Shown in pieces: positions 1 to 64,000 of a stretch of DNA of 64,000 nucleotides. The DNA lies in the NCBI RefSeq assembly GCF_024372725.1, contig NZ_VOUA01000002.1, positions 1 through 64,000 on the forward strand. Reading direction: 5' to 3'. Origin of the DNA: Methanosarcina sp. KYL-1. Lineage in GTDB: Archaea > Halobacteriota > Methanosarcinia > Methanosarcinales > Methanosarcinaceae. Within the stretch, counting starts at the first letter, position 1; each line of letters begins with the position of its first letter. Both the position numbers and the translations under genes were made by a program. The notes under the pieces were generated by a model. The model searched no databases. It saw only the letters and a list, made by a program, of their open reading frames with translations, and was not told the origin of the DNA.

Positions 1-417
1 TTTGCAGGATAGATTCTATACCGAAGCACTTTCAACAATCAGTTCACCTTTTAGGTATCAATATACTATCCAATAATCTTTCTCTGGCATATTATTTTAT
101 GTAGATGGTTACTATACATATGTTAATGAAGTTGCGTTGTTGGAGTTGACGGGCTGTATCCAGCCTTTGAAAAAGCGGGGATTAGCCCTTAATGCTCCTA
201 AAATCCCATAAGTCCTTCCATTTGAACTTAAGTACTTTTGGAAAATCTTATTTATCTTACAAACTTCCTGTCCTTTCCCGGCAATATCTTATTTGATTCT
301 TAGCCTGAGTGGCTGGGCAGAGTTACAATATTTGCAAGCAATCTTATTATTTTGAAAAAAATCCCTGCGTTTTCTTTGGCCTGCAGGGTGCTTATCTATA
401 GGATATTTTAAACCAAT

Positions 418-545
418 ATTACGACTAAAATTACGACTAAAATTACGACTAAAATTACGACTAAAATTACGACTAAAATTACGACTAAAATTGCAACTAA
501 AATTGCAACTAAAATTGCAACTAAAATTGCAACTAAAATTGCGAA
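418..545. repeat. 12-bp tandem repeat array
   Basis: About ten head-to-tail copies of a 12-bp unit. The first copies read ATTACGACTAAA and the later ones ATTGCAACTAAA, so the array has two homogenised halves. The unit is a multiple of three and a frame stays open through it (repeating Ile-Thr-Thr-Lys), but no start codon or flanking gene supports translation. Confidence 0.9.
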
Positions 546-556
546 TGAAATAACGA

Positions 557-845
557 TTTTGATTTATGATGTTCTAAAAAAAGAAATGTTTGCGTTCCCA
601 TCCTGGAAAACCTGGAATCCTTGAACGGAATTCCAGAGAGGCTTTTTCTGGGAAGAGATACAAAATATTGAACTCGATGTGTGGTTGCGCTTTTGTTGGT
701 TTTATTTTTATTTCCCTAATTCCCGGTTTTCGTTCTTTTGTGTGGAGTAGTGTTCGCTGTGGGGTTAAAGGGATGAGAACGCAAAGTATACTATGACTTC
801 CCAGTATTTAATACTTTTCAATGTATAAGTAACACATAATGTTAC
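557..845. repeat. Direct repeat copy A (about 290 bp)
   Basis: This segment matches 1491-1791 over its whole length at high identity by eye. Both begin with TTTTGATTTATGA, share GTGTGGAGTAGTGTTCGC, and end near ACACATAATGTTA. The differences are scattered point changes and small indels, which suggests an old duplication. No terminal inverted repeat or transposase is visible. Confidence 0.8.
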
Positions 846-1490
846 TAAATAGATATATGTATCATACACCCCTCTAATTTTCCGTTATTGTTTTAATGTT
901 ATTGCACCTTTATAACATTTTTGGGTAGTAATCGCTTTTTCCACGCCGTATGCAACTGTAGCATGCTGGCCATTCAGCAGAAAAGCAACGTCTGAACTAT
1001 GACGTAGAACCAAACAAATAAACAAAAATAGAAGATCTGAACATATTTTTCATCCTGTACTCTTTTTCACCCCGGAAATACCTGCTTTACGCCCGGGACA
1101 AAAACGGTATTACCGATCCATTCTGTTTGTAAGGGTTAGGATCCAGGATTTCTGGGCTGCCGTTTTTATTACTTGATGCATGTTAACCACGTCATAACGG
1201 ATGACCTACACTTTTCCTGCAGGCAGTTCTTCATCAGTATTTGTCCGGGGGTCGATAGAAAAGGCCAATTTCATCTTTTCTTCTGTTATTTGAGCTACTC
1301 CCATGAGTTTAATTCGATTTTTGAAAATTGGGTAGTGGGGTCAGTTACTGAAACTTATAAGCAGAAGAATGGCTCTCAAATTCGGTCAAACATGGTGATG
1401 TGCCCTTCTTTTCTTCTTTTCAGATTGATCCCTGACCCAAGGACGAGGCCGAAAACGTAGCCGAAAATTAGAAGGAATTGAATATCACAA

Positions 1491-1791
1491 TTTTGATTTA
1501 TGACGCTCTAAAAAAAGAAATAATTGCGTTCCCACCCAAGAAAACCTGGAAGTTTCGAACGGCATTCAAGAGAGTCGTTTTTTTCTGGGAAGAGATACAA
1601 AGTACTGAGTTCGATGTGGTTGCGCGTCTGTTGGTTTTAATTATTATTTTCCCTAATTCCCTAAATTCCCTGTTTTCATTCTTTCGTGTGGAGTAGTGTT
1701 CGCTGTGGGGTTGAAGGGATGAGAACGCAATGTATACTATGACCTCCCAGTATTTAATACTTTTGAAAATATATGTAACACATAATGTTAT
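1491..1791. repeat. Direct repeat copy B (about 300 bp)
   Basis: Partner of the copy at 557-845. Open frames inside the two copies are not conserved in length or sequence, so the repeat is more likely non-coding than a duplicated gene. Confidence 0.8.
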
Positions 1792-2214
1792 TCTACTTCA
1801 TTACAATTGTTACATCTTTTTAATATTAACTCATTATTTTAATGTTATTGCATCTCTCTAATATTGTTGTATTATTTTAATGGTATTGTAATACCATAAT
1901 ATCATTAAACTAACCCTGGCCCTGAAATTTTCTCTATAATGCCACAAGGGCCTGATTTATTCTCATTTCACTTTGTAAAACCGGATCTTTTCCCTGGCTG
2001 AATATTTCAGGTAACCTTGAATAATCTTCCAAAGTAACAATACAACAGGAATCAGGTAAGAAAAGCAACATTAAGAAAGAAAAATTAAAGGAAATTAAGG
2101 AGAAAATTTAAAAGCTGTTTTTCCGGAAAAAAACATTTTCCATGAAATCTTCATTATATTTTTTCCACTTAATCTTTTTCAGGTGAATATTAAATGTGTT
2201 TCTGACTCACTTTT

Positions 2215-2673
2215 TCACGAGTCCTGGTTTATTTCCATTACATTTCCTTCTTCATCGGTAACCGTAATCTTTCCTTCTTTCATGCTGAAGCTGGATACCA
2301 TCTTCCCTGATTCGTCGTAGGCAATCCAGAAAACGGTTTCCCCGTCTTCGGACCAGAGGTATTCTATCTTTGAGACATCTTCTTCCGTATTTGTCTCGTA
2401 TACGGCTTTGCACATCAATACCCCGTCAATAACTTCGGTCCCCGTTATTTTCATTGTGACCATTTCTCCTGTCTGGGGGTTTGATGCCTGCCAGGAAGAT
2501 CCAACAGAGCACCAGTCTTCCGAGTTCCCCGTAGAGGTAATTTCCATCTCTATTTCCTCTTCTTCCTCTGCATCCTCGTGGTTTCCATCTTCTCCGCTTT
2601 CGCTACATCCAGAGGAGGCCGCAAAAAGGGCACATGAGATCACTATAAGTAATACAAGCCATTTTTTCAACAA
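2215..2673 (-). CDS. Small acidic lipoprotein of unknown function
   Basis: A 152-residue predicted exported lipoprotein. The N-terminus has two lysines and a hydrophobic segment ending in a lipobox-like ASSGC with the cysteine at about residue 23, followed by a very acidic stretch (residues 28-45). The rest looks like a small beta-rich domain. No homologous family is recognised. The start appears to be TTG at 2673 (a second TTG follows directly), preceded by a strong AAGGAGGG-type ribosome binding site about 9 nt upstream. It is monocistronic, with AT-rich DNA on both sides. Confidence 0.75.
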   Translation of the reverse strand: MLKKWLVLLIVISCALFAASSGCSESGEDGNHEDAEEEEEIEMEITSTGNSEDWCSVGSSWQASNPQTGEMVTMKITGTEVIDGVLMCKAVYETNTEEDVSKIEYLWSEDGETVFWIAYDESGKMVSSFSMKEGKITVTDEEGNVMEINQDS

Positions 2674-3061
2674 ACTTGCTATCCCTCCTTGTTAACTTCC
2701 AGATTTAATATCTACTCTCTTCTCCCCTATATCTTCTTTTTATTTATATATGCTGTTTTCTGGTTCTTCTGGCAGAATACTTTTTATATCTCCATGGAAG
2801 AGTCATCTTAGCTTTCATCTTAACTCTCAGGCGCTTTCACTCCCCTAATTCCCGATTCCGGCCCATGTCTTAATATCATTGAGTTGAAAGTGGCCCCGAG
2901 AAATTAAAATCACATAATAGGACGGAGTTTTTGGCAATTATTTATATATACGAAAGAAAAACTCACAATTAAAATTATATACTTATATAAAATTCTTTAA
3001 TCTCCCTCCGGAGATGAAAAAGGTCCGGGGAGATTGTAATAAACAGTTGAGGAATTTTTGC
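2674..3061. other. Intergenic region between divergent genes
   Basis: It separates the lipoprotein gene (minus) from the radical SAM gene (plus) and is AT-rich. TATA-like runs near 2740-2750 and 2940-2950 could serve the two divergent promoters. An in-frame ATG at 3014 lies within it, but the better ribosome binding site favours the downstream start. Nothing else is recognised. Confidence 0.4.
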
Positions 3062-4066
3062 ATGCATGATAGGCTCATGACTCCGGAAATAAAAGCTCTC
3101 CTCATTTCCATCGGTTCCGTTTCCATAGATCCTTCCCTCGTTCCGCGGGCCCGGGGCTCCACAGCAGGCCCTGGAGCAGGTATCAGTTCCGTTTTCTTCA
3201 GGTCGGGGGAAAGAAGGGTAAGGCTAAGCATCAGAGAAGATTCCCCTCTTTCCATAGAAAAATCAGGAGACGAATCAGGAGGTGAAAGCATGGTTTCGCT
3301 CTTTTTTGAAGGGAAAGAGCTGGCCCGCGGAAGGCTTGAGCCTGCCCTTGCCCATTGTCCGGAGCAGGCTTTCATTACCCTCTGCGAAAGGTGTATCTTT
3401 GACTGTAAATACTGTCCCGTGCCCAAACTCCAGGGACATGTCAAGAGTGAAGAAGACGTCCTGAAAATCGTCGATGAAGTTTTTAAGGCAGGCCAGCTTA
3501 AAGCCATTTCCCTCACCTCGGGTGTCGAGGAAACCGTTGAAGGAGAGGTGGACCGCGTGCTCGGGCTGCTCCCGGCCCTCAAAAAGTATGGTGTTCCCAT
3601 AGGGGTTTCGGTGTATCCCACCGAGGGCTGTTCCCGAAAATTCTACGAAGCCGGAGCTTCCGAAGTCAAGTATAACGTGGAAACAATGGACAGTGAAATT
3701 TTCCAGAAGGTCTGCGGGGGCCTTTTCCTTGACGAGATCCTGGAAAGGCTCAAAGAAGCTGTGGACATTTTCGGAAAAAACAGGGTCTTTAGCAATTTCA
3801 TAATAGGGCTTGGAGAAACAGATGATGCCGTCCGGGAAGGAATCGAAACTCTTGCAAAAATGGGTGTAATTCCTGTCCTGCGCCCGGTAAGCCCTCATCC
3901 TTTAAGGGCTGGAGATTGTTTTGCCGAACGCCCATCGCCTGAGCGCCTTTTGAAGCTTGCAAAAATGGAGGCTGAAATCCTCAAAAAATACGGGTTGAAA
4001 CCCGAACTGGCAGAAACCATGTGTCCCAGATGCACTGGCTGCGACCTTGTGCCCTCAGACCTTTGA
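3062..4066 (+). CDS. Radical SAM protein
   Basis: Radical S-adenosylmethionine enzyme. The cluster motif is Cys-x3-Cys-x2-Cys in CERCIFDCKYC, about one third into the protein and slightly longer-spaced than in BioB-like proteins only in context. A TIM-barrel-like C-terminal region follows, ending in a second cysteine group, CPRCTGC, that could hold an auxiliary iron-sulfur cluster. The substrate cannot be deduced. I chose ATG 3062 (334 residues) because TTGAGG lies about 9 nt upstream. An in-frame ATG at 3014 would add 16 residues but has GGAG only one or two bases before it. It resembles archaeal radical SAM proteins related to biotin synthase and pyruvate-formate-lyase activators; not PylB, whose start and motif context differ. 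Confidence 0.85.
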   Translation: MHDRLMTPEIKALLISIGSVSIDPSLVPRARGSTAGPGAGISSVFFRSGERRVRLSIREDSPLSIEKSGDESGGESMVSLFFEGKELARGRLEPALAHCPEQAFITLCERCIFDCKYCPVPKLQGHVKSEEDVLKIVDEVFKAGQLKAISLTSGVEETVEGEVDRVLGLLPALKKYGVPIGVSVYPTEGCSRKFYEAGASEVKYNVETMDSEIFQKVCGGLFLDEILERLKEAVDIFGKNRVFSNFIIGLGETDDAVREGIETLAKMGVIPVLRPVSPHPLRAGDCFAERPSPERLLKLAKMEAEILKKYGLKPELAETMCPRCTGCDLVPSDL

Positions 4067-4068
4067 CC

Positions 4069-4150
4069 CTTTTTTCCTTTTCCTTTTCCCTTTCCTTTTC
4101 CTTTTCCCTTTCCTTTTCCTTTTCCTTTTTCCTTTTCCTTTTCTTTTTTG
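4069..4150. repeat. Polypyrimidine simple repeat
   Basis: A run of CCTTTT/CCCTTT hexamer-like units directly after the radical SAM stop codon. On the plus strand it is T-rich, so besides being a simple repeat it could act as an archaeal oligo-T transcription terminator for the upstream gene. Confidence 0.7.
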
Positions 4151-4977
4151 TTTATCCTCCCTGATTTTCAAGTTTTCCCAAACACCGACCATATAATTTC
4201 CACTGGAACTTTTCTCTGGTTTATTTTTTTGATATGGATATTTCTCCCCTTCCCTATCTATTTTTCTTCCTATTCTATATCTTTTTCAATGTATTCCTAA
4301 GATTACATTTCTTATGAATGTGACTTCACATTCTATTTTTATGCAGATGTGCTTTACCTTTTCTTTTCTTTTCCCTCCCTGTATCGTGGAAGTATTTATT
4401 TCCCGGAAGGTTCAAGTTCACATTTTTTTTATCCATTGCATAAGAATTCATCTACCCCTTTATTTCCCATGGAATCTACATACTAACGAAATGTTCCTTG
4501 CCGAATATATATAGGACTTATATGGGCTCCCTGATATGTATCTCAATTATTATGAACAGTCCGGGCACTGACAGAGACAGAGCAGAGAAAAAGTTTTTAT
4601 CGTTTGAGGTGTTACACCCCTCCATTTCCGATGGAGTTTTTAAATGTTTCATGGGGTGTATACTATATAATATATAATATTCCCGTGAATTAAAATGTGA
4701 AAAAAAGATCCGGATAAATCCTGAATTTCCGGAGTGGATCAGGGACCTTAATTGAAAAGGTTTCGACTCAGTAAGGTTTCATTTTTTTCGAAAATTAACC
4801 GAAGTCTTGCCTTTTCTCAGGATTAATGTTTTCTGATAAAACTTTAGAATCGTTTTTTATAAAAACGGCAACCCCTTCATTTCCACTGGAATAATCATGA
4901 TAAATTCTTTCCTTATATATTCTTGAAGTACTCCGGGTATATGGTTGTGCCATACAGGGTTGTATTTGCCTGTTTCC
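4151..4977. other. AT-rich intergenic region
   Basis: No supported gene in about 830 bases. A TATA-rich run lies at 4660-4680 (ACTATATAATATATAATATT) but has no gene downstream on the plus strand. A small stem followed by T residues is listed separately. Short motifs of the form TTTCC-ACTGGAA recur near 4196 and 4878. Confidence 0.4.
4620..4641 (+). terminator. Possible stem-loop followed by T-run
   Basis: CTCCAT and ATGGAG form a 6-bp stem around a TTCCG loop and are followed by five T residues. No gene lies directly upstream on the plus strand, so its role is unclear; it may be chance. Confidence 0.3.
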
Positions 4978-5781
4978 TCAGGCTTCCCCGCCCGCCTTCA
5001 GCACTTCTTCCGCGCTCATTCCGCCGTGAACGATCTTTGCGATTTTCCGGACCAGGCCTGTCGGGTCTTCTGCCTGGAAGACATTTCTGCCAATGGCAAC
5101 TCCCCTTCCTCCTGCCTCAAGGGATCCCTCGATCATCTCAAGAAGTTCCCTTTCGGACCCTACTTTCGGGCCGCCTGCAATTATCACAGGCACCGGACAC
5201 CCATTAACGACTTCCCTGAAGGTTTCCGGGCTTCCAGTGTAATTTGTCTTGATGATGTCGGCTCCGAGCTCGGCCCCGATCCTGGCAGCGTGCTTTACCA
5301 CTTCCACATCGTATTCCGAGCGGACTTTCTTTCCTCTGGGATACATCATGGCAAGGAGAGGCATGCCCCATTCATCGCATTTCCTTGCGACCTGTCCGAG
5401 CCCCTCGAGCATTTCAAACTCGTCCTCTGCTCCGATGTTGATGTGGACCGAGACTGCATCGGCTCCTACCTTGATTGCCTCTTCCACGGTTGTGACCAGC
5501 ACCTTGTGGTTCGGGTCCACTGCAAGGGAGGTTGAGGCTGAGAGGTGGATGATCAGGCCTACATCGTGCCCGTATCCCCTGTGCCCGTATTTTGGAAGGC
5601 CCATGTGGCCCAGCACAGCGTTTGCCCCGCCTTCCGCGACCTTGTTGACAGTCTCCTGGAGGTTTTCAATCCCTTTGATGGGGCCTGCCCCCACTCCGTG
5701 GTCCATGGGAATGACAATGGCGTTTCGTGTATTCCGGTCGAAAATGCGCTCCATCCTTACGGATTTACCGATTGTGCTCAT
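4978..5781 (-). CDS. aroA': 2-amino-3,7-dideoxy-D-threo-hept-6-ulosonate synthase (AroA'-type class I aldolase)
   Basis: A 267-residue class I aldolase of the DeoC/FbaB-like family. In methanogens the close relatives condense a 6-deoxy-5-ketofructose phosphate with aspartate semialdehyde, the first step of the archaeal route to 3-dehydroquinate and aromatic amino acids. Visible features are the N-terminal PMDHGVG segment, a Schiff-base lysine in the [10 protein letters not shown] strand, and the phosphate-binding IIAGGPKVG and [10 protein letters not shown] segments. A fructose-bisphosphate aldolase role is the main alternative, because the two activities share this fold. The gene is preceded by a close TATA box and is probably nearly leaderless. 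Confidence 0.85.
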
Positions 5782-5800
5782 GAGGTTTGATATATGGATT

Positions 5801-5815
5801 GGATAATATATACTT
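5801..5815 (-). promoter_or_regulatory. TATA box of the aroA' gene
   Basis: On the minus strand the sequence AGTATATATTATCC lies about 20-33 nt upstream of the start codon at 5781. At the usual archaeal distance of about 25 nt from TATA box to transcription start, the mRNA would begin within a few bases of the ATG. No ribosome binding site is visible, consistent with a leaderless transcript. Confidence 0.5.
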
Positions 5816-5882
5816 TATCTATATATTTCGGGATCCCGCGAGATTTTTCCTGATTTTTTCTTATTCTGTCAGTTCGGGGATC

Positions 5883-6398
5883 TTATTTCGTGTTTTCGTT
5901 CTGGTAAATCCCGGAATAACCTTCTTCTACCTCGCTGTCAAGGGTATAAAAAAGCAGCTGCATTATCCGGGCGTCTTTCTTTAACCTGAAGCCCGCCGGG
6001 TTGTAAATAACAAGCATGGATTCACTGCGCCCCCGGTATCCCGCATCCCACACTGCAGTCTCAAGGGTGGCTCCGCAGCGGATCAGGGTTGAACGCGGTT
6101 TTGCAATTGCGGCAAGGTTCCTGGGGATGTTTACTATTTCATTGAAAAGAACCTTATAAATCCCGGCTGGCAGGTGGATCCAGCCCTCTTCGTCAAATTC
6201 CAGGAGCTGGCTCTCGGGAATTTTTCTTCCGGAATTGTCAAAATCCACGGCTCCGACACCCTCAATGGTCTTTACTTCCTTCAGAGTGAGTTCGAGTCCG
6301 TTAGGCTGGATCTGGGTTTCGATGTCCACTGCATTTTCCAGTAGAGGGGGGGTCATCTTCACCAGTTTCCTAAGTTCGTTGCTGGATAGAAGCGTCAT
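5883..6398 (-). CDS. dut: dUTP diphosphatase (archaeal dUTPase/dCTP deaminase family)
   Basis: A 171-residue trimeric all-beta nucleotide hydrolase that would remove dUTP and supply dUMP for thymidylate synthesis. The sequence has the family's central motif: AKPRSTLIRCGATLETAVWDAGYRG contains the Arg-Ser-Thr phosphate-binding loop and the aspartate of the DAGYRG motif. The missing glutamate-based deaminase pattern and the WDAGYRG sequence favour a dUTPase over a dCTP deaminase; a bifunctional enzyme cannot be excluded. It lies about 100 nt upstream of aroA' on the same strand, but aroA' has its own TATA box. Confidence 0.8.
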   Translation of the reverse strand: MTLLSSNELRKLVKMTPPLLENAVDIETQIQPNGLELTLKEVKTIEGVGAVDFDNSGRKIPESQLLEFDEEGWIHLPAGIYKVLFNEIVNIPRNLAAIAKPRSTLIRCGATLETAVWDAGYRGRSESMLVIYNPAGFRLKKDARIMQLLFYTLDSEVEEGYSGIYQNENTK

Positions 6399-6730
6399 GG
6401 GGACTTTTATTTGTAAGGATGCTTTATTATCGTTTCGGACTCATTATTTCCCTTTGTTTTGTGGCTACCTTTTTATTGCTGACCGTTTTATTTGCTGAAT
6501 ACTCGCCGGTTTTTTTCTTTGCGGTTCATGCAATCCTTTTTTCGGTTCCAATCTCAGGTTTCGATCATTTGTCTGGAAAACATCTCCCACATCTAAAAGT
6601 TATTCCTATTTATATGATTGATTACCTGTATTCCTCGAAAAAGCTTTATTGTTATGTAAATAAATACTGTATGTTATTCTGGATAGAATTGTTTTTTTCG
6701 TTTTTATAATGGACAAAGGGGCTGCTAAAA
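6399..6730. other. Intergenic region
   Basis: About 330 bases between dut (minus) and the DUF2341 protein gene (plus). An open plus-strand frame at 6419-6709 rich in Phe, Leu and Tyr exists, but it overlaps the promoter region of dut, lacks a ribosome binding site and resembles nothing, so I do not call it. A T-rich run at 6690-6712 precedes the next gene. Confidence 0.4.
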
Positions 6731-8788
6731 ATGACTGCCAGATCAATTGAATGCGGAATCATTTATGTATTCCTCATATGTGTTCTAATTACGGGCTCTG
6801 CCCTTGCTGAAACGGATGACCCGTGGGCTTATTCTGAGAAAATTGTCGTAACTGAGAATGCCGGTAAAGACCTTACAGGCTACCAGGTTCCGATAATTCT
6901 CGATTCTTCGAATTTCAATTTCTCCAAAGCTAAAGCCGATGGTTCAGACCTTCGTTTCTTTGTGGGAGAAAAGGAACTTGATTACTGGGTCGAGACCTGG
7001 GACCCGAAGAGCGGGGAAGCCACCGTCTGGGTCAGGGTCTCTTTCCTCCCTGCAAACGGGCAAAGGACTGTCCTCATGAAGTATGGGAACCCCGCAGCAA
7101 AATCGGTAAGCAGTGGAAAAGATACTTTTGAATTTTTCGATGATTTTACGGGCAGTAGCCTCCAGAGCCTTTTCTGGAATGCTAAATATGACGGGGAGGG
7201 ATTTGTAGAGGTCAGGAACGGAATCTGCAAGCTTGTAGTTCCCAGGGTTCATCCCAATGACTTTTCCCTGATTTACACCCGGGACAGCTTTGAGATTAAT
7301 TCCATGTTCGTGGCCAGGAGGATGAAGGTCACAACCGGAGAAGACGAAAGGGGCCCTTTGCTGAGGCAGGGTCTCATAGACCAGATCGACACCACCAAAA
7401 ACGAGATTAAGCACGAGACCGAACTTGCCAATGAGACAAGGGTGCGCTGGGAGCTTACTTCCAGAAAGGAGAACTTCCGTACTTTTGACCTGACAAATGT
7501 CAGGGTCCCGGAAGGAGAATGGTATACATCGGGGATTGCCTGGTATGGGGATGACGACAACCGCAGTGTTGCCTGGTTCAAAAACGGAGTCCGGGACTCA
7601 AGGATGGATTACACCTCAACCGCGTATGTCACCAACCTGCCCATGCACCTTTACCTTTACGCAGCTTCCTATTCCGATGCCTCGGATAATACCGGATATA
7701 TGGCCGTGGACTACGTACTGGTCCGCAAATTTGTAGGGGTCGAGCCCACAATCCGCTTTGTTTCGGCTCCTGCAGGAACAGAACCTGCCGCAGAAGAAAC
7801 CGAACCAGCTGCAGAAGAGGTTACAGAGCCGAAAGTAGGGGAGGTTTCCACTCCCGAAGTTCCAGTTCCTGAAGAACCCGAGCAGGCGCCGGAAAACCTG
7901 ACTGAAGAGGAAGAAACTGTCCCTGAGGTGGTGTTCCCCGAATACAGTGTGGATGTTTCTGGAATTCGGCTTTCTTCTCCTTACCAGTTCAATTTCCCCT
8001 CCCTGGTTAAAGGGCTTGAGGCCTCAGGCATCGATACGATTTTCCTTAGCGTGGACACAACAGATGTCTGGCAGTACGAACGCTTTGTAAAATCGGCACA
8101 TGAAGAAGGACTTGAAGTGTACGCTGTGCTCCTTGAAGACCCGGATTGTACAGGTGCCTGGGACCTGAACACTTCCCTTGATGCCGTGGATGCTGTCCTT
8201 GACTATAATAAGAAGTCCCTGGGAGCCTTTGACGGGATTACTATCTATATGGAATCATCTGCGGACCCGGCTTCCAAAGACGGCTGTATGGATTACGTGT
8301 CCCTGTTTGAGGCTGCATCCGAAAAAGCCGGAGGAAATGTCTCCTTCTCTGCAAACCTGCCCCCACGCTATGCTGCCTCGAATATTGAAGAAATTGCCCC
8401 ATTTGTCGATTTCTTCGTGGTCAGGGCGTATGACAGGGGGACTACAAACCTGAATTCCTCCTCTCTTATCGTGGACGCCGTTGTGCCACAGATGGGAGAA
8501 ATCAGGGGAGCGGGCTCAAAAGGCCTTATAGAAGTTTCGGTGGGTGAGGGCTTCGAAGATAAAATGGCGATACAGAAATGTTTTGCATCCCTTGTGAAGT
8601 ATTATTCAGGAGACTCCACCTTCCTTGGGGTTTCGGTTTCAGACTATAAGGCATATGCCGGCCTGCCTATGAAAGCCGAAAAAGCGGAAGAAGAGCCCGA
8701 AAAGCCTGCAATTCCCGGATTCAAGTTGTTATCCGTGCTTCTTGCAGGACTGGGAGCTTTTGCTCTTCTTCGAAAGGGTAATAAGTGA
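6731..8788 (+). CDS. Secreted DUF2341 protein with PGF-CTERM anchor
   Basis: A 685-residue surface protein. Residues 1-26 form a signal peptide ending GSALA. The next region is a DUF2341-like beta domain (PVILDSSNF-type start, GSDLRFF, VLMKYGNPAA) followed by a lectin-like sandwich to about residue 340. A Pro/Glu-rich linker spans about 345-400. Residues 405-640 look like a TIM-barrel domain related to glycoside hydrolase or YngK-like folds; catalytic residues cannot be assigned. The C-terminus reads AIPGFKLLSVLLAGLGAF followed by Arg-Lys, the PGF-CTERM signal for archaeosortase processing and lipid attachment. The start is ATG 6731, with AAAGGGG about 10 nt upstream. Confidence 0.8.
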   Translation: MTARSIECGIIYVFLICVLITGSALAETDDPWAYSEKIVVTENAGKDLTGYQVPIILDSSNFNFSKAKADGSDLRFFVGEKELDYWVETWDPKSGEATVWVRVSFLPANGQRTVLMKYGNPAAKSVSSGKDTFEFFDDFTGSSLQSLFWNAKYDGEGFVEVRNGICKLVVPRVHPNDFSLIYTRDSFEINSMFVARRMKVTTGEDERGPLLRQGLIDQIDTTKNEIKHETELANETRVRWELTSRKENFRTFDLTNVRVPEGEWYTSGIAWYGDDDNRSVAWFKNGVRDSRMDYTSTAYVTNLPMHLYLYAASYSDASDNTGYMAVDYVLVRKFVGVEPTIRFVSAPAGTEPAAEETEPAAEEVTEPKVGEVSTPEVPVPEEPEQAPENLTEEEETVPEVVFPEYSVDVSGIRLSSPYQFNFPSLVKGLEASGIDTIFLSVDTTDVWQYERFVKSAHEEGLEVYAVLLEDPDCTGAWDLNTSLDAVDAVLDYNKKSLGAFDGITIYMESSADPASKDGCMDYVSLFEAASEKAGGNVSFSANLPPRYAASNIEEIAPFVDFFVVRAYDRGTTNLNSSSLIVDAVVPQMGEIRGAGSKGLIEVSVGEGFEDKMAIQKCFASLVKYYSGDSTFLGVSVSDYKAYAGLPMKAEKAEEEPEKPAIPGFKLLSVLLAGLGAFALLRKGNK

Positions 8789-9100
8789 AGATGGAGGCCT
8801 GAAGGGGAAATAAGCTCTTTTGGGAACATATTTTCCCTTCTTTCCTTCTCTTCCCCTCTCTTTTTGCGGTTCCCTTTTCCTTTCTTTTGTTCTTTTTCCT
8901 TTACTTTCTTCCTTTTTCTTTTTTATCGCCCTTTTCTCTTTATTTTTTCTTGCTATCTCTTTATTTATCCTGTTGCTTGTGGATTTGTATCATATAATTA
9001 TTTTTAATATATTATTTATTAAAACGAAATCTATATAATTCTTCATATATTATGTTTATGTGGAATTCTTTGGCATGCCTGACAGAATTCCATCAAGAAA
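8789..9100. other. T-rich intergenic region with probable terminator
   Basis: 8820-8960 is a long pyrimidine-rich run with several T tracts on the plus strand, suitable for archaeal oligo-T termination after the DUF2341 gene. The following 8990-9060 is AT-rich (TATTTTTAATATATTATTTA) and probably holds the promoter of the PKD protein gene. Confidence 0.45.
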
Positions 9101-10648
9101 GTGAGTGAAGGGGGAATATTGATAAAAGTAGTTCATGTTTTTTATTTTACGTTTGTTTTATTTTTAGTACTGGCACTGTCAGGTGCCGCAGAAGCACAGC
9201 TGGAAGAGCCTATTATCCCTGATTTCGTAGCAGAACCTATTTCAGGGCCGGCGCCTCTTTCTGTTCTTTTCTCAGATACAACGGACTATGGGATTGACTT
9301 TGATCCTGAAATCATGGACGTCTCCTTTTCCTGGGATTTCGGAGACGGCCAGACTGCAGATTCTACGATTCCGGATCTCTCTCATGTATATGAGGAAGCC
9401 GGAATTTATGATGTCACTCTCACAGTAACAGTCACCGAAGACGGGGAAACGCTTGCTGTGGAGTCCGAAACTAAAACCGAATACATAGAGGTGCTTTCGG
9501 GGACAGTTGAAGATGAGTTTCCGGTTATGAACTTCACTGCCGAGCCGCTGTCCGGAAATGTCCCTCTTACCGTGAACTTCACCGATACCTCGGATTTTGG
9601 GCCTGACTTTGACCCCGATACCGCGGAAGTCACGCGCTTCTGGGATTTCGGGGACGGGAACAGTACCAACTCGACAGAGATCACCGGGTCGTATACGTAT
9701 GGGACCCCTGGGACCTATGATGTCACCCTGACCCTCTTCTACACGGAAGGCAACGAGACCCTGAACAAGTCTCTCACAAAAGAGGCTTATATCGAGGTTC
9801 TTGAAGAGGAGCCGGTTTCGGAGTACCCGAAGCTTGATTTCACTGCCTATCCCAGGTCCGGGTATGCGCCTCTCTCCGTGAACTTCACGCCTCTTGCGGA
9901 TTTTGGGCCTGATTTTGATATGGGGAACGTGACTGTTGAGGGGATCTGGGACTTTGGGGACGGCTCAAATTCAACGGAAATGAATGCAACCCATATCTAC
10001 GCAGATCCGGGGATTTACAATGTGACGGCAAGCATCTCAATCCTTGAAGGGGGCGAAACCATTGCCAGTGTTTCAACCACAAAGGAGCAGTATATCAGGG
10101 TATTTGACCCGGAAGCCCCTGGAATCGGTATCTTCCCCGGCTGGACCTTCATCTCGGTGCCCTATGCACTTGAGAATGCAAGCGTAGACTACATTTTTGC
10201 CGACCTGAATTATGAGTCGGTGATTTACTACGATGCGGCCGATGGGATCTGGACGGATGCAGCAGACCTGGAGCCTCTTAAAGGGTACTGGGTGAAAAGT
10301 CCCGATTTCGGGCTCATCCCGCTTGAGCGGCTGGAAAGAAAGAACTCTGACCCACAGGTTCCGGGAGCCAGCATCCCCATCTATGAAGGCTGGAACGCCA
10401 TAGGGTTTACGGATTCTACAGAGACCCTTTCTGCGGAATTTACCCTTGCAGGAATCGATGCTTCCTATTTCGAAATCATCGGGCCCTGGGACCCACTTGA
10501 TGCTTCTTATACTTACATAGGAAGAAACGGCCTTGAAGGTGAACTCCAGGGTAAATATGTGGGCACGGATGTGTTTATGATGGAACCCTACCAGGGCTAC
10601 TGGATCCTTGCGACAGAAAATACCACACTGTATGCCGTGGGGTGGTAA
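9101..10648 (+). CDS. Secreted protein with three PKD domains
   Basis: A 515-residue exported protein. After a signal peptide ending in AAEAQ come three PKD beta-sandwich repeats (about residues 36-130, 135-235 and 240-345), each with the WDFGDG signature and a G-x-YDVT/YNVT strand. The C-terminal 170 residues are a duplicated module with GWTFISVPY and GWNAIGFTD, each followed by a GYW motif; this module is frequent in Methanosarcina surface proteins. No PGF-CTERM or transmembrane end is seen, so the protein is probably released or held by other proteins. GTG 9101 is the longest start. TTG 9119, just after AGGGGGA, would give a more typical signal peptide. Confidence 0.8.
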   Translation: MSEGGILIKVVHVFYFTFVLFLVLALSGAAEAQLEEPIIPDFVAEPISGPAPLSVLFSDTTDYGIDFDPEIMDVSFSWDFGDGQTADSTIPDLSHVYEEAGIYDVTLTVTVTEDGETLAVESETKTEYIEVLSGTVEDEFPVMNFTAEPLSGNVPLTVNFTDTSDFGPDFDPDTAEVTRFWDFGDGNSTNSTEITGSYTYGTPGTYDVTLTLFYTEGNETLNKSLTKEAYIEVLEEEPVSEYPKLDFTAYPRSGYAPLSVNFTPLADFGPDFDMGNVTVEGIWDFGDGSNSTEMNATHIYADPGIYNVTASISILEGGETIASVSTTKEQYIRVFDPEAPGIGIFPGWTFISVPYALENASVDYIFADLNYESVIYYDAADGIWTDAADLEPLKGYWVKSPDFGLIPLERLERKNSDPQVPGASIPIYEGWNAIGFTDSTETLSAEFTLAGIDASYFEIIGPWDPLDASYTYIGRNGLEGELQGKYVGTDVFMMEPYQGYWILATENTTLYAVGW

Positions 10649-10677
10649 CCGGTTTGCCTGAACTAAATTTAGAATAA

Positions 10678-10914
10678 TATTCTGTTCTGGGTATTCTGTT
10701 TGGGGTATTCTGTTCTGGGTATTCTGTTCTGGGTATTCTGTTTGGGGTATTCTGTTTGGGGTATTCTGTTTGGGGTATTCTGTTCTGGGTATTCAGTTCG
10801 GGGTATTCAGTTCGGGGTATTCAGTTCGGGGTATTCAGTTCGGGGTATTCAGTTCGGGGTATTCAGTTCGGGGTATTCAGTTCGGGGTATTCAGTTCGGG
10901 ATATTCATTTCGGG
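10678..10914. repeat. 14-bp tandem repeat array, about 17 copies
   Basis: Head-to-tail units of 14 bp. The first eight or so read TATTCTGTTCTGGG or TATTCTGTTTGGGG, and the later ones TATTCAGTTCGGGG. Because 14 is not a multiple of three, three units make a 14-codon period and several frames stay open, producing repetitive peptides that are artefacts. It begins 30 bases after the PKD gene stop. Confidence 0.92.
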
Positions 10915-11297
10915 TTTTTTCCGGGTGCAGTCCTTTGTAATGCCTTACAGGGGCTTCATTTCCGGCCCTTTTTGCCTTTTTCGGCCCTTATATTATTCAA
11001 AAATTAATATATTAAAATCTATCAAATATATATAATATCAATTATATATCTCATACTACCGCCCTTTTTGCATGCTCAAGGCGAGGCCAGTAAATCCTGC
11101 GAATTGGAAATTTGTGGGATTCACGGGGGAGAAGGCCATGTCAGGGGTAAAAGGGAACTTGCACACGTTTGAGGCCCCTCTTCGGGAGGGGATGAACCTG
11201 CAGATTCCCGGCCGCGGCCCGAGGGATGAAGCAGGAGACCCATGAACACCTCCGGTTCATGGAAGTTTGAGACGTATACATAAATTGGGGGTAAGTT
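10915..11297. other. Intergenic region with AT-rich promoter candidate
   Basis: About 380 bases. An AT-rich block at 11000-11050 (TATATATAATATC) is a likely promoter for the next gene, leaving a leader of over 200 nt. The leader contains self-complementary stretches around 11180-11270 (for example GAACCTGCAG and the CCGCGGCC core), so it may be structured. No known riboswitch is recognised. Confidence 0.35.
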
Positions 11298-11972
11298 ATG
11301 CTGATCAAATATCGAAAGTTCGGAGTACTTGCTGTAAGCCTGCTTATACTGCTTGCATGCACAACGGGAGGTATGGCAGCCGAGTCCGAATCATCCGAAG
11401 GGGCTGAAGGCTTGCCTGCACTGCCGCTGATCTTGCAGGGTGAAATGGATGTAAACGGAGAGCCTGTTGCAACAGGTTCCGAAATACTGGCCTATTACGA
11501 AGGAAAATTAATCGCGAAAAGCACGGTTGATGAGGAAGGAGAATTCAGTCTCAACCTGAACCTCGCCCCTGAGAATTACGGGAATCTGGAAGAGGTGGAA
11601 TTCTACATCAATGATAAAAAAGCAGAACTCGATATCTCTGCGGCCGATCTGGAATCAATTGAAACGGAAGGTCCCGGTTCGATTGTCGAAATAAACGTCC
11701 AGGGTTCGGTCTCCTCCTCCTCCGGGTCTTCGAATTCGGATGATGACGAAAATGAAGCCACGATAGTGAACAAGAGTGAAGAAACGTCTGAACCATCTGC
11801 AGACGGTGAAGACACGGATTATCTGGAAGAAGATTCGGAAGGAAATACCAGTGATGTAGAGGCAAAAGGAGGGGCTGAGTCCTCCGGGGACCAGCCGGTC
11901 ATATGGGTGATACTTGCCATTGCCGCAATCCTTGGTGCGATCCTTATATTGAGGAAGATGCTGGTCGGGTGA
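11298..11972 (+). CDS. Membrane-anchored surface protein of unknown function
   Basis: A 224-residue protein with an N-terminal signal peptide or anchor (residues 8-28, ending GGMAAES). A beta-rich domain of about residues 38-140 contains GEPVATGSEILAYYEGKL. A Ser/Asp/Glu-rich low-complexity linker (about 140-195) precedes a C-terminal transmembrane helix ending in LRKMLVG. The central domain resembles the small beta domain found after signal peptides in other Methanosarcina surface proteins, where GS-x-I-x-AYY is common. GGGGGT lies just before ATG 11298. Function unknown. Confidence 0.7.
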   Translation: MLIKYRKFGVLAVSLLILLACTTGGMAAESESSEGAEGLPALPLILQGEMDVNGEPVATGSEILAYYEGKLIAKSTVDEEGEFSLNLNLAPENYGNLEEVEFYINDKKAELDISAADLESIETEGPGSIVEINVQGSVSSSSGSSNSDDDENEATIVNKSEETSEPSADGEDTDYLEEDSEGNTSDVEAKGGAESSGDQPVIWVILAIAAILGAILILRKMLVG

Positions 11973-11994
11973 TTGTTCTTTTTGGGGAGTAAGG

Positions 11995-12060
11995 CAAGGT
12001 TCTCCATTATTTCTTTTTGCTTTTTTGTATTTCTTTTTTATTTTTTGTTTTCTTTTTCCC
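11995..12060 (+). terminator. Oligo-T terminator region
   Basis: Several T tracts (TTCTTTTTGC, TTTTTTG, TTTTTTATTTTTTG) follow the gene ending at 11972. This matches factor-independent termination in archaea, which relies on oligo-T in the non-template strand. Confidence 0.45.
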
Positions 12061-12199
12061 TGTTTTCCTCTCGCAATGGAAGTCCTGCAGTCCCCCTTCA
12101 AACAGAAGAAACATTTTTATACTGACCAAGAGTTTATACTTTTATTTACATTTGTTCTATAGGGGTTATTTTCTTTAAATTTCCTATGGGGGATTCTAC

Positions 12200-12805
12200 A
12201 TTAAAATTCTTGGTCTGGTGGGCAGTCCTAACGTTAATGGAAATACCGCAAAGCTTGTAAATGCAATTCTCGAGGGGGCCTCGGAAAAGGGCGCTGAAAC
12301 GAAGGTCTATAACCTCGAGGCTCTTGACATCAAAGGCTGTGATGCCTGTCAAAGGTGCCTGGAGAGCGGCAAGTGTGTAATTGATGATGACATGAGGGCA
12401 CTTTACAGGGAAATCCGGAGTTCCGATGCCGTTATTCTTGGTTCTCCTGTCTACATGTGGCAGATGACAGCCCAGACTAAACTCTTTGTGGACCGCCTTA
12501 CGGCTTTTCTCAGGCCTGATTTTTCGAGTCGGCTCGACCATAAAAAAATGATCCTGGTCTTCTCTCAGGGCAGTCCCGACAGGGATGCCTTTAAGCCCTA
12601 TTTCGATTACACTGCCGGGCTTCTTTACTACCTGGGCTTTGATGTTCTGGAAACAATCATTGCGGCAGGAACCGATAATGTAAAAGTGTCCTCCCGGCCC
12701 AAACTGCTGGAAAAAGCAAGGGATCTGGGACGTTTGATCTCTGTTTCCCACCTCCCTGGCCCCGAGTTCTTTAAAGCCGAATCTGGCGAGAACTTTTCAA
12801 TCTGA
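12200..12805 (+). CDS. Iron-sulfur flavoprotein (Isf family), apparent ATT start
   Basis: A flavodoxin-fold protein of the Isf family: FMN-binding GSPNVNGNT loop near the N-terminus and the compact cluster motif Cys-x2-Cys-x2-Cys-x5-Cys (CDACQRCLESGKC) for one 4Fe-4S cluster. Relatives in methanogens pass electrons from ferredoxin and can reduce O2 or H2O2. It is about 60% similar to the next gene. Alignment with that paralog (MKVLGLVGSP) puts the start at ATT 12200 (I-K-I-L-G-L-V-G-S-P), six bases after GGGGGA. The in-frame stop at 12176 leaves no ATG, GTG or TTG before GTG 12218, which would delete the first beta strand. It is therefore either a rare AUU start or a gene that has lost its start. 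Confidence 0.75.
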   Translation: MKILGLVGSPNVNGNTAKLVNAILEGASEKGAETKVYNLEALDIKGCDACQRCLESGKCVIDDDMRALYREIRSSDAVILGSPVYMWQMTAQTKLFVDRLTAFLRPDFSSRLDHKKMILVFSQGSPDRDAFKPYFDYTAGLLYYLGFDVLETIIAAGTDNVKVSSRPKLLEKARDLGRLISVSHLPGPEFFKAESGENFSI

Positions 12806-12958
12806 ATTTTTTATCTCCTTCTTTTGTTTTCACCCTTTTACTCTTCGAGAAGCGCTTGATTTTCAAGGTGCAGGTAAGGTTTTCATGGAAACATTTTTAT
12901 TGAACTGGCTCATTTCCTTAATTCAGTTCTTATTATAATTCAGGGAGGAATATTTCAG

Positions 12959-13507
12959 ATGAAAGTTTTAGGATTAGTCGGAAGCCCCAGAGTGGCCGGA
13001 AACACTGAAAAACTCGTGAATGCAATCCTCGCAGGTGCTGCAGAAAACGGCGCCGAGACAAATCTCTACAACCTTTCCAGCCTTGATCTCTCCCCCTGCA
13101 GGGGCTGCATGACCTGCAAGGCCGAGGGCAAGTGCGTAATCGACGACGATATGCAGGAACTCTACGAGGAAGTCCAGGCCGCAGATGCCATCGTGCTCGG
13201 CTCCCCCCTCTATATGTGGGAGATTACCGCCCAGACCAAACTCTTCGTGGACCGCCTGGTCGCCTTCATCAAACCGGACTTCTCAACCCGCCTCAACATG
13301 CCCAAGAAGTTCGTCCTTGCCTACACTCAGGGTAACCCTGACCCGAACACTTTCAAACAGTATTTTGACTACATGGAAGGCCTTTTCTCCTTCATGCAGT
13401 TCGACGTCCAGGGCAGCATCGTTGCAGCCGGAACCCGCGAAAAAGAAGATATCCTTGCACAGGAAGCTGTCCTTGCAAGGGCAAAGGAAATGGGAAAGAA
13501 CCTGTAA
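12959..13507 (+). CDS. Iron-sulfur flavoprotein (Isf family)
   Basis: A 182-residue paralog of the preceding gene. It has the FMN-binding GSPRVAGNTEKL loop, the cluster motif Cys-x2-Cys-x2-Cys-x5-Cys (CRGCMTCKAEGKC) followed by VIDDDM, and the flavodoxin LGSPLYMW segment. The probable role is ferredoxin-linked electron transfer or oxygen/peroxide detoxification, as for the characterised Methanosarcina thermophila Isf; the partner is unknown. ATG 12959 follows GGGAGGA at a good distance. Codon use here is richer in C than in the upstream paralog, which suggests the downstream copy is the well-expressed one. The two genes have separate promoters, with a 150-nt gap holding AT-rich sequence. Confidence 0.85.
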   Translation: MKVLGLVGSPRVAGNTEKLVNAILAGAAENGAETNLYNLSSLDLSPCRGCMTCKAEGKCVIDDDMQELYEEVQAADAIVLGSPLYMWEITAQTKLFVDRLVAFIKPDFSTRLNMPKKFVLAYTQGNPDPNTFKQYFDYMEGLFSFMQFDVQGSIVAAGTREKEDILAQEAVLARAKEMGKNL

Positions 13508-13745
13508 GCCGCAAAATTTAAGAAATATTATTTTATTTCTCAAGTAGCCGTGGGAATTCCGTCTCCCACCTTTTTTTTCTTTCTTTTTCACTCTTTTTTA
13601 ATTTCGTGTTTTCTGGCAGCTTTTTAAGCTATTTTCCAGGTCAGGATCTGCTTTCAATTTTACTTTTAAGAATCCAGCGCCCCTCCAGGGTCGCTTGCGC
13701 CCGGGCCGGATCGGGTTTATTGAATGGAATATGAAGTCCTGCCCC

Positions 13746-14267
13746 TCAAACGTCATTGAATTCTTCCGGGTACTCCACAACCCCACCTGCGCCTTCAAGT
13801 GCCCCTTCCTTCAACTCCAGCGCCATGAACGCTTCTTCCGGTGCGCCGAATGGGTCTTTTATCCCCCACTTAACCGTTGGTTCAAACCCGAACCTGGGAT
13901 AATATTCGGGATGCCCGAGGACGATTACTGAATCATATCCGAGTTCCCGGCAGGCTTTCAGCCCTTCTTTTATTAGTTCTCCCCCGATTCCCTGTTTCTG
14001 GAACTCGGGCAAGACAGACACGGGGGCTAGGGAGATAGTTTCCTTTTCTTTTCCGTTTGCGGATTTGATAATTATGGGAAAAAAGAGGATGTGGCCCACG
14101 ATCTTGCCTTCAGTTTCGGCGACCAGGGAGAGCCTGGGGACAAATTTCGGGTTTTTCCTGAGCTTTTCTACAAGCTTTCCTTCGGCAGGCTGCCCGAAAG
14201 CGAGGTCGTTTACTTCGCTTATGCCGGGGTAGTCGGTGGGGGTTTCGGGGCGGATTGTAAGGGGCAT
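13746..14267 (-). CDS. GNAT-family N-acetyltransferase
   Basis: A 173-residue acetyl-CoA-dependent N-acetyltransferase, similar in layout to YhbS-type proteins. Visible: N-terminal DLAFGQPAEGKLVEKL helix, the VGHILFFP strand, the acetyl-CoA pyrophosphate loop QKQGIGGELI (Q-x-x-G-x-G type), and the C-terminal HPEYYPRFGFEP motif typical of this subgroup. The substrate is not predictable. The gene stands alone on the minus strand and converges with the flavoprotein gene. Confidence 0.85.
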   Translation of the reverse strand: MPLTIRPETPTDYPGISEVNDLAFGQPAEGKLVEKLRKNPKFVPRLSLVAETEGKIVGHILFFPIIIKSANGKEKETISLAPVSVLPEFQKQGIGGELIKEGLKACRELGYDSVIVLGHPEYYPRFGFEPTVKWGIKDPFGAPEEAFMALELKEGALEGAGGVVEYPEEFNDV

Positions 14268-14368
14268 TCTTTTCTCCTAAAATCTCGCTCTATTATTTTT
14301 TTCGTCCGTCATCTACATATTATCATTTTTTATGATTGCTCTCTAGCTTTCTATGTTTCATCTGCAAT

Positions 14369-15052
14369 TTACTCAAACTCTCTTACTTTTTCACGAATTA
14401 ATTTTATTGTTTCTTCATACCTGTAAGATGGGTTATTCTTTGCACCGTTGTTTGAACCTGAAGGATGGGTCAGAGCGATAAAAGGAATCTTTTTTCCAGA
14501 ATATGTAACGTGGTTATTGCCGTTTTTGGAGATTGTTTGTAGCAGTTTTTCACCTTTTACTCGTTCAACGGCCTCCTTTATCACATGATCAACAGCCTTT
14601 GCTCCTATACAAATTATGATTTCAGGGTCAAAAGCTTCGATTTCAGTTTTAAGATATCTGGTTGCACATTTTTTTCTTGGTTGTTTGTGAGCTCCCTCTC
14701 TTTTCCCAGGGAAGCACTTTTGGTAGTGGGTCCAGTAAAACAAACTCAGGAACTTTTCTCTGAAATCCTCAAAATATTTCATGTCCTTTTTTGCTTTCTC
14801 TGTTTCGTAATCAGCGAATAAAATAGGAAGCACCTTGTCCATGAAAAATGAATTTTCGAAACTGGTTACGTCATCGAGTTTATTTGCTTGATTCGAAGGA
14901 TCTCTTGTTATTAACAAAATTTTCTGAGTATCTTTTATTTCAACAGTCTTTGGGATTGCAGTTTCATCCCTTCCACATTTCAAGCTACCGCTTCTCCAGT
15001 TAGGGCACGAGTTTATATCATTACAAATTTTGGTTAACAATTCTTGGTTCAT
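14369..15052 (-). CDS. Uracil-DNA glycosylase superfamily protein
   Basis: A 227-residue protein with features of the family 4/5 uracil-DNA glycosylase fold: strand LLITRDPSNQ near residue 50 in place of the usual GEAPG loop, a central EAFDPEIIICIGAKAVDHVI segment, and the C-terminal ALTHPSGSNNG matching the HPSG/HPSP motif. Cysteines at about residues 16, 26, 112 and 129 could hold an iron-sulfur cluster, but their spacing differs from classical family 4. The changed first motif makes activity on uracil uncertain. The base composition is more AT-rich than its neighbours. Function is inferred only from fold motifs. Confidence 0.65.
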   Translation of the reverse strand: MNQELLTKICNDINSCPNWRSGSLKCGRDETAIPKTVEIKDTQKILLITRDPSNQANKLDDVTSFENSFFMDKVLPILFADYETEKAKKDMKYFEDFREKFLSLFYWTHYQKCFPGKREGAHKQPRKKCATRYLKTEIEAFDPEIIICIGAKAVDHVIKEAVERVKGEKLLQTISKNGNNHVTYSGKKIPFIALTHPSGSNNGAKNNPSYRYEETIKLIREKVREFE

Positions 15053-15722
15053 GCTATCTTCCTGGTTATTTTTTAGGGATAACTGCCCGCAAACTGGCAG
15101 ATATTCTAAATTATTTGTGTTATTCTACCTCTGTTTTGATTATGAGTTTAATATTTTTTAATGTATCTTTTCAATCGCAAAGCTATTTTTCCATATGAAT
15201 TTTTGTTAACATTTGTGGTCAAGTTGCAAAAAATGAATTAAAAGTGCACTTAAAAATGGCAGCGGTTTGTTGAGAGAGTCATTCCCCTTTCAAAATTCCT
15301 TCTCCTCCTCAACAGTCCACCTGTGCTGGCATTCCTTTCACTGGAAAGCATGCTTCAGGATTTCAACCCTTTCGGATGCGGTGTATCCCTCACTTCTAGC
15401 TGTGTGTTTTTGGTAGCCGTCGGAGTGGACATACCCTGCATTTTCTTCCGGGTCACCCCAAGAAGAGGTTACAAACTCACGGCTTTCTATTCCCAGGTAC
15501 TTTTTTGTAAAAAGGCGCTTGCAGGCCGGGCACCTGTGCCGGCGCAGGACAGCGGCAATTCCTCCCAGGCAGCCTAGCTGTCAGCTGGTTGATTTGTAGA
15601 TCATTTATATATCCAGTGAGGTCAATTAAACCAAAAGTAGAAAAGTAGTTGACCTTCTCATGTTCCTTCTCTGGTCCTACTTCTTACTCTGTGACCCCGA
15701 TAAAAAAAGGAGCTCTGACCCA
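15053..15722. other. Intergenic region containing a gene remnant
   Basis: About 670 bases between the UDG-like gene and the permease. Besides the zinc-finger-like remnant listed separately I see an AT-rich promoter area near 15600-15650 and the ribosome binding site AAAAAAGGAG at 15702-15711 serving the permease start at 15723. Confidence 0.45.
15338..15580 (-). pseudogene. Remnant of a small CxxC zinc-ribbon-like protein
   Basis: The minus strand has an 81-codon open frame without any ATG, GTG or TTG at its beginning. It reads as plausible protein: RRHRCPACKRLFTKKY, then WGDPEENAGYVHSDGY, ending ILKHAFQ before TGA. The Cys-x2-Cys and the good codon use suggest a former or cryptic gene with a lost or unusual start. 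No family is recognised. Confidence 0.4.
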
Positions 15723-16934
15723 ATGATCCCCCTTTTAAGTGCAGGAAAAATCGCCTTTGGAAGCATTTCTCATTCAAAGATGCGCTCGGCCCTGACAGTG
15801 CTTGGAATCGTTATCGGCGTTGCCGCCGTGATCGCAAACGTGTCTCTTGGAGGAAGCTTCAACCAGTATTTTACGGATGAGGTCTCTACCATCGGGTCCA
15901 ACTTTATTTATATCGAGGGGATGGAACCGAACCTGTTTTATGGAAATGAGAAGCAGATTGTAGAGAATACGCCCGGGATCGAGGAGGTTTCGGTGCTCAA
16001 GCAGCAGTCGGGGGTTGTCGGGTTCATGTCCCAGGCGAAAAACGTTCCGATCTACGGGATCTCGGAGGAATATGACGAGGTTGCAGGTACACACCTCAGG
16101 ACCGGGAACTTCGTCTCGGACAACGATAAGTATGTGGCTATCGTGGGCTACGACGTGGCGCACGAAAAATTTGACCGGGACATCAGGGTCAGGAATTCCA
16201 TTGACATCACTTTCCGGGTGGGGGAAGGGGAAACAATCACTAAAACTTTCAAGGTAAAGGGAATAATCGAGAACCCGGACAGTGCGCTTGTCCAGGGTTT
16301 CAACGACAACGATGCCGTAATGATCCCCGTTGACGCCATGAACGAAATGCTGGGGGAAACGGACTACGGTGGGATCTTTGCCATGGCCGAGGACCTCGCA
16401 ACCATTAAAGAGACCTCGGATGAAGTGGACGAGCGCCTGGCCAGGAACTTCGGGATTTCCGAAAGGGACCTTGAGGATAAGGATTCAAGGCCCTACTTCA
16501 TCATCGACCAGGCAGAAATCCTGGAGCAGACCGACATGATGGCAAAATCCCTCAGTTCTTTCCTGACAGCTGTTGCCCTGATCTCTCTCCTGGTCGGCTC
16601 CATCGGGATTATGAACATCATGCTCGTAAGCGTGACCGAACGCACCCGGGAAATCGGGATCCTCAAGTCCCTGGGCTTTACCGGCTTTGATATCCTGCTC
16701 CTCTTCATGGTTGAGGCAATCCTCCTCGGGGTCTTCGGGGGCATCATCGGAGGTGCAGTGGGCATAGCAGGGGCTTACAGTGTGGAAACCCTCCTGAACC
16801 TTCCGGTCGTTTTCCCCTTCAGCCTGATAGCAGCCGGGTTCTTTGTGGCTGTAGTCGTGGGCTTTGTGTCGGGGGTCTATCCAGCGAGGAAGGCCGCAAA
16901 AATGAAACCTGTAGACTCTCTCCGGTATGAATGA
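15723..16934 (+). CDS. MacB/LolC-type ABC transporter permease, without adjacent ATPase
   Basis: A 403-residue integral membrane permease of the MacB/FtsX type. Order: TM1 after a short cytosolic helix (AFGSISHSKMRSALTVLGIVIGVAAVI), an extracytoplasmic MacB_PCD-like domain (about residues 45-265), then three TMs in the FtsX domain with the coupling segment VTERTREIGILKSLG. The last segment ends VYPARKAAKMKPVDSLRYE, a typical family C-terminus. ATG 15723 with GGAG upstream is chosen over ATG 15660, which would add a cysteine-rich extension that relatives lack. These permeases normally sit next to a LolD-like ATPase and a periplasmic partner; neither is present here. Confidence 0.85.
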   Translation: MIPLLSAGKIAFGSISHSKMRSALTVLGIVIGVAAVIANVSLGGSFNQYFTDEVSTIGSNFIYIEGMEPNLFYGNEKQIVENTPGIEEVSVLKQQSGVVGFMSQAKNVPIYGISEEYDEVAGTHLRTGNFVSDNDKYVAIVGYDVAHEKFDRDIRVRNSIDITFRVGEGETITKTFKVKGIIENPDSALVQGFNDNDAVMIPVDAMNEMLGETDYGGIFAMAEDLATIKETSDEVDERLARNFGISERDLEDKDSRPYFIIDQAEILEQTDMMAKSLSSFLTAVALISLLVGSIGIMNIMLVSVTERTREIGILKSLGFTGFDILLLFMVEAILLGVFGGIIGGAVGIAGAYSVETLLNLPVVFPFSLIAAGFFVAVVVGFVSGVYPARKAAKMKPVDSLRYE

Positions 16935-17011
16935 GGCCTGCAGGAAAAACTAGCTGCTTTCGGGGAGTTTTTGCGGCTTTTGAGGTTTCAAAACTCCCCT
17001 TTCTATTTTTC

Positions 17012-17461
17012 TCACCGAAAGAATAGCTTGAAAACTACCAGGCTTAGAAGAAATAACCCTGTACTCACCGTGATCAGAACTTTTCCCCTTTCAAAGGGTT
17101 CTTCCCTTGCCTTCACAGCCCCGTAGCCCAGCTGTCCGAGTCCCATCCCCCCGGGAAACACCAGGGGCCATGCATAGGCCCAGCTTTCCCAGTTTTCCGT
17201 GCTGTACTGGTAAAACAGGAGCAGGCCAAGTGAGGTAAGAATCCCACCGAGGGAGGCAATTGCCTCTCCCATACTCCTTTCCGTTTCCAGGGCAGAGGCA
17301 AAGAGGAACATCCCGGATACGACAAGGTAGAAGGGCAGGGTAAACTTCCCCAGATTAATCTGCAGATGAATGACCAGTGTGAATACTGCCGCAAGAATCA
17401 GAAATATGAGGGCGGCTGCAATTATACTGTGGTCTTTTCCTTTCTCAGTATCCGCTTCCAT
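17012..17461 (-). CDS. Small membrane protein with four predicted TM helices
   Basis: A 149-residue hydrophobic protein with predicted helices at about residues 12-33, 38-55, 64-84 and 125-147, and an amphipathic segment with a glycine-rich FPGGMGLGQLGYG between the third and fourth. The N-terminus is charged (MEADTEKGKDHS) and probably cytosolic. No family is recognised. It converges with the permease gene. Confidence 0.65.
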   Translation of the reverse strand: MEADTEKGKDHSIIAAALIFLILAAVFTLVIHLQINLGKFTLPFYLVVSGMFLFASALETERSMGEAIASLGGILTSLGLLLFYQYSTENWESWAYAWPLVFPGGMGLGQLGYGAVKAREEPFERGKVLITVSTGLFLLSLVVFKLFFR

Positions 17462-17653
17462 GAAATCTTTAACTGGTGGGTTGCTTCGTTCTTACGGGCT
17501 GTTATTTATATTGAAAATTATATATGATTGCTTATATTTTTATGGTTTGCCGGTCTTTGCATCTTCCGGAAGGCCGGATGGTTTGCCTGACCCAAAGAAA
17601 TAATAAAAAATCCTGTACTATACATTAATAAGTAAGAATTTCAGATCGGCAAG

Positions 17654-17712
17654 ACATCAGATCGGAGACCATCGGATCGGAGACCATCGGATAGGAGACT
17701 ATCGGATCGATA
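17654..17712. repeat. 15-bp tandem repeat upstream of msrB
   Basis: Three to four imperfect copies of CATCGGATCGGAGAC, the last degenerating into ATCGGATCGATAAGG. They lie directly before the ribosome binding site of the methionine sulfoxide reductase gene and would be part of its 5' leader or promoter. Confidence 0.75.
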
Positions 17713-17740
17713 AGGAATTCAGTAAATGGGGGTTTTGTGA

Positions 17741-18163
17741 GTGGCGCAGCAAAAAATCGAGAAGTCGGAGGAGGAGTGGAAGAACGTTCTCACTCCCGAG
17801 CAGTACTACGTCCTGAGGCAGAAAGGCACGGAAAGGCCCTTTTCCGGGGACCTGTACTATAACAAGGAAAAAGGAGTCTATACCTGTGCTGCCTGCGGGC
17901 AGGAACTTTTTTCTTCGGACACCAAGTTTGAATCAGGGACCGGCTGGCCCAGTTTCTGGGATGCGGTCTCCAGTGACCGGGTAAGGCTCAGGGAAGACAA
18001 CAGCCATTTCATGCACAGGATCGAAGTCGTCTGTTCCCGCTGCGGAGGGCACCTGGGGCATGTTTTCGAGGACGGGCCGAAACCCACAGGAAAACGCTAC
18101 TGTATCAATTCCGTCTCCCTGGACTTCAAGAAGAAGCCCGAAGAAGAAAAATCCGAACGGTGA
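17741..18163 (+). CDS. msrB: Peptide-methionine (R)-S-oxide reductase
   Basis: A 140-residue MsrB that reduces methionine-R-sulfoxide in oxidised proteins. The zinc-binding pairs are Cys49/Cys52 (CAAC) and Cys98/Cys101 (CSRC), and the catalytic Cys121 lies in RYCINS. Substrate residues are in GTGWPSFW and [19 protein letters not shown] resolving cysteine near position 60-65 is absent, so recycling may depend on an outside thiol. The start is GTG 17741 after GGGGGT. It is separate from the methanol regulator msrB, a name clash to avoid. Confidence 0.95.
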
Positions 18164-18225
18164 AATAGGGCCCGAAAAGCCCGAAGAATGAAATCAGGAA
18201 AGCTTAAAAGGGGGCTTGAGTAAAT

Positions 18226-18414
18226 CTGAAACCTTCAAAAATACAGGTAGAGCTGGCCGGTTTTGTCATATTTCTGTTTCTCTACCTTGCCTTTTTCAAT
18301 CTGCTGTTCAGCCTGAGAGGGTATGAATCTCCCGTCTTTGCTCCGGGGACCCTTCTTTTTTCCTTTCTCGGATACTGGCTGGGCGGGTACCTTTACGACA
18401 GGTATGTGAAATGA
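18226..18414 (+). CDS. Small two-helix membrane protein with non-standard start
   Basis: A 62-codon frame reading KPSKIQVELAGFVIFLFLY, a first transmembrane helix, an APGTLLFSFLGYWLGGYL second helix, and a DRYVK end. The hydrophobic pattern and clean stop look like a real small membrane protein. The frame is bounded upstream by TGA and has no ATG, GTG or TTG; CTG 18226 is the best candidate start, with AGGGGG about 10 nt upstream. It lies 63 nt after the methionine sulfoxide reductase gene and could be co-transcribed. Function unknown. Confidence 0.5.
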   Translation: MKPSKIQVELAGFVIFLFLYLAFFNLLFSLRGYESPVFAPGTLLFSFLGYWLGGYLYDRYVK

Positions 18415-18668
18415 TTCCGGAACTCCTGGGCCCCCTGGGGAATTGATCTGGCTTCTAACCGGTTTCTGGAAGTGCTCCTTCTCTGGCTTTTAATCGGGTT
18501 CCTGAAAGGGCTGCTAGATATGTTTCTAAACGGGGCTCTTATATGGGGTTTCTAATAAGGTTTCCAGATGGGGTTCCATAGCATAATCCTATAAATTTCT
18601 ATATAGAATCTTTCTTTATTTAGTACTTTCACAAACTTTATTATAGACCACAGCAATCTTCCGGGTAG

Positions 18669-19328
18669 ATGTTAAAAGCGATCATTTTCGATGTTGACGG
18701 CGTCCTTGTGGACTCCATGCGTTTCCATGCCGATGCCTGGATTGAGGCCTTCGGAGAAGCAGGAATTTCTATCAAGCGGGAGGACATTTACCAGATCGAA
18801 GGCTCGAATGGCCTGGGAGTAGTCAAATTGATCTTTGGGAAGGAAGGGAAAATCCCGGGACCTGAAGATTTTGAGTTTTTTCCCCGCAGGAAGAGGGAAG
18901 TTCTGGACTTCGACGGCATAAAGCCCTTTGAAGGAATGGTCAGCTGCCTGGAAGGGTTAAAGAGACGTTTCCGGCTTGCCCTGGTTTCGGGGTCCGACCG
19001 CAAGATCATCGAAAAGATGGTGCAGCGCTTTTTCTCCGGCATCTTTGAGGTCGCCGTTGCCGGCATTGATGTGGAAAACGGAAAACCGGCTCCCGATCCT
19101 TACCTGAAAGCGGTCGAGCTTCTGGGACTGGAAAAAGAGGAGTGCCTGGTAATCGAAAATGCTCCTCTGGGAGTGGAGGCAGCAAAAGCCGCAGGGCTTT
19201 ACTGCGTTGCTGTCTCAAGCACCCTGGGGCCCGAAAGGCTGCAGCATGCAGACCTTGTGCTTGAAAACCATGCTGAGCTTTTCAGGTATCTTGAAGGGTT
19301 GAGAGCAGGGGCTGAGGAAAGGACCTGA
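18669..19328 (+). CDS. HAD-superfamily phosphatase (beta-phosphoglucomutase-like)
   Basis: A 219-residue HAD hydrolase of the DhaH/PGMB subgroup. Motif I is FDVDGVLVDS with nucleophile Asp8 and acid Asp10. A helical cap spans about residues 18-85, motif II is LVSGSD (Ser108 region), motif III Lys is in VENGKPAPDPY, and motif IV is VIENAPLGVEAAKAAG. The metal-binding acid in motif IV is VIENA rather than the more usual VFEDS, still with Glu. Likely substrates are sugar phosphates or phosphoglycolate. The start ATG 18669 is preceded by a weak CCGGGTAG. Confidence 0.85.
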   Translation: MLKAIIFDVDGVLVDSMRFHADAWIEAFGEAGISIKREDIYQIEGSNGLGVVKLIFGKEGKIPGPEDFEFFPRRKREVLDFDGIKPFEGMVSCLEGLKRRFRLALVSGSDRKIIEKMVQRFFSGIFEVAVAGIDVENGKPAPDPYLKAVELLGLEKEECLVIENAPLGVEAAKAAGLYCVAVSSTLGPERLQHADLVLENHAELFRYLEGLRAGAEERT

Positions 19329-19395
19329 GAAAAGGATCTAAGAAAAGGATCTAAGAAAAGGATCTAAGAAAAGGATCTAAGGAAAGGATTTGAGG
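19318..19395. repeat. 14-15 bp tandem repeat between convergent genes
   Basis: Five copies of AAAGGATCTAAGAA-type units, starting inside the last codons of the HAD gene and running up to the end of the glycosyltransferase gene. The repeat probably expanded from the 3' end of the HAD gene. Confidence 0.85.
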
Positions 19396-19398
19396 ATT

Positions 19399-20538
19399 TC
19401 AGGCAGTTTCCGTTCCCACTTCTTTTTCTAGCAGTTCCCTGATTGCTTTTGGCCCGTCCAGTTCTTTTGCAAGCCTGCGGAGGCGCTCGGTTTTATTCCT
19501 GTACTTCTTGTCTTCCAGGACTTCCCGGATGCATTCCCGGATGGCTTCGGGGCGGGTGGAATAGCTGAGCCTTCTTCCGTAAGCTTCCTCCTCGACCACT
19601 GCGGCGTTGCTTTCCTGTTCGTTGTGTCCTTCGTCCGGGAAAGAGAGGATAGGGATTCCGAAACTCAAGGCTTCCATCATGGTGCTGTGCCCGCCCGGGG
19701 CAATTACCACATCCGAGCTCTTGAAGTAGGGGAAAGCATCTTTTATGAAAGGAAGGACCTGCACGTTTTCCGGCAGGTCTGTGAATTTCGACGAATCAAG
19801 ATTGGGGCCTGAAATGAGGGTATAGTGGATGTCGGGGTCTAATTTTGCTGTTTCAAGCACGTTCCTGAAGATCGGCTCCCTGTACCCGAAGCCGCCTATA
19901 AGTGAGAGGACATGCGGTTTTTTGAGGGGTATTTCTTCTACTTCTTCGTACTTTTCCCTGACAAGGGGCCCGCTGTAAAAGAGCTTTTCCCGGACTTTCG
20001 GGGTGAAACTCAGGTTTTTCCTGCAGACCGTATAGGGCAGGGGGTAGTCCGGGATAATTATCCTGTCCGCCAGTTCAAAGACCTGGTTGTAGAGCTTTTT
20101 TGTCAGTTCCCCGAGAAGCCTGATGGGCACTCCCCTGTTCCTGAAGAATTCTTCCATATTTGACTGGTTAAGGATAAGGTATACTGGAATTTTGAGGGCT
20201 TTTGCTGCAAGGATTCCCAGGTAATAGCTGTCCGAAACCACCACATCAGGTTCAATGTCTCTGGTTATCTTCAGGATTTTCGGGCCGCCCAGGATCTGCG
20301 CGCTCTTGAGGGTTGCCTCAATGGACCCTTTGAAGTCCAGGGTTCCTGCCTTTCCAACCAGCTTTATTTCCGAGGGGATCTCATGGGCGGCGTAACCCAC
20401 CTTTTCAACAAGTTCCTTCGAATAGCCATATGCTCCGAAGTGGACTTCATGCCCTGCACTCATTAGCTCTTTTCCCAGGGCGAGGCAGCGGCTTGTATGC
20501 CCGAGTCCTTCCCCGCACATGAAAATGATTATCTTCAT
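19399..20538 (-). CDS. GT-B fold glycosyltransferase (MurG/UGT-like)
   Basis: A 379-residue glycosyltransferase. The N-terminal CGEGLGHTSRCLALGKEL loop is the glycine-rich acceptor-side motif of MurG-like enzymes. The C-terminal half has the nucleotide-sugar site: SLIGGFGYREP, ISGPNLD, then VVIAPGGHSTMMEALSFGIPILSFPDEGHNEQESNA, matching the GGHST/EAL/PE region of family 1/28. No transmembrane helix is seen, so it probably acts at the cytoplasmic membrane face on a lipid or polysaccharide precursor. Donor and acceptor are unknown. Confidence 0.8.
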   Translation of the reverse strand: MKIIIFMCGEGLGHTSRCLALGKELMSAGHEVHFGAYGYSKELVEKVGYAAHEIPSEIKLVGKAGTLDFKGSIEATLKSAQILGGPKILKITRDIEPDVVVSDSYYLGILAAKALKIPVYLILNQSNMEEFFRNRGVPIRLLGELTKKLYNQVFELADRIIIPDYPLPYTVCRKNLSFTPKVREKLFYSGPLVREKYEEVEEIPLKKPHVLSLIGGFGYREPIFRNVLETAKLDPDIHYTLISGPNLDSSKFTDLPENVQVLPFIKDAFPYFKSSDVVIAPGGHSTMMEALSFGIPILSFPDEGHNEQESNAAVVEEEAYGRRLSYSTRPEAIRECIREVLEDKKYRNKTERLRRLAKELDGPKAIRELLEKEVGTETA

Positions 20539-20823
20539 CCAGCATAACTCCTTTTCTTCTGGCTTCAGGACTTCTTTCTCAAAGGTTTCCGGACTGTCAT
20601 CTGTCTATTTTCCCGAACAAAAATAAAGATTTGCTCTCAGAAGAGGATTTTTCTGGCTGGCGCTTTTCAGAAAATAATTTTAATTCCTTCTTTCGGTTCT
20701 ACCTGTTATAATTTCTTCTTCCGGTTCTACCTGTCATGTAGATGTTGTATTAATGGGCAGGTAACTATTCTAAATGATCGGATGACCAATCAAAATTGTT
20801 TCGGGCTGCCTGGAATAGTTATA

Positions 20824-20844
20824 TGGATGACCATTAAAGTCATC
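20824..20844 (-). terminator. Perfect 7-bp hairpin downstream of mtaB
   Basis: GGATGAC and GTCATCC flank the 7-base loop CATTAAA. It lies about 170 nt past the mtaB stop and could form the 3' end or a stability element of the abundant mtaCB transcript. There is no T-run directly after it on the minus strand, so processing or stabilisation is as likely as termination. Confidence 0.35.
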
Positions 20845-20921
20845 CGGATGTAGTAACAATCCGGGCTAGAGGGTTTGAGGGTTAAAAATGTGAGGAAAAA
20901 CGGACAGTACCGAAATATGCA

Positions 20922-20962
20922 GAAACGCAATGTGAAAAACGCAATGTGAAAAACGCAATGTG
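20922..20962. repeat. 14-bp tandem repeat after mtaB
   Basis: Three copies of a GCAATGTGAAAAAC unit (third copy incomplete). It lies 50 nt beyond the mtaB stop codon. Confidence 0.75.
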
Positions 20963-21012
20963 CAGTATAAGTAAATGAACTCAAAAAAGAAAAAAGAAAA
21001 GGAGATTTCGGC

Positions 21013-22398
21013 TTAGAAGCCGTAGTTCTCCGGAAGGAATACCTTTACTTCGCTCTGGTACTTGGTGAGGCAGTCGCTCATGAACTTGTCCATGTCGTCC
21101 GGAAGGACTTCGAGAGCTGCCTTTGCGTCTGCAAGGGCCTTTGCCTCGAACCTGGAGAGTGAGAGCTTTCCTGCAACGCCTTCTTCGACTATGTTGCAGC
21201 ATTCGACTGCAGCGTTCTTTGCCCTGAGGTAGATGTTGTCTCCGTCCTTGACGATTGCCTGGCCGACCTTGTATGCGTTGTCGTATGCAAGCACGTAGGA
21301 CTGGGGGTCTCTGTACCTGTCGGAGAGCATGAGGAGGTCCCTGAGAACTTTTTCGTTCTTGGTTTCAAGAGCGGTGTTCATGAGGGCGCAGTCGTATGCA
21401 AGGGACTCGGACCAGCACTGAACAGTGGTACCGCCGAATTCACCGTGGTACTCAACGGACTCGTTGGACCAGCAGTCACAGCACTGCATGATGAGGTTGC
21501 CCATTACGTCGGAGTGGGCGCAGGTGGAGGTCTTACCTTCCTGGGTCATCGGCTTGCCGGTGATTGCTTTGATGATGATGTTTTCGTATCCGCAGTCCTT
21601 TCCGGGGCCCATTGCGCCACATTCGTATGCAACGAGGGACCTGGGGGCGGAGATTGCCCTTGCGAGGATTGCGAGGGTGTGGGCGAGGTTCTTGTCGAGC
21701 AGCCCGCCGCCGATGAACATTGCGGTGTTTGCCTGGGCGCAGTCGGTGTCACCGGCTGCAACGGTGCCGGTCTTCTTTGCAATTGCGGCGATGTCGGACC
21801 AGATCATTTCCATGTCGATGGAGCCGAGGCAGCCGATTGCATAGAGCATACCTGCGATGTCGTTCCTGAGAACGGCGTAGTCGAAGACTTCTTTTCCACC
21901 CATGCTCTCAACGGAAAGCAGGTCTGCACCGGACTTGGCGCATTCTTCGAAGGCTTCGAGGAAGACGGAGTACTTGTCGCCTCTGAGCTGGAGGAAGTCC
22001 CTGTTTTCACGGATGTCACCAATGGTGTGGCGGAGTGCGCACTTTATGCCGTATTCATCGTGGTATTCTTCCATGATGGTCTTCTGGGCGTGTGCAACTT
22101 CTGCTCCCCAGGAGGGGTTGTTGGACATCTGCTGGACGTGTTCGGTTTCGAGGATAACTGCGGGGAAACCGACCTGGACCATTCTTGCCATGATGTCGGT
22201 GGTGATCCTCTCGTATTCCTTTACGAGTTTTTCCTTGGATGCACCGGCTTCAGGCCTGGGTGCGTAGTTAACTTCAGGAATTGTGTAGCCTGCACCGATC
22301 TCAAGGCCAAGGCCTGCCTTTACGGGGTGCTTGGATACTCCGAAGCTCATTTCGTCTGCGCTTGCGTATGCCATTGAAGTGTATCTTGTTGCTGCCAT
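21013..22398 (-). CDS. mtaB: Methanol:corrinoid methyltransferase MtaB
   Basis: MtaB transfers the methyl group of methanol to the Co(I) corrinoid of MtaC, the first step of methanogenesis from methanol; MtaA then passes it to coenzyme M. The protein has 461 residues. Numbered from ATG 22398, the zinc ligands of the Methanosarcina barkeri enzyme are all present: Glu164 (SVESMGG), Cys220 (DTDCAQ) and Cys269 (GKDCGY). I chose ATG 22398 over the in-frame ATG at 22407 because the GGTGA ribosome binding site right after the mtaC stop sits 5 nt before it and because the numbering then matches. It is cotranscribed with mtaC. The codon use is strongly biased (few rare codons), as expected for a very highly expressed gene. 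Confidence 0.97.
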   Translation of the reverse strand: MAATRYTSMAYASADEMSFGVSKHPVKAGLGLEIGAGYTIPEVNYAPRPEAGASKEKLVKEYERITTDIMARMVQVGFPAVILETEHVQQMSNNPSWGAEVAHAQKTIMEEYHDEYGIKCALRHTIGDIRENRDFLQLRGDKYSVFLEAFEECAKSGADLLSVESMGGKEVFDYAVLRNDIAGMLYAIGCLGSIDMEMIWSDIAAIAKKTGTVAAGDTDCAQANTAMFIGGGLLDKNLAHTLAILARAISAPRSLVAYECGAMGPGKDCGYENIIIKAITGKPMTQEGKTSTCAHSDVMGNLIMQCCDCWSNESVEYHGEFGGTTVQCWSESLAYDCALMNTALETKNEKVLRDLLMLSDRYRDPQSYVLAYDNAYKVGQAIVKDGDNIYLRAKNAAVECCNIVEEGVAGKLSLSRFEAKALADAKAALEVLPDDMDKFMSDCLTKYQSEVKVFLPENYGF

Positions 22399-22408
22399 TT
22401 CATTCACC

Positions 22409-23185
22409 TCAGTGCTTGTGGAATTTCTCTCTTAATACTGCGATATCGGTGGTACCTGCAACGATTGCGTCTGCAATCTTGGGTGCGTCAGCTGCTTCTT
22501 CTCCGTACACACCAAGGGCATACTGAGACACGAAGTCCTGGTTCACTGCGCCGCCGCCGCATGCGAAAGGTACTTTGAGGCCTTTCTCAACAAGCTTGTC
22601 GTTGACTTCCTTGAAGGCATACATGGTGGTGGTCATGAGTGCGGTCCCTGTGACCATGATGGGCTTGTTTTCCTGGACTGCTGCAACGACTTCGTCTACA
22701 GGCACGTCCCTTCCGAGGTCGACCACGTCATAGCCGTTTGCCCTGAGGAGAGCAGCTACGATGTTCTTGCCGATGTCGTGGACGTCACCTTCTGCGACGT
22801 GGCAGACAATAGTTCCCTTGGTTTCAGGGGCAGTTTCGGAGTTTTCCTTACAGAATTCGATACCATCAAGCATGGCGTCAGCAGACATCATAACGTTGGG
22901 GAGGAAAATGACACCGTCGTCGTAGAGTTTGGTGACAACAGCCATTCCGACCATGAGGGCGTCATCGATAAGGGCGATCGGGTCCTTGCCTGCGTCCATT
23001 GCTGCCTGGAGCCCTTCGATCACATCATCTTCTTCACCTTCGAAGATTGCCTTTGCGATCGGGTAGACTAACTCGTCTTTCGGGTAGAGCTCTTCTGCCG
23101 CTTCTTCAGGAGTCATCTCCTTTTCCAGAGCTACGTTGTATCTGGTTAAGACATTTTTCAGACTTGCCTCTGTAAAGTCCAACAT
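22409..23185 (-). CDS. mtaC: Methanol corrinoid protein MtaC
   Basis: MtaC carries the cobamide that accepts the methyl group from methanol in complex with MtaB. The 258-residue protein has the N-terminal helical cap domain (about 20-110) and a C-terminal B12-binding Rossmann domain. The lower axial ligand His136 lies in EGDVHDIGKN (the D-x-H-x-x-G motif), with VTGTALMTTT and FACGGGAVN completing the corrinoid pocket. ATG 23185 is preceded by GGAGGT at an ideal 8-nt spacing. It is the first gene of the mtaCB operon, with a region of 1.25 kb upstream, in keeping with the long leaders known for mta transcripts. Confidence 0.97.
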   Translation of the reverse strand: MLDFTEASLKNVLTRYNVALEKEMTPEEAAEELYPKDELVYPIAKAIFEGEEDDVIEGLQAAMDAGKDPIALIDDALMVGMAVVTKLYDDGVIFLPNVMMSADAMLDGIEFCKENSETAPETKGTIVCHVAEGDVHDIGKNIVAALLRANGYDVVDLGRDVPVDEVVAAVQENKPIMVTGTALMTTTMYAFKEVNDKLVEKGLKVPFACGGGAVNQDFVSQYALGVYGEEAADAPKIADAIVAGTTDIAVLREKFHKH

Positions 23186-24436
23186 ATTTTTTAACCTCCA
23201 TTTTATGATTCATACGAAAGGTTCCCTTTTTCCACCTTCATCCGGCTGTGCGATTTCCGGGTGCATGGTAGAGGGGAGTTCTGGTCAGTAGCAGGTTTTG
23301 CGGGCTTTCGCACTCTTTTTGGGTTCGGCCTTTTGAGGGTTTTCACCTCTGTGGGTCACATCCCTTTGCAGTTGCCTCACATTTGCCAGTTCTCAGAACT
23401 GTTGCCTTTTTTATTTTTCTCCATGTCCGCATGCTGACATGTATTTGCAGCATCATTAGGGGAAATCATCCCATATACCATAACCGACGGGAATTTTTCC
23501 TGGCCTTTTACTGAGGTGCATTGGCTCCAAAATTTTGAATCGGCAGTGTGGATTTTTTTGCCTTTCATTTTTTGCCCAGTTTTCTCCCGGTAGATGGGCT
23601 CAAAAATTTTCGGCTTATTTTTCGGCTTATTTTTCGGGTAGCTCAAAATTTCGTGATCTCAACTTCTTTTGGCCCTCTTCCCCATCCTGATCGAAAAAAA
23701 GATTTCTTTCAGTTTTTAGCTTCTTCGCCCTTACTTCTTCGCCCTTACTTCTTTGCCCTTACTTCTTCGCCCTTACTTCTTTTCTGCTTACTTCTTTTCT
23801 GCTTACTTCTTTTCTGCTTACTTCTTTTCTGCTTACTTCTTTTCCGCTTACTCTCCTCTACGGGCACCTGGCTTTGTGCTGAAGTATTGCCTGTGTGAGT
23901 GGAATGCGGGTAATAGTCAGCTATTTGCTGTTATTCGCTGTTTCCGGGGGGAAGTATTCCCTCTTTAAAGTGAGCTGCCAGGGGATTGCTGTTTCATCTT
24001 ATAAGTCTACTTTGTGATTTTTTTGGGACAATGTCATTATGGAGATTAATTCAATCAAAAATTTCAATGTTCATGTTTTCATTTTACAGTGTTACATTTT
24101 TTATTTATCTGAGTAGTTCCGGGGAGCTCTGTTCTCCTTTCACGGCTTTAGCGGTCGATTTTTCATTCAAGTGCGGGACTTTCTCTTACTTTGCAGGTTG
24201 TTTTTGTAAGACGTCCTCGCGTTTGAAATTATTCATCCAAATTCTTTTATATAAATGGGTATATCGATAACCCGCTGTCTGTGGCAATCCAATTCCCAAT
24301 TACATTCCCCGGTTTTAAGTCATGCAGGGCCGGGTGATTCCCGGATTTTTTATGCGCCTCCTGGTGGCTGCTTTTCCCGGCATGGCATAAACACGTTATA
24401 ATCATAAAATAAAAAAACGAGATTGAAGTGGTTTGA
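23186..24436. promoter_or_regulatory. 1.25-kb regulatory region between mtaCB and the msr-like genes
   Basis: It has no supported gene; open frames here come from pyrimidine repeats. Known mtaCB operons in Methanosarcina have long untranslated leaders and are controlled by Msr regulators, so this region should hold the mtaCB promoter, its leader and the divergent promoter of the regulator genes. A TTTTCGGCTTA unit is duplicated at 23609-23640 and a longer array follows at 23719-23853. An AT-rich segment at 24060-24110 and another at 24395-24425 are candidate promoter cores. I cannot fix the transcription start. Confidence 0.55.
23719..23853. repeat. 14/15-bp tandem repeat array upstream of mtaC
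   Basis: About four copies of ACTTCTTCGCCCTT (14 bp) followed by about five copies of ACTTCTTTTCTGCTT (15 bp). On the mtaCB transcript strand it is purine-rich (AAGAAGTAAG) and, if transcribed, would form a long unstructured AG-rich tract in the leader. Confidence 0.88.
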
Positions 24437-25291
24437 ATGCAACCAGAGTTAATAGATGTCGTATTTCGTTCCCAAAAAAGAAGAGACCTCCTTTTACTCC
24501 TGGGAGAAAAAACCCGAACAATCGAAGAGATCAAAACCCTTCTTGATGTTTCCCCCACCTCTATCCTGCCCCAGATCAAGCGGCTTACCGACAGCAGCCT
24601 GGTCGTTCAGAGGGATGGAGTATATGAATTAACCGACTTGGGAGAACAGGTGGTAAAAAAAGTCCGGCCCCTGGTCAACGTCCTTTCTCTTCTCGAAACA
24701 AACGATTACTGGCTGGAGCACGACCTCAGCGGGATTCCGCAGTACCTTCAAGAAAGGCTCGGAGACCTGAAGGGCTGCCAGCTGTTTGAACCCGATCCCA
24801 GCCAGATTTTTGAGCCCAGTACGGACCTCCTGCACTTTTTTTCAACTTCAAGGTATATGGTGGCGCTTTCTTCTTTTTACAGGCCTGAATTCCTTCCCCT
24901 TTACTCAAGGTTGGGGAGGACGGGGGCAGAAGTTTCCATGATTTTTACGGAATCGGTGCTGGAAAAAACCCTCTACAATTATGAGAAGAAAATAAAGAAA
25001 TTTGCAGGAATGGGGAATACCGAACTCTTCGCCTGTAATGACGGGGTCAGGATTGCCGAACTTATTATTTCCGATCGCGGGATGATTCTTTCCCTCTTTG
25101 CCAGGAATGGCAGGTTCTACCATGACTATGTGTTCTGTCCCGATCCGCAGGCTATCCAGTGGGGCATGGAACTCTTTGAATTCTATAAATCCGGGTCCTG
25201 GAAGATCGAAGACGCAGGAGACATGGAGCACTTTGAATGCACGTCCAGAGGCGAGCCCCTTCCCGAGTCCCTCCTGTTCAGCCTGCAGTAA
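24437..25291 (+). CDS. Msr-type methanol regulator (HTH + DUF1724)
   Basis: A 284-residue archaeal regulator of the family that includes MsrA-MsrG and MreA in Methanosarcina. The N-terminal winged helix (about residues 5-85) has TIEEIKTLLDVSPTSILPQIKRL as recognition region. The C-terminal DUF1724 domain spans about residues 130-270, with FFSTSRYMVALSSFYRPEF and RGMILSLFARNGRFYHDYVF. In M. acetivorans, pairs of such proteins encoded beside each mtaCB operon activate that operon and repress others. The position, divergent from mtaC and followed by a second member, supports the same role. Exact Msr letter not assigned. Confidence 0.88.
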   Translation: MQPELIDVVFRSQKRRDLLLLLGEKTRTIEEIKTLLDVSPTSILPQIKRLTDSSLVVQRDGVYELTDLGEQVVKKVRPLVNVLSLLETNDYWLEHDLSGIPQYLQERLGDLKGCQLFEPDPSQIFEPSTDLLHFFSTSRYMVALSSFYRPEFLPLYSRLGRTGAEVSMIFTESVLEKTLYNYEKKIKKFAGMGNTELFACNDGVRIAELIISDRGMILSLFARNGRFYHDYVFCPDPQAIQWGMELFEFYKSGSWKIEDAGDMEHFECTSRGEPLPESLLFSLQ

Positions 25292-25381
25292 GAAGCACAA
25301 CAGAGCTGCCGATTTCAGGTTTTAATTCCCGGATTGTCTCTTTCCCCCTAACCCTTTATCCCCTTCCGGAGGTTTAATCGA

Positions 25382-26173
25382 ATGAGCATGGACTTGCAGT
25401 TAATAGATACGATTTTCTTTTCGGATAAAAGGAAGAATTTGCTCCTGTTTCTGAAGGACGGGCCCAGAACTATTGAAGAAATCAAGACTGTGCTTGATGT
25501 CAGCTCAAGCCCCATTATGGCTCAGATCCGAATCCTGCTAAAGGATGGGCTGCTGGTGCAAAAAGGGGACAGCTACGAACTCTCGGTTAAAGGGAAGCTG
25601 ATCGTCCCCAGGATGGAACCCCTGCTCTCGACTTTCCGGGTTTTTGATGAAAACCATGAGTACTGGGCAAGGCAGGACCTGCACACCCTCCCCGGACACC
25701 TGCTTGACAGGATAGGGGAGATCGGGAGCTGCAGGGAACTTGTGCCTGACAGGACCCACATCTTTGATTATCCCCCGGAAATAATGGGCCCCCTCTACAA
25801 ATCAACTACCGTGCTGGAAGTCTCCTCAATTTTCCGCCCCGGCTATCCCGGGCTTTACCTGGACCTTGCCCGGAAAGGAATTGAAGTCTTGCTTGTCCTT
25901 GACCGCCCCATATACGAAAAGCTGGTTTCAGGCTACAGGGAAGAGGTAAATGAGTTCATTAGCATGGAAAATACAAGCCTCTTCGTCTGCGATCACAAAA
26001 TCGAGCTGGCTTCCGGACTTGTTACAGACCGTTTTATTTCCCTCTCCCTGGTCTCGAAGGACGGCCGGTACTATAACCACGAGATGGTGAGCTTTGAGAG
26101 AAGCGCCTTTGCCTGGGGCCAGGAACTTTTCTCCTATTACAGAGATATTTCGGAGCAGGTAACGGAAATTTGA
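25382..26173 (+). CDS. Msr-type methanol regulator (HTH + DUF1724), second of pair
   Basis: A 263-residue paralog of the gene before it, with about half of the residues shared. Winged helix: LIDTIFFSDKRKNLLLFLKD followed by TIEEIKTVLDVSSSPIMAQI. C-terminal DUF1724: SSIFRPGYPGLYLDLARKG and FISLSLVSKDGRYYNHEMV. The start ATG 25382 has the ribosome binding site GGAGGT 7 nt upstream, much better than that of the first gene, so it may be made in excess. The 90-nt gap suggests one transcript. Inferred to act with its partner on mtaCB, as MsrA and MsrB do. Confidence 0.88.
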   Translation: MSMDLQLIDTIFFSDKRKNLLLFLKDGPRTIEEIKTVLDVSSSPIMAQIRILLKDGLLVQKGDSYELSVKGKLIVPRMEPLLSTFRVFDENHEYWARQDLHTLPGHLLDRIGEIGSCRELVPDRTHIFDYPPEIMGPLYKSTTVLEVSSIFRPGYPGLYLDLARKGIEVLLVLDRPIYEKLVSGYREEVNEFISMENTSLFVCDHKIELASGLVTDRFISLSLVSKDGRYYNHEMVSFERSAFAWGQELFSYYRDISEQVTEI

Positions 26174-26253
26174 AATTTCCGTCTCCTTTCCCCCCGCTTA
26201 ATATCTCCTTTCCCAAAGCTTAAAATAGCCTGAAAATCCTGCTTTCTGAAGCC

Positions 26254-26730
26254 ATGAAAAAGCAAGGTTTTCCCCCGGTCCTTTACAAAAACACCGAAAT
26301 CCTTATTCTCGGCTCCCTTCCCAGCGACGAGTCCATCCGAAAGCAGCAGTACTACGGAAACCCGGGAAATGATTTCTGGAGGCTGCTAGGTAGGGCTCTC
26401 GGAGAAGACCTTCAGGGCATGGAATACGAAGGAAGGCTTGAAGCCCTGAAGCGCAATTCAATCGGGCTCTGGGATGTTTTTAAAGCCGGAAGCAGGGAAG
26501 GGAGCCTGGATTCGGAGATCGGGGCTGAAGAACTAAATGACTTTTCAAAACTGAAGGAACTGGCTCCGGAGCTCAGGCTGGTCTGTTTCAACGGCAAAAA
26601 AGCGGGGAAATACGAATCCCTGCTCCTAAAAATGGGGTATGGAACAATAGTCTTGCCTTCCTCAAGCGGGGCAAACCGGAGGTTTTCAAAAAAGAGAGTC
26701 TCGGAGTGGGAAGCTGTTTTCAAACGTTGA
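26254..26730 (+). CDS. Hypoxanthine-DNA glycosylase (UDG superfamily, family 6)
   Basis: A 158-residue base-excision repair enzyme. The first motif is ILGSLPSDESIRKQQYYGNPGNDFW, where GSLPS and the YYGNPxNxFW pattern match the HDG family first described from Methanosarcina, which removes hypoxanthine (deaminated adenine) rather than uracil. The last motif, LPSSSGANRR, replaces the HPSP of other families with PSSS. Length is as usual for the family. An alternative database label is G/U mismatch-specific or DNA-deoxyinosine glycosylase. Confidence 0.88.
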   Translation: MKKQGFPPVLYKNTEILILGSLPSDESIRKQQYYGNPGNDFWRLLGRALGEDLQGMEYEGRLEALKRNSIGLWDVFKAGSREGSLDSEIGAEELNDFSKLKELAPELRLVCFNGKKAGKYESLLLKMGYGTIVLPSSSGANRRFSKKRVSEWEAVFKR

Positions 26731-26756
26731 AATCTCCACTCTCAAAGGTCGAGAAT

Positions 26757-26790
26757 TATCCCGGATTTATCCCGGATTTATCCCGGACTT
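26757..26790. repeat. 11-bp tandem repeat
   Basis: Three copies of TTATCCCGGAT-like sequence end to end (TATCCCGGATT twice, then TATCCCGGACT). They fill the gap between the convergent glycosylase and ferredoxin genes. Confidence 0.75.
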
Positions 26791-26968
26791 ATTCTACTTT
26801 AATTGCTGCTGCCGGGCAGGCTTCTTCACAGGCCCCGCAGTCCACGCATTCATCTTCATCCACAACTGCGCAGCCTGCGTCTTCGTCAATAATGATTGCT
26901 TCCACAGGACATTCGTCCACACAGGTTCCACAGCCGGTACATTCTTCTTTGTTGACTTTTGCTGGCAT
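26789..26968 (-). CDS. 2[4Fe-4S] ferredoxin
   Basis: A 59-residue bacterial-type ferredoxin. Two cluster motifs: [12 protein letters not shown] near residue 10 and [12 protein letters not shown] near residue 41, each Cys-x2-Cys-x2-Cys-x3-Cys-Pro, related by internal duplication. The spacing of the first half is slightly longer, with an extra Cys33. ATG 26968 is preceded by AAAGGAG. Such ferredoxins carry electrons for acetyl-CoA synthase/CO dehydrogenase, Ech or Rnf, and flavoproteins in these organisms; the partner here is unknown. The gene is monocistronic. Confidence 0.93.
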
Positions 26969-27415
26969 ATCTTTTTCGCTCCTTTGCTTTGTTAAGGATA
27001 ATATGGTCCTTCTTCATTTTATTCGTCTACATTTATATATTTATGTGTCCCGTTTTGAGAATATCGGGGGTAAATTTTTTGTATGCTTCTGATCGTTTTT
27101 CTTTATCCCCTTACTGTTAAATATAATCAAAATAAACATGTCAAAAATTGTCGTACAAAATCCATTCCCAATTATTCTTAAAGCTGAGAATATCTTTCAA
27201 CTTAAACGATGAACTATTATACTGAAATCTAAAGTATCTTAATCATTTTCTCCCTTTAAGCAGCAAATATATGCGATATATTTTTTATGAAATCTGTACA
27301 TAATACATATTACTAATTTTTTACATAACTTAATAAAAATAAAAAGGATATCTACTCTACTGCAAATCTCTAAAAGCTTCTCATAAAAATCAAAATCATT
27401 GCCCTGGGGCATTAC
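26969..27415. other. AT-rich intergenic region
   Basis: About 450 bases between the ferredoxin (minus) and a lipoprotein gene (plus). TATA-like runs at 27030-27045 could drive the ferredoxin gene. The stretch 27110-27400 is very AT-rich and I see no gene in it. Confidence 0.4.
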
Positions 27416-27829
27416 ATGGACATAACAAAAAAAGATCAAAGCTGTAGGGGCCTGGCTAAGAGGATAATGCGCCATCCCTCAATTTACTTCTTTATTATAA
27501 TATTTACTACCTTTGCAATTGGCTGCATTGAAGGAGAGCCCTCTCAAAATGTGTCTGATACTCCTCCGGATGATCAAAACAATTCCGGGGCCAACATAAC
27601 TGAAAATGTAGAGAAAACGCTTGTGGGACACCAAATCGTATACTATGACATAGCCGGTGAGCCCAGGTATTACAACATATCCAAAAAAGATATTCGTAAT
27701 ATTGAAAAGTCCGAATCGGACGGTGAGGTCATATGGATCGTAACGGTCGGATCCGGTATGCAGTGGGAGATACACCTGAACAGTACCGGCGAGTCGATCC
27801 TTAAAGAAATACAATTATTCAGGACCTGA
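27416..27829 (+). CDS. Small lipoprotein upstream of the metalloprotease
   Basis: A 137-residue exported protein. A hydrophobic helix (FFIIIFTTFAIGC) ends in a lipobox-like AIGC, after which residues 38-70 are a flexible Asn/Pro/Asp-rich stretch and residues 75-135 a small beta domain with VIWIVTVGSGMQWEIHLNSTG. An internal ATG at 27467 (MRHPSIYFF) would give a more standard signal peptide; ATG 27416 has no clear ribosome binding site. The stop codon lies 13 nt before the presumed start of the protease gene, so the two are probably cotranscribed. It could be an inhibitor or chaperone of that protease, but nothing in the sequence proves this. Confidence 0.7.
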   Translation: MDITKKDQSCRGLAKRIMRHPSIYFFIIIFTTFAIGCIEGEPSQNVSDTPPDDQNNSGANITENVEKTLVGHQIVYYDIAGEPRYYNISKKDIRNIEKSESDGEVIWIVTVGSGMQWEIHLNSTGESILKEIQLFRT

Positions 27830-27842
27830 AGAAGGTGTTAAT

Positions 27843-30800
27843 ATAAAAACGGGAATCTGTATTTTCTTATTATTTATATTCTTATTATCCACAACCGGAA
27901 GCGCAGTCTCGGATGAATTCCATTCGAGCAGTGAAGCTATTTCCGAGGCACAGGTGAATAATGGACAGGTCCCTCTGAACAAAGAAGCCCTATTCGCAGC
28001 AAAATACGGACCTGACTGGAAAGTTTCGGTAGACAGAAGCTCAAACCTGCCGAGGAGAATGGTAGGAAGCAGTATCGAACTTACTGGAACTTCCGGGGGA
28101 GCAGAGCCTGAAGTCAGGAAATTCATTGCTGATAACAGCCAGGTCTTCGGCCTGGAGTCCGCAGAACTGGAGCTTATAAAAGAGGACCATGACCCTTCGC
28201 TATATGAAAAAGGCAGCGGTATAAGCAATCTTGTCTATCGGCAGTCGTATAAGGGGATCCCCGTATATTCCTCAAGGATTGGGGCCACTGTAAACGATGG
28301 AAAGCTCGTGGCCGTGGATTCCAGCTACTTCCCCGATATAACAGCCCCAACGGAAGCTTCAATAGATGAAATACAGGCTCTCTCTGCCGCAGGCAGAGAT
28401 CTTGGTATTAATATTGCCCTTCCTGTTACACCCTTGAGTTCGGTCTCGCTGGAAGAACTTTCCGGACCGGTATTTTCCGTACCCTCCTCTGAGAAAGACG
28501 CTACCAGAGCGGAGCAAATCTCCCTTGTGATCTATCCTGTGGAATACGAAGGTGGCTATGAATACCATCTTGCCTACGAAATCGAACTGTCCCCTCTCAG
28601 GGACCCCCTGAGAGCCTGGGTTTATTTCGTGGATGCAAATGACGGGCAGATCCTGTACAGGTACGACAGGATGATTCCTCTCGATGTAAACGGGAATGTG
28701 ACCGGCACAGTGTACCCCGAATGCCCTGCCGATACCCCTATAAATGTTCCTTTCCGGAACCAGACAGTATCGGTATTTAATGAAACAACTAAAGTTATCT
28801 ATTCTGAAAGATTTAACGAGGCCACAGGGTATGCAGTAACTTCCAATTCTATCGACCTGGCCGGTGCGGTCAATTCCAGATTAAATTTCAGTACAAGATA
28901 CGATATCGAATCCGGATATGATTATGCATATGTGGCTATTTCCGAAGACGGGAATTTGTTCGATTTTATAGAAAACTTTACCGGAAGCCAGGATTTCTGG
29001 ACAGATGAGTCCGTAGACATATCAGCCTATGACGGGAAGCAGGTCTGGATCGGGTTTTATTACTTCACCGATGAATACGTTCTCGGCGAAGGTTTCTACG
29101 CAGACAACATCACAGTCTCCAGTGATAATGGGGTAGTATTTGCTGATGACCTGGAAAACAATGGTGAAAACTGGAACATTGATAAATTCAGCCTGAAAAG
29201 GATAGGGCTCAATCCGGTAACGATTACAACGGACAGGAACGGTTCCTATAACTTCACGGGTGTAGGAGAGGACATTAACATATATTCGGAGTTAAGCGGC
29301 CCTTATGTGAAGGTCATCAATGAGGACAAAACAGATGCCTTCGTGGAATTTAACCTGACCTCGCCCACATACGATTGGAACTGGGCTGATACGGATACAT
29401 CCTACAAAAGAGAGGAGTCCAATGTATTCTACCATGTGAATGTCATCCACGACTATTTCACAAAGGAAAGCCCCTTTGACATACATTCCATGGACTACCA
29501 GGCAATTGCTACCGTAGAGTACGGGTCGGAAAGTGGGAATGCAGGCTCGGATGGGAGAGACATCTATCTCTTTGGAGCAGGGGGCAGGTATGAGTCCACA
29601 GCCGTCCTTAGTGATGTGATTTACCACGAGTATACACACAGCGTTGTTGGGCATGTCTACACGACAGATCTGCCGTATAGAGGTGAATCCGGAGCCCTTA
29701 ATGAAGGCTGGGCAGACTATTTTGCATGCACGGTTAACAATAATTCCTTAGTAGGGGAGGGATTCTATGTTAGCAGTGGCAGTGCCCTGAGAAACATAAA
29801 TAATACCAATCGATATCCTGAAGATATTATTAATGAGGTACATTATGACAGCCAGATTATATCGGGCGCCATGTGGGACCTCAGGGAGCTTCTGGGCGCT
29901 GAGCTTGCTGACGAGCTGGTCCTCAGGGGCATGAAACTCGAGCCTAAGGACTTCCAGGAATACCTTGAAGATATACTGATAGTCGATGATGACAACGCCG
30001 ACCTGGGCGATGGGACTCCTCATATCAATGCTATCTACAGGGCGTTTTATGTAAACCACGGGGTAAACACGGAATTCTTCGATCTCGCCGCCCCGGAGGT
30101 TTCCGGGGAATATCCCTCCAGCGGCTCATATATCACCAGCAACACCAAGGCCATTGCTGCCAATTTAACATATGTGTTCGACATGGACCCTTCATCCGTT
30201 TACATGACGGTTAACGGGGAACCTGCCGCAGTGACAAAAACAGAAATAAACAGTGGTTATAGGGTCGAACATACCCCTTCCATACCATACGGGGACGGGG
30301 CAGTCACGGTTTGTTTAAATGCCTCGGATGCTGCAGAAAACTCTGTTTCCCACAGCTGGTCATTCGTCGTGGATACGGAATCCCCAATCTCAAATACTCC
30401 GGAGGACGTGGAATTTTCAGCAAACAGCACCGTGTACTTCACAGGCTGGAAGCTCTTTGACCGGTATCCGGGATACTATTGGGTATTACGTGATGGGGAA
30501 CAGATTGTACCCCCTTCGCGGTGGTCAAATGATACGACCCTCTCAATCCCTGTGAATACCGATATCGGGCCTGGGGATTTTAACTACACCATAATATACA
30601 ATGATACTGCCGGAAACTATGGGGAGCAGGACACTGTTACCATAAGCATCGATTACTTTGCGGCCCCGGCAATCAACATAATCTCCCCGGCAGACGGCTA
30701 TTCAACAACCTCGAATTCAATAACGGTTTTTGGAACCGTAAACGGCACTGGGTCATTACCCTCGGTTACCGTAAATGGGGTTGATGCAGACCTTTTCCTT

Positions 30801-31682
30801 GAAAGTTTCAATGGCACATTCTCAAAAACCGTATTCATCTCCCCGGGAATAAACACAATATATGCAAATGCCACCGATGAACGAGGAGCCACAAACAATA
30901 CTTCCATAAACATTACAAGAACCTCAGCTTCAACAGGAGGTGGCGGAGGTGGTGGAAGTAGCGAAAGCAGTGGAAGCAGCGGCGGTGGCGGAGGTGGTGG
31001 ATCCCCTGAACCCCAGAGTAATGTCGAGATCAAGGAACTTGCCCAGCAGTTCGTGACAAATGGGAACCGGGTCAGGTTCGTGTTTTCGCAGGAAGTAACT
31101 CCCGTAGTTTATGTGGAATTCGATGCCAGAAAAAGTTTCGGAAAGACCACAACCATTATCGAAGCGCTGAAGGGGAAGTCCGTCCTTACTCCTGCCGGAC
31201 CTGAAGGAGATGTCTACAGGTACCTGAACATATGGGTAGGAAACGGGGGTGTAGCAACCCCGGAAAATATAGGCACCCCTGTCATCGGGTTTAAGGTGGA
31301 GAAATCCTGGCTGGAAGAAAACGATATTTTAGAATCCTCTATCAAACTGTGGAGGTATAATGATGATGTGTGGAATTTACTCCTACCGGATAAAGTAGGG
31401 GAAGACGATGAATACGTCTACTTCGAGGCCGAGACCCCTGGATTCTCACCTTTTGCCATAACAGGTGTTACACAGGAAGAAACCGGGATACAGAAAAGCA
31501 CTCTGGAACTGGTCCCGGTTAAAAATCCTACCGAGGCCTCAGCCGGGACCGGTGAACAGCCGACATCCGGTGAGAGCATTGAACAGCCCGAATCCGGAGA
31601 GGGAAATGCTGCGGGCCTGGATTTTAGATTTGTAGTGATGCTGCTCGCCTGTGCATCCCTGGTTGTAAGGAGGAGAAGCTGA
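27843..31682 (+). CDS. Secreted M4-type metalloprotease with PGF-pre-PGF domain, apparent ATA start
   Basis: A large secreted zinc protease. Order: signal peptide (KTGICIFLLFIFLLSTTGSA), FTP/PepSY-type propeptide (about 60-240), a MAM/immune-inhibitor-A-like beta insert (about 285-440), catalytic M4 (thermolysin-like) domain with HEYTH (His595, Glu596, His599) and NEGWADYF supplying the third ligand, Ig-like beta domains, a Gly/Ser linker (nt 30936-31002), and a PGF-pre-PGF domain (about 1060-1210). The C-terminus has a TM helix and RRRS but no PGF motif. The frame is closed upstream and has no ATG, GTG or TTG before GTG 27954, which would remove the signal peptide. ATA 27843, 5 nt after AGGTG, fits as start (1279 residues). 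Confidence 0.85.
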   Translation: MKTGICIFLLFIFLLSTTGSAVSDEFHSSSEAISEAQVNNGQVPLNKEALFAAKYGPDWKVSVDRSSNLPRRMVGSSIELTGTSGGAEPEVRKFIADNSQVFGLESAELELIKEDHDPSLYEKGSGISNLVYRQSYKGIPVYSSRIGATVNDGKLVAVDSSYFPDITAPTEASIDEIQALSAAGRDLGINIALPVTPLSSVSLEELSGPVFSVPSSEKDATRAEQISLVIYPVEYEGGYEYHLAYEIELSPLRDPLRAWVYFVDANDGQILYRYDRMIPLDVNGNVTGTVYPECPADTPINVPFRNQTVSVFNETTKVIYSERFNEATGYAVTSNSIDLAGAVNSRLNFSTRYDIESGYDYAYVAISEDGNLFDFIENFTGSQDFWTDESVDISAYDGKQVWIGFYYFTDEYVLGEGFYADNITVSSDNGVVFADDLENNGENWNIDKFSLKRIGLNPVTITTDRNGSYNFTGVGEDINIYSELSGPYVKVINEDKTDAFVEFNLTSPTYDWNWADTDTSYKREESNVFYHVNVIHDYFTKESPFDIHSMDYQAIATVEYGSESGNAGSDGRDIYLFGAGGRYESTAVLSDVIYHEYTHSVVGHVYTTDLPYRGESGALNEGWADYFACTVNNNSLVGEGFYVSSGSALRNINNTNRYPEDIINEVHYDSQIISGAMWDLRELLGAELADELVLRGMKLEPKDFQEYLEDILIVDDDNADLGDGTPHINAIYRAFYVNHGVNTEFFDLAAPEVSGEYPSSGSYITSNTKAIAANLTYVFDMDPSSVYMTVNGEPAAVTKTEINSGYRVEHTPSIPYGDGAVTVCLNASDAAENSVSHSWSFVVDTESPISNTPEDVEFSANSTVYFTGWKLFDRYPGYYWVLRDGEQIVPPSRWSNDTTLSIPVNTDIGPGDFNYTIIYNDTAGNYGEQDTVTISIDYFAAPAINIISPADGYSTTSNSITVFGTVNGTGSLPSVTVNGVDADLFLESFNGTFSKTVFISPGINTIYANATDERGATNNTSINITRTSASTGGGGGGGSSESSGSSGGGGGGGSPEPQSNVEIKELAQQFVTNGNRVRFVFSQEVTPVVYVEFDARKSFGKTTTIIEALKGKSVLTPAGPEGDVYRYLNIWVGNGGVATPENIGTPVIGFKVEKSWLEENDILESSIKLWRYNDDVWNLLLPDKVGEDDEYVYFEAETPGFSPFAITGVTQEETGIQKSTLELVPVKNPTEASAGTGEQPTSGESIEQPESGEGNAAGLDFRFVVMLLACASLVVRRRS

Positions 31683-31870
31683 TGCTTCTCTTCCTATCAT
31701 TTTATTCCTGAAAAAGTTTGTAAACTTAATAGCTGAAACTTAATAGCTGAATCCAGGGGCAAGCTTTTGTATATATTTTTTCCCTGATGGAGCCGGCATT
31801 CTTTCTTGAAGTGGCTTTCCTCTTACCTATGTGAGACATCTTTCCATCGAGACATCTTCCAATAAGCTAC

Positions 31871-33802
31871 TCATATGTCAATGGCCCTGTCTTTTTCCAT
31901 CATATCAAGGATTTCAAGCAGCTTTCTTTTGAGCCTGTTCTTTTCCCTTATCTCCCCGAGATAGGACTCCCACTCGGCTTTTTGACCCCCGGCTTCCAGA
32001 GCATTCCTGACCATCCGGAGATAGATGGAAGCAGATTCATATGCGTCTGTCTTTGTCCTGGCAATGAGTTCCTCTGCAATCATTTTCCAGATATCGATCG
32101 CAATTTCCGGATATTTCTCCTGTACGGCGCGGGCAATTCTATCTCGCCGGGTAAAATACCTGTCGTGCCTGTCTTCTCCCCTTTTCTCCCTTATTTTCAG
32201 CTCTTTGTACCGCCTGGCCACTTCATCGGGATTTTCTTCTTCGACGGCTATGTCGATCAAAAGGTCAAGGGCAGGTGCATCAATTATCCAGAATGAATCC
32301 CTGTCCGTCAGGCCTGTCTTTGGAAGGATGCCGGGCAGGCTTGAGGGCTCTTCGCCGGGTCCGGCCCTGTCTGCGGGCAGGTTTCCGCTTTCCAGGTAGG
32401 CATGGACAGCTTCCCGGACTTTTTCCCATACCCCCGCTTTTTTTGCTGCATCCCGCAGCTCTGTGTAACATTGCAGTGAAGGGTACCTGAAAAACTCTTC
32501 GGCTCGCAGGGCGGCTAAATAGGGCCAGTCCTCGTCCTTTTCCTTGATTTCAAGGAGAGCCCGGAAGAGTTCATAGGCAGTTCCCGGGTACGATTTCCTG
32601 GTTTTTTTTATTTCCCGGTAGATCCGATCTTCTGCCTTTTCCTTTTGCCCTGCGGCAAGCAGCACTTTAACCAGCTGGACGCTGCTCCAATCCTCTCCTG
32701 CTTCTGTTTCCTCTTCACAAAGGGAGATTGCTTCTTCATAATTCCCGGCTTTTTCAAGCGCACGGGCAAGCCGTTTTACAAGCTGTTCCCGGCCCCAGTC
32801 GGAGTATGAGGGAGTTTTTCCGCTGTCGCTTGCCTCCAGCCTGCCTTTAAGGATTTCGGAAAAGCGGTTCCACTCCTCGACTGGAAAATCCGAATTCCAG
32901 AAGGCTTCTTCGTCAAAAATCCCGTATTCGTCTTTTAATTCAAAGTCCAGGACCATGAGCATCCTTTCGTGGGCCGGGCTTCCGGACTCCAGGAGGGCTT
33001 TTATTACTACCCCCATGCATTCGTTGATCTTCATGCCGATATCCCCCTCTTCGTCATAAGGGGCTATTTCTTCATAGCCTTCCAGAATTTTCATCCCTAT
33101 ATCCGTAACCTCCACCGCATGCCCGGCTTCAAGGAGGCTTTCCATCCGGTTCCGTATATCTGAATAATCAGGGGGTGTGGATTCGTAATCCCTGTAGTCA
33201 TAACTTTTGGCTTCTTCCCAGAGCTCTTCCAGTTCGGAATATATGTCCCTTACTGTCCCCTCCGTATCACCCGATGCAAGGTTCAGCATGTCCCACAGGT
33301 GCCTGGAAAGCAGGGAATCCCTATCCGATAAATTCATCAAAAGGTCAATAAGTTCCTCTTTTTCCATCTGCCCCAGGTACTCCCTCAGTTCTGCCCGGAA
33401 AACCTGATACGAATCCCGGGTCTCCCCGAGTTTCGGGGCAGGTCCCTGTCGGGCCATAATAATGAGCAGGTCCCCTTCGGCAGCAACGGGCACTTCTTCT
33501 CCCTGTTCTGCGAGTTCAAGGTATTCAAGTACAGCCGCAACCCCGTGTTTGCAGTCCCCTCCAACCGGGCAGGTGCAGGTGGAACTCAGTTTTCCATTTT
33601 CCAGGGAAACTTCCGTGAAATACGTTTTTGTCCCCTGCACCCGGGCTACCAGCCCTCCTTCCGGAGTGCTTTTTATCTCTTTTACCCTTTCTTCGTCCTG
33701 GTACTTCATTCCCTTTGCAGTGGCTTTATCTCCCGTCCAGGCCTGGAGGTCGCTCCATGTGAGTTCCCTGAAAGGATCAGGGTTTTTGCTTTCCGATGGC
33801 AT
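31871..33802 (-). CDS. SWIM zinc-finger protein
   Basis: A 643-residue cytosolic protein. The N-terminal SWIM finger is Cys-x-Cys-x5-Cys-x-His in TCTCPVGGDCKHG (about residue 78-90), a zinc module that binds DNA or protein. The rest is alpha-helical and repetitive, resembling tetratricopeptide-like solenoids (helix pairs such as LVKRLARALEKAGNYEEAISLCEEE). Relatives are widespread in archaea and bacteria and sometimes accompany SNF2 ATPases or VWA-MoxR genes; none are adjacent here. Function is not established. Confidence 0.8.
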   Translation of the reverse strand: MPSESKNPDPFRELTWSDLQAWTGDKATAKGMKYQDEERVKEIKSTPEGGLVARVQGTKTYFTEVSLENGKLSSTCTCPVGGDCKHGVAAVLEYLELAEQGEEVPVAAEGDLLIIMARQGPAPKLGETRDSYQVFRAELREYLGQMEKEELIDLLMNLSDRDSLLSRHLWDMLNLASGDTEGTVRDIYSELEELWEEAKSYDYRDYESTPPDYSDIRNRMESLLEAGHAVEVTDIGMKILEGYEEIAPYDEEGDIGMKINECMGVVIKALLESGSPAHERMLMVLDFELKDEYGIFDEEAFWNSDFPVEEWNRFSEILKGRLEASDSGKTPSYSDWGREQLVKRLARALEKAGNYEEAISLCEEETEAGEDWSSVQLVKVLLAAGQKEKAEDRIYREIKKTRKSYPGTAYELFRALLEIKEKDEDWPYLAALRAEEFFRYPSLQCYTELRDAAKKAGVWEKVREAVHAYLESGNLPADRAGPGEEPSSLPGILPKTGLTDRDSFWIIDAPALDLLIDIAVEEENPDEVARRYKELKIREKRGEDRHDRYFTRRDRIARAVQEKYPEIAIDIWKMIAEELIARTKTDAYESASIYLRMVRNALEAGGQKAEWESYLGEIREKNRLKRKLLEILDMMEKDRAIDI

Positions 33803-34101
33803 AAGCTACTATTTCGGGCAGGTGATATAAAAATGGGAATTAGGGGATGTCCTTGCTTCCTTTGCAGGGCCACGGTTGAATCTTTTAAGAGGTATATGAC
33901 ATCTTATTCTTTTCGAGTCATCTCTTCCAGGCTGCTTCCACTTGCATTCCGGGTTAGCCTCCAGCGTTTAACGTCTCGGTTTTGGATACTGTTTTAATAC
34001 CTTTAGTTACATAATCCTTTCATATTATTTGCATTTGTTATATATTCATTTATTTATGCGGTTACAGCATTTAGCTGTCAATATTTAAGGGAGGGGTTGG
34101 A
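33803..34101. other. Intergenic region between divergent genes
   Basis: About 300 bases. AT-rich sequence at 34000-34060 (TATTATTTGC, TATATTCATTTATTTATGC) is a likely promoter for the Sm-like/TPR gene, and GGGAGGGG at 34090-34097 is its ribosome binding site. No other element is recognised. Confidence 0.45.
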
Positions 34102-36954
34102 ATGAATTTTATATCTGTGCTGGCTTCGAAGGCTAGAAAAGATATGCGTTTGCGCATTACGCTAATTAATGGCGAAACTATAGAAGGGGATGTCATTGAC
34201 ATTAACGATGAGAGTGTACTTGTCATAAACAATGATGTATTGTCGGGCATTTCTTTAAAGATGGTAGGGGCATGGCAATTAGGCCCGAAAGATAAAAATA
34301 AGCCCGCCGGTCCGCTCACTCCTTATGCATCTCCCACTCACGATGAGGATGAGGAGAACAGTCTCCTTCTGCATGAAGGTCTGCACGAAGGTCTGCATGA
34401 AGACGAAGTTGAAGTTTTTCTTACCGGATTTTCCCCTTATAATGTAGTTCTTTCTGACATAGAACCAAATAAGCATGTCCCCACACTGCCAGATTTTTTC
34501 CATAAAGGGGAGCAGGATACCGATAGGAAAATGTGGGATAGTATCCTCAGCCGTTTTCTGAATGCTGAGGTAATTAACAATCAGGAAGTCATGGAATCGT
34601 TATCTGGAGAAATGATTTTTTTGGGTAACAGATATCCGGGTTCCGGGGTCTTTTACTATAATGCTGCCTGTTTTAAGTTGAAGTGCTGCAACTATCCCGA
34701 TGCAGGACAATTGTTTGAGAAGGCGTTTAAGCTCGATAAAAAAAGTGAGTATCTTTATAACGCCGCTTTCGCCTATCTTCATGAAGAAAACAATCCGAAA
34801 GCCCTTGTCAGTCTCGGGATATATTTCTGCATTGAGAACCCCCTTTCAGACATAAAAATGTGGTACAAATTCTGTGATATTGTCAAAGAAACCGGGGACT
34901 ACTATGTTTTCAAAAATGTCCTGCATGAGGTTTTAATCAAATTCTGCTCTCCTGATGACGAATCTGGCGATTTGTTGAAATTGTTGCTCCAGTCGGCTGT
35001 TTATGTATTTAAAGACGTAAAAGTCTTATATGAGACTATATCCAGTCTCCTTCGCTTAATTAAAAACAACGACCGGGATCTAAGCTGCGACCTGGCTGAC
35101 CTCTATATGGATTTTTTTGATGAATTAACGGATGATCCCGGCTTGTGTAAGATCAATAATTCTTTTGACCGGCTGGCTCTGTTCTTGAACTGTGAAGACG
35201 GAGAATGCGGTTCAGAGTCCGGCTCCGAGTCTGGCTCCGAGTCCGGCTCCGGGTTCGGTCTCGAGCCCTTCAAGGCAACGGATGGTATGAGGTCGGATAG
35301 CGCAAATCACGAAAACCTTGAACCTCCCCTTGAAGTGCATTTTTCTCCCGCAGGTATCCGGGTTCCGGGATGGATGACTAAGGGGAGCCCTGAGTATGCA
35401 AACGGAGAGGGCTTTGAGTTTGCAAATAAAGGGTTCTTTGAATTTGCAAATAGAGGGAGCCAGGAGTGTTCGGATAAGGGGGTTCCGGAGTGTTCAATTA
35501 AGGATGAGGATGGAATCTCATTATCGGAGCAGTATTCTACAGGTTTGAAGTGCGGGTATATTTACCGGACGATTCCTCCGGGAAGGTATGGTTTCCTGAG
35601 AGACCGCGACGGGATTGAATACCATTTCAAGTACGAGGACGTTTTTGGGAATGCGGGGTACATAGATAGTGCTACCGAGGACAACCAGTTTCCGGTATTA
35701 TTCAAATCCAGAATCAGTACTCTGGAAGATGCGGCTACTCCCTATACGGCTTATATTGTCTTTTCTCCGGAATTACTGGACAACATCATTGCTCTGGCCA
35801 GGCAATTTGCCCGGGAAAAGGATTACCCGCATGCAATACTCGAATTAAAAACCGTACTCGATTACGACCCTGAAAACTCCGAAGCCGGAAGTTTAAAAGA
35901 AAGATGGGAGAAGTTATACGAAGAAAAATACAAAACAAATTTTGAAAAAAACAGAATTAGTTTTGAGCCCAAAAATGAGGCTGAATGGAGGAATAAAGCT
36001 GACCTGATGCTTAAATTGGGCATGTGTGAAGAGGCTATAGATGCCTTTAATCATGCAAAGTCAGGGATGTCGAGTTCTCTATACGGGCAGGCTATTGCAT
36101 ACCTGAAAACGGGAAGGTATGCGGAAGCCGTTGAATGCTTCAACAGGGCCCTGGAAAAAAATCCCCTTTATTACCATGCCAGTTATGCCAGAGGGGTTGC
36201 GTACCAGCGCCAGTGGATGTATGAAAGTGCCCTGGAAGACTTCAATGAGGTGATAAGGCTCCGGCCTGACCATAAGGATGCGTGGAAACAAAAAGCGTTT
36301 GTGCTGGACCAGCTGGAACAATACGAGGAATCCATAGCTGCATACGATATGAGTCTGGCCCTGGACCCCGGGGACTGGACGACCCTTTCCAGAAAGAGTT
36401 CGGTCCTTACCAAACAGAACAGGCTATCTGAAGCAATGGAATGCGTAGAAGAAGCTCTAAGCCACGTTCCTTACCACCCTGATTCCCTTTTTGCAAAGGG
36501 GTATATCTTCCAGAAAGAAGGCAAGCTCGACTGCGCCCTGGAATGGATTGAAAAGAGCCTTGAATACAATCCCTTCAATGTAAAAGCCCTTTCCAAAAAA
36601 GCGTACATACTTGCAAAATCGGGAGACTACGATGCAGCAGTCGGTGCAATTGAAAAAGCCCTCAAATTTAACATGAATAACCCTAAAACCTGGTATTACA
36701 GGGGCGTCATTTTACAGTATTCGGGGGATTATGAAAAAGCAATTTCTTCATACCAGCGTTCTCTCGAGCTCAAACCCGGGGTAAAACGTGTAATCTCCTG
36801 TAAAGAAAGAGCAGAAAAGAAACTGGTCAAGCCGGTCCCTTCCCTGGAATTGATCCGGGAGGCAAATGAAGAAAAAGCTATTCATGTGAATTCAAAACCC
36901 GAATTAGAAAAACTGGTCTTGCAATTCAATAAAATTCATTCTCACAGCAGCTGA
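34102..36954 (+). CDS. Sm-like / cold-shock-like / TPR fusion protein
   Basis: A 950-residue protein with an unusual architecture. Residues 5-60 (RLRITLINGETIEGDVIDI, VLVINNDVL) look like an LSm/Hfq-type strand pattern. Residues 100-340 are helical repeats. A low-complexity linker (about 370-460) holds GSES repeats and degenerate E/FANKG units. Residues 481-545 (IPPGRYGFLRDRDGIEYHFKYEDV) have the RNA-binding pattern of a cold-shock domain, G-x-[FI]...FH-x-x-x-V. Residues about 555-930 form at least nine TPR motifs. RNA binding with a protein-interaction scaffold is inferred, not proven. It lies directly upstream of the restriction island. Confidence 0.75.
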   Translation: MNFISVLASKARKDMRLRITLINGETIEGDVIDINDESVLVINNDVLSGISLKMVGAWQLGPKDKNKPAGPLTPYASPTHDEDEENSLLLHEGLHEGLHEDEVEVFLTGFSPYNVVLSDIEPNKHVPTLPDFFHKGEQDTDRKMWDSILSRFLNAEVINNQEVMESLSGEMIFLGNRYPGSGVFYYNAACFKLKCCNYPDAGQLFEKAFKLDKKSEYLYNAAFAYLHEENNPKALVSLGIYFCIENPLSDIKMWYKFCDIVKETGDYYVFKNVLHEVLIKFCSPDDESGDLLKLLLQSAVYVFKDVKVLYETISSLLRLIKNNDRDLSCDLADLYMDFFDELTDDPGLCKINNSFDRLALFLNCEDGECGSESGSESGSESGSGFGLEPFKATDGMRSDSANHENLEPPLEVHFSPAGIRVPGWMTKGSPEYANGEGFEFANKGFFEFANRGSQECSDKGVPECSIKDEDGISLSEQYSTGLKCGYIYRTIPPGRYGFLRDRDGIEYHFKYEDVFGNAGYIDSATEDNQFPVLFKSRISTLEDAATPYTAYIVFSPELLDNIIALARQFAREKDYPHAILELKTVLDYDPENSEAGSLKERWEKLYEEKYKTNFEKNRISFEPKNEAEWRNKADLMLKLGMCEEAIDAFNHAKSGMSSSLYGQAIAYLKTGRYAEAVECFNRALEKNPLYYHASYARGVAYQRQWMYESALEDFNEVIRLRPDHKDAWKQKAFVLDQLEQYEESIAAYDMSLALDPGDWTTLSRKSSVLTKQNRLSEAMECVEEALSHVPYHPDSLFAKGYIFQKEGKLDCALEWIEKSLEYNPFNVKALSKKAYILAKSGDYDAAVGAIEKALKFNMNNPKTWYYRGVILQYSGDYEKAISSYQRSLELKPGVKRVISCKERAEKKLVKPVPSLELIREANEEKAIHVNSKPELEKLVLQFNKIHSHSS

Positions 36955-37215
36955 TAAGTTACAAAAAATTGTTTATTTTATTGAGTTTCCTGCATGAGCT
37001 TATTGTTTGAAAAGATTTTGCAGCTTTCGATATTGTTACACATTAAAAAGACTGCGATATATCCCCTTGCGTACTTAAGTTCAAGGCGTAATGAATATGG
37101 AAAACTATTTGTATTAATTGTGAATCCTCACTTTGGTCATATTTAGAGGGTGCCAGCCTCGACTGCCCAATCCGCGAAAAGAAGGATGAAAAAGAATCTC
37201 AACGGGTAAAGACAT
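36955..37215. other. Intergenic region at the left edge of the defence island
   Basis: About 260 bases between the TPR gene and hsdR. No gene and no repeat is recognised; the promoter of hsdR is expected here. GGGTAAAG just before ATG 37216 is a weak ribosome binding site. Confidence 0.35.
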
Positions 37216-39969
37216 ATGAGTAATAACCAGACTCCGGAGCAGAAAGCCAGAAATGACATTGACAAAAAATTAAATGATTCTGGCTGGATAGTGCAGGAAA
37301 AGACTAAAATCGACTGGAGTGCTTCCAGGGGCATTGCGGTTAAGGAGTATCTGACCGATGTGGGGCCGGCTGATTACGTACTCTTTGTTGATAAAAAGCC
37401 CGTTGGAATTATTGAGGCGAAAAGGGACGAAGAAGGCCACCGGTTAACCGTTGTTGAGGACCAGTCATCCGAGTACGCCACAAGCAAGCTAAAATACCTG
37501 AACAATGACCCGCTTCCTTTTGTGTACGAGAGTACCGGAAAACTCACACGGTTCACAGACCAGCGTGACCCGAAACCCAGGTCAAGACCTGTTTTTTCTT
37601 TTCTCCGGCCCGAGACTTTTGAGGAATGGCTCAAAAAGAAACCCCTGAGGGAAAGGTTTCTTGGCATACCTGGATTGCGGACCGAAGGGCTGCGGGACTG
37701 CCAGGTAATAGCGATCTCAAATCTTGAAAAATCTTTTAAGGACAACCGCCCGAGGGCTCTGGTCCAGATGGCAACAGGTTCCGGAAAGACCTATACTGCC
37801 ATAACCTTCATCTACCGATTACTAAAATTTGCGGGTGCCAGAAAGGTACTGTTCCTTGTCGATACCAAAAACCTGGGCGAGCAGGCAGAACAGGAATTCA
37901 TGGCTTACGTGCCCAATGATGATAACCGCAAATTTACCGAGCTGTACAACGTGCAGCGCCTGCGTTCCAGTTATATCTCCTCGGACAGCCAGGTGTGCAT
38001 TTCCACAATCCAGCGGCTTTACTCCATTCTGAAGGACGAGGAGCTGGACGAGAAAATTGAGGAAGAAAACCCTGCCGAGAGGGGCTGGCAGCCAAAAGAA
38101 CCGCTTCCCGTGGTGTATAATGAGAAGGTTCCTATTGAAGAGTTTGATTTTGTGGTCATAGACGAGTGCCACCGTTCCATTTACAACCTGTGGCAGCAGG
38201 TGCTGGACTATTTCGATGCTTTTTTGATAGGCCTGACGGCCACGCCGGACAAACGCACTTTCGCGTTTTTCAATGAGAACGTGGTGAGCGAGTACAGCCA
38301 CGAGGAAGCAGTGGCAGACGGCGTGAATGTGGGCTATGACGTGTACACCATCGAGACCGAGATCAGCAAAAACGGGGCAACGATAAATGCGCGGGAGTTT
38401 GTGGACAAACGGGAGAAACTTACCCGCAAAAAACGCTGGGAACAACTGGATGAACCTGTCACCTATACCTCTAAGAAACTGGACCGGGACGTGGTCAACC
38501 CCAGCCAGATCAGGCATGTGATACGGACATTTAAGGAGAAGCTGCCCGAGATCTTCCCCGGCAGGGAGGAAGTCCCAAAAACCCTGGTCTTTGCCAAGAA
38601 CGACAGCCATGCAGATGATATTATCAACATACTGCGGGAAGAATTCAACGAAGGAAATGCCTTTTGCAAGAAAGTGACCTACAAAGCGGAAGAAGACCCA
38701 AAATCGGTGCTGGCAGATTTCCGCAACGCTTACAATCCCAGAATAGCGGTTACGGTGGACATGATTGCAACAGGTACGGACGTCAAGCCCCTGGAATGCC
38801 TGCTCTTCATGAGGGATGTCAAGAGCCTGAACTATTTCGAGCAGATGAAGGGCCGGGGCACACGGACCCTGGGCTTCGATGACCTGAAAAAGGTGACAAC
38901 ATCGGCTGTTTCTGCCAAGACGCATTTTGTAATTGTGGATGCTGTTGGCGTTACAAAGACCCTGAAGACCGACAGCCGGCCTCTGGAACGCAAGAGGAAC
39001 ACCTCACTGAAAGACCTGCTGGCAGCAGTAACCTTTGGCGCCCGGGACGAAGACCTTTATGTTTCCCTGGCTAACAGGCTCGCAAGGCTGAACCGGCAGA
39101 TAAGCGATGACGAAAGAGCCACTTTTACAGAAAAAGCTAACGGGAAAACCATCAACCAGGCTATCAGGGACCTGCTCTATGCATATAACCCTGATATCAT
39201 CGATCTCCATGCTTCTGAAATCAAACAATGCCAGCCGGAAATTCAGGAAGCCGATTCAAAGAAAAAGGCACAGGAGAATCTGATCGATGTTGCCAGGTCC
39301 ACCTTTTCCGGAGAGCTGAACGAGTATATCGAAAATGTCCGCAGGGTCCATGAGCAGATAATTGATTCCGTGAACACCGACAAAGTGCTCAGAGCTGAAT
39401 GGGACAAAGACGCTGTAGCAAAGGCAGACGAGCTGATTATTGACTTTAAGGCATATATGGAAGCTAACAAAGACGAACTCACAGCCCTGAGAATCTTCTA
39501 CAACCAGCCCTACCAGCGCAGGGATGTCACCTTCACGATGCTAAAAGAAGTCCTGGAAAAGCTGAAACTCGAAAAGCCCCATTTCGCCCCCTTCAGGGTC
39601 TGGCAGGCTTACGAGCAGCTGGAAAAGGTAAACGGCAATTCCCCTAAAAACGAACTCACAGCCCTGGTCTCCCTTATCCGCAGAATAACCGAGATCGACC
39701 CTGTGCTGACCTCCTACGACCAGACCGTAAACCGGAACTTCCAGGAATGGGTATTCAAAAAACAGGCAGGAACCCTGAAATTCAACGACGACCAGATGAA
39801 CTGGCTCCGAATGATAAAAGATTATGTGGCTAACAGCTTCCACCTGGAAATAGACGACCTTGATTACACTCCTTTTGATGCTCCTGGAGGGCGAGGCAGA
39901 ATGTACCAGCTTTTCGGGGACGAGATGAATATGGTTATCAGTGAATTGAATGAGGCACTGGCTGTGTGA
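37216..39969 (+). CDS. hsdR: Type I restriction enzyme, R subunit
   Basis: The motor and nuclease subunit of a type I R-M complex. N-terminal nuclease: ADYVLFVDKKPVGIIEAKRDE gives the D...E-x-K core at about residues 53-69. Helicase domain: Walker A MATGSGKTYTA (about 187-197), DECH box VVIDECHRS (about 315), GLTATPDKRT (motif III), MKGRGTRT (motif VI). The C-terminal 300 residues match the EcoEI-type HsdR C-terminal domain. The length of 917 is normal. hsdM is at 50409 and hsdS at 44062, so the operon has been split. The gene ends in a repeat GTGGGGTGAAAA that is found again at 41250-41460. Confidence 0.95.
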   Translation: MSNNQTPEQKARNDIDKKLNDSGWIVQEKTKIDWSASRGIAVKEYLTDVGPADYVLFVDKKPVGIIEAKRDEEGHRLTVVEDQSSEYATSKLKYLNNDPLPFVYESTGKLTRFTDQRDPKPRSRPVFSFLRPETFEEWLKKKPLRERFLGIPGLRTEGLRDCQVIAISNLEKSFKDNRPRALVQMATGSGKTYTAITFIYRLLKFAGARKVLFLVDTKNLGEQAEQEFMAYVPNDDNRKFTELYNVQRLRSSYISSDSQVCISTIQRLYSILKDEELDEKIEEENPAERGWQPKEPLPVVYNEKVPIEEFDFVVIDECHRSIYNLWQQVLDYFDAFLIGLTATPDKRTFAFFNENVVSEYSHEEAVADGVNVGYDVYTIETEISKNGATINAREFVDKREKLTRKKRWEQLDEPVTYTSKKLDRDVVNPSQIRHVIRTFKEKLPEIFPGREEVPKTLVFAKNDSHADDIINILREEFNEGNAFCKKVTYKAEEDPKSVLADFRNAYNPRIAVTVDMIATGTDVKPLECLLFMRDVKSLNYFEQMKGRGTRTLGFDDLKKVTTSAVSAKTHFVIVDAVGVTKTLKTDSRPLERKRNTSLKDLLAAVTFGARDEDLYVSLANRLARLNRQISDDERATFTEKANGKTINQAIRDLLYAYNPDIIDLHASEIKQCQPEIQEADSKKKAQENLIDVARSTFSGELNEYIENVRRVHEQIIDSVNTDKVLRAEWDKDAVAKADELIIDFKAYMEANKDELTALRIFYNQPYQRRDVTFTMLKEVLEKLKLEKPHFAPFRVWQAYEQLEKVNGNSPKNELTALVSLIRRITEIDPVLTSYDQTVNRNFQEWVFKKQAGTLKFNDDQMNWLRMIKDYVANSFHLEIDDLDYTPFDAPGGRGRMYQLFGDEMNMVISELNEALAV

Positions 39970-39994
39970 GTTCGGAGAAGGTTCGGAGAAAACT

Positions 39995-40047
39995 GTGGAG
40001 AAAAGTGGGGTGAAAAGTGGGGTGAAAAGTGGGGTGAAACTGTGATG
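39995..40047. repeat. AAAAGTGGGGTG tandem repeat after hsdR
   Basis: Four to five copies of a 12-bp unit (AAAGTGGGGTGA plus A) right behind the hsdR stop. The same unit returns at 41250-41277, 41340-41372 and 41443-41466, so it marks copies of the hsdR 3' end. Confidence 0.85.
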
Positions 40048-40260
40048 AAAACCAGCATTTCGGGATAATTCATAGACGTTCTTTTGCTAACATTTTTCAG
40101 TACTGGTGGACGCGACCTCAAGTACGTAAGGAATGTATATTATTAATGAATTGTTATTATTAATGGGGCGGTTTATGATGGGCAGGCTGTGAGCATAGAA
40201 CGCTTCTCTGTACTTTTGGAAGAGATAAATAAAGACAATGGGTGAATAATATATTGGGAG

Positions 40261-40641
40261 TTGAGGTGTATGGGAATAGTTGAAGAAACGGAAGTTCCAA
40301 GGCACAGGACTTTTGTGGCGGCAACGGAAATAAAAGGATCTAAGATCCTCACTGTTAAAGATGAAGAACTCGGAAAGATTAAAGAAGTCATGATTGACTC
40401 CGAACGGGGAAGAATCGCATACGTAGTATTTGCTTGTGATTGTTTTCTTGGTATGAAGTGTAAATACTTTGCCATTCCCTGGGGAGCTCTTGAAGCAAGT
40501 CGAGGAGATTATATCCTTCATGTTGATAAGGAAGCATTCAAAACGGAAGAAGGCCTGGATAAAGATGTGTGGACTTTAAATCATAACGATCTGGCTAAAG
40601 TGTATGAACAGTATAATCTTCCTCCTTACGGGGGAGTTTAA
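40261..40641 (+). CDS. PRC-barrel domain protein
   Basis: A 126-residue protein with one PRC-barrel beta domain (FVAATEIKGSKILTVKDEELGKIKEVMID, YVVFACDCF, KYFAIPWGAL). Such small PRC-barrel proteins are common in methanogens and may act in RNA processing or protein interaction, as RimM does. Two closely spaced cysteines sit in CDCF. GAGGTG precedes ATG 40261. It sits between hsdR and the defence operon without clear link to either. Confidence 0.8.
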   Translation: MRCMGIVEETEVPRHRTFVAATEIKGSKILTVKDEELGKIKEVMIDSERGRIAYVVFACDCFLGMKCKYFAIPWGALEASRGDYILHVDKEAFKTEEGLDKDVWTLNHNDLAKVYEQYNLPPYGGV

Positions 40642-40663
40642 AAGCTCGTTTTCGGGTAATGAT

Positions 40664-40910
40664 ATGAAAATTGTTGTTTCCGATCCGATTTTCTTACCTA
40701 AGAATACAGGAAAGATTTGAGGTTCCCGGAAACCTTACTATTTTTGAGGATCTGCCCTTTTATAGTCCACTACTACGGGATTCCAAAACGGCTCCAGGAA
40801 GCCTTCTTGATATCTTTAATGAAGATGACATTGCAGGCTACCTCGAATACCTGATGGATGATGTCCCGAAAGTCGAACGAGCGGCAAACAAGGTTAAAAG
40901 GGTTCTTTAA
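40664..40910 (+). pseudogene. Degenerate gene fragment, possibly a 2-hydroxyacid dehydrogenase N-terminus
   Basis: ATG 40664 opens MKIVVSDPIFLPKNTGKI and meets TGA. A frame shifted by one continues as RIQERFEVPGNLTIFEDLP and runs on to VERAANKVKRVL, stop at 40910. The opening is typical of D-isomer-specific 2-hydroxyacid dehydrogenases; the tail is not recognised. One frameshift plus a large deletion would explain it. Family assignment is weak. Confidence 0.4.
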
Positions 40911-40930
40911 AGAAGTGCCAACAATTTATG

Positions 40931-41046
40931 GGTAGTGGGCGTGAGTTATTGAAAACCATAAGCAAGAGAATCTCTCCTACATTTTCCTCAAATGCGGAGG
41001 ATATACTCGCGTTTTCGGAAATGATCAATGACTCAAGGACACGACC
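40931..41046. mobile_element. MITE-like element with IS1-type termini (copy 1)
   Basis: A 116-bp segment beginning GGTAGTGGGCGTGAGTTATTG and ending in AATGACTCAAGGACACGACC. It aligns along its whole length with 58512-58626, which has better-preserved inverted ends (GGTCGTGTCC... and ...GGACACGACC). The ends resemble IS1-family termini (GGT-x2-TG-x4-C-x4-TTA-TGA). No coding capacity and no visible target duplication. Confidence 0.75.
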
Positions 41047-41060
41047 CCTGAATGACACAA

Positions 41061-41160
41061 GTAGACAATTATTTAATCAAATGACATCTTAAAAGTACTT
41101 CAAAATTGATACTAAAAAATGATGCTATTGTGAAAGAAAAAGTTGGATGGAAAGTTGGGT
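41061..41160 (+). pseudogene. Fragment of the hsdS promoter and first codons
   Basis: It aligns with 44005-44105, the region covering the upstream part and first 15 codons of hsdS: both carry GTAGACAATTATTTAATCAA, and the coding part reads LKNDAIVKEKVGW against MKNGATVEERAGW. The start ATG has become CTA. The fragment ends abruptly after GGATGG. Confidence 0.8.
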
Positions 41161-41187
41161 GAAAAATTGAGTGAAAAGATCTTATGC

Positions 41188-41277
41188 TGAATTGAATGAG
41201 GCACTGGCGGCGTGAGTTCGGAGAAAAGTTCGGAGAAAAGTTCGGAGATAAGTGGGGTGAAAAGTGGGGTGAAAATA
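41188..41277 (+). pseudogene. Fragment of the hsdR 3' end
   Basis: It aligns with 39942-40030: TGAATTGAATGAGGCACTGGC, then a stop codon and the GTTCGGAGAAAA and GTGGGGTGAAAA repeats. It encodes ELNEALAA-stop against ELNEALAV-stop in hsdR. The fragment lies right after the hsdS fragment, the reverse of the order hsdR-hsdS. Confidence 0.85.
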
Positions 41278-41466
41278 ATCGGATAAAAGCAAAAAAATAA
41301 GCAGCTTGCGGTGGAAACTGGACCTAATAGAGGAGAATAGGTTGGGAGAAAAGTGGGGTGAAAAGTGGGGTGAAAATAAACGGATAAAAGTAAAAAATAA
41401 GCAGCTTGCGGTTGAAAATCTGGTATAAATGAGGAAAATATGTTGGGAGAAAAGTGGGGTGAAAAT
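41278..41466. repeat. Two tandem units of about 95 bp
   Basis: Two direct units, each containing CGGATAAAAG, AAATAAGCAGCTTGCGGT, TTGGGAGAAAAGTGGGGTGA. They end directly at the stop codon of the unknown gene on the minus strand. Together with the 12-bp units they form a repeat-rich boundary of the inserted operon. Confidence 0.85.
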
Positions 41467-42629
41467 TAGTTATTTGATTTTGAAAGAGTTTTCAAGTCGT
41501 TCTTCAGCACGTTTTTCTTTGATTTGAAATAGTCCAATGACTTATCTGGTTCTTCAGTAATAACTTGCACAAGTTTATCGGCTTCAATACATTGTTGTTG
41601 CAAATTGACAATTTTGAGATATTTTTCTAACCTGCTCTCTTTGTCGGTATTAAGGTCGTTTATTGAGATTAAAGCATCAGCTGGATAAATGCTTTCTAAA
41701 TTATCCTTAATTGCATCAAAACGATAATACCCGTAATCATCCACATTCAGTAATCTTTTTGTGTTTCTTGGAATATTCTTCATGGCTTTGAGTTTTTCGT
41801 AAAACTCAGGGTTTCTTTTGGGACCGGAATGGATACCTCCAAGACTATCCAGACCATAACCAAAACCTAAAATGTCCCTTGCAGATAGCACTTTCTGGTC
41901 ATTAATCGATTTCCCATAACTTACATTTACAAAGTGAAACAGATGATTTTCTTCATATCCCCTTTTGGCGAGTTCTCTTTTCATTGCATTTAACATATCT
42001 AAATGAGTTGTAATCATGGTCCCATCAAAATCAACATAGTAGGCGTTGATTCCTTTGTCAAGGTAATAATTTATGAGTTCCCTGCCGAAAAGAGGAGCTT
42101 TTGCAGGTATATACCCCATAATATTTTTCTTGTTCCTTATTTCAATGCTGTCGTAGCAAAAGTCTAAATATTTTGTAAAGTCATCAAAGTTTTCAAAGTT
42201 CAAATTTCTGGCTACTTTGGGAACTGAAGGAATTGGGGTTATGTCCGAGTGTGAATATGCAAAGTTAGTCAAGATGTCAATTTCTTTCTCCGTGGGGTAT
42301 CTCCAATTCTCTCCCTTATTCTTAAATTCCAATAGACAAAAGTACGGACAGCCATTAACTTTTTCTTTCTCTCTTTTTAATTGATTGTTTTTGTCGGAGG
42401 AGAATTTAGCGTCCTGGTCTTTTTTTATTAGAGATTCTCCATCAAATTTCAAAAAAAGCTCCTGTAAGTCACAAAGTTCTTTTGGAAAAGAAGTATCTTT
42501 ATAGAAACTGTTTGTTGCAATCGCTTTTGTTGGTGTTTTCAGGTCTTTGTTCCCTATTTTCACATGCAAACTTCTTAAATCAGTATCATCAGCGATTGAG
42601 CACAGATGAATTTTCGTTTCTTTTGTCAT
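41466..42629 (-). CDS. Unknown 387-residue protein, last gene of the defence-island operon
   Basis: I do not recognise this protein with confidence. ATG 42629 is chosen because it overlaps the stop of the PIN gene by 4 nt (ATGA), so translation is coupled. The C-terminal 200 residues alternate beta strands and helices like a TIM barrel: NIMGYIPAKAP, NYYLDKGINAYYVDFDGTM, LFHFVNVSYGKS, ARDILGFGYGLDSLGG, KRLLNVDDYGYYR. The DFDGTM and GYGLDSLGG segments give a faint likeness to tRNA-guanine-transglycosylase-like proteins such as those used in DNA deazaguanine modification; this is only a guess. No TM segment or signal. The DNA is AT-rich compared with hsdR and hsdM. Confidence 0.65.
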   Translation of the reverse strand: MTKETKIHLCSIADDTDLRSLHVKIGNKDLKTPTKAIATNSFYKDTSFPKELCDLQELFLKFDGESLIKKDQDAKFSSDKNNQLKREKEKVNGCPYFCLLEFKNKGENWRYPTEKEIDILTNFAYSHSDITPIPSVPKVARNLNFENFDDFTKYLDFCYDSIEIRNKKNIMGYIPAKAPLFGRELINYYLDKGINAYYVDFDGTMITTHLDMLNAMKRELAKRGYEENHLFHFVNVSYGKSINDQKVLSARDILGFGYGLDSLGGIHSGPKRNPEFYEKLKAMKNIPRNTKRLLNVDDYGYYRFDAIKDNLESIYPADALISINDLNTDKESRLEKYLKIVNLQQQCIEADKLVQVITEEPDKSLDYFKSKKNVLKNDLKTLSKSNN

Positions 42630-43123
42630 CTTAACAATTCCTTGAGGATGTCTTCTTTTATCCAAAAAGAAGAGCATTTTATGCTATTATATATTTCATT
42701 ACACTCGACACTCGTGAGTTCATTCAGTTTTTCTTTTTGCCATAAGAGTAAGCCTATAGTCCCATTTACTTTTATTCCATACTTTGACTTCAACTGTCGT
42801 GCTCTTTCATCAATGATACAGCGGTAACTGTCTCCTGATTGCTCTTTTTCTATGCCGGCACAGATAACACTGATCTCTCCTTCATGCAACCAGGGATAAC
42901 GCTTTGAAATTTTTGATAAGCACTGCTCATCAACGTTATCTATAACCGAAAAACCTTTGCAAACCTTGAATAACCTGAAAGTTTCAGGATTTTTTTCAAG
43001 CTCTTCATATACCTGTTTTGTGACGGATAAATCATATCCGTGTTTTTTGCAGATTTCAAAAGCTTTGGGGAAGTTCGCTTCCCGAAGCAAACAGACAATT
43101 GAGGAGGCATCAAATATTTTCAC
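42626..43123 (-). CDS. PIN-domain nuclease of DUF3368 type
   Basis: A 165-residue PIN-fold protein, probably an endoribonuclease toxin. The first acidic residue is in KIFDASSIVCLL (Asp4), the Glu of the second motif in LHEGEISVICAG, the third in CIIDERARQLKSKYG (Asp), and KVNGTIGLLLWQK is the signature segment of DUF3368 proteins. These pair with UPF0175-type antitoxins, and the gene upstream has a UPF0175-like tail. It follows that gene after 5 nt and overlaps the next by 4 nt. Confidence 0.8.
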   Translation of the reverse strand: MKIFDASSIVCLLREANFPKAFEICKKHGYDLSVTKQVYEELEKNPETFRLFKVCKGFSVIDNVDEQCLSKISKRYPWLHEGEISVICAGIEKEQSGDSYRCIIDERARQLKSKYGIKVNGTIGLLLWQKEKLNELTSVECNEIYNSIKCSSFWIKEDILKELLR

Positions 43124-43128
43124 GCTTT

Positions 43129-43701
43129 TTACCTCCTCTGCATATCAAGAAAAGTCTCTATGTTTACACCTGCAAGAGAAGCAGCTTTTTCCAAACTGAC
43201 GATACCTTTTTTGTAGATAGAAATCGAGTTTTTAACCCTTGATTTCATTATTCTGTGATATTCAGTTGATTCGATGGTGTAGTCGGGATATGATGCATAG
43301 ATAAAAAGAAGAATTTCGTCATTGGTGAGATTACTGATAAATTCCTTGAAGTCGGAAATTGATTCTATTTCATCCGGGGAGAAGGTATCCTGCTTCAGAC
43401 CCAGTACCTTCTTACCTATCGGAGTGATCATGTAAATATTGCTCCCTTTTTTTTCGACAAGGCCCATCGACACCAGATTATCCATGCTAACCTCTGAAGC
43501 CTCACTATACGGGCCGAGGGAATGCGGAATGAATTCTGCCCTCTCATCCACTTTATCAATGTAGTTTGAGATCAGAAACATCTCTTTTTGAAAAGCAACA
43601 TTTCCCTTTACAGGTTTTTCACCATTAACTTCCAATAATTCAAGTATAGCAACGCTTAAAGGAGACAGGTCCTCTGCAATATTATCCAGTGAAAACCTCA
43701 A
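43129..43701 (-). CDS. Winged-helix protein with UPF0175-like C-terminus, putative antitoxin
   Basis: A 190-residue protein. The N-terminal part (FQKEMFLISNY, FIPHSLGPYSEASEVSMDNLVSMGLVEKKG) has a GPYS-E motif and wing like Panacea/DUF4065-related winged-helix proteins. The last 30 residues (KGIVSLEKAASLAGVNIETFLDMQRR) match the pattern of UPF0175 antitoxins. Its place directly before a DUF3368 PIN gene supports an antitoxin role. A direct overlap of 4 nt with the RHH gene ties translation together. The family label rests on motif likeness only. Confidence 0.65.
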   Translation of the reverse strand: MRFSLDNIAEDLSPLSVAILELLEVNGEKPVKGNVAFQKEMFLISNYIDKVDERAEFIPHSLGPYSEASEVSMDNLVSMGLVEKKGSNIYMITPIGKKVLGLKQDTFSPDEIESISDFKEFISNLTNDEILLFIYASYPDYTIESTEYHRIMKSRVKNSISIYKKGIVSLEKAASLAGVNIETFLDMQRR

Positions 43702-43943
43702 TTTGCTTCCCCCTTAACCTTTACTTTGTTCTCGTTGCCATTTGAAGCGCTGTTCCTTTTTTCACAGGATATGCTGCTATATTGTATAATATTTCGCCTT
43801 ATGGCATCCTTCACAAACTCCTGGACGGAGACAAAACCCAATTTTCTATCGCTATCAATGATTCTTTCAATTTCTTCCTTCATCTCACACGGAATACTTA
43901 TTTTACTGTATTTTGTAGACGTTTTCTCCTTGTTTGTGACCAT
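43698..43943 (-). CDS. Ribbon-helix-helix DNA-binding protein
   Basis: An 81-residue protein with a ribbon-helix-helix N-terminus: KYSKISIPCEMKEEIERIID, then FVSVQEFVKDAIRRNI, the usual strand and two helices. It is the first gene of the operon and probably autoregulates it. ATG 43943 (MVTNKEKTSTKY) is preferred to the ATG at 44012, because the extension reads as non-protein-like and would bury the operator repeats. A charged C-terminal tail (ENKVKVKGEAN) could contact the partner. Confidence 0.75.
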   Translation of the reverse strand: MVTNKEKTSTKYSKISIPCEMKEEIERIIDSDRKLGFVSVQEFVKDAIRRNIIQYSSISCEKRNSASNGNENKVKVKGEAN

Positions 43944-43970
43944 ATATAGAGCATATATGAAGCATATATG
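43941..43970 (-). promoter_or_regulatory. 11-bp phased CATATATG operator candidate
   Basis: Three copies of CATATAT[A/G] begin at 43941, 43952 and 43963, exactly one DNA turn apart; the last two are perfect 8-bp palindromes (CATATATG). The first copy includes the start codon of the RHH gene. RHH repressors bind such phased short sites, so this is a likely autoregulatory operator overlapping the promoter TATA sequence. Confidence 0.6.
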
Positions 43971-44061
43971 CCTTAAATCTTTGGTACTGTCTCCCCGAGA
44001 GACAGTAGACAATTATTTAATCAAAAATGACCTTTTAAAAGTTCATCGAGGTCAGCAATAA

Positions 44062-45543
44062 ATGAAAAATGGTGCTACTGTGGAAGAAAGAGCCGGATGG
44101 ATAGAAACTGAACTGGGTCAACTTTGTTCTAAAATAGTTGATGGCACTCATCATACACCTGAATATACGGAAAAAGGAATTCCATTTATTTCAGTCAAAG
44201 ATATTCATAATGGGAAAGTAAACTTTGATAATTGCAAATATATTAGTTGCGAAACACATAATGAATTAATTAAAAGATGTTTTCCTGAACCAGATAACCT
44301 TTTAATTACAAAAAGTGGAACAATCGGAAGGATGGCAATCGTTCCAAAAAAGCCCGATTTTAGTTTATTCGTTAGCGTCGCTCTTTTAAAAAACTATAAA
44401 TCGATTATTAACACAAAGTTTCTTCTTTATTCCCTTGAAAATTATCTAAACTCAATCAATATAAGTCAGGATATCAAAGGCGGATTAATTAAAAATTTTC
44501 ACTTAGAGGATATAAGGGTCACAAAAGTTAATCTTGCCCCCCTCCCCGAACAACGCGCCATAGTTTCCAAAATCGAACAACTCTTCAGCGAACTGGACAA
44601 CGGCATTTCCAACCTCAAAATGGCAAAGGAGCAGCTCAAGGTATATCGGCAGGCGGTGCTGAAGAAAGCATTTGAAGGAGAGCTTACGAAAAAGTGGCGG
44701 GAGCAGAAGGCGGATTTGCCGGATGCGGGGGATTTGCTGGAGCAGATCAGGAAGGAGAGAGAAGAAACTGCAAAAAAATCCAGTAAAAAAATGAAATCGA
44801 TTAATTCGCTCGCAGAATCTCAATTATCAAATCTACCTAAAGGATGGGGTTGGACTAGATTAGGTAATTTGGTTGAAGAGCCTAAATATGGGACTTCTAA
44901 AAAATGTGATTATAATATAAATGGCATAGGGGTGCTTCGTATCCCTAATATCTCAGATGGCTTAATTAATGACTCTGACTTGAAATTCGCTCAATTTGAT
45001 TCATCTGAGATTGAAAATTACTGTTTGAAAGCAGAGGATATTCTTACAATCCGGTCTAATGGAAGTGTTGATTTAGTTGGGAAATGTGCATTGGTTAGCG
45101 TAAAGGATGAAAAATACCTTTATGCAGGTTATTTAATTAGACTTAGACCTATTAGCTCATTAATCAATTCAAAATATCTTTTAAACTGTCTTTCTTCAAT
45201 AGATTTACGTTATCAAATTGAGTCAAAAGCAAAATCAACAAGTGGGGTTAATAACATCAATTCGGGGGAATTACAATCTTTAATAATTCCGATCTGTTCC
45301 CTCCCCGAGCAACAAGCCATCGTTCAGGAAATCGAAACCCGCCTTTCAGTCTGCGATAAGATAGAGCAAGATATAAAAGAGAGTCTGGAAAAAGCCGAAG
45401 TACTGCGGCAGAGTATTCTTAAAAAAGCGTTTGAGGGGAAGTTGCTTAACAAAAAAGAGCTGGCAGAGGTTCGACGGGCAGAGGATTGGGAGCCGGGTGA
45501 GGTTTTGTTAGAGAGAGTGAAGGCTGAAAGAGCGAGAAAATAA
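44062..45543 (+). CDS. hsdS: Type I restriction-modification specificity subunit
   Basis: A 493-residue HsdS with two target-recognition domains separated by coiled-coil conserved regions. TRD1 is about residues 13-160, followed by LAPLPEQRAIVSKIEQLFSEL and a long helix to about 235 with LKKAFEGELTKKW. TRD2 is about 260-405, followed by ICSLPEQQAIVQEIETRLSVC and SILKKAFEGKLL. The repeated PEQ and KKAFEG motifs mark the two halves. GAGGT lies 9 nt before ATG 44062. A 5' fragment of this gene lies at 41061-41160. Confidence 0.95.
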   Translation: MKNGATVEERAGWIETELGQLCSKIVDGTHHTPEYTEKGIPFISVKDIHNGKVNFDNCKYISCETHNELIKRCFPEPDNLLITKSGTIGRMAIVPKKPDFSLFVSVALLKNYKSIINTKFLLYSLENYLNSINISQDIKGGLIKNFHLEDIRVTKVNLAPLPEQRAIVSKIEQLFSELDNGISNLKMAKEQLKVYRQAVLKKAFEGELTKKWREQKADLPDAGDLLEQIRKEREETAKKSSKKMKSINSLAESQLSNLPKGWGWTRLGNLVEEPKYGTSKKCDYNINGIGVLRIPNISDGLINDSDLKFAQFDSSEIENYCLKAEDILTIRSNGSVDLVGKCALVSVKDEKYLYAGYLIRLRPISSLINSKYLLNCLSSIDLRYQIESKAKSTSGVNNINSGELQSLIIPICSLPEQQAIVQEIETRLSVCDKIEQDIKESLEKAEVLRQSILKKAFEGKLLNKKELAEVRRAEDWEPGEVLLERVKAERARK

Positions 45544-45576
45544 TTATCGAGTGGATCTAAACCGGAAGTAGTTTTT

Positions 45577-47526
45577 ATGAGAGAAGATGAGATCAAAAAG
45601 GGTGTCCAGTTAATCTGTGATACATCTAAGGAGATGTACAAACTTTATGAGGATAAAAATGCCTTAATCGAGAAGCTCAATAGTCTGCATAAGGAGGATT
45701 TGGCTCCATTAGAATATGATTATAGGTTGAAATCAGGGCCGGTTATAGACCTACGTAAAGATGTGTTAAAATATCTGCTAAATGGTAATAAACTGGATGA
45801 ACAAATATTTGATGAATTTATTCTTAAGCACCGTACTGGAAAGGAAGATAAGTACGTATCATATCAAAATCCATTTTCTATATTTCATCCATTCATCACT
45901 TCCTATGGACACAAACCGCTAAGGGATTTTGTAGAACGATTCGTAGATGAGATAATCGAAAGACTAAAATTAAATGGAAAAGTTTCATACAGGTATGTCG
46001 CCTTTCAGGGCGCTAAATATTCGGGAACTGATAAATTATGGTTTGCAATTTCTAATAACAAACATACTTCACAGACAGAAGTAATGCAGATTTTTGTAAA
46101 ATTTCAAGATGGTATAATTAGATACAGTATTCGTCGTTACGATGGCAATGGAATAGATATAAGGGGACCGGTAGAAAAAGACCCTACCAACTTTGACTTT
46201 GAAGCATTTATTTCTTTTTTTGAAGAAAACAAAGAATTGATACTGAAAGATGAGCCTGAAGAAGAGGACTCGAATGTGCCATTCTCATATGAAAATTTTG
46301 GAGCGGAATTTGTTTCAGATAGTGCTAAACATTCAGAAATGTATGTAAACTTGCCACAGTTTCCCTGCAACATCATATTATATGGTCCACCTGGCACTGG
46401 AAAGACATATAATACAATTGACCTGGCAGTTGAAATTATCACTGGAAATAACGCAGGTCATGAAGAAAATAAAAAGGTGTTCGATGCTTTAAGAGAAGAA
46501 GGGCAGATTGAATTTATTACATTCCATCAAAACTACAGCTATGAAGACTTCATGATGGGCATTCGTCCAGATCTTGATGAAGCCTCAACCTTAAAATTCA
46601 GGCGTAAAGAGGGCATATTCTACAAGATATGTAAAAGAGCAGAGCAGAATTATTTGCAATCACGGAATAAAAAGAATGCAATTAGACCTTTTAAAGAAGT
46701 ATTCTCGGAATTTCTCGAGCCACTCGAAAAAGAGGAAGTGGAAATCGAGATAAAAATGATTTCTGGTAAATCATCTTTTTGGATTACAGAAATTAATCCC
46801 AGCAATTTAAGTTTTAGAAAGCAATCTGGAGGCACCAGTCATACATTAAGCATAGATACAATTCAAGGGCTCTATGAAGGGACAAGGGAGTTTACAAGTG
46901 GTTTAAGGTCCTACTATGAACCTTTGATAAATGAACTATGGCGCAGAGGCAAACAAACTGCAGCAGAAGTTCCCTTGAAAAGATACGTGCTCATCATTGA
47001 CGAAATCAACAGAGCCAATATTTCAAAAGTATTTGGTGAGCTCATCACATTGTTAGAAGAAGACAAACGTCTAGGGGCTAAAAACGAGCTTAGAATCAGC
47101 ATTCCGGGTGAAGAAACCGGTTTTGGAATCCCGCCCAACGTTTATGTCATAGGGACCATGAATACTGCTGACAAATCGATAGCAATGATTGATATCGCAT
47201 TACGAAGGCGTTTTGAATTCCAGGGTTATTTCCCTGATTACAGCAAGGTGGATCAGCTCAGTGGAAATATTTTGAAGCACATCAATAATGAAATATATAC
47301 CCGCAAGAAGTCTGCGGATTACTTAATTGGACACGGGTATTTCATGAATGGCACAGAAGCTCCGGAAACTTCCAAAGTGCTTCAGAATAAAGTGATTCCA
47401 CTGATTATGGAATACTTTTCTGGCAAGACCGAGCTTGTCGAAGAAATATTCAAAGGAAGTGGATGGTCAGTAAAATACGATACTGAAAAATATTGCTGGG
47501 AAATCGATCCTCAAATCAAACAGTAA
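45577..47526 (+). CDS. mcrB: McrB-type AAA+ GTPase of type IV restriction system
   Basis: The motor and DNA-recognition subunit of an McrBC-type modification-dependent restriction system. Residues 1-260 form a variable, family-unassigned recognition region. The AAA+ domain has Walker A GPPGTGKT (270-277), the McrB-typical TFHQNYSYEDFMMGIRP, Walker B VLIIDEINRANISK, and the GTP-specificity/catalytic MNTADKS followed by RRRFEF. It is followed after 15 nt by mcrC and lies 33 nt after hsdS. The gene is AT-rich relative to hsdR and hsdM, which suggests separate acquisition. Confidence 0.93.
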   Translation: MREDEIKKGVQLICDTSKEMYKLYEDKNALIEKLNSLHKEDLAPLEYDYRLKSGPVIDLRKDVLKYLLNGNKLDEQIFDEFILKHRTGKEDKYVSYQNPFSIFHPFITSYGHKPLRDFVERFVDEIIERLKLNGKVSYRYVAFQGAKYSGTDKLWFAISNNKHTSQTEVMQIFVKFQDGIIRYSIRRYDGNGIDIRGPVEKDPTNFDFEAFISFFEENKELILKDEPEEEDSNVPFSYENFGAEFVSDSAKHSEMYVNLPQFPCNIILYGPPGTGKTYNTIDLAVEIITGNNAGHEENKKVFDALREEGQIEFITFHQNYSYEDFMMGIRPDLDEASTLKFRRKEGIFYKICKRAEQNYLQSRNKKNAIRPFKEVFSEFLEPLEKEEVEIEIKMISGKSSFWITEINPSNLSFRKQSGGTSHTLSIDTIQGLYEGTREFTSGLRSYYEPLINELWRRGKQTAAEVPLKRYVLIIDEINRANISKVFGELITLLEEDKRLGAKNELRISIPGEETGFGIPPNVYVIGTMNTADKSIAMIDIALRRRFEFQGYFPDYSKVDQLSGNILKHINNEIYTRKKSADYLIGHGYFMNGTEAPETSKVLQNKVIPLIMEYFSGKTELVEEIFKGSGWSVKYDTEKYCWEIDPQIKQ

Positions 47527-47541
47527 ATTTACCGGTAAATC

Positions 47542-48861
47542 ATGAATTCTATATTTGAATACGGCAAGCAAATTGCCGTTGATGACCGTGAAGGTCTTGA
47601 ATCGTATTTATGCTCTTTATGGAAAGAGTATAAAGAAATCTGGCCATCCCAGTTTGAAAATGAAAATGTAGATCCAGATTCAAAATTTCAGCCTTTCCTG
47701 AATTTTGATGGGAATAAGGCCAGAGCAAGGAATTACATCGGGTTCATTCATTTTGAAAACTCTAAAATAGAAATATATCCCAAGATTTTTAAAAACACAT
47801 CTGGAATAAGCAAAGAGCTCATTCATTGTCATTTGTTTTACTGGTTCGGTTATTGTAAAAAAGTGAAGTTCCCATTTAATCAAGCATTCCTTGATCGTTT
47901 TAAAATTGATGAACTACCTGAATTGATCATATATCTATTTGCAAATCAAATACATGAAGTTGTTAGTGTTCAACCATATTCCACTTATGAAGAAGTACAG
48001 GAAGCTCTATTTACACCCAGAGGAAGAATAGATTTTGACCGCTATGCAACCAGAATGTCCTACGGTAGTTATCACTTAATTGATTGTGACTATGAGCCTT
48101 TTGTATTTGATAATTCATTAAATCGCATAATCAAATATTGTACTCGATTATTGCTTTCAAAAACCAGAATTCCTGAAACTCAAAGAATATTGAATGAAAT
48201 TATTTTCGTTTTAGATGAAGTGGATGATCAGGTGTGTTCCACACAACAACTGCTAACACTCAAAATATCTCCAATATATAGCGATTACGAAGAAATAATT
48301 CAGATATGCCGCATGATATTAGAGAATCAAGTTTATTCGTACGAAGATTATGAAATGAAAAATTGGAGCTTATTATTCCCGATGGAACTTATTTTTGAAG
48401 AGTTTATAGCAGGCTATATCCAAAAACATTTTAGCGACATGTTTAAAGTAGATGTTCAAAAATCAGATATTTATCTGCAAACTGATCCTGAAGTGTTTAA
48501 AATTAAACATGACATTCTGCTCACAAATAAAGAAACTGATGAGCAGATAATTATTGATACTAAATATAAACCAAGATGGGACTTAGAAAAGAGTGATTCA
48601 AAGAAAGGAATATCCCAATCTGATATGTATCAAATGATCAGTTATGCCTACAGGAGAGGAACAGATAAAGTATTACTCATCTATCCAAATACCTCTGAAA
48701 AACTGGCAGATGATTCTGTGTTTTTGATAAATAAAGGTACTATGGATGAAACTATCAAAATCAAAGCCATAGATGTGCCTTTTTGGTCACTTGATGGTCA
48801 CTCATATGTTGAAGAAAATCTAAAAGTTAAATTAATTGATATATTATCCAATAAGTTCTGA
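47542..48861 (+). CDS. mcrC: McrC-type endonuclease subunit
   Basis: The nuclease partner of McrB, 439 residues. The N-terminal half (about 1-230) is the McrB-binding region (SYGSYHLIDCDYEPFVFDN). The PD-(D/E)xK nuclease centre is KIKHDILL (Asp) and IIIDTKYKPRW (D-x-K) at about residues 315-345, followed by the QxxxY-type QSDMYQMISYA helix. The layout matches McrC or LlaJI-like partners. It is cotranscribed with mcrB. Confidence 0.92.
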   Translation: MNSIFEYGKQIAVDDREGLESYLCSLWKEYKEIWPSQFENENVDPDSKFQPFLNFDGNKARARNYIGFIHFENSKIEIYPKIFKNTSGISKELIHCHLFYWFGYCKKVKFPFNQAFLDRFKIDELPELIIYLFANQIHEVVSVQPYSTYEEVQEALFTPRGRIDFDRYATRMSYGSYHLIDCDYEPFVFDNSLNRIIKYCTRLLLSKTRIPETQRILNEIIFVLDEVDDQVCSTQQLLTLKISPIYSDYEEIIQICRMILENQVYSYEDYEMKNWSLLFPMELIFEEFIAGYIQKHFSDMFKVDVQKSDIYLQTDPEVFKIKHDILLTNKETDEQIIIDTKYKPRWDLEKSDSKKGISQSDMYQMISYAYRRGTDKVLLIYPNTSEKLADDSVFLINKGTMDETIKIKAIDVPFWSLDGHSYVEENLKVKLIDILSNKF

Positions 48862-48976
48862 AAAATGCCTTTACCTTTATTATTGATATGTGGATTCGGA
48901 AGTTTCCAAATAAATAACTAAGTTTCCTTGAGAAAAATCAGAACTGAGAACACAAGAAATTAGAACGTGAGTATGC

Positions 48977-50416
48977 ATGATCTCCGAGCAATTAAAGAGC
49001 ATCATCCAGGACGGTGAAGGGCTTACCGTTGAATTTAAGGAGTGCAAAACTCAGATAAACCGTGATGTGTACGAGACGGTCTGTGCTTTTCTAAATCGCA
49101 ATGGAGGACATATTGTTCTTGGAGTTGATGACAATGGGAATATCACAGGAATTGATGCGGATGCTCTGCCACAGATCAAAAAGGACCTTGTTACTGCCTT
49201 GAACAACCCGCAGGTAATCAATCCTCCGTTGTACATATTGCCGGAGACCGTGAAGATTGAAGGAAAAATCCTTCTCTATCTCAATATTCCTGAAAGTTCG
49301 CAGGTTCACCGTTGTAAAGGAAAGATATTTGATAGGAATGAAGACGGGGACCTGGATGTTACCAACCATCCCGATGCTGTGGCACATCTCTATATTCGAA
49401 AACAGAGCTCATTTTCAGAGAACCGCATTTATCCCTATGTAAAGCTTGAAGACCTCAGGAGTGACCTTATTCAGAGAGTGCGGAAAATGGTCCGTGCCGA
49501 AAACCCCAATCATCCATGGGCAACAATGACTGATGAGGAGCTTCTAAGCAGTGCCCGTCTGTATCAGCATGATTACCAGACCGGCAAAGAGGGTTACACT
49601 CTTGCTGCTATTCTTTTGCTGGGCAAAGACGAAGTTATCCAGAGCGTACTGCCCCATTTCAAGACTGATGCCATTCTTCGCAGAGTAAACCTTGACCGTT
49701 ATGACGACAGGGACGACATCCGCACCAACCTGATCGAAAGCTATGACAGGCTGATGGCTTTTGTCGCAAAACATCTGCCAGACCCGTTCTATCTGGAAAA
49801 GGACCAGAGAATCAGCCTGAGAGATCATATTTTCAGAGAAGTTGTTGCAAATATACTCATCCACAGGGAGTACATAAACGGTTTTCCTGCAAAATTCATA
49901 ATTGGAAATAATCAGGTTGTTGCAGAGAATGCGAATCGTCCACACGGGCATGGCAGAATAAATCCTTCCAATTTCACACCCTACCCTAAAAATCCGGTAA
50001 TTGCTCGCTTTTTTAAAGAGATCGGAAGAGCGGATGAGTTAGGCTCAGGCGTCAGGAATCTCTACAACTACACAAGGATTTATTCCGGTGGAGCTGACCC
50101 ACAACTTCTTGAAGGGGATATTTTTAAGATCATCATTCCTGTTACCCAGCAGGCTACCCAGCAGGCTACCCAGCAGGCTACCCAGCAGGCTACCCAGCAG
50201 GCTGACATGCAGGAACTACTAATTGAGTTTTGCAAGGAACCAAAATCAACCAGCGAAATTATGCAATATTTACAGTTAAAAGATAGAGAGTATTTCCGCT
50301 CCAAAATATTGAAACCGCTTTTGGATGATGGAATCATGCACAGAACCATTCCTGAAAAACCAAGCAGTCCGAATCAAAAATATTATTCCAAACCCAAGGA
50401 TCCAAACCATGTCTGA
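48977..50416 (+). CDS. AlbA_2 (Schlafen-like) / GHKL ATPase regulator
   Basis: A 479-residue protein. N-terminal AlbA_2/Schlafen-like nucleic acid domain (GEGLTVEFKECK, AFLNRNGGHIVLGVDDNGNITG). A central GHKL ATPase domain of the HATPase_c_4 type has N-box EVVANILIHREY, G-box ADELGSGVRNLYNY. A five-fold TQQA repeat (nt 50143-50204) leads to a winged-helix C-terminus (STSEIMQYLQLKDREYF). This COG2865-type protein often lies inside type I R-M operons. It overlaps hsdM by 8 nt, so the two are translationally linked. Confidence 0.88.
   Translation: MISEQLKSIIQDGEGLTVEFKECKTQINRDVYETVCAFLNRNGGHIVLGVDDNGNITGIDADALPQIKKDLVTALNNPQVINPPLYILPETVKIEGKILLYLNIPESSQVHRCKGKIFDRNEDGDLDVTNHPDAVAHLYIRKQSSFSENRIYPYVKLEDLRSDLIQRVRKMVRAENPNHPWATMTDEELLSSARLYQHDYQTGKEGYTLAAILLLGKDEVIQSVLPHFKTDAILRRVNLDRYDDRDDIRTNLIESYDRLMAFVAKHLPDPFYLEKDQRISLRDHIFREVVANILIHREYINGFPAKFIIGNNQVVAENANRPHGHGRINPSNFTPYPKNPVIARFFKEIGRADELGSGVRNLYNYTRIYSGGADPQLLEGDIFKIIIPVTQQATQQATQQATQQATQQADMQELLIEFCKEPKSTSEIMQYLQLKDREYFRSKILKPLLDDGIMHRTIPEKPSSPNQKYYSKPKDPNHV
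50143..50204 (+). repeat. In-frame 12-bp repeat encoding TQQA x5
   Basis: Five near-perfect copies of ACCCAGCAGGCT within the AlbA_2/GHKL gene, forming a Thr-Gln-Gln-Ala linker. Since the unit is 12 bp, slippage changes linker length without a frameshift. Confidence 0.9.
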
Positions 50417-51917
50417 AAACACCTCATCCATCGTTTCCAAAGTCTGGAGCTTCTGCAACGTCCTGAGGGACGGGGGCGTGAGCTATGGCGATTATCTGGA
50501 ACAGTTGACCTACCTCATATTCCTGAAAATGGCTCAGGAGTACAGGAAGCCTCCATATAACAGGGATATTGGCATCCCGGAAGAATATACCTGGGACAGA
50601 CTGAAACAGCAGCGTGGAGCGGAACTCGATACCCACTACAAAGAGCTTCTCGAAGAGCTCGGGAAAAAGCCGGGGATGCTGGGGCAGGTCTTCCTCAAGG
50701 CGCAGAACAAGATCAGTGACCCTGCCATGCTGTACAAGGTCATTGATATGATCGACAAGGAAAGCTGGGTCATGATGGGTGTGGATACCAAGGGAGAGAT
50801 CTACGAAGGGCTCCTGCAGAAGAATGCAGAAGATACAAAAAGCGGAGCCGGACAGTACTTCACCCCCAGGCCGCTCATCAAAGCAATGGTCCGGTGCCTC
50901 CGGCCCGAACCCATGAAGACAATAGGCGACCCCTGCTGCGGCACGGGAGGGTTCTTTTTAGCAGCTTATGACTTCCTGACCTCACACCACCGGCTGGACC
51001 GGGAGCAGAGCCGCTTCCTGAAAAACAAAACCTTTGGCGGAAACGAGATCGTCGCAGGGACCCGCCGGCTTGCCCTGATGAACATGTTCCTGCACAACAT
51101 CGGGGAAATCGACGGGGAGCCCATGATCTCCAATTCCGATGCTCTCATAGCCGACCCCGGATACCGTTACGATTACATCCTCACAAACCCGCCTTTCGGA
51201 AAGAAGAGCAGCATGACCTTCACCAACGAGGAAGGCGAGCAGGAAAAAGAAGACCTCACTTACAACCGCCAGGACTTCTGGACAACCACGAGCAACAAGC
51301 AGCTCAACTTTGTGCAGCATATCCACACTATCCTCAAAACAGGCGGGCAGGCCGCAGTGGTACTGCCGGACAACGTCCTGTTTGAAGGTGGAGCAGGAGA
51401 GACCGTCCGCAAAAAGCTTCTTGAGACCACCGACCTGCACACAATCCTGCGCCTGCCGACAGGGATCTTTTATGCGAACGGCGTAAAGGCAAACGTGCTG
51501 TTCTTTGAGGCAAAACCCGCAGCCAAAGAGCCCTGGACAAAAGAGGTGTGGATCTATGACTACCGCACCAATGTGCACCACACACTGAAGAAGAATACGA
51601 TGAAGTTTTCGGACCTGGAAGATTTCATCGAATGCTACAACCCGGAAAACCGCTTCAGCCGTAAAGAGACCTGTAGTGAGGAATCTCCCGAAGGCAGGTT
51701 CCGCAGGTTCGGCTATGATGAGATTGTAGCAAGGGATAAGACAAACCTGGATATCTTCTGGCTCAAGGACAAAAGCCTCGCTGACCTGGACAACCTTCCT
51801 GACCCCGATATTCTTGCAAACGAGATCATTGAGAATATGGAGGCTTCGCTGGCAAGTTTCAAGGAGATTATGCTCACGATTAACGGGGATGGGAACGGAA
51901 ACGGGAACGGGAATTGA
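50409..51917 (+). CDS. hsdM: Type I restriction-modification methyltransferase subunit
   Basis: The N6-adenine methyltransferase subunit, 502 residues. N-terminal helical domain (SKVWSFCNVLRDGGVSYGDYLEQLTYLIFLKM), SAM-binding motif I DPCCGTGGFFLAAY, catalytic motif IV NPPFGKKS (N-P-P-F), and C-terminal helices for HsdS binding. QYFTPRPLIKAMV is the conserved pre-motif I segment. ATG 50409 overlaps the stop of the upstream gene. The tail is a GNGNGNGN repeat coded by GGGAAC units. hsdR and hsdS lie 13 kb and 5 kb to the left, yet all three subunits appear intact. Confidence 0.95.
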   Translation: MSENTSSIVSKVWSFCNVLRDGGVSYGDYLEQLTYLIFLKMAQEYRKPPYNRDIGIPEEYTWDRLKQQRGAELDTHYKELLEELGKKPGMLGQVFLKAQNKISDPAMLYKVIDMIDKESWVMMGVDTKGEIYEGLLQKNAEDTKSGAGQYFTPRPLIKAMVRCLRPEPMKTIGDPCCGTGGFFLAAYDFLTSHHRLDREQSRFLKNKTFGGNEIVAGTRRLALMNMFLHNIGEIDGEPMISNSDALIADPGYRYDYILTNPPFGKKSSMTFTNEEGEQEKEDLTYNRQDFWTTTSNKQLNFVQHIHTILKTGGQAAVVLPDNVLFEGGAGETVRKKLLETTDLHTILRLPTGIFYANGVKANVLFFEAKPAAKEPWTKEVWIYDYRTNVHHTLKKNTMKFSDLEDFIECYNPENRFSRKETCSEESPEGRFRRFGYDEIVARDKTNLDIFWLKDKSLADLDNLPDPDILANEIIENMEASLASFKEIMLTINGDGNGNGNGN

Positions 51918-52003
51918 AATTGCTTTCTGCCTGTAACAATTGTCTGCTTATGCAGACACATCCCTATTTTTTAAATGTCTCCGCCTCTTTTCAGTATTTT
52001 TTA

Positions 52004-52777
52004 TCATTTTTTACCCTCAAACAATATACACCGCATGGAAACCGATGAATAAACTATCTTTTCGCAAAAAAAGCTGACACTTTCGTTTTTATCTGTTGCT
52101 CCAAGCGCGTAGATTAAAGGGATATAATGTTCGGCGGAATTGACGGATAATAATGCGTCTTCCCCGAGTGATTCATAATTTACCAGCTTCAGGTCGTCTC
52201 TGGCTGTAACGTACTTTTTCACATTTTCATCAAAACTGGTTGCCCATTTGTAAGGAGTTTCGGACATTCTTGCCAGCATGAGGTTATGCACGACATTTCC
52301 GGTGCAGAAGATAAGAATTCCCTCTTCTCTTAGTTTGTAGAGTTTCCTTGCCAGGTCGTAGTGCTGCTGCATGTTAAGTTTTCGATTTATGCTCAGTTCG
52401 ACTACCGGGATGTCAGCATCAGGATACATCCTGGAAAGTACACACCATACTCCGTGGTCAATGCCCCATTTGCTGTCAAAATTAACCTCTTTAATCAGGT
52501 CTTTTACTTTTGTAACAAGTTCCTTTGAACCGGAGCAATCGTATTTCTGGTCATACAATTCCTGTGGGAACCCATAAAAATCGTGGATCGTTTTAAGCTT
52601 CTCGCCTGAAGTAACGCTGGTATCCTCTCTCTCATAGTGTGCGGATATGGCAAGAATTGCTTTCGGTTTCGGAATCTTTTTGGAAATATTTCCCCAGCTT
52701 CCTGTAAACTCATTGTCTTCTATGGCATTCATGGGGGAACCATGACCTATGAACAGAACCGGCATAATTTTTCCCAT
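52004..52777 (-). CDS. DODA-type extradiol dioxygenase (YgiD/LigB family)
   Basis: A 257-residue class III extradiol dioxygenase-fold protein. Zinc/iron ligands are expected in LFIGHGSPMNAI, ISAHYERED, and WGIDHGVWCVL, with the catalytic His in NVVHN. This group includes bacterial 4,5-DOPA dioxygenase, though the physiological substrate in archaea is unknown. ATG 52777 (MGKIMPVLFIGHG) is used; the ATG at 52852 would add an unconserved cysteine-rich extension. Confidence 0.88.
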   Translation of the reverse strand: MGKIMPVLFIGHGSPMNAIEDNEFTGSWGNISKKIPKPKAILAISAHYEREDTSVTSGEKLKTIHDFYGFPQELYDQKYDCSGSKELVTKVKDLIKEVNFDSKWGIDHGVWCVLSRMYPDADIPVVELSINRKLNMQQHYDLARKLYKLREEGILIFCTGNVVHNLMLARMSETPYKWATSFDENVKKYVTARDDLKLVNYESLGEDALLSVNSAEHYIPLIYALGATDKNESVSFFCEKIVYSSVSMRCILFEGKK

Positions 52778-53181
52778 ACTTTTGACCCCGGTTTGATTCT
52801 TTTTTCCGCTATTACAGGAATATACGCATCTGGGGTATAAAATCAAGTACAATCGATCCGGAAGTTTTGACGTTGATGCTTCGATGTCAGCAAAACAGAA
52901 TCTTTAATACTTATTTTATTCTGGGCAATGGGGTTTCATACCTCTCCTATCAAAAACAAAGTATGAAGAGGAGTAAGAGGAGTAGTCTCGGGGACTTTCA
53001 TCCACTCTATTTTTCCTGTATCTCTCCTTTCAGGTTTCAAGAGTATTAAGCACACGAGCTCATATTACGAGATCATATTATAATATCATGACATATAAAG
53101 ACATATAATATCATAGCTGTCAGAACACGTAATGGTTGAAATCATTACAACGCAGTTAGTTAATAAATGGGAAGTGTTGAT
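52778..53181. other. Intergenic region between divergent genes
   Basis: About 400 bases. Near 53070-53115 a short unit (ATATCATGACATATAA, AAGACATATAATATCAT) repeats imperfectly and contains TATA elements suitable for the pyrophosphatase promoter. No gene is recognised. Confidence 0.4.
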
Positions 53182-53682
53182 ATGACTGAACGCCAGGTTG
53201 AAAGTGTGATTATCGAAATTCCGAAAGGAAGCCGGAACAAATATGAGTACGATAAAGAAAGAAAAGTGATTAAATTCGACAGGATGCTTTTTTCTTCAAT
53301 GATGTATCCCTGTGATTATGGTTTTTTTCCCGACACGCTGGCACTTGACGGTGACCCTCTGGATGTCCTGGTTTTAATGTGGGAACCCACATTTCCGGGA
53401 TGTGTAATAGATGTACATCCTATTGCATTATTTGCCATGGAAGATGATAAGGGAGTAGATGACAAGATACTCTGTGTTCCAAAGGGTGACCCCTTATGGA
53501 ATTATATAGAAACAATCGACCAGGTCCCTCCTCATCTATTAAAAGAAATTACTCATTTCTTTGAAACTTACAAGCATTTAGAGCATAAACACGTGAAGGT
53601 TATTGGCTGGGATGGTCTCGAAGCAGCAGTCAATATAATCCAGGAAGCTAAATCCCGATATATTGAACAAAATAAAAAATAA
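53182..53682 (+). CDS. ppa: Inorganic pyrophosphatase, family I
   Basis: A soluble Mg-dependent pyrophosphatase of 166 residues that hydrolyses PPi from biosynthetic reactions. Hallmarks: EIPKGSRNKYEYD (substrate lysine and tyrosine), YPCDYGFFPDTLALDGDPLDVLVL with the metal-binding D-x-D-P-x-D, and KDKILCVPKGDP-like segment DDKILCVPKGDP. ATG 53182 with GGAAGTG upstream is preferred over ATG 53167. Length is standard. Confidence 0.93.
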   Translation: MTERQVESVIIEIPKGSRNKYEYDKERKVIKFDRMLFSSMMYPCDYGFFPDTLALDGDPLDVLVLMWEPTFPGCVIDVHPIALFAMEDDKGVDDKILCVPKGDPLWNYIETIDQVPPHLLKEITHFFETYKHLEHKHVKVIGWDGLEAAVNIIQEAKSRYIEQNKK

Positions 53683-53762
53683 ATCTTGCCAACCGAATCA
53701 AAATTGTATGCATTTCCGGGAAATGTTATCAGTTAGGGGGGATTTCCAGGGAAAGATCCGCA

Positions 53763-54143
53763 GGAGATCAAGAACAAGTTCCTTTCTGGAGCATTCCTGT
53801 TTTCCAGATGCTCCAGCAACTTCAAACAACGTCTCAGGGTTTAACGGATGAGCAAGCCCAGCAGCGCCTGAAATACTACGGTGCAAATCTGCTAAAGCCC
53901 AAAAAAAGGTCTGATGCGCTCTCAATCCTGCTTTCTCAGTTCAAAAGCCCTATTACTCTCATCCTTCTATTTGCAGCGGGACTTTCGTTTTTCCTGCGTG
54001 ATGCTACGGATGCCGTTGTCATTGTGGTTGTGGTTATCCTGAGCTATCGCATGTTCTCTTTCTGGCTGCCAACGTTACTGGGATTTCCACTGGCGTATTA
54101 TCTTCAGCATTCAAAAAATCGCACTTTTAATTCAAAACTCTAA
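53763..54143 (+). pseudogene. Truncated P-type ATPase N-terminus fused to an unrelated membrane segment
   Basis: The frame VPFWSIPVFQMLQQLQTTSQ, then GLTDEQAQQRLKYYGANLL and SQFKSPITLILLFAAGLSF, is the actuator-side N-terminus of a cation-transporting P-type ATPase (MgtA-like). It stops after FLRDATDAVVIVVVVILS; the phosphorylation, nucleotide and remaining TM domains are missing. The next 30 codons (FWLPTLLGFPLAYYLQHSKN) resemble the C-terminal helix of YbhN/lysylphosphatidylglycerol-synthase-like flippases. No start codon precedes the family N-terminus except an internal ATG at 53808. It converges with and overlaps the kinase gene by 12 nt. Deletion-joining of two genes is inferred. Confidence 0.7.
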
Positions 54144-57100
54144 CTTGACGTTTTCTTCATTATCAATTGGTAATTCGAATGTGAACCTGCTCCCCTTTCC
54201 AACTTCACTTTCAACCCGGATTGTCCCGCCGTGAAGTTCCACGAGTTCCTTGACGAGAGCAAGCCCGAGACCTGTCCCGCAGTACTGCCTGGCGCATGAG
54301 GAATCGATCTGGGTAAAGGGCTGGAAGAGTTTTTTCTGGTCCTCTGAAGAAATGCCTATTCCCGTATCCGTTACGGAAAAAAGAGCCTTTCTCCCGCTTC
54401 TTTTGCAGTAGACCGAGACCCTTCCTCCTTCGGGGGTAAACTTGATTGCATTGCTTACAAGATTGTATAGGATCTGGAGAAGCCGGCTTCTGTCGGCTTG
54501 AATATCTCCTAAGTCTTGCCCGGCCTTAAATTCTATTTCAAGGGATTTAACCTGGGCCAGGGGGGAAAGCGTGGCCTTCACCTCTTCGAAAACCGGACCG
54601 ATGGAAAACTCGCTGAAGTGAAGTTCCATTTTTCCGACTTCTACTTTTGAGATGTCCAGAATATCGTTTATAAGTCCCAGAAGGTGTTTTCCGCTTGCAG
54701 AGATATTATTGAGGTACTTCAGCTGCTTTTCGTTGAGTTCCCCAAAAACCCTCTCGATCAGGATGTCCGAAAAACCGATAATGGAGTTAAGGGGAGTCCT
54801 CAGTTCATGGCTCATATTGGTAAGGAACTCGCTCTTTGTACGGCTGGCAGTTTCTGCTTCTATCTTGGCATTTAGCATGGCTGCTTCTGCCCGTATACGG
54901 TCAGTTATGTCCCTTCCCACGGCCTGGACGATAGTGTTATTTTGTGTCTCGAGCAGTGAAGCGCTAACATCCACGACGATGAGAGTTCCGTCCGATCTTA
55001 TCATCCTGGTTTCCTGACGTTTGGAACGTATTGTCCTTATTTTCATCATTTCGGATATGATTTCTTCTCTGTCTTCGGGGGAAATCAGTTCAATTATTGA
55101 TTTTTGCTTTAGTGCATCTTCACCATAACCGAATAGTTTACAGGCCATTTTGTTTGCTTCGAGTATCCGTCCGTTTAAGTCGTGGATTATTATGCCGTCA
55201 TTCGAATTCTCAAAAAGGCTCCGGTACTTCATCTCGCTTCTTGCTATCTTTTCTTTTGCTCTCTTCTGCTCACTGATATCTCTCACTACGGCAAGGGAAA
55301 GGTCCTGGTATCCCTCAAGTACCTTGGCGTTGACTTCTGCATCGAAGGTTTCACCATTTGCCTTACTGTACACTGTATCGACATGAATAAACCTCTTTTT
55401 CCTGAAATCCTCCATCCCCCGAGTACCGGCATCTCTATAGTCAGGAGCCAGGAGATCTACCACATTCATGGCCTGCAGTTCTTCCCTTGTATAGCCGAAC
55501 ATCTCACATGCTTTTTCATTTACGTCCACTATCTGGCCTTTAACCCGATTCAGGAATATTGCGTCATTTGACTGTTCGAAAAGTGCCCTGTACCTTTCTT
55601 CATTGCGTTTCAGTTCTTCCTGGGCTTCTTTACGCTCTGTTATGTCCTGCAGTGTACCGATTAATTTTATGACTTTTCCATCTTTTATTGCCGGGCGGCC
55701 AATTGTCCTGACCCATTTATGTTCTCCGTTTGCTGAGATAAGTTCCAGTTCGAGATCGTATGATTCACCTTTTTCTATAGCATCATAAACTGCTTTTTCA
55801 AAGATCTCTTTTGAGCCTGGGGGATAAATTTTCAATTGGTCCTCAGGATTAGAAGACTTATCTTTTCCACGGATTCTTGCAACTTCAGGTGTCCAGGTAG
55901 CCACTCCGGACACTACATCAAGCTCCCATCCGCCAATTTTTGCGATCCTACCGACTTCACTCAGGAGAGCCTCACTTTCACGCAGTTTGTTTTCTGTCTG
56001 TTTACGACGTGTAATATCTCTGACAACTGCCTGGGCTATGTCATGATACCCTTCAAGGAGTCTGGCACTTATCTCCACATCTATGATGTCCCCATTTGCA
56101 GTGAGATACTTGGTATCCCCCCGTAAAGATCCCTCGATTCCCAATCTTCTCATTGCCTTATGCCCGTTCTTTCGATCCTCCGGGATCAACAGGTCGTAAA
56201 CATTCATTTTCTGTAATTCTTCCTTTGAATATCCGAGCATTTTAGAGGCACTGTCGTTCACTTCCAGTATCTGCCCGTCGAGATTGTTTATAAAAACAGC
56301 ATCATTTAATTGTTCTATAAGGTACCTGTATCGTTTTTCATTTCGAATGACATCTTCCTCAGCCATTTTTCTCTCGGTGACGTTAACCGAAGTCCCGTAT
56401 CCGAGAAAGGTTCCATCGGGCAGGTAGCGGGAAGATCCGATGGTATTTATCCAGACTGGTTTGCCATCATCGGAGACCAATCTGTAATCTATGCTGATGG
56501 GAGTATCGGGTTGCTTAAAAGCCTGTTCAAATCCCTCTCTCACTTTCTCCACGTCTTCCGGGTGGATGTGGACAAAAAAATTATCCCAGTCCTTTCCTAT
56601 GGTGCCTTCCGGGAGTCCCAGTACTTTATCCACAGGTTTGGAAATGTAGGTGTTCAGCACATTTCCTTCTTTGTCAAAAGTAGCTTTCCAGATTATTGCA
56701 TCCAGAGAATTAACAACTTCTTCATATTCCTTTTCCTTTTTAAGGAGCATAGCTTCCTTATTTTTTCGTACCAGGATGTTGGCTATCATGCTCCCGGCAA
56801 TCTTCAGGACATAGAGTTCTTTCTCGTTCCAGTTATGTATTTTACTTTTTGAGTCGACTCCGATGAAGCCTTTGAAAATGCCATGACGTGAAAGGAGTAT
56901 CACCGCAACGGACCTGATTCCCAGATCCTGCAGCATCTTTTTCAGACACTCTTTTTCTGCCGGGATCTTATCAACATCAGGAATGTCAACAACCTTCAAA
57001 TTCCTGATTTGTCCCGATACGAGCTCTTTCGCATCCCATTTTTCATAGAGTGGTATTTTAGAGATTACACTATCTGCGTGCCATTCATGTGTTTTGATGA

Positions 57101-57695
57101 CGCAGTCTGTGTTTTCGGCAGTACTGAACAGGACTGCACGACCTGCACCTATGAAATCGGCCAGATCTTTCAGGGTCTTATTGATGTCCTCATCAATGTC
57201 TTTGAAGTTACTATTTATAAAACGATCCGATATCCGTGATATCAGTGTGTCCCTGCGTTTACTTTGTTCAAGTTCAGCCTTTTCTCTTTTTTTAGTAGTA
57301 AGGTCTTCAATAATAGCGTGGCATCCGTAAACGAATCCATTCTCGTCCTTCCGGGGAAAGGTCTTAAAACTCAGAAAAAGTTCTCTGTCCCAGGCCGATC
57401 GATAAGGCGCTTCTATCAAAGAATTCCTGCCGGTTGTAAGTGTCTCTTCAACAGTAGCAGATACGCCGCATTCAACCAGGGGTGGAAAAGTCAGTATATT
57501 AATTTGTTTTGTTAATTCAGCGGAAGGGGACCCCAGCAGGTTCAAAAGAAAATCATTTAGTGCGGTAATGTTCCCTTCCCTGTCACATGAAAGTATACCA
57601 AGGGGCAGTTCGTCTACGAGGTTCTCAAAACCTTCGTGGGGTTTTGCCGGCAGGCCCGGAGGCGCAGCATCATGGCTGTGGTACTCTTCGGTCAT
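54132..57695 (-). CDS. Multi-PAS/GAF sensor histidine kinase
   Basis: A 1187-residue cytosolic hybrid-free histidine kinase without TM segments. Order: PAS (about 22-135), GAF (about 150-315), then five PAS domains with PAC ends (about 325-445, 449-565, 575-695, 700-815, 822-935), HisKA with FLTNMSHELRTPLNS (phospho-acceptor His963), and HATPase_c with N-box NLVSNAIKF, G1 DTGIGIS, G2 GTGLGLALVKELVELHGG. No receiver domain or partner regulator is adjacent. Signals could include redox or small molecules; cofactor binding is not visible. ATG 57695 is the longest start; no ribosome binding site is evident. Confidence 0.92.
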   Translation of the reverse strand: MTEEYHSHDAAPPGLPAKPHEGFENLVDELPLGILSCDREGNITALNDFLLNLLGSPSAELTKQINILTFPPLVECGVSATVEETLTTGRNSLIEAPYRSAWDRELFLSFKTFPRKDENGFVYGCHAIIEDLTTKKREKAELEQSKRRDTLISRISDRFINSNFKDIDEDINKTLKDLADFIGAGRAVLFSTAENTDCVIKTHEWHADSVISKIPLYEKWDAKELVSGQIRNLKVVDIPDVDKIPAEKECLKKMLQDLGIRSVAVILLSRHGIFKGFIGVDSKSKIHNWNEKELYVLKIAGSMIANILVRKNKEAMLLKKEKEYEEVVNSLDAIIWKATFDKEGNVLNTYISKPVDKVLGLPEGTIGKDWDNFFVHIHPEDVEKVREGFEQAFKQPDTPISIDYRLVSDDGKPVWINTIGSSRYLPDGTFLGYGTSVNVTERKMAEEDVIRNEKRYRYLIEQLNDAVFINNLDGQILEVNDSASKMLGYSKEELQKMNVYDLLIPEDRKNGHKAMRRLGIEGSLRGDTKYLTANGDIIDVEISARLLEGYHDIAQAVVRDITRRKQTENKLRESEALLSEVGRIAKIGGWELDVVSGVATWTPEVARIRGKDKSSNPEDQLKIYPPGSKEIFEKAVYDAIEKGESYDLELELISANGEHKWVRTIGRPAIKDGKVIKLIGTLQDITERKEAQEELKRNEERYRALFEQSNDAIFLNRVKGQIVDVNEKACEMFGYTREELQAMNVVDLLAPDYRDAGTRGMEDFRKKRFIHVDTVYSKANGETFDAEVNAKVLEGYQDLSLAVVRDISEQKRAKEKIARSEMKYRSLFENSNDGIIIHDLNGRILEANKMACKLFGYGEDALKQKSIIELISPEDREEIISEMMKIRTIRSKRQETRMIRSDGTLIVVDVSASLLETQNNTIVQAVGRDITDRIRAEAAMLNAKIEAETASRTKSEFLTNMSHELRTPLNSIIGFSDILIERVFGELNEKQLKYLNNISASGKHLLGLINDILDISKVEVGKMELHFSEFSIGPVFEEVKATLSPLAQVKSLEIEFKAGQDLGDIQADRSRLLQILYNLVSNAIKFTPEGGRVSVYCKRSGRKALFSVTDTGIGISSEDQKKLFQPFTQIDSSCARQYCGTGLGLALVKELVELHGGTIRVESEVGKGSRFTFELPIDNEENVKLEF

Positions 57696-57896
57696 ATTTT
57701 TCGGTTAAGTCCCCGTGATTAGAATCTGGTACATTGTAGATAGCTTTCACTAGTATTGTAATATAATTAATTATTTATAATTTATTATATTATCTTTTCT
57801 CATTTTTTAAAATCGATATTACAGGAAAACTTGGCCTGCCCTTAAAACAGAAAATTTTATAAAGACTCCCAAAATCGCAAAAAAAGATGAAAAAAG
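57696..57896. other. AT-rich upstream region of the kinase gene
   Basis: About 200 bases with TATA-rich sequence at 57755-57795 (TAATATAATTAATTATTTAT, minus-strand promoter candidates for the kinase). No gene. Confidence 0.4.
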
Positions 57897-57939
57897 TGGA
57901 CCCGCCGAGATTCGAACTCCTGCCTCAGCCTTGTGAATG
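57897..57939 (-). other. tRNA 3'-half-like sequence (copy 1, Val-like CAC)
   Basis: On the minus strand the sequence reads as the 3' part of a tRNA from the anticodon loop on: TTCACAA loop, GGCTG, AGGC, T-arm AGGAG-TTCGAAT-CTCGG with two mismatches, then CGGGTCC-A acceptor strand. No 5' half is found nearby. The loop would give anticodon CAC (valine). Likely a decayed att-type remnant; not a functional tRNA. Confidence 0.6.
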
Positions 57940-58040
57940 TGTCTTATGATTTTGAAAAGAGGTTCATATTCTTATATATAATTATGTACAATTTTTATAT
58001 GTGCAGTTATGCTGCTTAAGTTAGTGGAGGAAGTTATAAG

Positions 58041-58367
58041 ATGGCTGAGAAAAAACCTATCATCAGAGTGTATTTCGCCAAAATCAAGGAAGCATTTTAT
58101 GACCTCTCTGAAGAGGAGAAAAAAGAGTTCATGCTTAAGGACCGCAAGCAAATGGACGAGCTAGGCATGAAACTCCTGATGATGATTGACTGCCGCTGGT
58201 CTAATGAAGAGTGGGATTTTATCGGGGTCGAGGAATGGCCAGGCATAGAAGCTCTTGAAAAGCGTGCCAGATTCGAAAAAGAAGAACTGGAAGCATTCAG
58301 GTATGCTGAATCGAAGACTTATCTGGGTACCGGTACTTTTGGAATTGGCGAATATGGAAAAGAATGA
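58041..58367 (+). CDS. Conserved 108-residue protein of unknown function (copy 1)
   Basis: A 108-residue soluble protein with helix-rich N-terminus (KPIIRVYFAKIKEAFYDLSEEE) and the segment DCRWSNEEWDFIGVEEWPGIEALEKRA, then a C-terminal TYLGTGTFGIGEYGKE. The fold resembles ferredoxin-like dimeric alpha/beta-barrel proteins in pattern (beta start, EEWP-x-IEAL helix), but no family is recognised. ATG 58041 has GGAGGA 11 nt upstream. A second, start-altered copy lies at 62880. Confidence 0.75.
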   Translation: MAEKKPIIRVYFAKIKEAFYDLSEEEKKEFMLKDRKQMDELGMKLLMMIDCRWSNEEWDFIGVEEWPGIEALEKRARFEKEELEAFRYAESKTYLGTGTFGIGEYGKE

Positions 58368-58511
58368 AACCTGAGGAATATCACAACGCAAAGATGCAAT
58401 AGTCACAGGGTTAGGGTTACTGATCATGACTCTGGCCTATTTCGTCGCTGATTTTTTTGCTTTCAAGAGTCCTGGAATCACGGCCTCATTTCCTCCATGT
58501 GAGAAGAAATC

Positions 58512-58626
58512 GGTCGTGTCCGCTAGTTACTGAAAATGGTGAGCACAAGAATCTATCTGCATTTGCCTCAAATGCAGGAGCTGTACTCGTTTTTTCAGAA
58601 TTGATCAACTACTCAAGGACACGACC
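58512..58626. mobile_element. MITE-like element with IS1-type termini (copy 2)
   Basis: A 115-bp element with perfect 10-bp terminal inverted repeats GGTCGTGTCC / GGACACGACC, extending imperfectly to about 23 bp (GGTCGTGTCCGCTAGTTACTGA at left; reverse complement of right end GGTCGTGTCCTTGAGTAGTTGA). The pattern fits IS1-family ends. It aligns with 40931-41046. No ORF. It sits exactly at the border of the duplicated segment. No target-site duplication seen. Confidence 0.8.
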
Positions 58627-59148
58627 AATATTTTATCTGAGTTATATTTCCTTCTGAGTCTACTGGAAAATTAATTCCTGTTTTGAACTGAAAACGTTAG
58701 CATTAAACCGTTAAATGCCTAAAGTGGAAATTTTATCCATGATGTCTAATGTATTTGGTTTCATACATTGAACGAGTGAGTGCAATGTAATAAATTTACA
58801 GTCTGAATTTAAAATCAAAAATGTCCATTATCCCACTTCTTCTTTGTCTAAAGGCACAAAACAAACATTTCATCTGTTTTTCCCTACTTCATATGTTCCC
58901 GAACTTAAAAAATAGAGAATCTGGATTCATATGATCACATGTTGAAAAAAATACAACATTAGTGTGTATAGGCAATCTTTGCACAGATATCCTCATCTCT
59001 TGTAATATAAATAAGTGGCTAGCGACGTCTTTTTCTAAAATCGATAGCAAGAGAGAAGATTTGATCTACGAAAATTCACTGTAGAAAGCGGAATCAATAT
59101 ATCAAAATAATTTTTATATCATAATATATTATATAATACTGTGATACT
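58627..59148. other. AT-rich intergenic region
   Basis: About 520 bases without a recognisable gene. A likely promoter for the lipoprotein gene is the run TATCATAATATATTATATAA at 59117-59136. Confidence 0.4.
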
Positions 59149-60051
59149 ATGAAATATAAAACGCTGTTATACATTTTATTGATAGTAAGCATTATTTTCT
59201 CTGGTTGCGTGGACATTACAGATTCTTATAAACCAGGAAATTTTGGTGCAACAGAAGAAGAAGCTGAAATGGTTAATGCAATAACTGAGAAGTACGGAGA
59301 TGTGACACAGGACGGCGAACCAAGATTATTGGAAGTTATGATGACTTCTTCAATAAACAACTTTATTCCTGTTGATAAAGTACTAAAATATTCAAAAGAC
59401 TCAGACAAATTATATGTATGGTTTGTTTATGATAATTTTAACAATGATGTCTTATCTATCGAATGGACTTATCTGAACGATGATTATCTAATACACACAT
59501 TTGAGTCCGAGACGGGAGAAGATTTCGGAAGAGGAGCATTCATCCTCGAAAAGCCAGACAGCGGATGGCCCATTGGTAAATACGAAGTAAAAATAACGGG
59601 TGCCGGAGTTTCAGAGTCTGTTGAATTCGAGATAATTGATGGCCCTACCGAATCAATACCATTAGAAATTTTATCTAATAATGTAACTTCTACTAATTCC
59701 GATTCTGCAAATGAAGAAGAACTCATAGCTCCTCAAAGTGGTTTTGAAGTAGAAGAAACGGATTATAGCTTTGTTGGCGAATGGACCTCAAATTGGGGAG
59801 ATATGAAATTCGAGAGATCCGGAGATCAAATTATAGGCGAATATACTCATGACAGTGGAAAACTGGTAGGTGTCGTAAATGGCGATGTTTTTATTGGAAC
59901 ATGGTCTGAAAGCCCATCATATACAGGTCCACGTGATGCAGGAGATGTAGAATTAAAGTTAAGTTCAGACGGCAATTCGTTCACTGGTAACTGGAGATAT
60001 GGTTCAGAAGGTGCAACATGGAGTGGCGGATGGACGGGTCAAAGAAAATAA
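59149..60051 (+). CDS. Lipoprotein of unknown function with beta-rich C-terminus
   Basis: A 300-residue exported lipoprotein. N-terminal signal peptide MKYKTLLYILLIVSIIFSGC with lipobox cysteine at residue 20. Residues 35-175 form a first domain (LYVWFVYDNF, FESETGEDFGRGAFILEKP, KYEVKITGAGV) resembling an Ig-like ligand-free fold. After a Ser/Asn linker comes a C-terminal lipocalin- or avidin-like repeat (FVGEWTSNWGDMKFERSGDQ, GEYTHDSGKLVGVVNGDVFIGTW, GNWRYGSEGATWSGGWTGQRK) seen in other archaeal and bacterial surface proteins. Function unknown. Confidence 0.75.
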   Translation: MKYKTLLYILLIVSIIFSGCVDITDSYKPGNFGATEEEAEMVNAITEKYGDVTQDGEPRLLEVMMTSSINNFIPVDKVLKYSKDSDKLYVWFVYDNFNNDVLSIEWTYLNDDYLIHTFESETGEDFGRGAFILEKPDSGWPIGKYEVKITGAGVSESVEFEIIDGPTESIPLEILSNNVTSTNSDSANEEELIAPQSGFEVEETDYSFVGEWTSNWGDMKFERSGDQIIGEYTHDSGKLVGVVNGDVFIGTWSESPSYTGPRDAGDVELKLSSDGNSFTGNWRYGSEGATWSGGWTGQRK

Positions 60052-60276
60052 TGGTGTATTAATCCTTCTCCAAATAGTTGGAATTAACACCACAATTCGA
60101 ATAGGTTCACCATGGGAGCAAGAATTTTTGGGTACATTGCGAGAAAGTGATTTGCCTTTAAATTCTTGTCAAATCCTTTTTTGTGGATTTTTTATAATCC
60201 CTCTTATGCCTTTCAGATTCCTTGTTGATCTCTCAACAATCCGCCTGACGAGAGTTTTTTGTATAGAAACGCGTAT

Positions 60277-60459
60277 TTACATTATTTTTTCAAAGATAAT
60301 TGAGGATAGGATATATAGCAAGTAGGCTATTGGCAATAATACCAAGATCGCGTACAGGAGATGTCCAAGAGAGCTCAGACCTCTCATTATCCGGACTTCA
60401 ATGCTGTTTCCCCCACGAATTACAGCACCATCATAGCCTATTATGCTGTCAAACAGCAT
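60277..60459 (-). CDS. Possible 60-residue membrane protein
   Basis: The frame ends in a clear transmembrane helix (GHLLYAILVLLPIAYLLYIL) and a charged C-terminus. The N-terminal 20 residues look polar (SIIGYDGAVIRGGNSIEVR). It has no strong ribosome binding site, and the start codon lies in a 17-bp inverted repeat. It could be a remnant of a longer membrane protein. Confidence 0.35.
   Translation of the reverse strand: MLFDSIIGYDGAVIRGGNSIEVRIMRGLSSLGHLLYAILVLLPIAYLLYILSSIIFEKIM
60443..60459. repeat. Perfect 7-bp inverted repeat at a start codon
   Basis: ATGCTGT-CAA-ACAGCAT. The right arm contains the start codon (minus strand) of the small frame 60277-60459, so in mRNA the start would be sequestered in a hairpin. 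Confidence 0.5.
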
Positions 60460-60670
60460 GAAATATGTCTCATCTTTTTTCGTATCTATTCAGCTACCCA
60501 CTAATCAATATCAAGAGCCGTAATTTAGGTGATTTATTATGTGCAACATACTTAAGTTTATTTTATTTACTGATGTCAATTGATGCCGTTTTCACTTTTG
60601 GTATGATCCCCTAATTTGAGTACTCCAAATAGTCAAAATCGGAATCAACCGGCTCATTTTATGGTAGCTG

Positions 60671-60892
60671 AATAGTTACCTTGGTTATTTAGTTTTCAAG
60701 TCGGGCTTCATTCCCGGAATTCTGGGCGTCCTGTTGATTGTTGCAGGTTTAAGCTATCTAATAGATTATTTTGCACTTTTTCTTTTTCCCGACTTCGATG
60801 TTTCAATTAGCCTGTTAGTGGGTTGAGGGGAATTGTTATTCATGTTCTGGCTTTTGTTGAAAGGTGCTAAAATACCCGAAATGGAATCCTGA
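60671..60892 (+). pseudogene. DUF4386 C-terminal remnant with in-frame TGA
   Basis: The frame reads NSYLGYLVFKSGFIPGILGV, then LLIVAGLSYLIDYFALF, FDVSISLLVG, TGA, GELLFMFWLLLKGAKIPEMES, stop. This is the C-terminal membrane part of a DUF4386 protein (KSGF-x-P-x-ILG...SYLID...GELLF-x-WLL). A TGA at 60824-60826 interrupts it and the N-terminal two thirds are missing. The stop is TGA, so pyrrolysine (TAG) does not explain it. Confidence 0.7.
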
Positions 60893-61305
60893 AATTGATT
60901 CATTATAGCATTTGGCAAAAACCAGAGAAGACAAACGATTCAAAAGCTAGAAAAAAGCTATCATAAGACTCAGAAATATTGGAAAAACCAGAAAAATAAG
61001 ATGGGCACGCTGATCCTTGTGCCTGGGGCCTCCGCCATGTGAAAGTTCCTCATGTCGGATTAGCTCTTTTTATTATTCATCAAGATTGCGAACGCAATTT
61101 TGAGCTCATTGAAGTGAAACTCTAAAAAAGGGCAGTATCCTGCCTGTTGCTTTTCTACGTATTCTGGGGAATCCGGATATATTGCCTGGGTGAGCCGGAA
61201 AACAGCCCGAAATATACACATTCTAAAATAAAAAGCTATTTATATTTTCGAAACTGTTACGCAGTTTGTTAAATTGATACCTGAATCCTGCTCAGAGATA
61301 CAAAC
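60893..61305. other. Intergenic region upstream of the Nramp-like gene
   Basis: About 410 bases with no gene seen. AT-rich sequence at 61225-61250 (AAATAAAAAGCTATTTATAT) is a likely promoter; CTGCTCAGAGATACAAAC before ATG 61306 holds no strong ribosome binding site. Confidence 0.4.
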
Positions 61306-62628
61306 ATGATCAAAAACACGTTTACTCACGAAGTGCAACCGAAAAATGAGGCTCTCATGCGGGAAGCTACCGAATATCCCGACAGCCGTTCCAATCTGTT
61401 AAAAGCTATTGGGCCGGGAATTCTGGTGGCCTGTTCCGCTATTGGAGGTTCGCACCTTGTCTGGTCAACCCGGGCAGGGGCGCAGTACGGCTGGAGCTTG
61501 ATCGGGTTGATTTTGCTGGCTAATTTATTGAAGTTCCCGTTTTTTCTATATGGTCAGCGCTATACGGCTGCAACAGGTGAAAGTCTCCTGGCGGGGTATC
61601 GTCGGCAGGGTGTTGCCTATGTATATATTTTTCTTGCCATCAATATCCTGACCGGAATCATCAATACAGCCGGGGTGGCCATGCTAAGCGGTGTACTCTT
61701 TGCAGGATATGGGTTTGATGGGGGTCAGGTTCCCGTTTTCACGGTTGGCATTCTAGTGATTTGTGCTGCGGTTATTCTGCTGGGACATTACAGACTGCTG
61801 GATAAAATCTCTAAAATAGTGGTTGCCGTGCTAAGCCTGAGTACTCTGGTAGCTCTGGGCCTGGCGTTTGCTCACGGTCCGGTTGCATCTCCCGATTTTA
61901 CCGGTCCCAGCGCCTGGACGTGGCAGGCTTTCCCGTTTTTGGTGATGCTGCTCGGCTGGATGCCGGCGCCGGTGGACCTGTCCGCCTGGTCAAGCCTGTG
62001 GATGTTCAGCCGTGAAGAAGAAACCGGTCACTTCGCTACGCCCCGGGAATCTTCCATTGACTTTTATCTGGGATATGTCATGGCTGTGGTCATGGCCGTG
62101 GCTTTTGTAGCGCTCGGCAAACTGATTATGTACGGTTCAGGCCAGGAGCTTGTCACCGGAGGCACCGGCTTTAGCCAGCAGCTGGTCAGTCTGTACTCGG
62201 CCAACATTGGTGAATGGTCAAAGCCCCTTATTTTGACTGCTGCCTTTTCCACCATGTTCAGCACCACCATGACCTGCATCGATGGTTATCCGCGCTCGCT
62301 GGCAGCGAGCTGTACGTTGCTCAGCGACAGCTTTGCCAGGCGCTTCAAGCAGATCTTCCAGCTCAGTATTGTGTTGTCGGTGGTTGCAGCCTGCGTAATC
62401 GTGCTGTACTTCGTCCAGAACCTGCTGCAACTGTTGAGCTTTGCCGCCATTATCAGCTTTGTCACCTCTCCGATTCTTGCCTACATCAACTACCGGGTGA
62501 TGAACGGCAGCAACGTGCCGGTCGAAGAACGTCCAGGGCCTTTTCTTAAGTTGTTGAGCCTGGGAGGGTTGCTGTTTTTCCTGCTGATGACCGCCGGATT
62601 TGTCTACGTGACATTTATCCGGGTCTGA
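61306..62628 (+). CDS. Nramp-related transporter lacking the DPGN metal motif
   Basis: A 440-residue membrane protein with eleven predicted helices in the LeuT-like order. TM1 is GPGILVACSAIGGSHLVWST, so the D-P-G-N motif that binds Mn/Fe in true Nramp proteins is replaced by SAIGG. TM6 (MLLGWMPAPVDLSAW) also departs from the A-x-x-MPH motif. It is closest in pattern to Nramp-related proteins (NRMT/NrAT-like) rather than MntH. Substrate unknown; Mg or Al complexes are possible. Codon use (GCC, CTG, CGC) and GC content are higher than nearby genes, typical of a bacterial donor. Confidence 0.85.
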   Translation: MIKNTFTHEVQPKNEALMREATEYPDSRSNLLKAIGPGILVACSAIGGSHLVWSTRAGAQYGWSLIGLILLANLLKFPFFLYGQRYTAATGESLLAGYRRQGVAYVYIFLAINILTGIINTAGVAMLSGVLFAGYGFDGGQVPVFTVGILVICAAVILLGHYRLLDKISKIVVAVLSLSTLVALGLAFAHGPVASPDFTGPSAWTWQAFPFLVMLLGWMPAPVDLSAWSSLWMFSREEETGHFATPRESSIDFYLGYVMAVVMAVAFVALGKLIMYGSGQELVTGGTGFSQQLVSLYSANIGEWSKPLILTAAFSTMFSTTMTCIDGYPRSLAASCTLLSDSFARRFKQIFQLSIVLSVVAACVIVLYFVQNLLQLLSFAAIISFVTSPILAYINYRVMNGSNVPVEERPGPFLKLLSLGGLLFFLLMTAGFVYVTFIRV

Positions 62629-62745
62629 AGGCAGCCAGATGCTTCAAAGAGGTGAAAGCAAGTACGTGAGTAGAAAGAATCCGTGACTCCTACCCCAATT
62701 GTAGAATCAAATTTAATTTTAAGACACCCTCTTAGATATACAATA

Positions 62746-62788
62746 TGGGCCCGCTGAGATTCAAACTCAGGACCTCATCCGTGCGAAT
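62746..62788 (-). other. tRNA 3'-half-like sequence (copy 2, Ala-like CGC)
   Basis: Minus strand: TTCGCAC loop (anticodon CGC), GGATG stem strand, AGGTC, perfect T-arm CTGAG-TTTGAAT-CTCAG, acceptor strand CGGGCCC and discriminator A. It aligns with 57897-57939. No D-arm or 5' half is visible in the 120 bases upstream. It is the better preserved of the pair; an integration-site remnant is likely, a split tRNA half is a remote alternative. Confidence 0.65.
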
Positions 62789-62879
62789 GTTTCTTATGAT
62801 GTCGAAAATACGTTTGTAAACTTGTATGTATAATTATATACTACATTTTATTTATATACTATATATTATATGGACAGTC

Positions 62880-63239
62880 ATGCTGCTTAAATTAGGTTGG
62901 GAGAGTGATAAGACGGCTGAGAAAAAACCTATCATCAGAGTGTATTTCGCCAAAATCAAGGAAGCATTTTATGACCTCTCTGAAGAGGAAAAGTCTGAGT
63001 TCATGCGTAAGGATCGCGAGCAAATGGACGAGCTAGGCATGAAACTCCTGATGACGATTGACTGCCGCTGGTCTAATGAAGAGTGGGATTTTATCGGGGT
63101 CGAGGAATGGCCAGGTATAGAAGCTCTTGAAGAGCGTGCCAGATTCGAAAAAGAAGAACTGGAAGCATTCAGGTATGCCGAATCGAAGACTTATCTGGGT
63201 ACCGGTACTTTTGGAATTGGTGAATATGGCAAGGAATGA
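62880..63239 (+). CDS. Conserved protein of unknown function (copy 2), altered start
   Basis: The same protein as 58041-58367, differing at about eight residues and still free of stops. The ATG used in copy 1 is ACG here (62913-62915), and GGAGGA has become GGGAGA. A 1-nt insertion in the leader brings ATG 62880 into frame, adding MLLKLGWESDK before the old start. In copy 1 the same ATG is out of frame. So copy 2 may be translated as an 119-residue extended form, from ACG, or not at all. Confidence 0.65.
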   Translation: MLLKLGWESDKTAEKKPIIRVYFAKIKEAFYDLSEEEKSEFMRKDREQMDELGMKLLMTIDCRWSNEEWDFIGVEEWPGIEALEERARFEKEELEAFRYAESKTYLGTGTFGIGEYGKE

Positions 63240-63426
63240 AACCTGAGGAATATCACAACGCAAAGATGCAATAGTCACAGGGTTAGGGTTACTGATCATG
63301 ACTCTGGCCTATTTCGTCGCTGATTTTTTTGCTTTCCAGATCCCTTGAATCACGTTTTCATTTCCTCCATGTGAGAAGAAATCATATAATACAGCAACAC
63401 TATCTCTAAATAATGGAATACCAGGA

Positions 63427-63945
63427 ATGGAATACCAGGACGAAGAGTTTGAAGCCGAAACCTTTAAAGATATTGATCTTACAGACGTATCTTTCAAAAA
63501 TTCAAGGTTTATTGATTGTGATTTTGAAAACTGCAACTTATCAAATGTCGATCTGGATAACACAAAATTTCAGGATATAAGATTCAAGAGCTGCAAAATC
63601 CTGGGATTGGATTTTTCAAAATGTAATGACTTTATACTCGCTTTTGGATTTGAAGATTCTTTTCTTTCCCTGTCAGTATTTTCTAACAAGAATTTAGAAA
63701 ATACGGATTTTACCAATTGCCAGATCTATGACTGTGATTTTGTGAATACTAATCTCAAAAATGCGAATTTTGAAAATTCCGATCTTAAGAACAGTCTCTT
63801 TCAAAATTCGAACCTTAGCTTTACATCATTCAAGAATGCAAAAAATTATGATATAAACCCAAATAACAATTTTCTAAAAAAGACAATATTTTCTATCCCT
63901 GAAGTTATCTCCCTTTTAAATATCTATGACATTGTACTGGAATAA
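63427..63945 (+). CDS. Pentapeptide-repeat protein
   Basis: A 172-residue right-handed quadrilateral beta-helix protein. Pentapeptide repeats of A(D/N)LXX type run from about residue 10 to 145 (DLTDVSFKNSRFIDCDFENC, NLKNANFENSDLKNS), broken near residues 62-85. A hydrophobic C-terminal helix (SIPEVISLLNIYDIVLE) could be a dimerisation helix, as in Qnr and MfpA. Action on DNA gyrase is possible but not shown; many such proteins have other roles. ATG 63427 is the second copy of a 15-bp duplication (ATGGAATACCAGGA) that repeats the start region. Confidence 0.85.
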   Translation: MEYQDEEFEAETFKDIDLTDVSFKNSRFIDCDFENCNLSNVDLDNTKFQDIRFKSCKILGLDFSKCNDFILAFGFEDSFLSLSVFSNKNLENTDFTNCQIYDCDFVNTNLKNANFENSDLKNSLFQNSNLSFTSFKNAKNYDINPNNNFLKKTIFSIPEVISLLNIYDIVLE

Positions 63946-64000
63946 ACCATTGTTTTAGAGGCTTCTGGTGAAGATTTACTAAAAGAGATTACTTCAATGC

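What the first reader, a model, noticed from the sequence alone, without database searches (positions are those of the whole stretch)
41466..43970. Four-gene translationally coupled operon with RHH, UPF0175-like, PIN and an unknown protein
The genes are tied by 4-nt overlaps (RHH/UPF0175-like and PIN/unknown) and a 5-nt gap. A DUF3368-type PIN nuclease with a UPF0175-like partner is a known toxin-antitoxin style pair, but here it gains an RHH repressor at the front and a conserved-looking 387-residue protein at the back. The last protein could be an effector, sensor or modifying enzyme. Its TIM-barrel-like strand pattern recalls, weakly, transglycosylases used for DNA 7-deazaguanine modification. 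This is the best candidate for an undescribed system in the window.
Basis: inference. Interest (0 to 1): 0.8.

Follow-up and report, generated by a model that had tools for sequence, protein, structure and literature searches.

The report
PIN toxin cassette with TGT-like partner
Inside a DNA-restriction gene island of a methane-producing archaeon sits a small cassette that pairs a predicted RNA-cutting toxin and its antitoxin with a relative of a tRNA-modifying enzyme that has lost the usual active site; the same set recurs across many archaea inside antiviral gene clusters, which suggests a defence module not yet described as a unit.

Summary
The gene layout is as described: four minus-strand genes, two 4-nt overlaps and a 5-nt gap. 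The conserved unit is the last three genes, MID-PIN-TGTL; the RHH gene is optional. Of 49 loci found with the 387-aa protein (TGTL) as query, by hand tally 46 have MID next to it and 40 a PIN gene or remnant.

TGTL is predicted confidently (pLDDT 90, pTM 0.91). All 50 listed solved-structure matches are tRNA-guanine transglycosylases (best E 7.5e-10). A weak sequence match to archaeal ArcS agrees. The canonical catalytic Asp and zinc-ligand motifs are absent, while other residues are nearly invariant and dN/dS is 0.06-0.09.

MID combines a DarG-C-like (toxin-sequestering) fold with a UPF0175 antitoxin tail. PIN keeps its acidic residues and is swapped for a second PIN family in one subtype. 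The cassette is embedded in type I RM, Hma and type IIG/DrmM-like loci.

Best reading: a three-part toxin-antitoxin-like abortive defence module, with TGTL as tRNA- or base-recognising subunit and PIN as effector. Parts, co-occurrence and embedding are shown; target, trigger and toxicity are inferred. PADLOC lists MID and PIN separately; no library has TGTL.

The parts
43698..43943 (-). RHH (ribbon-helix-helix) DNA-binding protein, 81 aa; optional autoregulator
   Evidence: Pfam RHH_1 E 0.066, below cut-off, and PHROG 38461 4e-10; intact homologue in L163, remnants in L038/L039/L041/L150-L152
43944..43975 (-). CATATATG-type repeats just upstream of RHH; candidate RHH operator and promoter region
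   Evidence: read directly: GGCATATATGCTTCATATATGCTCTATATATGG here, a similar block before the intact RHH in L163, not seen in the printed upstream sequence of relatives whose RHH is decayed; inference
43129..43701 (-). MID: predicted antitoxin/inhibitor; DarG-C-like domain plus C-terminal UPF0175 helix-turn-helix
   Evidence: AF2 pLDDT 92.8; Foldseek 7yk3_D (DarTG) E 2.7e-3, prob 1.00; profile hit 7yk3_B 4e-5; UPF0175 in 19/25 homologues; PADLOC PDC-M19A 2e-13
42626..43123 (-). PIN-domain predicted ribonuclease, DUF3368 type; predicted toxin/effector
   Evidence: PADLOC PDC-S70 1.3e-10; DUF3368 in 10/21 homologues; acidic residues D5 and D105 invariant, E41 and E83 at least 90%
41466..42629 (-). 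TGTL: TGT-superfamily TIM-barrel protein, 387 aa, without the canonical TGT catalytic and zinc motifs; predicted tRNA/base-recognition subunit
   Evidence: AF2 pLDDT 89.7, pTM 0.91; all 50 listed PDB Foldseek matches are TGTs, best 7.5e-10; profile match to ArcS-like proteins; residue tally and dN/dS
41060..41155 (.). left copy of a ~100-bp direct repeat (75% identical, exact first 22 nt) bracketing the cassette
44004..44104 (.). right copy of the bracketing repeat, running into the start of hsdS
   Evidence: a similar pair brackets the cassette region in L038, L039 and L150
37216..39969 (+). host system: HsdR, type I restriction subunit
   Evidence: Pfam ResIII, EcoEI_R_C, HSDR_N
44062..45543 (+). 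host system: HsdS specificity subunit
   Evidence: Pfam Methylase_S 1.4e-23
45577..48861 (+). McrB- and McrC-like genes between hsdS and hsdM
   Evidence: NCBIfam McrB 6e-41 and McrC 6.5e-30, below the equivalog cut-offs
50325..51917 (+). host system: HsdM type I methyltransferase
   Evidence: PADLOC MTase_I 5e-194

Best explanation
MID-PIN-TGTL is a three-component, toxin-antitoxin-like abortive defence module that inserts into larger DNA-targeting defence systems (type I RM, Hma, type IIG/DrmM-like). At rest MID holds the PIN ribonuclease silent, with its UPF0175 tail acting like a VapB-type antitoxin arm and its DarG-C-like domain as a sequestering or sensing surface. TGTL, a TGT-fold protein that has probably given up base exchange, is the nucleic-acid-recognition subunit, most likely binding tRNA as TGT/ArcS proteins do, and it supplies target or trigger specificity. 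When infection disturbs this state, for example when a virus counters the surrounding RM/Hma system or alters tRNA or base modification, PIN is released and cleaves RNA, most likely tRNA, stopping growth of the infected cell. The first gene (RHH, AbrB-like or none) only tunes expression. Shown: gene set, co-occurrence, fold classes, loss of canonical TGT motifs, conserved PIN acids, effector swapping, embedding, purifying selection. Inferred: toxicity, inhibition by MID, tRNA as ligand/target, trigger, antiviral role.
For: Co-occurrence from searches with TGTL alone: 46/49 loci with MID, 40/49 with PIN, and only 1 MID-family and no PIN/TGTL hits in 20 arbitrary control regions (hand tally). 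Order MID-PIN-TGTL, or TGTL divergent from MID-PIN, or TGTL-MID-PIN', so it is not passive neighbourhood. The PIN gene is swapped from DUF3368 type to PF01850 type (8.9e-10 in L044) while MID and TGTL stay. MID resembles the DarT-binding half of DarG; DarG's C-terminal domain alone sequesters DarT and suffices for protection (PMC7003065). UPF0175 (COG2886) is a known PIN partner (PMC2701414). TGTL fold and similarity to ArcS-like proteins. Embedding in type I RM (13/44 examined cassette or MID-only loci against 1/20 controls with an HsdS fragment), Hma in five loci, type IIG/DrmM-like in L043. Patchy spread, 37/393 genomes of the phylum. Precedent: PrrC, a tRNase silenced by a linked type I RM enzyme and freed by a phage anti-restriction factor (PMC2610378 abstract).
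Against: No experiment shows toxicity, RNA cleavage or viral protection. tRNA as ligand rests on fold alone; profile-profile comparison with full TGTs was not significant and the ArcS match covers only ~65 C-terminal residues. Three haloarchaeal TGTL loci lack recognisable MID and PIN, and six MID-TGTL loci lack a recognisable PIN (L052, L211-L214, L218), so PIN is not universal. Loss of catalysis is read from alignment and secondary structure, not from superposed coordinates; nearly invariant N235, D261, H267, N342 leave room for another chemistry. Neighbours scanned in several other genomes gave no PADLOC match.
Confidence: 0.5

Rival explanations
1. TGTL is an active enzyme with a re-built active site: it exchanges or processes a base in tRNA or DNA and so marks the host's own nucleic acid, while PIN cuts the unmarked one (an RM-like pair).
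For: TGT-superfamily fold; nearly invariant polar residues E57, K168, N235, D252, D261, H267, N342, E349, K371 and strong purifying selection; DpdA shows TGT paralogues can be recruited to RM-like systems (PMC6884629).
Against: The nucleophile position in the GxD-x-x-[D] motif is G/A/S in all 26 members, no conserved acid stands in the strand matching DSGG, and the Cys/His zinc motif is absent. No biosynthetic or second modifying gene was noticed in the window's cassette.
Confidence: 0.17
2. It is an ordinary PIN-UPF0175 (VapBC-like) toxin-antitoxin pair with TGTL as an accessory regulator or chaperone, kept for stabilising the mobile island rather than for antiviral defence.
For: UPF0175/PIN pairs are known type II TA modules; RHH or AbrB-like genes at the front are typical TA regulators; cassettes decay often (L151, L152, L156).
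Against: TGTL is more constant than PIN (PIN is swapped or missing while MID-TGTL stays), which is unusual for an accessory gene; repeated embedding in defence systems.
Confidence: 0.2
3. TGTL is a reader of 7-deazaguanine bases in viral DNA: its TGT pocket binds the modified base that blocks the surrounding restriction system and then switches on PIN.
For: TGT fold with loss of catalytic motifs; insertion in restriction systems; haloarchaeal virus HVTV-1 carries dPreQ1 in ~30% of its G and resists all restriction enzymes tested (PMC6884629).
Against: No direct evidence of base binding; the preQ-recognition residues of TGT are not evidently conserved; no 7-deazaguanine virus of Methanosarcina was examined.
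Confidence: 0.12

Closest known systems
PIN-UPF0175 (COG2886) type II toxin-antitoxin modules (PMC2701414)
   Same: PIN ribonuclease next to a UPF0175 protein, regulators of RHH/AbrB type, mobile and patchy
   Different: antitoxin has an extra DarG-C-like domain; a third TGT-like gene is conserved; embedded in RM/Hma systems; PIN can be replaced by another PIN family
PADLOC phage-defence candidates PDC-S70 (PIN) and PDC-M19A; guilt-by-embedding set of Payne et al. 2024 (cited in PMC12988326)
   Same: PIN matches PDC-S70 (1.3e-10) and MID matches PDC-M19A (2e-13); PDCs come from an embedding screen
   Different: held as separate candidates; TGTL has no PADLOC, Pfam or NCBIfam match, so the three-gene unit is not described there; I could not read the preprint or the PADLOC system definitions
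tRNA-guanine transglycosylases, ArcS and DpdA
   Same: TIM-barrel fold, conserved N of the C-terminal HN motif, similar C-terminal helix
   Different: no nucleophile/general-acid Asp motifs, no CxCxxC-H zinc site, different invariant residues, linked to a toxin
DarTG
   Same: MID resembles the toxin-sequestering C-terminal domain of DarG
   Different: no DarT or macrodomain; effector is PIN; MID adds a UPF0175 tail
PrrC (and RloC) anticodon nucleases linked to type I RM
   Same: predicted RNase effector housed in a type I RM locus, plausible RM-failure trigger
   Different: no PrrC-like ABC ATPase protein; three separate proteins; also embedded in Hma

Membership tests
PIN-UPF0175 toxin-antitoxin module | adjacent PIN and UPF0175-bearing genes | tested here: met
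   19/25 MIDs match UPF0175, 10/21 PINs match DUF3368
PIN-UPF0175 toxin-antitoxin module | conserved acidic active-site residues in PIN | tested here: met
   D5 and D105 invariant, E41 and E83 at least 90% in 21 sequences
PIN-UPF0175 toxin-antitoxin module | toxicity of PIN neutralised by the partner | not testable with these tools
   needs expression assays
tRNA-guanine transglycosylase superfamily | TGT-type TIM-barrel fold | tested here: met
   AF2 pLDDT 89.7; the 50 listed PDB matches all TGT, E down to 7.5e-10, TM 0.5-0.63
tRNA-guanine transglycosylase superfamily | sequence-profile similarity | tested here: inconclusive
   A2 profile hits proteins with ArcS-like architecture at E 1e-4 (G292) and 1.8e-4 (G381) over ~65 residues incl. 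N342; hhalign with full TGTs not significant
tRNA-guanine transglycosylase (active enzyme) | catalytic Asp motifs (DSGG and GxDxFD) and CxCxxC...H zinc site | tested here: not met
   nucleophile position G/A/S in 26/26, no conserved acid at the DSGG strand, no Cys/His zinc motif; inferred from alignment and secondary structure, not superposition
Dpd (7-deazaguanine DNA modification) system | DpdA plus the multi-gene dpd cluster | tested here: not met
   no PADLOC match for TGTL and no dpd cluster among the neighbours scanned in the window
DarTG | DarT ADP-ribosyltransferase plus DarG with macrodomain | tested here: not met
   MID has only the C-terminal-domain-like part; PIN in place of DarT
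embedded defence candidates (PADLOC PDC) | gene lies inside an RM/Hma-type host system | tested here: met
PrrC-type RM-guarding anticodon nuclease | tRNase activity silenced by the linked RM enzyme | not testable with these tools
   only the genetic linkage is shown

The most novel reading that the evidence does not exclude
A new class of defence sensor: a catalytically retired TGT-superfamily protein that reads a base state (missing or foreign 7-deazaguanine/archaeosine in tRNA, or 7-deazaguanine in viral DNA) and, through a DarG-C/UPF0175 antitoxin, licenses exchangeable PIN ribonucleases as back-up when the surrounding restriction system is defeated.
Probability: 0.2. Interest if true: 0.87.

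Novelty: new variant of a known kind. Interest (0 to 1): 0.62.

Why it matters
Two of the three parts already sit, unlinked, in a defence-candidate library, and PDC-S70 is one of the candidates reported as enriched in Archaea and probably archaeal in origin (PMC12988326). Joining them with a TGT-superfamily partner makes one testable system and suggests what the sensor may read. If right, it would show that the tRNA/DNA 7-deazaguanine machinery has been turned into a recognition part of antiviral defence, and it would give archaeal virology a compact three-gene module to test.

Tried and rejected
Direct sequence search of TGTL against Pfam, NCBIfam, PADLOC, PHROGs and PDB: nothing. Phage collection: none; plasmids: one Haloarcula plasmid only, also with three divergent queries. 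hhalign against arcTGT and bacterial-type TGT: not significant. BFVD viral fold search: weak, low TM-scores; the second match is a protein of Vibrio phage nt-1, the phage reported to carry DpdA2, and some are queuine tRNA-ribosyltransferases. No Rfam family in 36-52.5 kb, no tRNA in the window. Rejected: that RHH is a core part (remnants in relatives); that TGTL is the housekeeping TGT (own TGT-family genes on other contigs); that the co-occurrence is neighbourhood drift (it persists at ~20-25% identity and in different gene orders).
Full report
OBSERVATION. The four genes are on the minus strand between hsdR and hsdS: RHH 43698-43943, MID 43129-43701, PIN 42626-43123, TGTL 41466-42629. The genome is a Methanosarcina (same-genus genomes; named close relatives). 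All three core genes are under purifying selection, dN/dS 0.06-0.11 in the closer comparisons with measurable dS.

SURROUNDINGS. The cassette is inside a type I restriction island: HsdR, then the cassette on the opposite strand, HsdS, McrB- and McrC-like genes and HsdM. It is bracketed by a ~100-bp direct repeat of 75% identity, with an exact 22-nt core, at 41060-41155 and 44004-44104. The same repeat occurs on both sides of the cassette region in L038, L039 and L150. A 50-bp, 92% copy of the hsdR 3' end lies at 41188-41238. This is what insertion or recombination into the hsd locus would leave; the route is inference.

RELATIVES. Searching with TGTL alone, protein or profile, across Methanosarcina, its class and its phylum gave matches in 37 of 393 evenly drawn genomes, 24 of 136 genera. 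Flanks were fetched and their ORFs searched with iterated profiles of MID, PIN and TGTL. By my hand count over those tables, 46 of 49 assessable TGTL loci have MID adjacent and 40 have a PIN gene or PIN remnant; 20 arbitrary regions of the same genomes gave one MID-family hit and no PIN or TGTL hit. Near-identical species are counted separately, so the independent number is smaller, but the set holds from 92% down to ~20% identity and in three gene orders. In one subtype (second cassettes of L044 and L046; L065, L157-L160, L206, L208) the order is TGTL-MID-PIN' and PIN' belongs to the classic PIN family PF01850 (8.9e-10 in L044, above cut-off; 2.5e-6 in L157). So PIN looks like an exchangeable effector on a MID-TGTL core. 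Intact MID without TGTL occurs, but several such loci look like wrecks: PIN truncated in L151 and L152, and PIN and TGTL fused by a deletion in L156.

TGTL. The AlphaFold2 model is confident (pLDDT 89.7, pTM 0.91). Foldseek against the PDB lists 50 matches, all tRNA-guanine transglycosylases, best E 7.5e-10, TM ~0.6, 10-13% identity. Independently, the TGTL profile, before any TGT was included, matched two genomic proteins at E 1e-4 and 1.8e-4. The one scanned against Pfam (L216) carries TGT, DUF5591, pre-PUA and PUA domains, an architecture I read from general knowledge as ArcS-like. The aligned block places TGTL N342 on the Asn of the TGT 'HN' motif. hhalign with full TGT alignments was not significant. 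The canonical machinery is missing: the position matching the nucleophile Asp (GxD-x-x-D) is Gly/Ala/Ser in all 26 members, there is no conserved acid in the strand matching DSGG, and the Cys/His zinc cluster is gone. Nearly invariant instead are E57, P134, K168, Y189, N235, D252, G259, D261, H267, Y299, N342, E349 and K371. The genome's own TGT-family genes are elsewhere (G000:C4 and C26), so TGTL is not the housekeeping enzyme.

MID AND PIN. The MID model (pLDDT 92.8) matches best the DarG chain of the M. tuberculosis DarTG complex (E 2.7e-3, prob 1.00, TM 0.51); the sequence profile gives the same protein at 4e-5. In DarTG this C-terminal domain sequesters the toxin (PMC7003065). MID ends in a UPF0175 helix-turn-helix (19/25 homologues), a known PIN partner (PMC2701414). 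PIN keeps its acidic residues. PADLOC recognises MID as PDC-M19A and PIN as PDC-S70; PDC-S70 is reported as archaea-enriched and likely archaeal in origin (PMC12988326).

EMBEDDING. Type I RM genes flank the cassette or its MID remnant in 13 of 44 loci examined besides the window, against 1 of 20 control regions with an HsdS fragment. In L049-L051 the order is HmaA-[MID-PIN-TGTL]-HmaB-HmaC, in L065 HmaA-HmaB-[TGTL-MID-PIN']-HmaC, and L058 has HmaB and HmaC beside it (the L049 matches stand for the near-identical L050/L051, of which L050 is cut short by its contig). L043 has a type IIG/DrmMI-like gene. Two subtypes lie within one hsd locus in L044. Not all neighbours were scanned, and of the large neighbours chosen only those in L043 gave matches.

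MECHANISM. The best-supported reading is a toxin-antitoxin-like abortive module: PIN effector, MID inhibitor, TGTL recognition subunit. Fold relatives of TGTL bind tRNA, PIN toxins commonly cut RNA, and PrrC shows a tRNase can be held by a type I RM enzyme and freed by a phage anti-restriction factor (PMC2610378). tRNA is therefore my preferred ligand and target, but this is inference. The alternative with the largest consequence is that TGTL reads 7-deazaguanine in viral DNA, a modification that blocks restriction and occurs heavily in the haloarchaeal virus HVTV-1 (PMC6884629).

NOVELTY. Separate parts are known or listed; the three-gene unit and the TGT-like family were not found in the libraries or papers searched. 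The library holds no bioRxiv preprints, and the embedding preprint (Payne et al. 2024) could not be read, so prior mention cannot be excluded. Bacterial chromosomes were not surveyed apart from one short-peptide scan of genome contigs.

Noticed in passing
L037:9161-9625, L061:6460-6927, L062:6406-6876: In three haloarchaeal loci TGTL has no recognisable MID or PIN but a convergent neighbour of ~155 aa with a conserved zinc-ribbon tail (YDLCPxCxxPLKTLEHER); possibly another partner.
   Followed up: partly
L212:6565-7041, L213:5973-6449, L214:6685-7176, L218:4493-4978: A different ~160-aa protein with paired CxxC motifs (CIYCGNxNP...CDxCGRxY) precedes MID-TGTL where no PIN is recognisable; a possible third effector type.
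   Followed up: partly
window 43944-43975; upstream of the RHH gene of L163 (5084-5278): CATATATG-like repeats lie upstream of RHH where RHH is intact and were not seen in relatives whose RHH is decayed, suggesting an RHH operator.
   Followed up: partly
L044:1583-8197, L046:1374-8220: Two cassettes of different subtype (TGTL-MID-PIN' and MID-PIN-TGTL) lie in one type I RM locus, on either side of hsdS.
   Followed up: partly
L156:6646-7029: A 127-aa ORF fuses the N-terminal half of PIN to the C-terminus of TGTL: a deletion scar of a once complete cassette.
   Followed up: yes
window 39965-40051, 41224-41275, 41337-41465: Several blocks of a 12-nt repeat (GTGGGGTGAAAA and variants) lie after hsdR and beside the cassette, with a 92% copy of the hsdR 3' end at 41188-41238.
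   Followed up: partly
window 45577-50416: McrB-like, McrC-like and a 479-aa protein gene are nested between hsdS and hsdM, so the type I locus houses at least two further insertions.
   Followed up: no
L042 and L043, just upstream of MID; L064 near 2595-3398: AbrB/MazE-like small genes stand in the place of RHH (Pfam MazE E 0.013 in L042, below cut-off), i.e. the regulator gene is exchangeable.
   Followed up: partly
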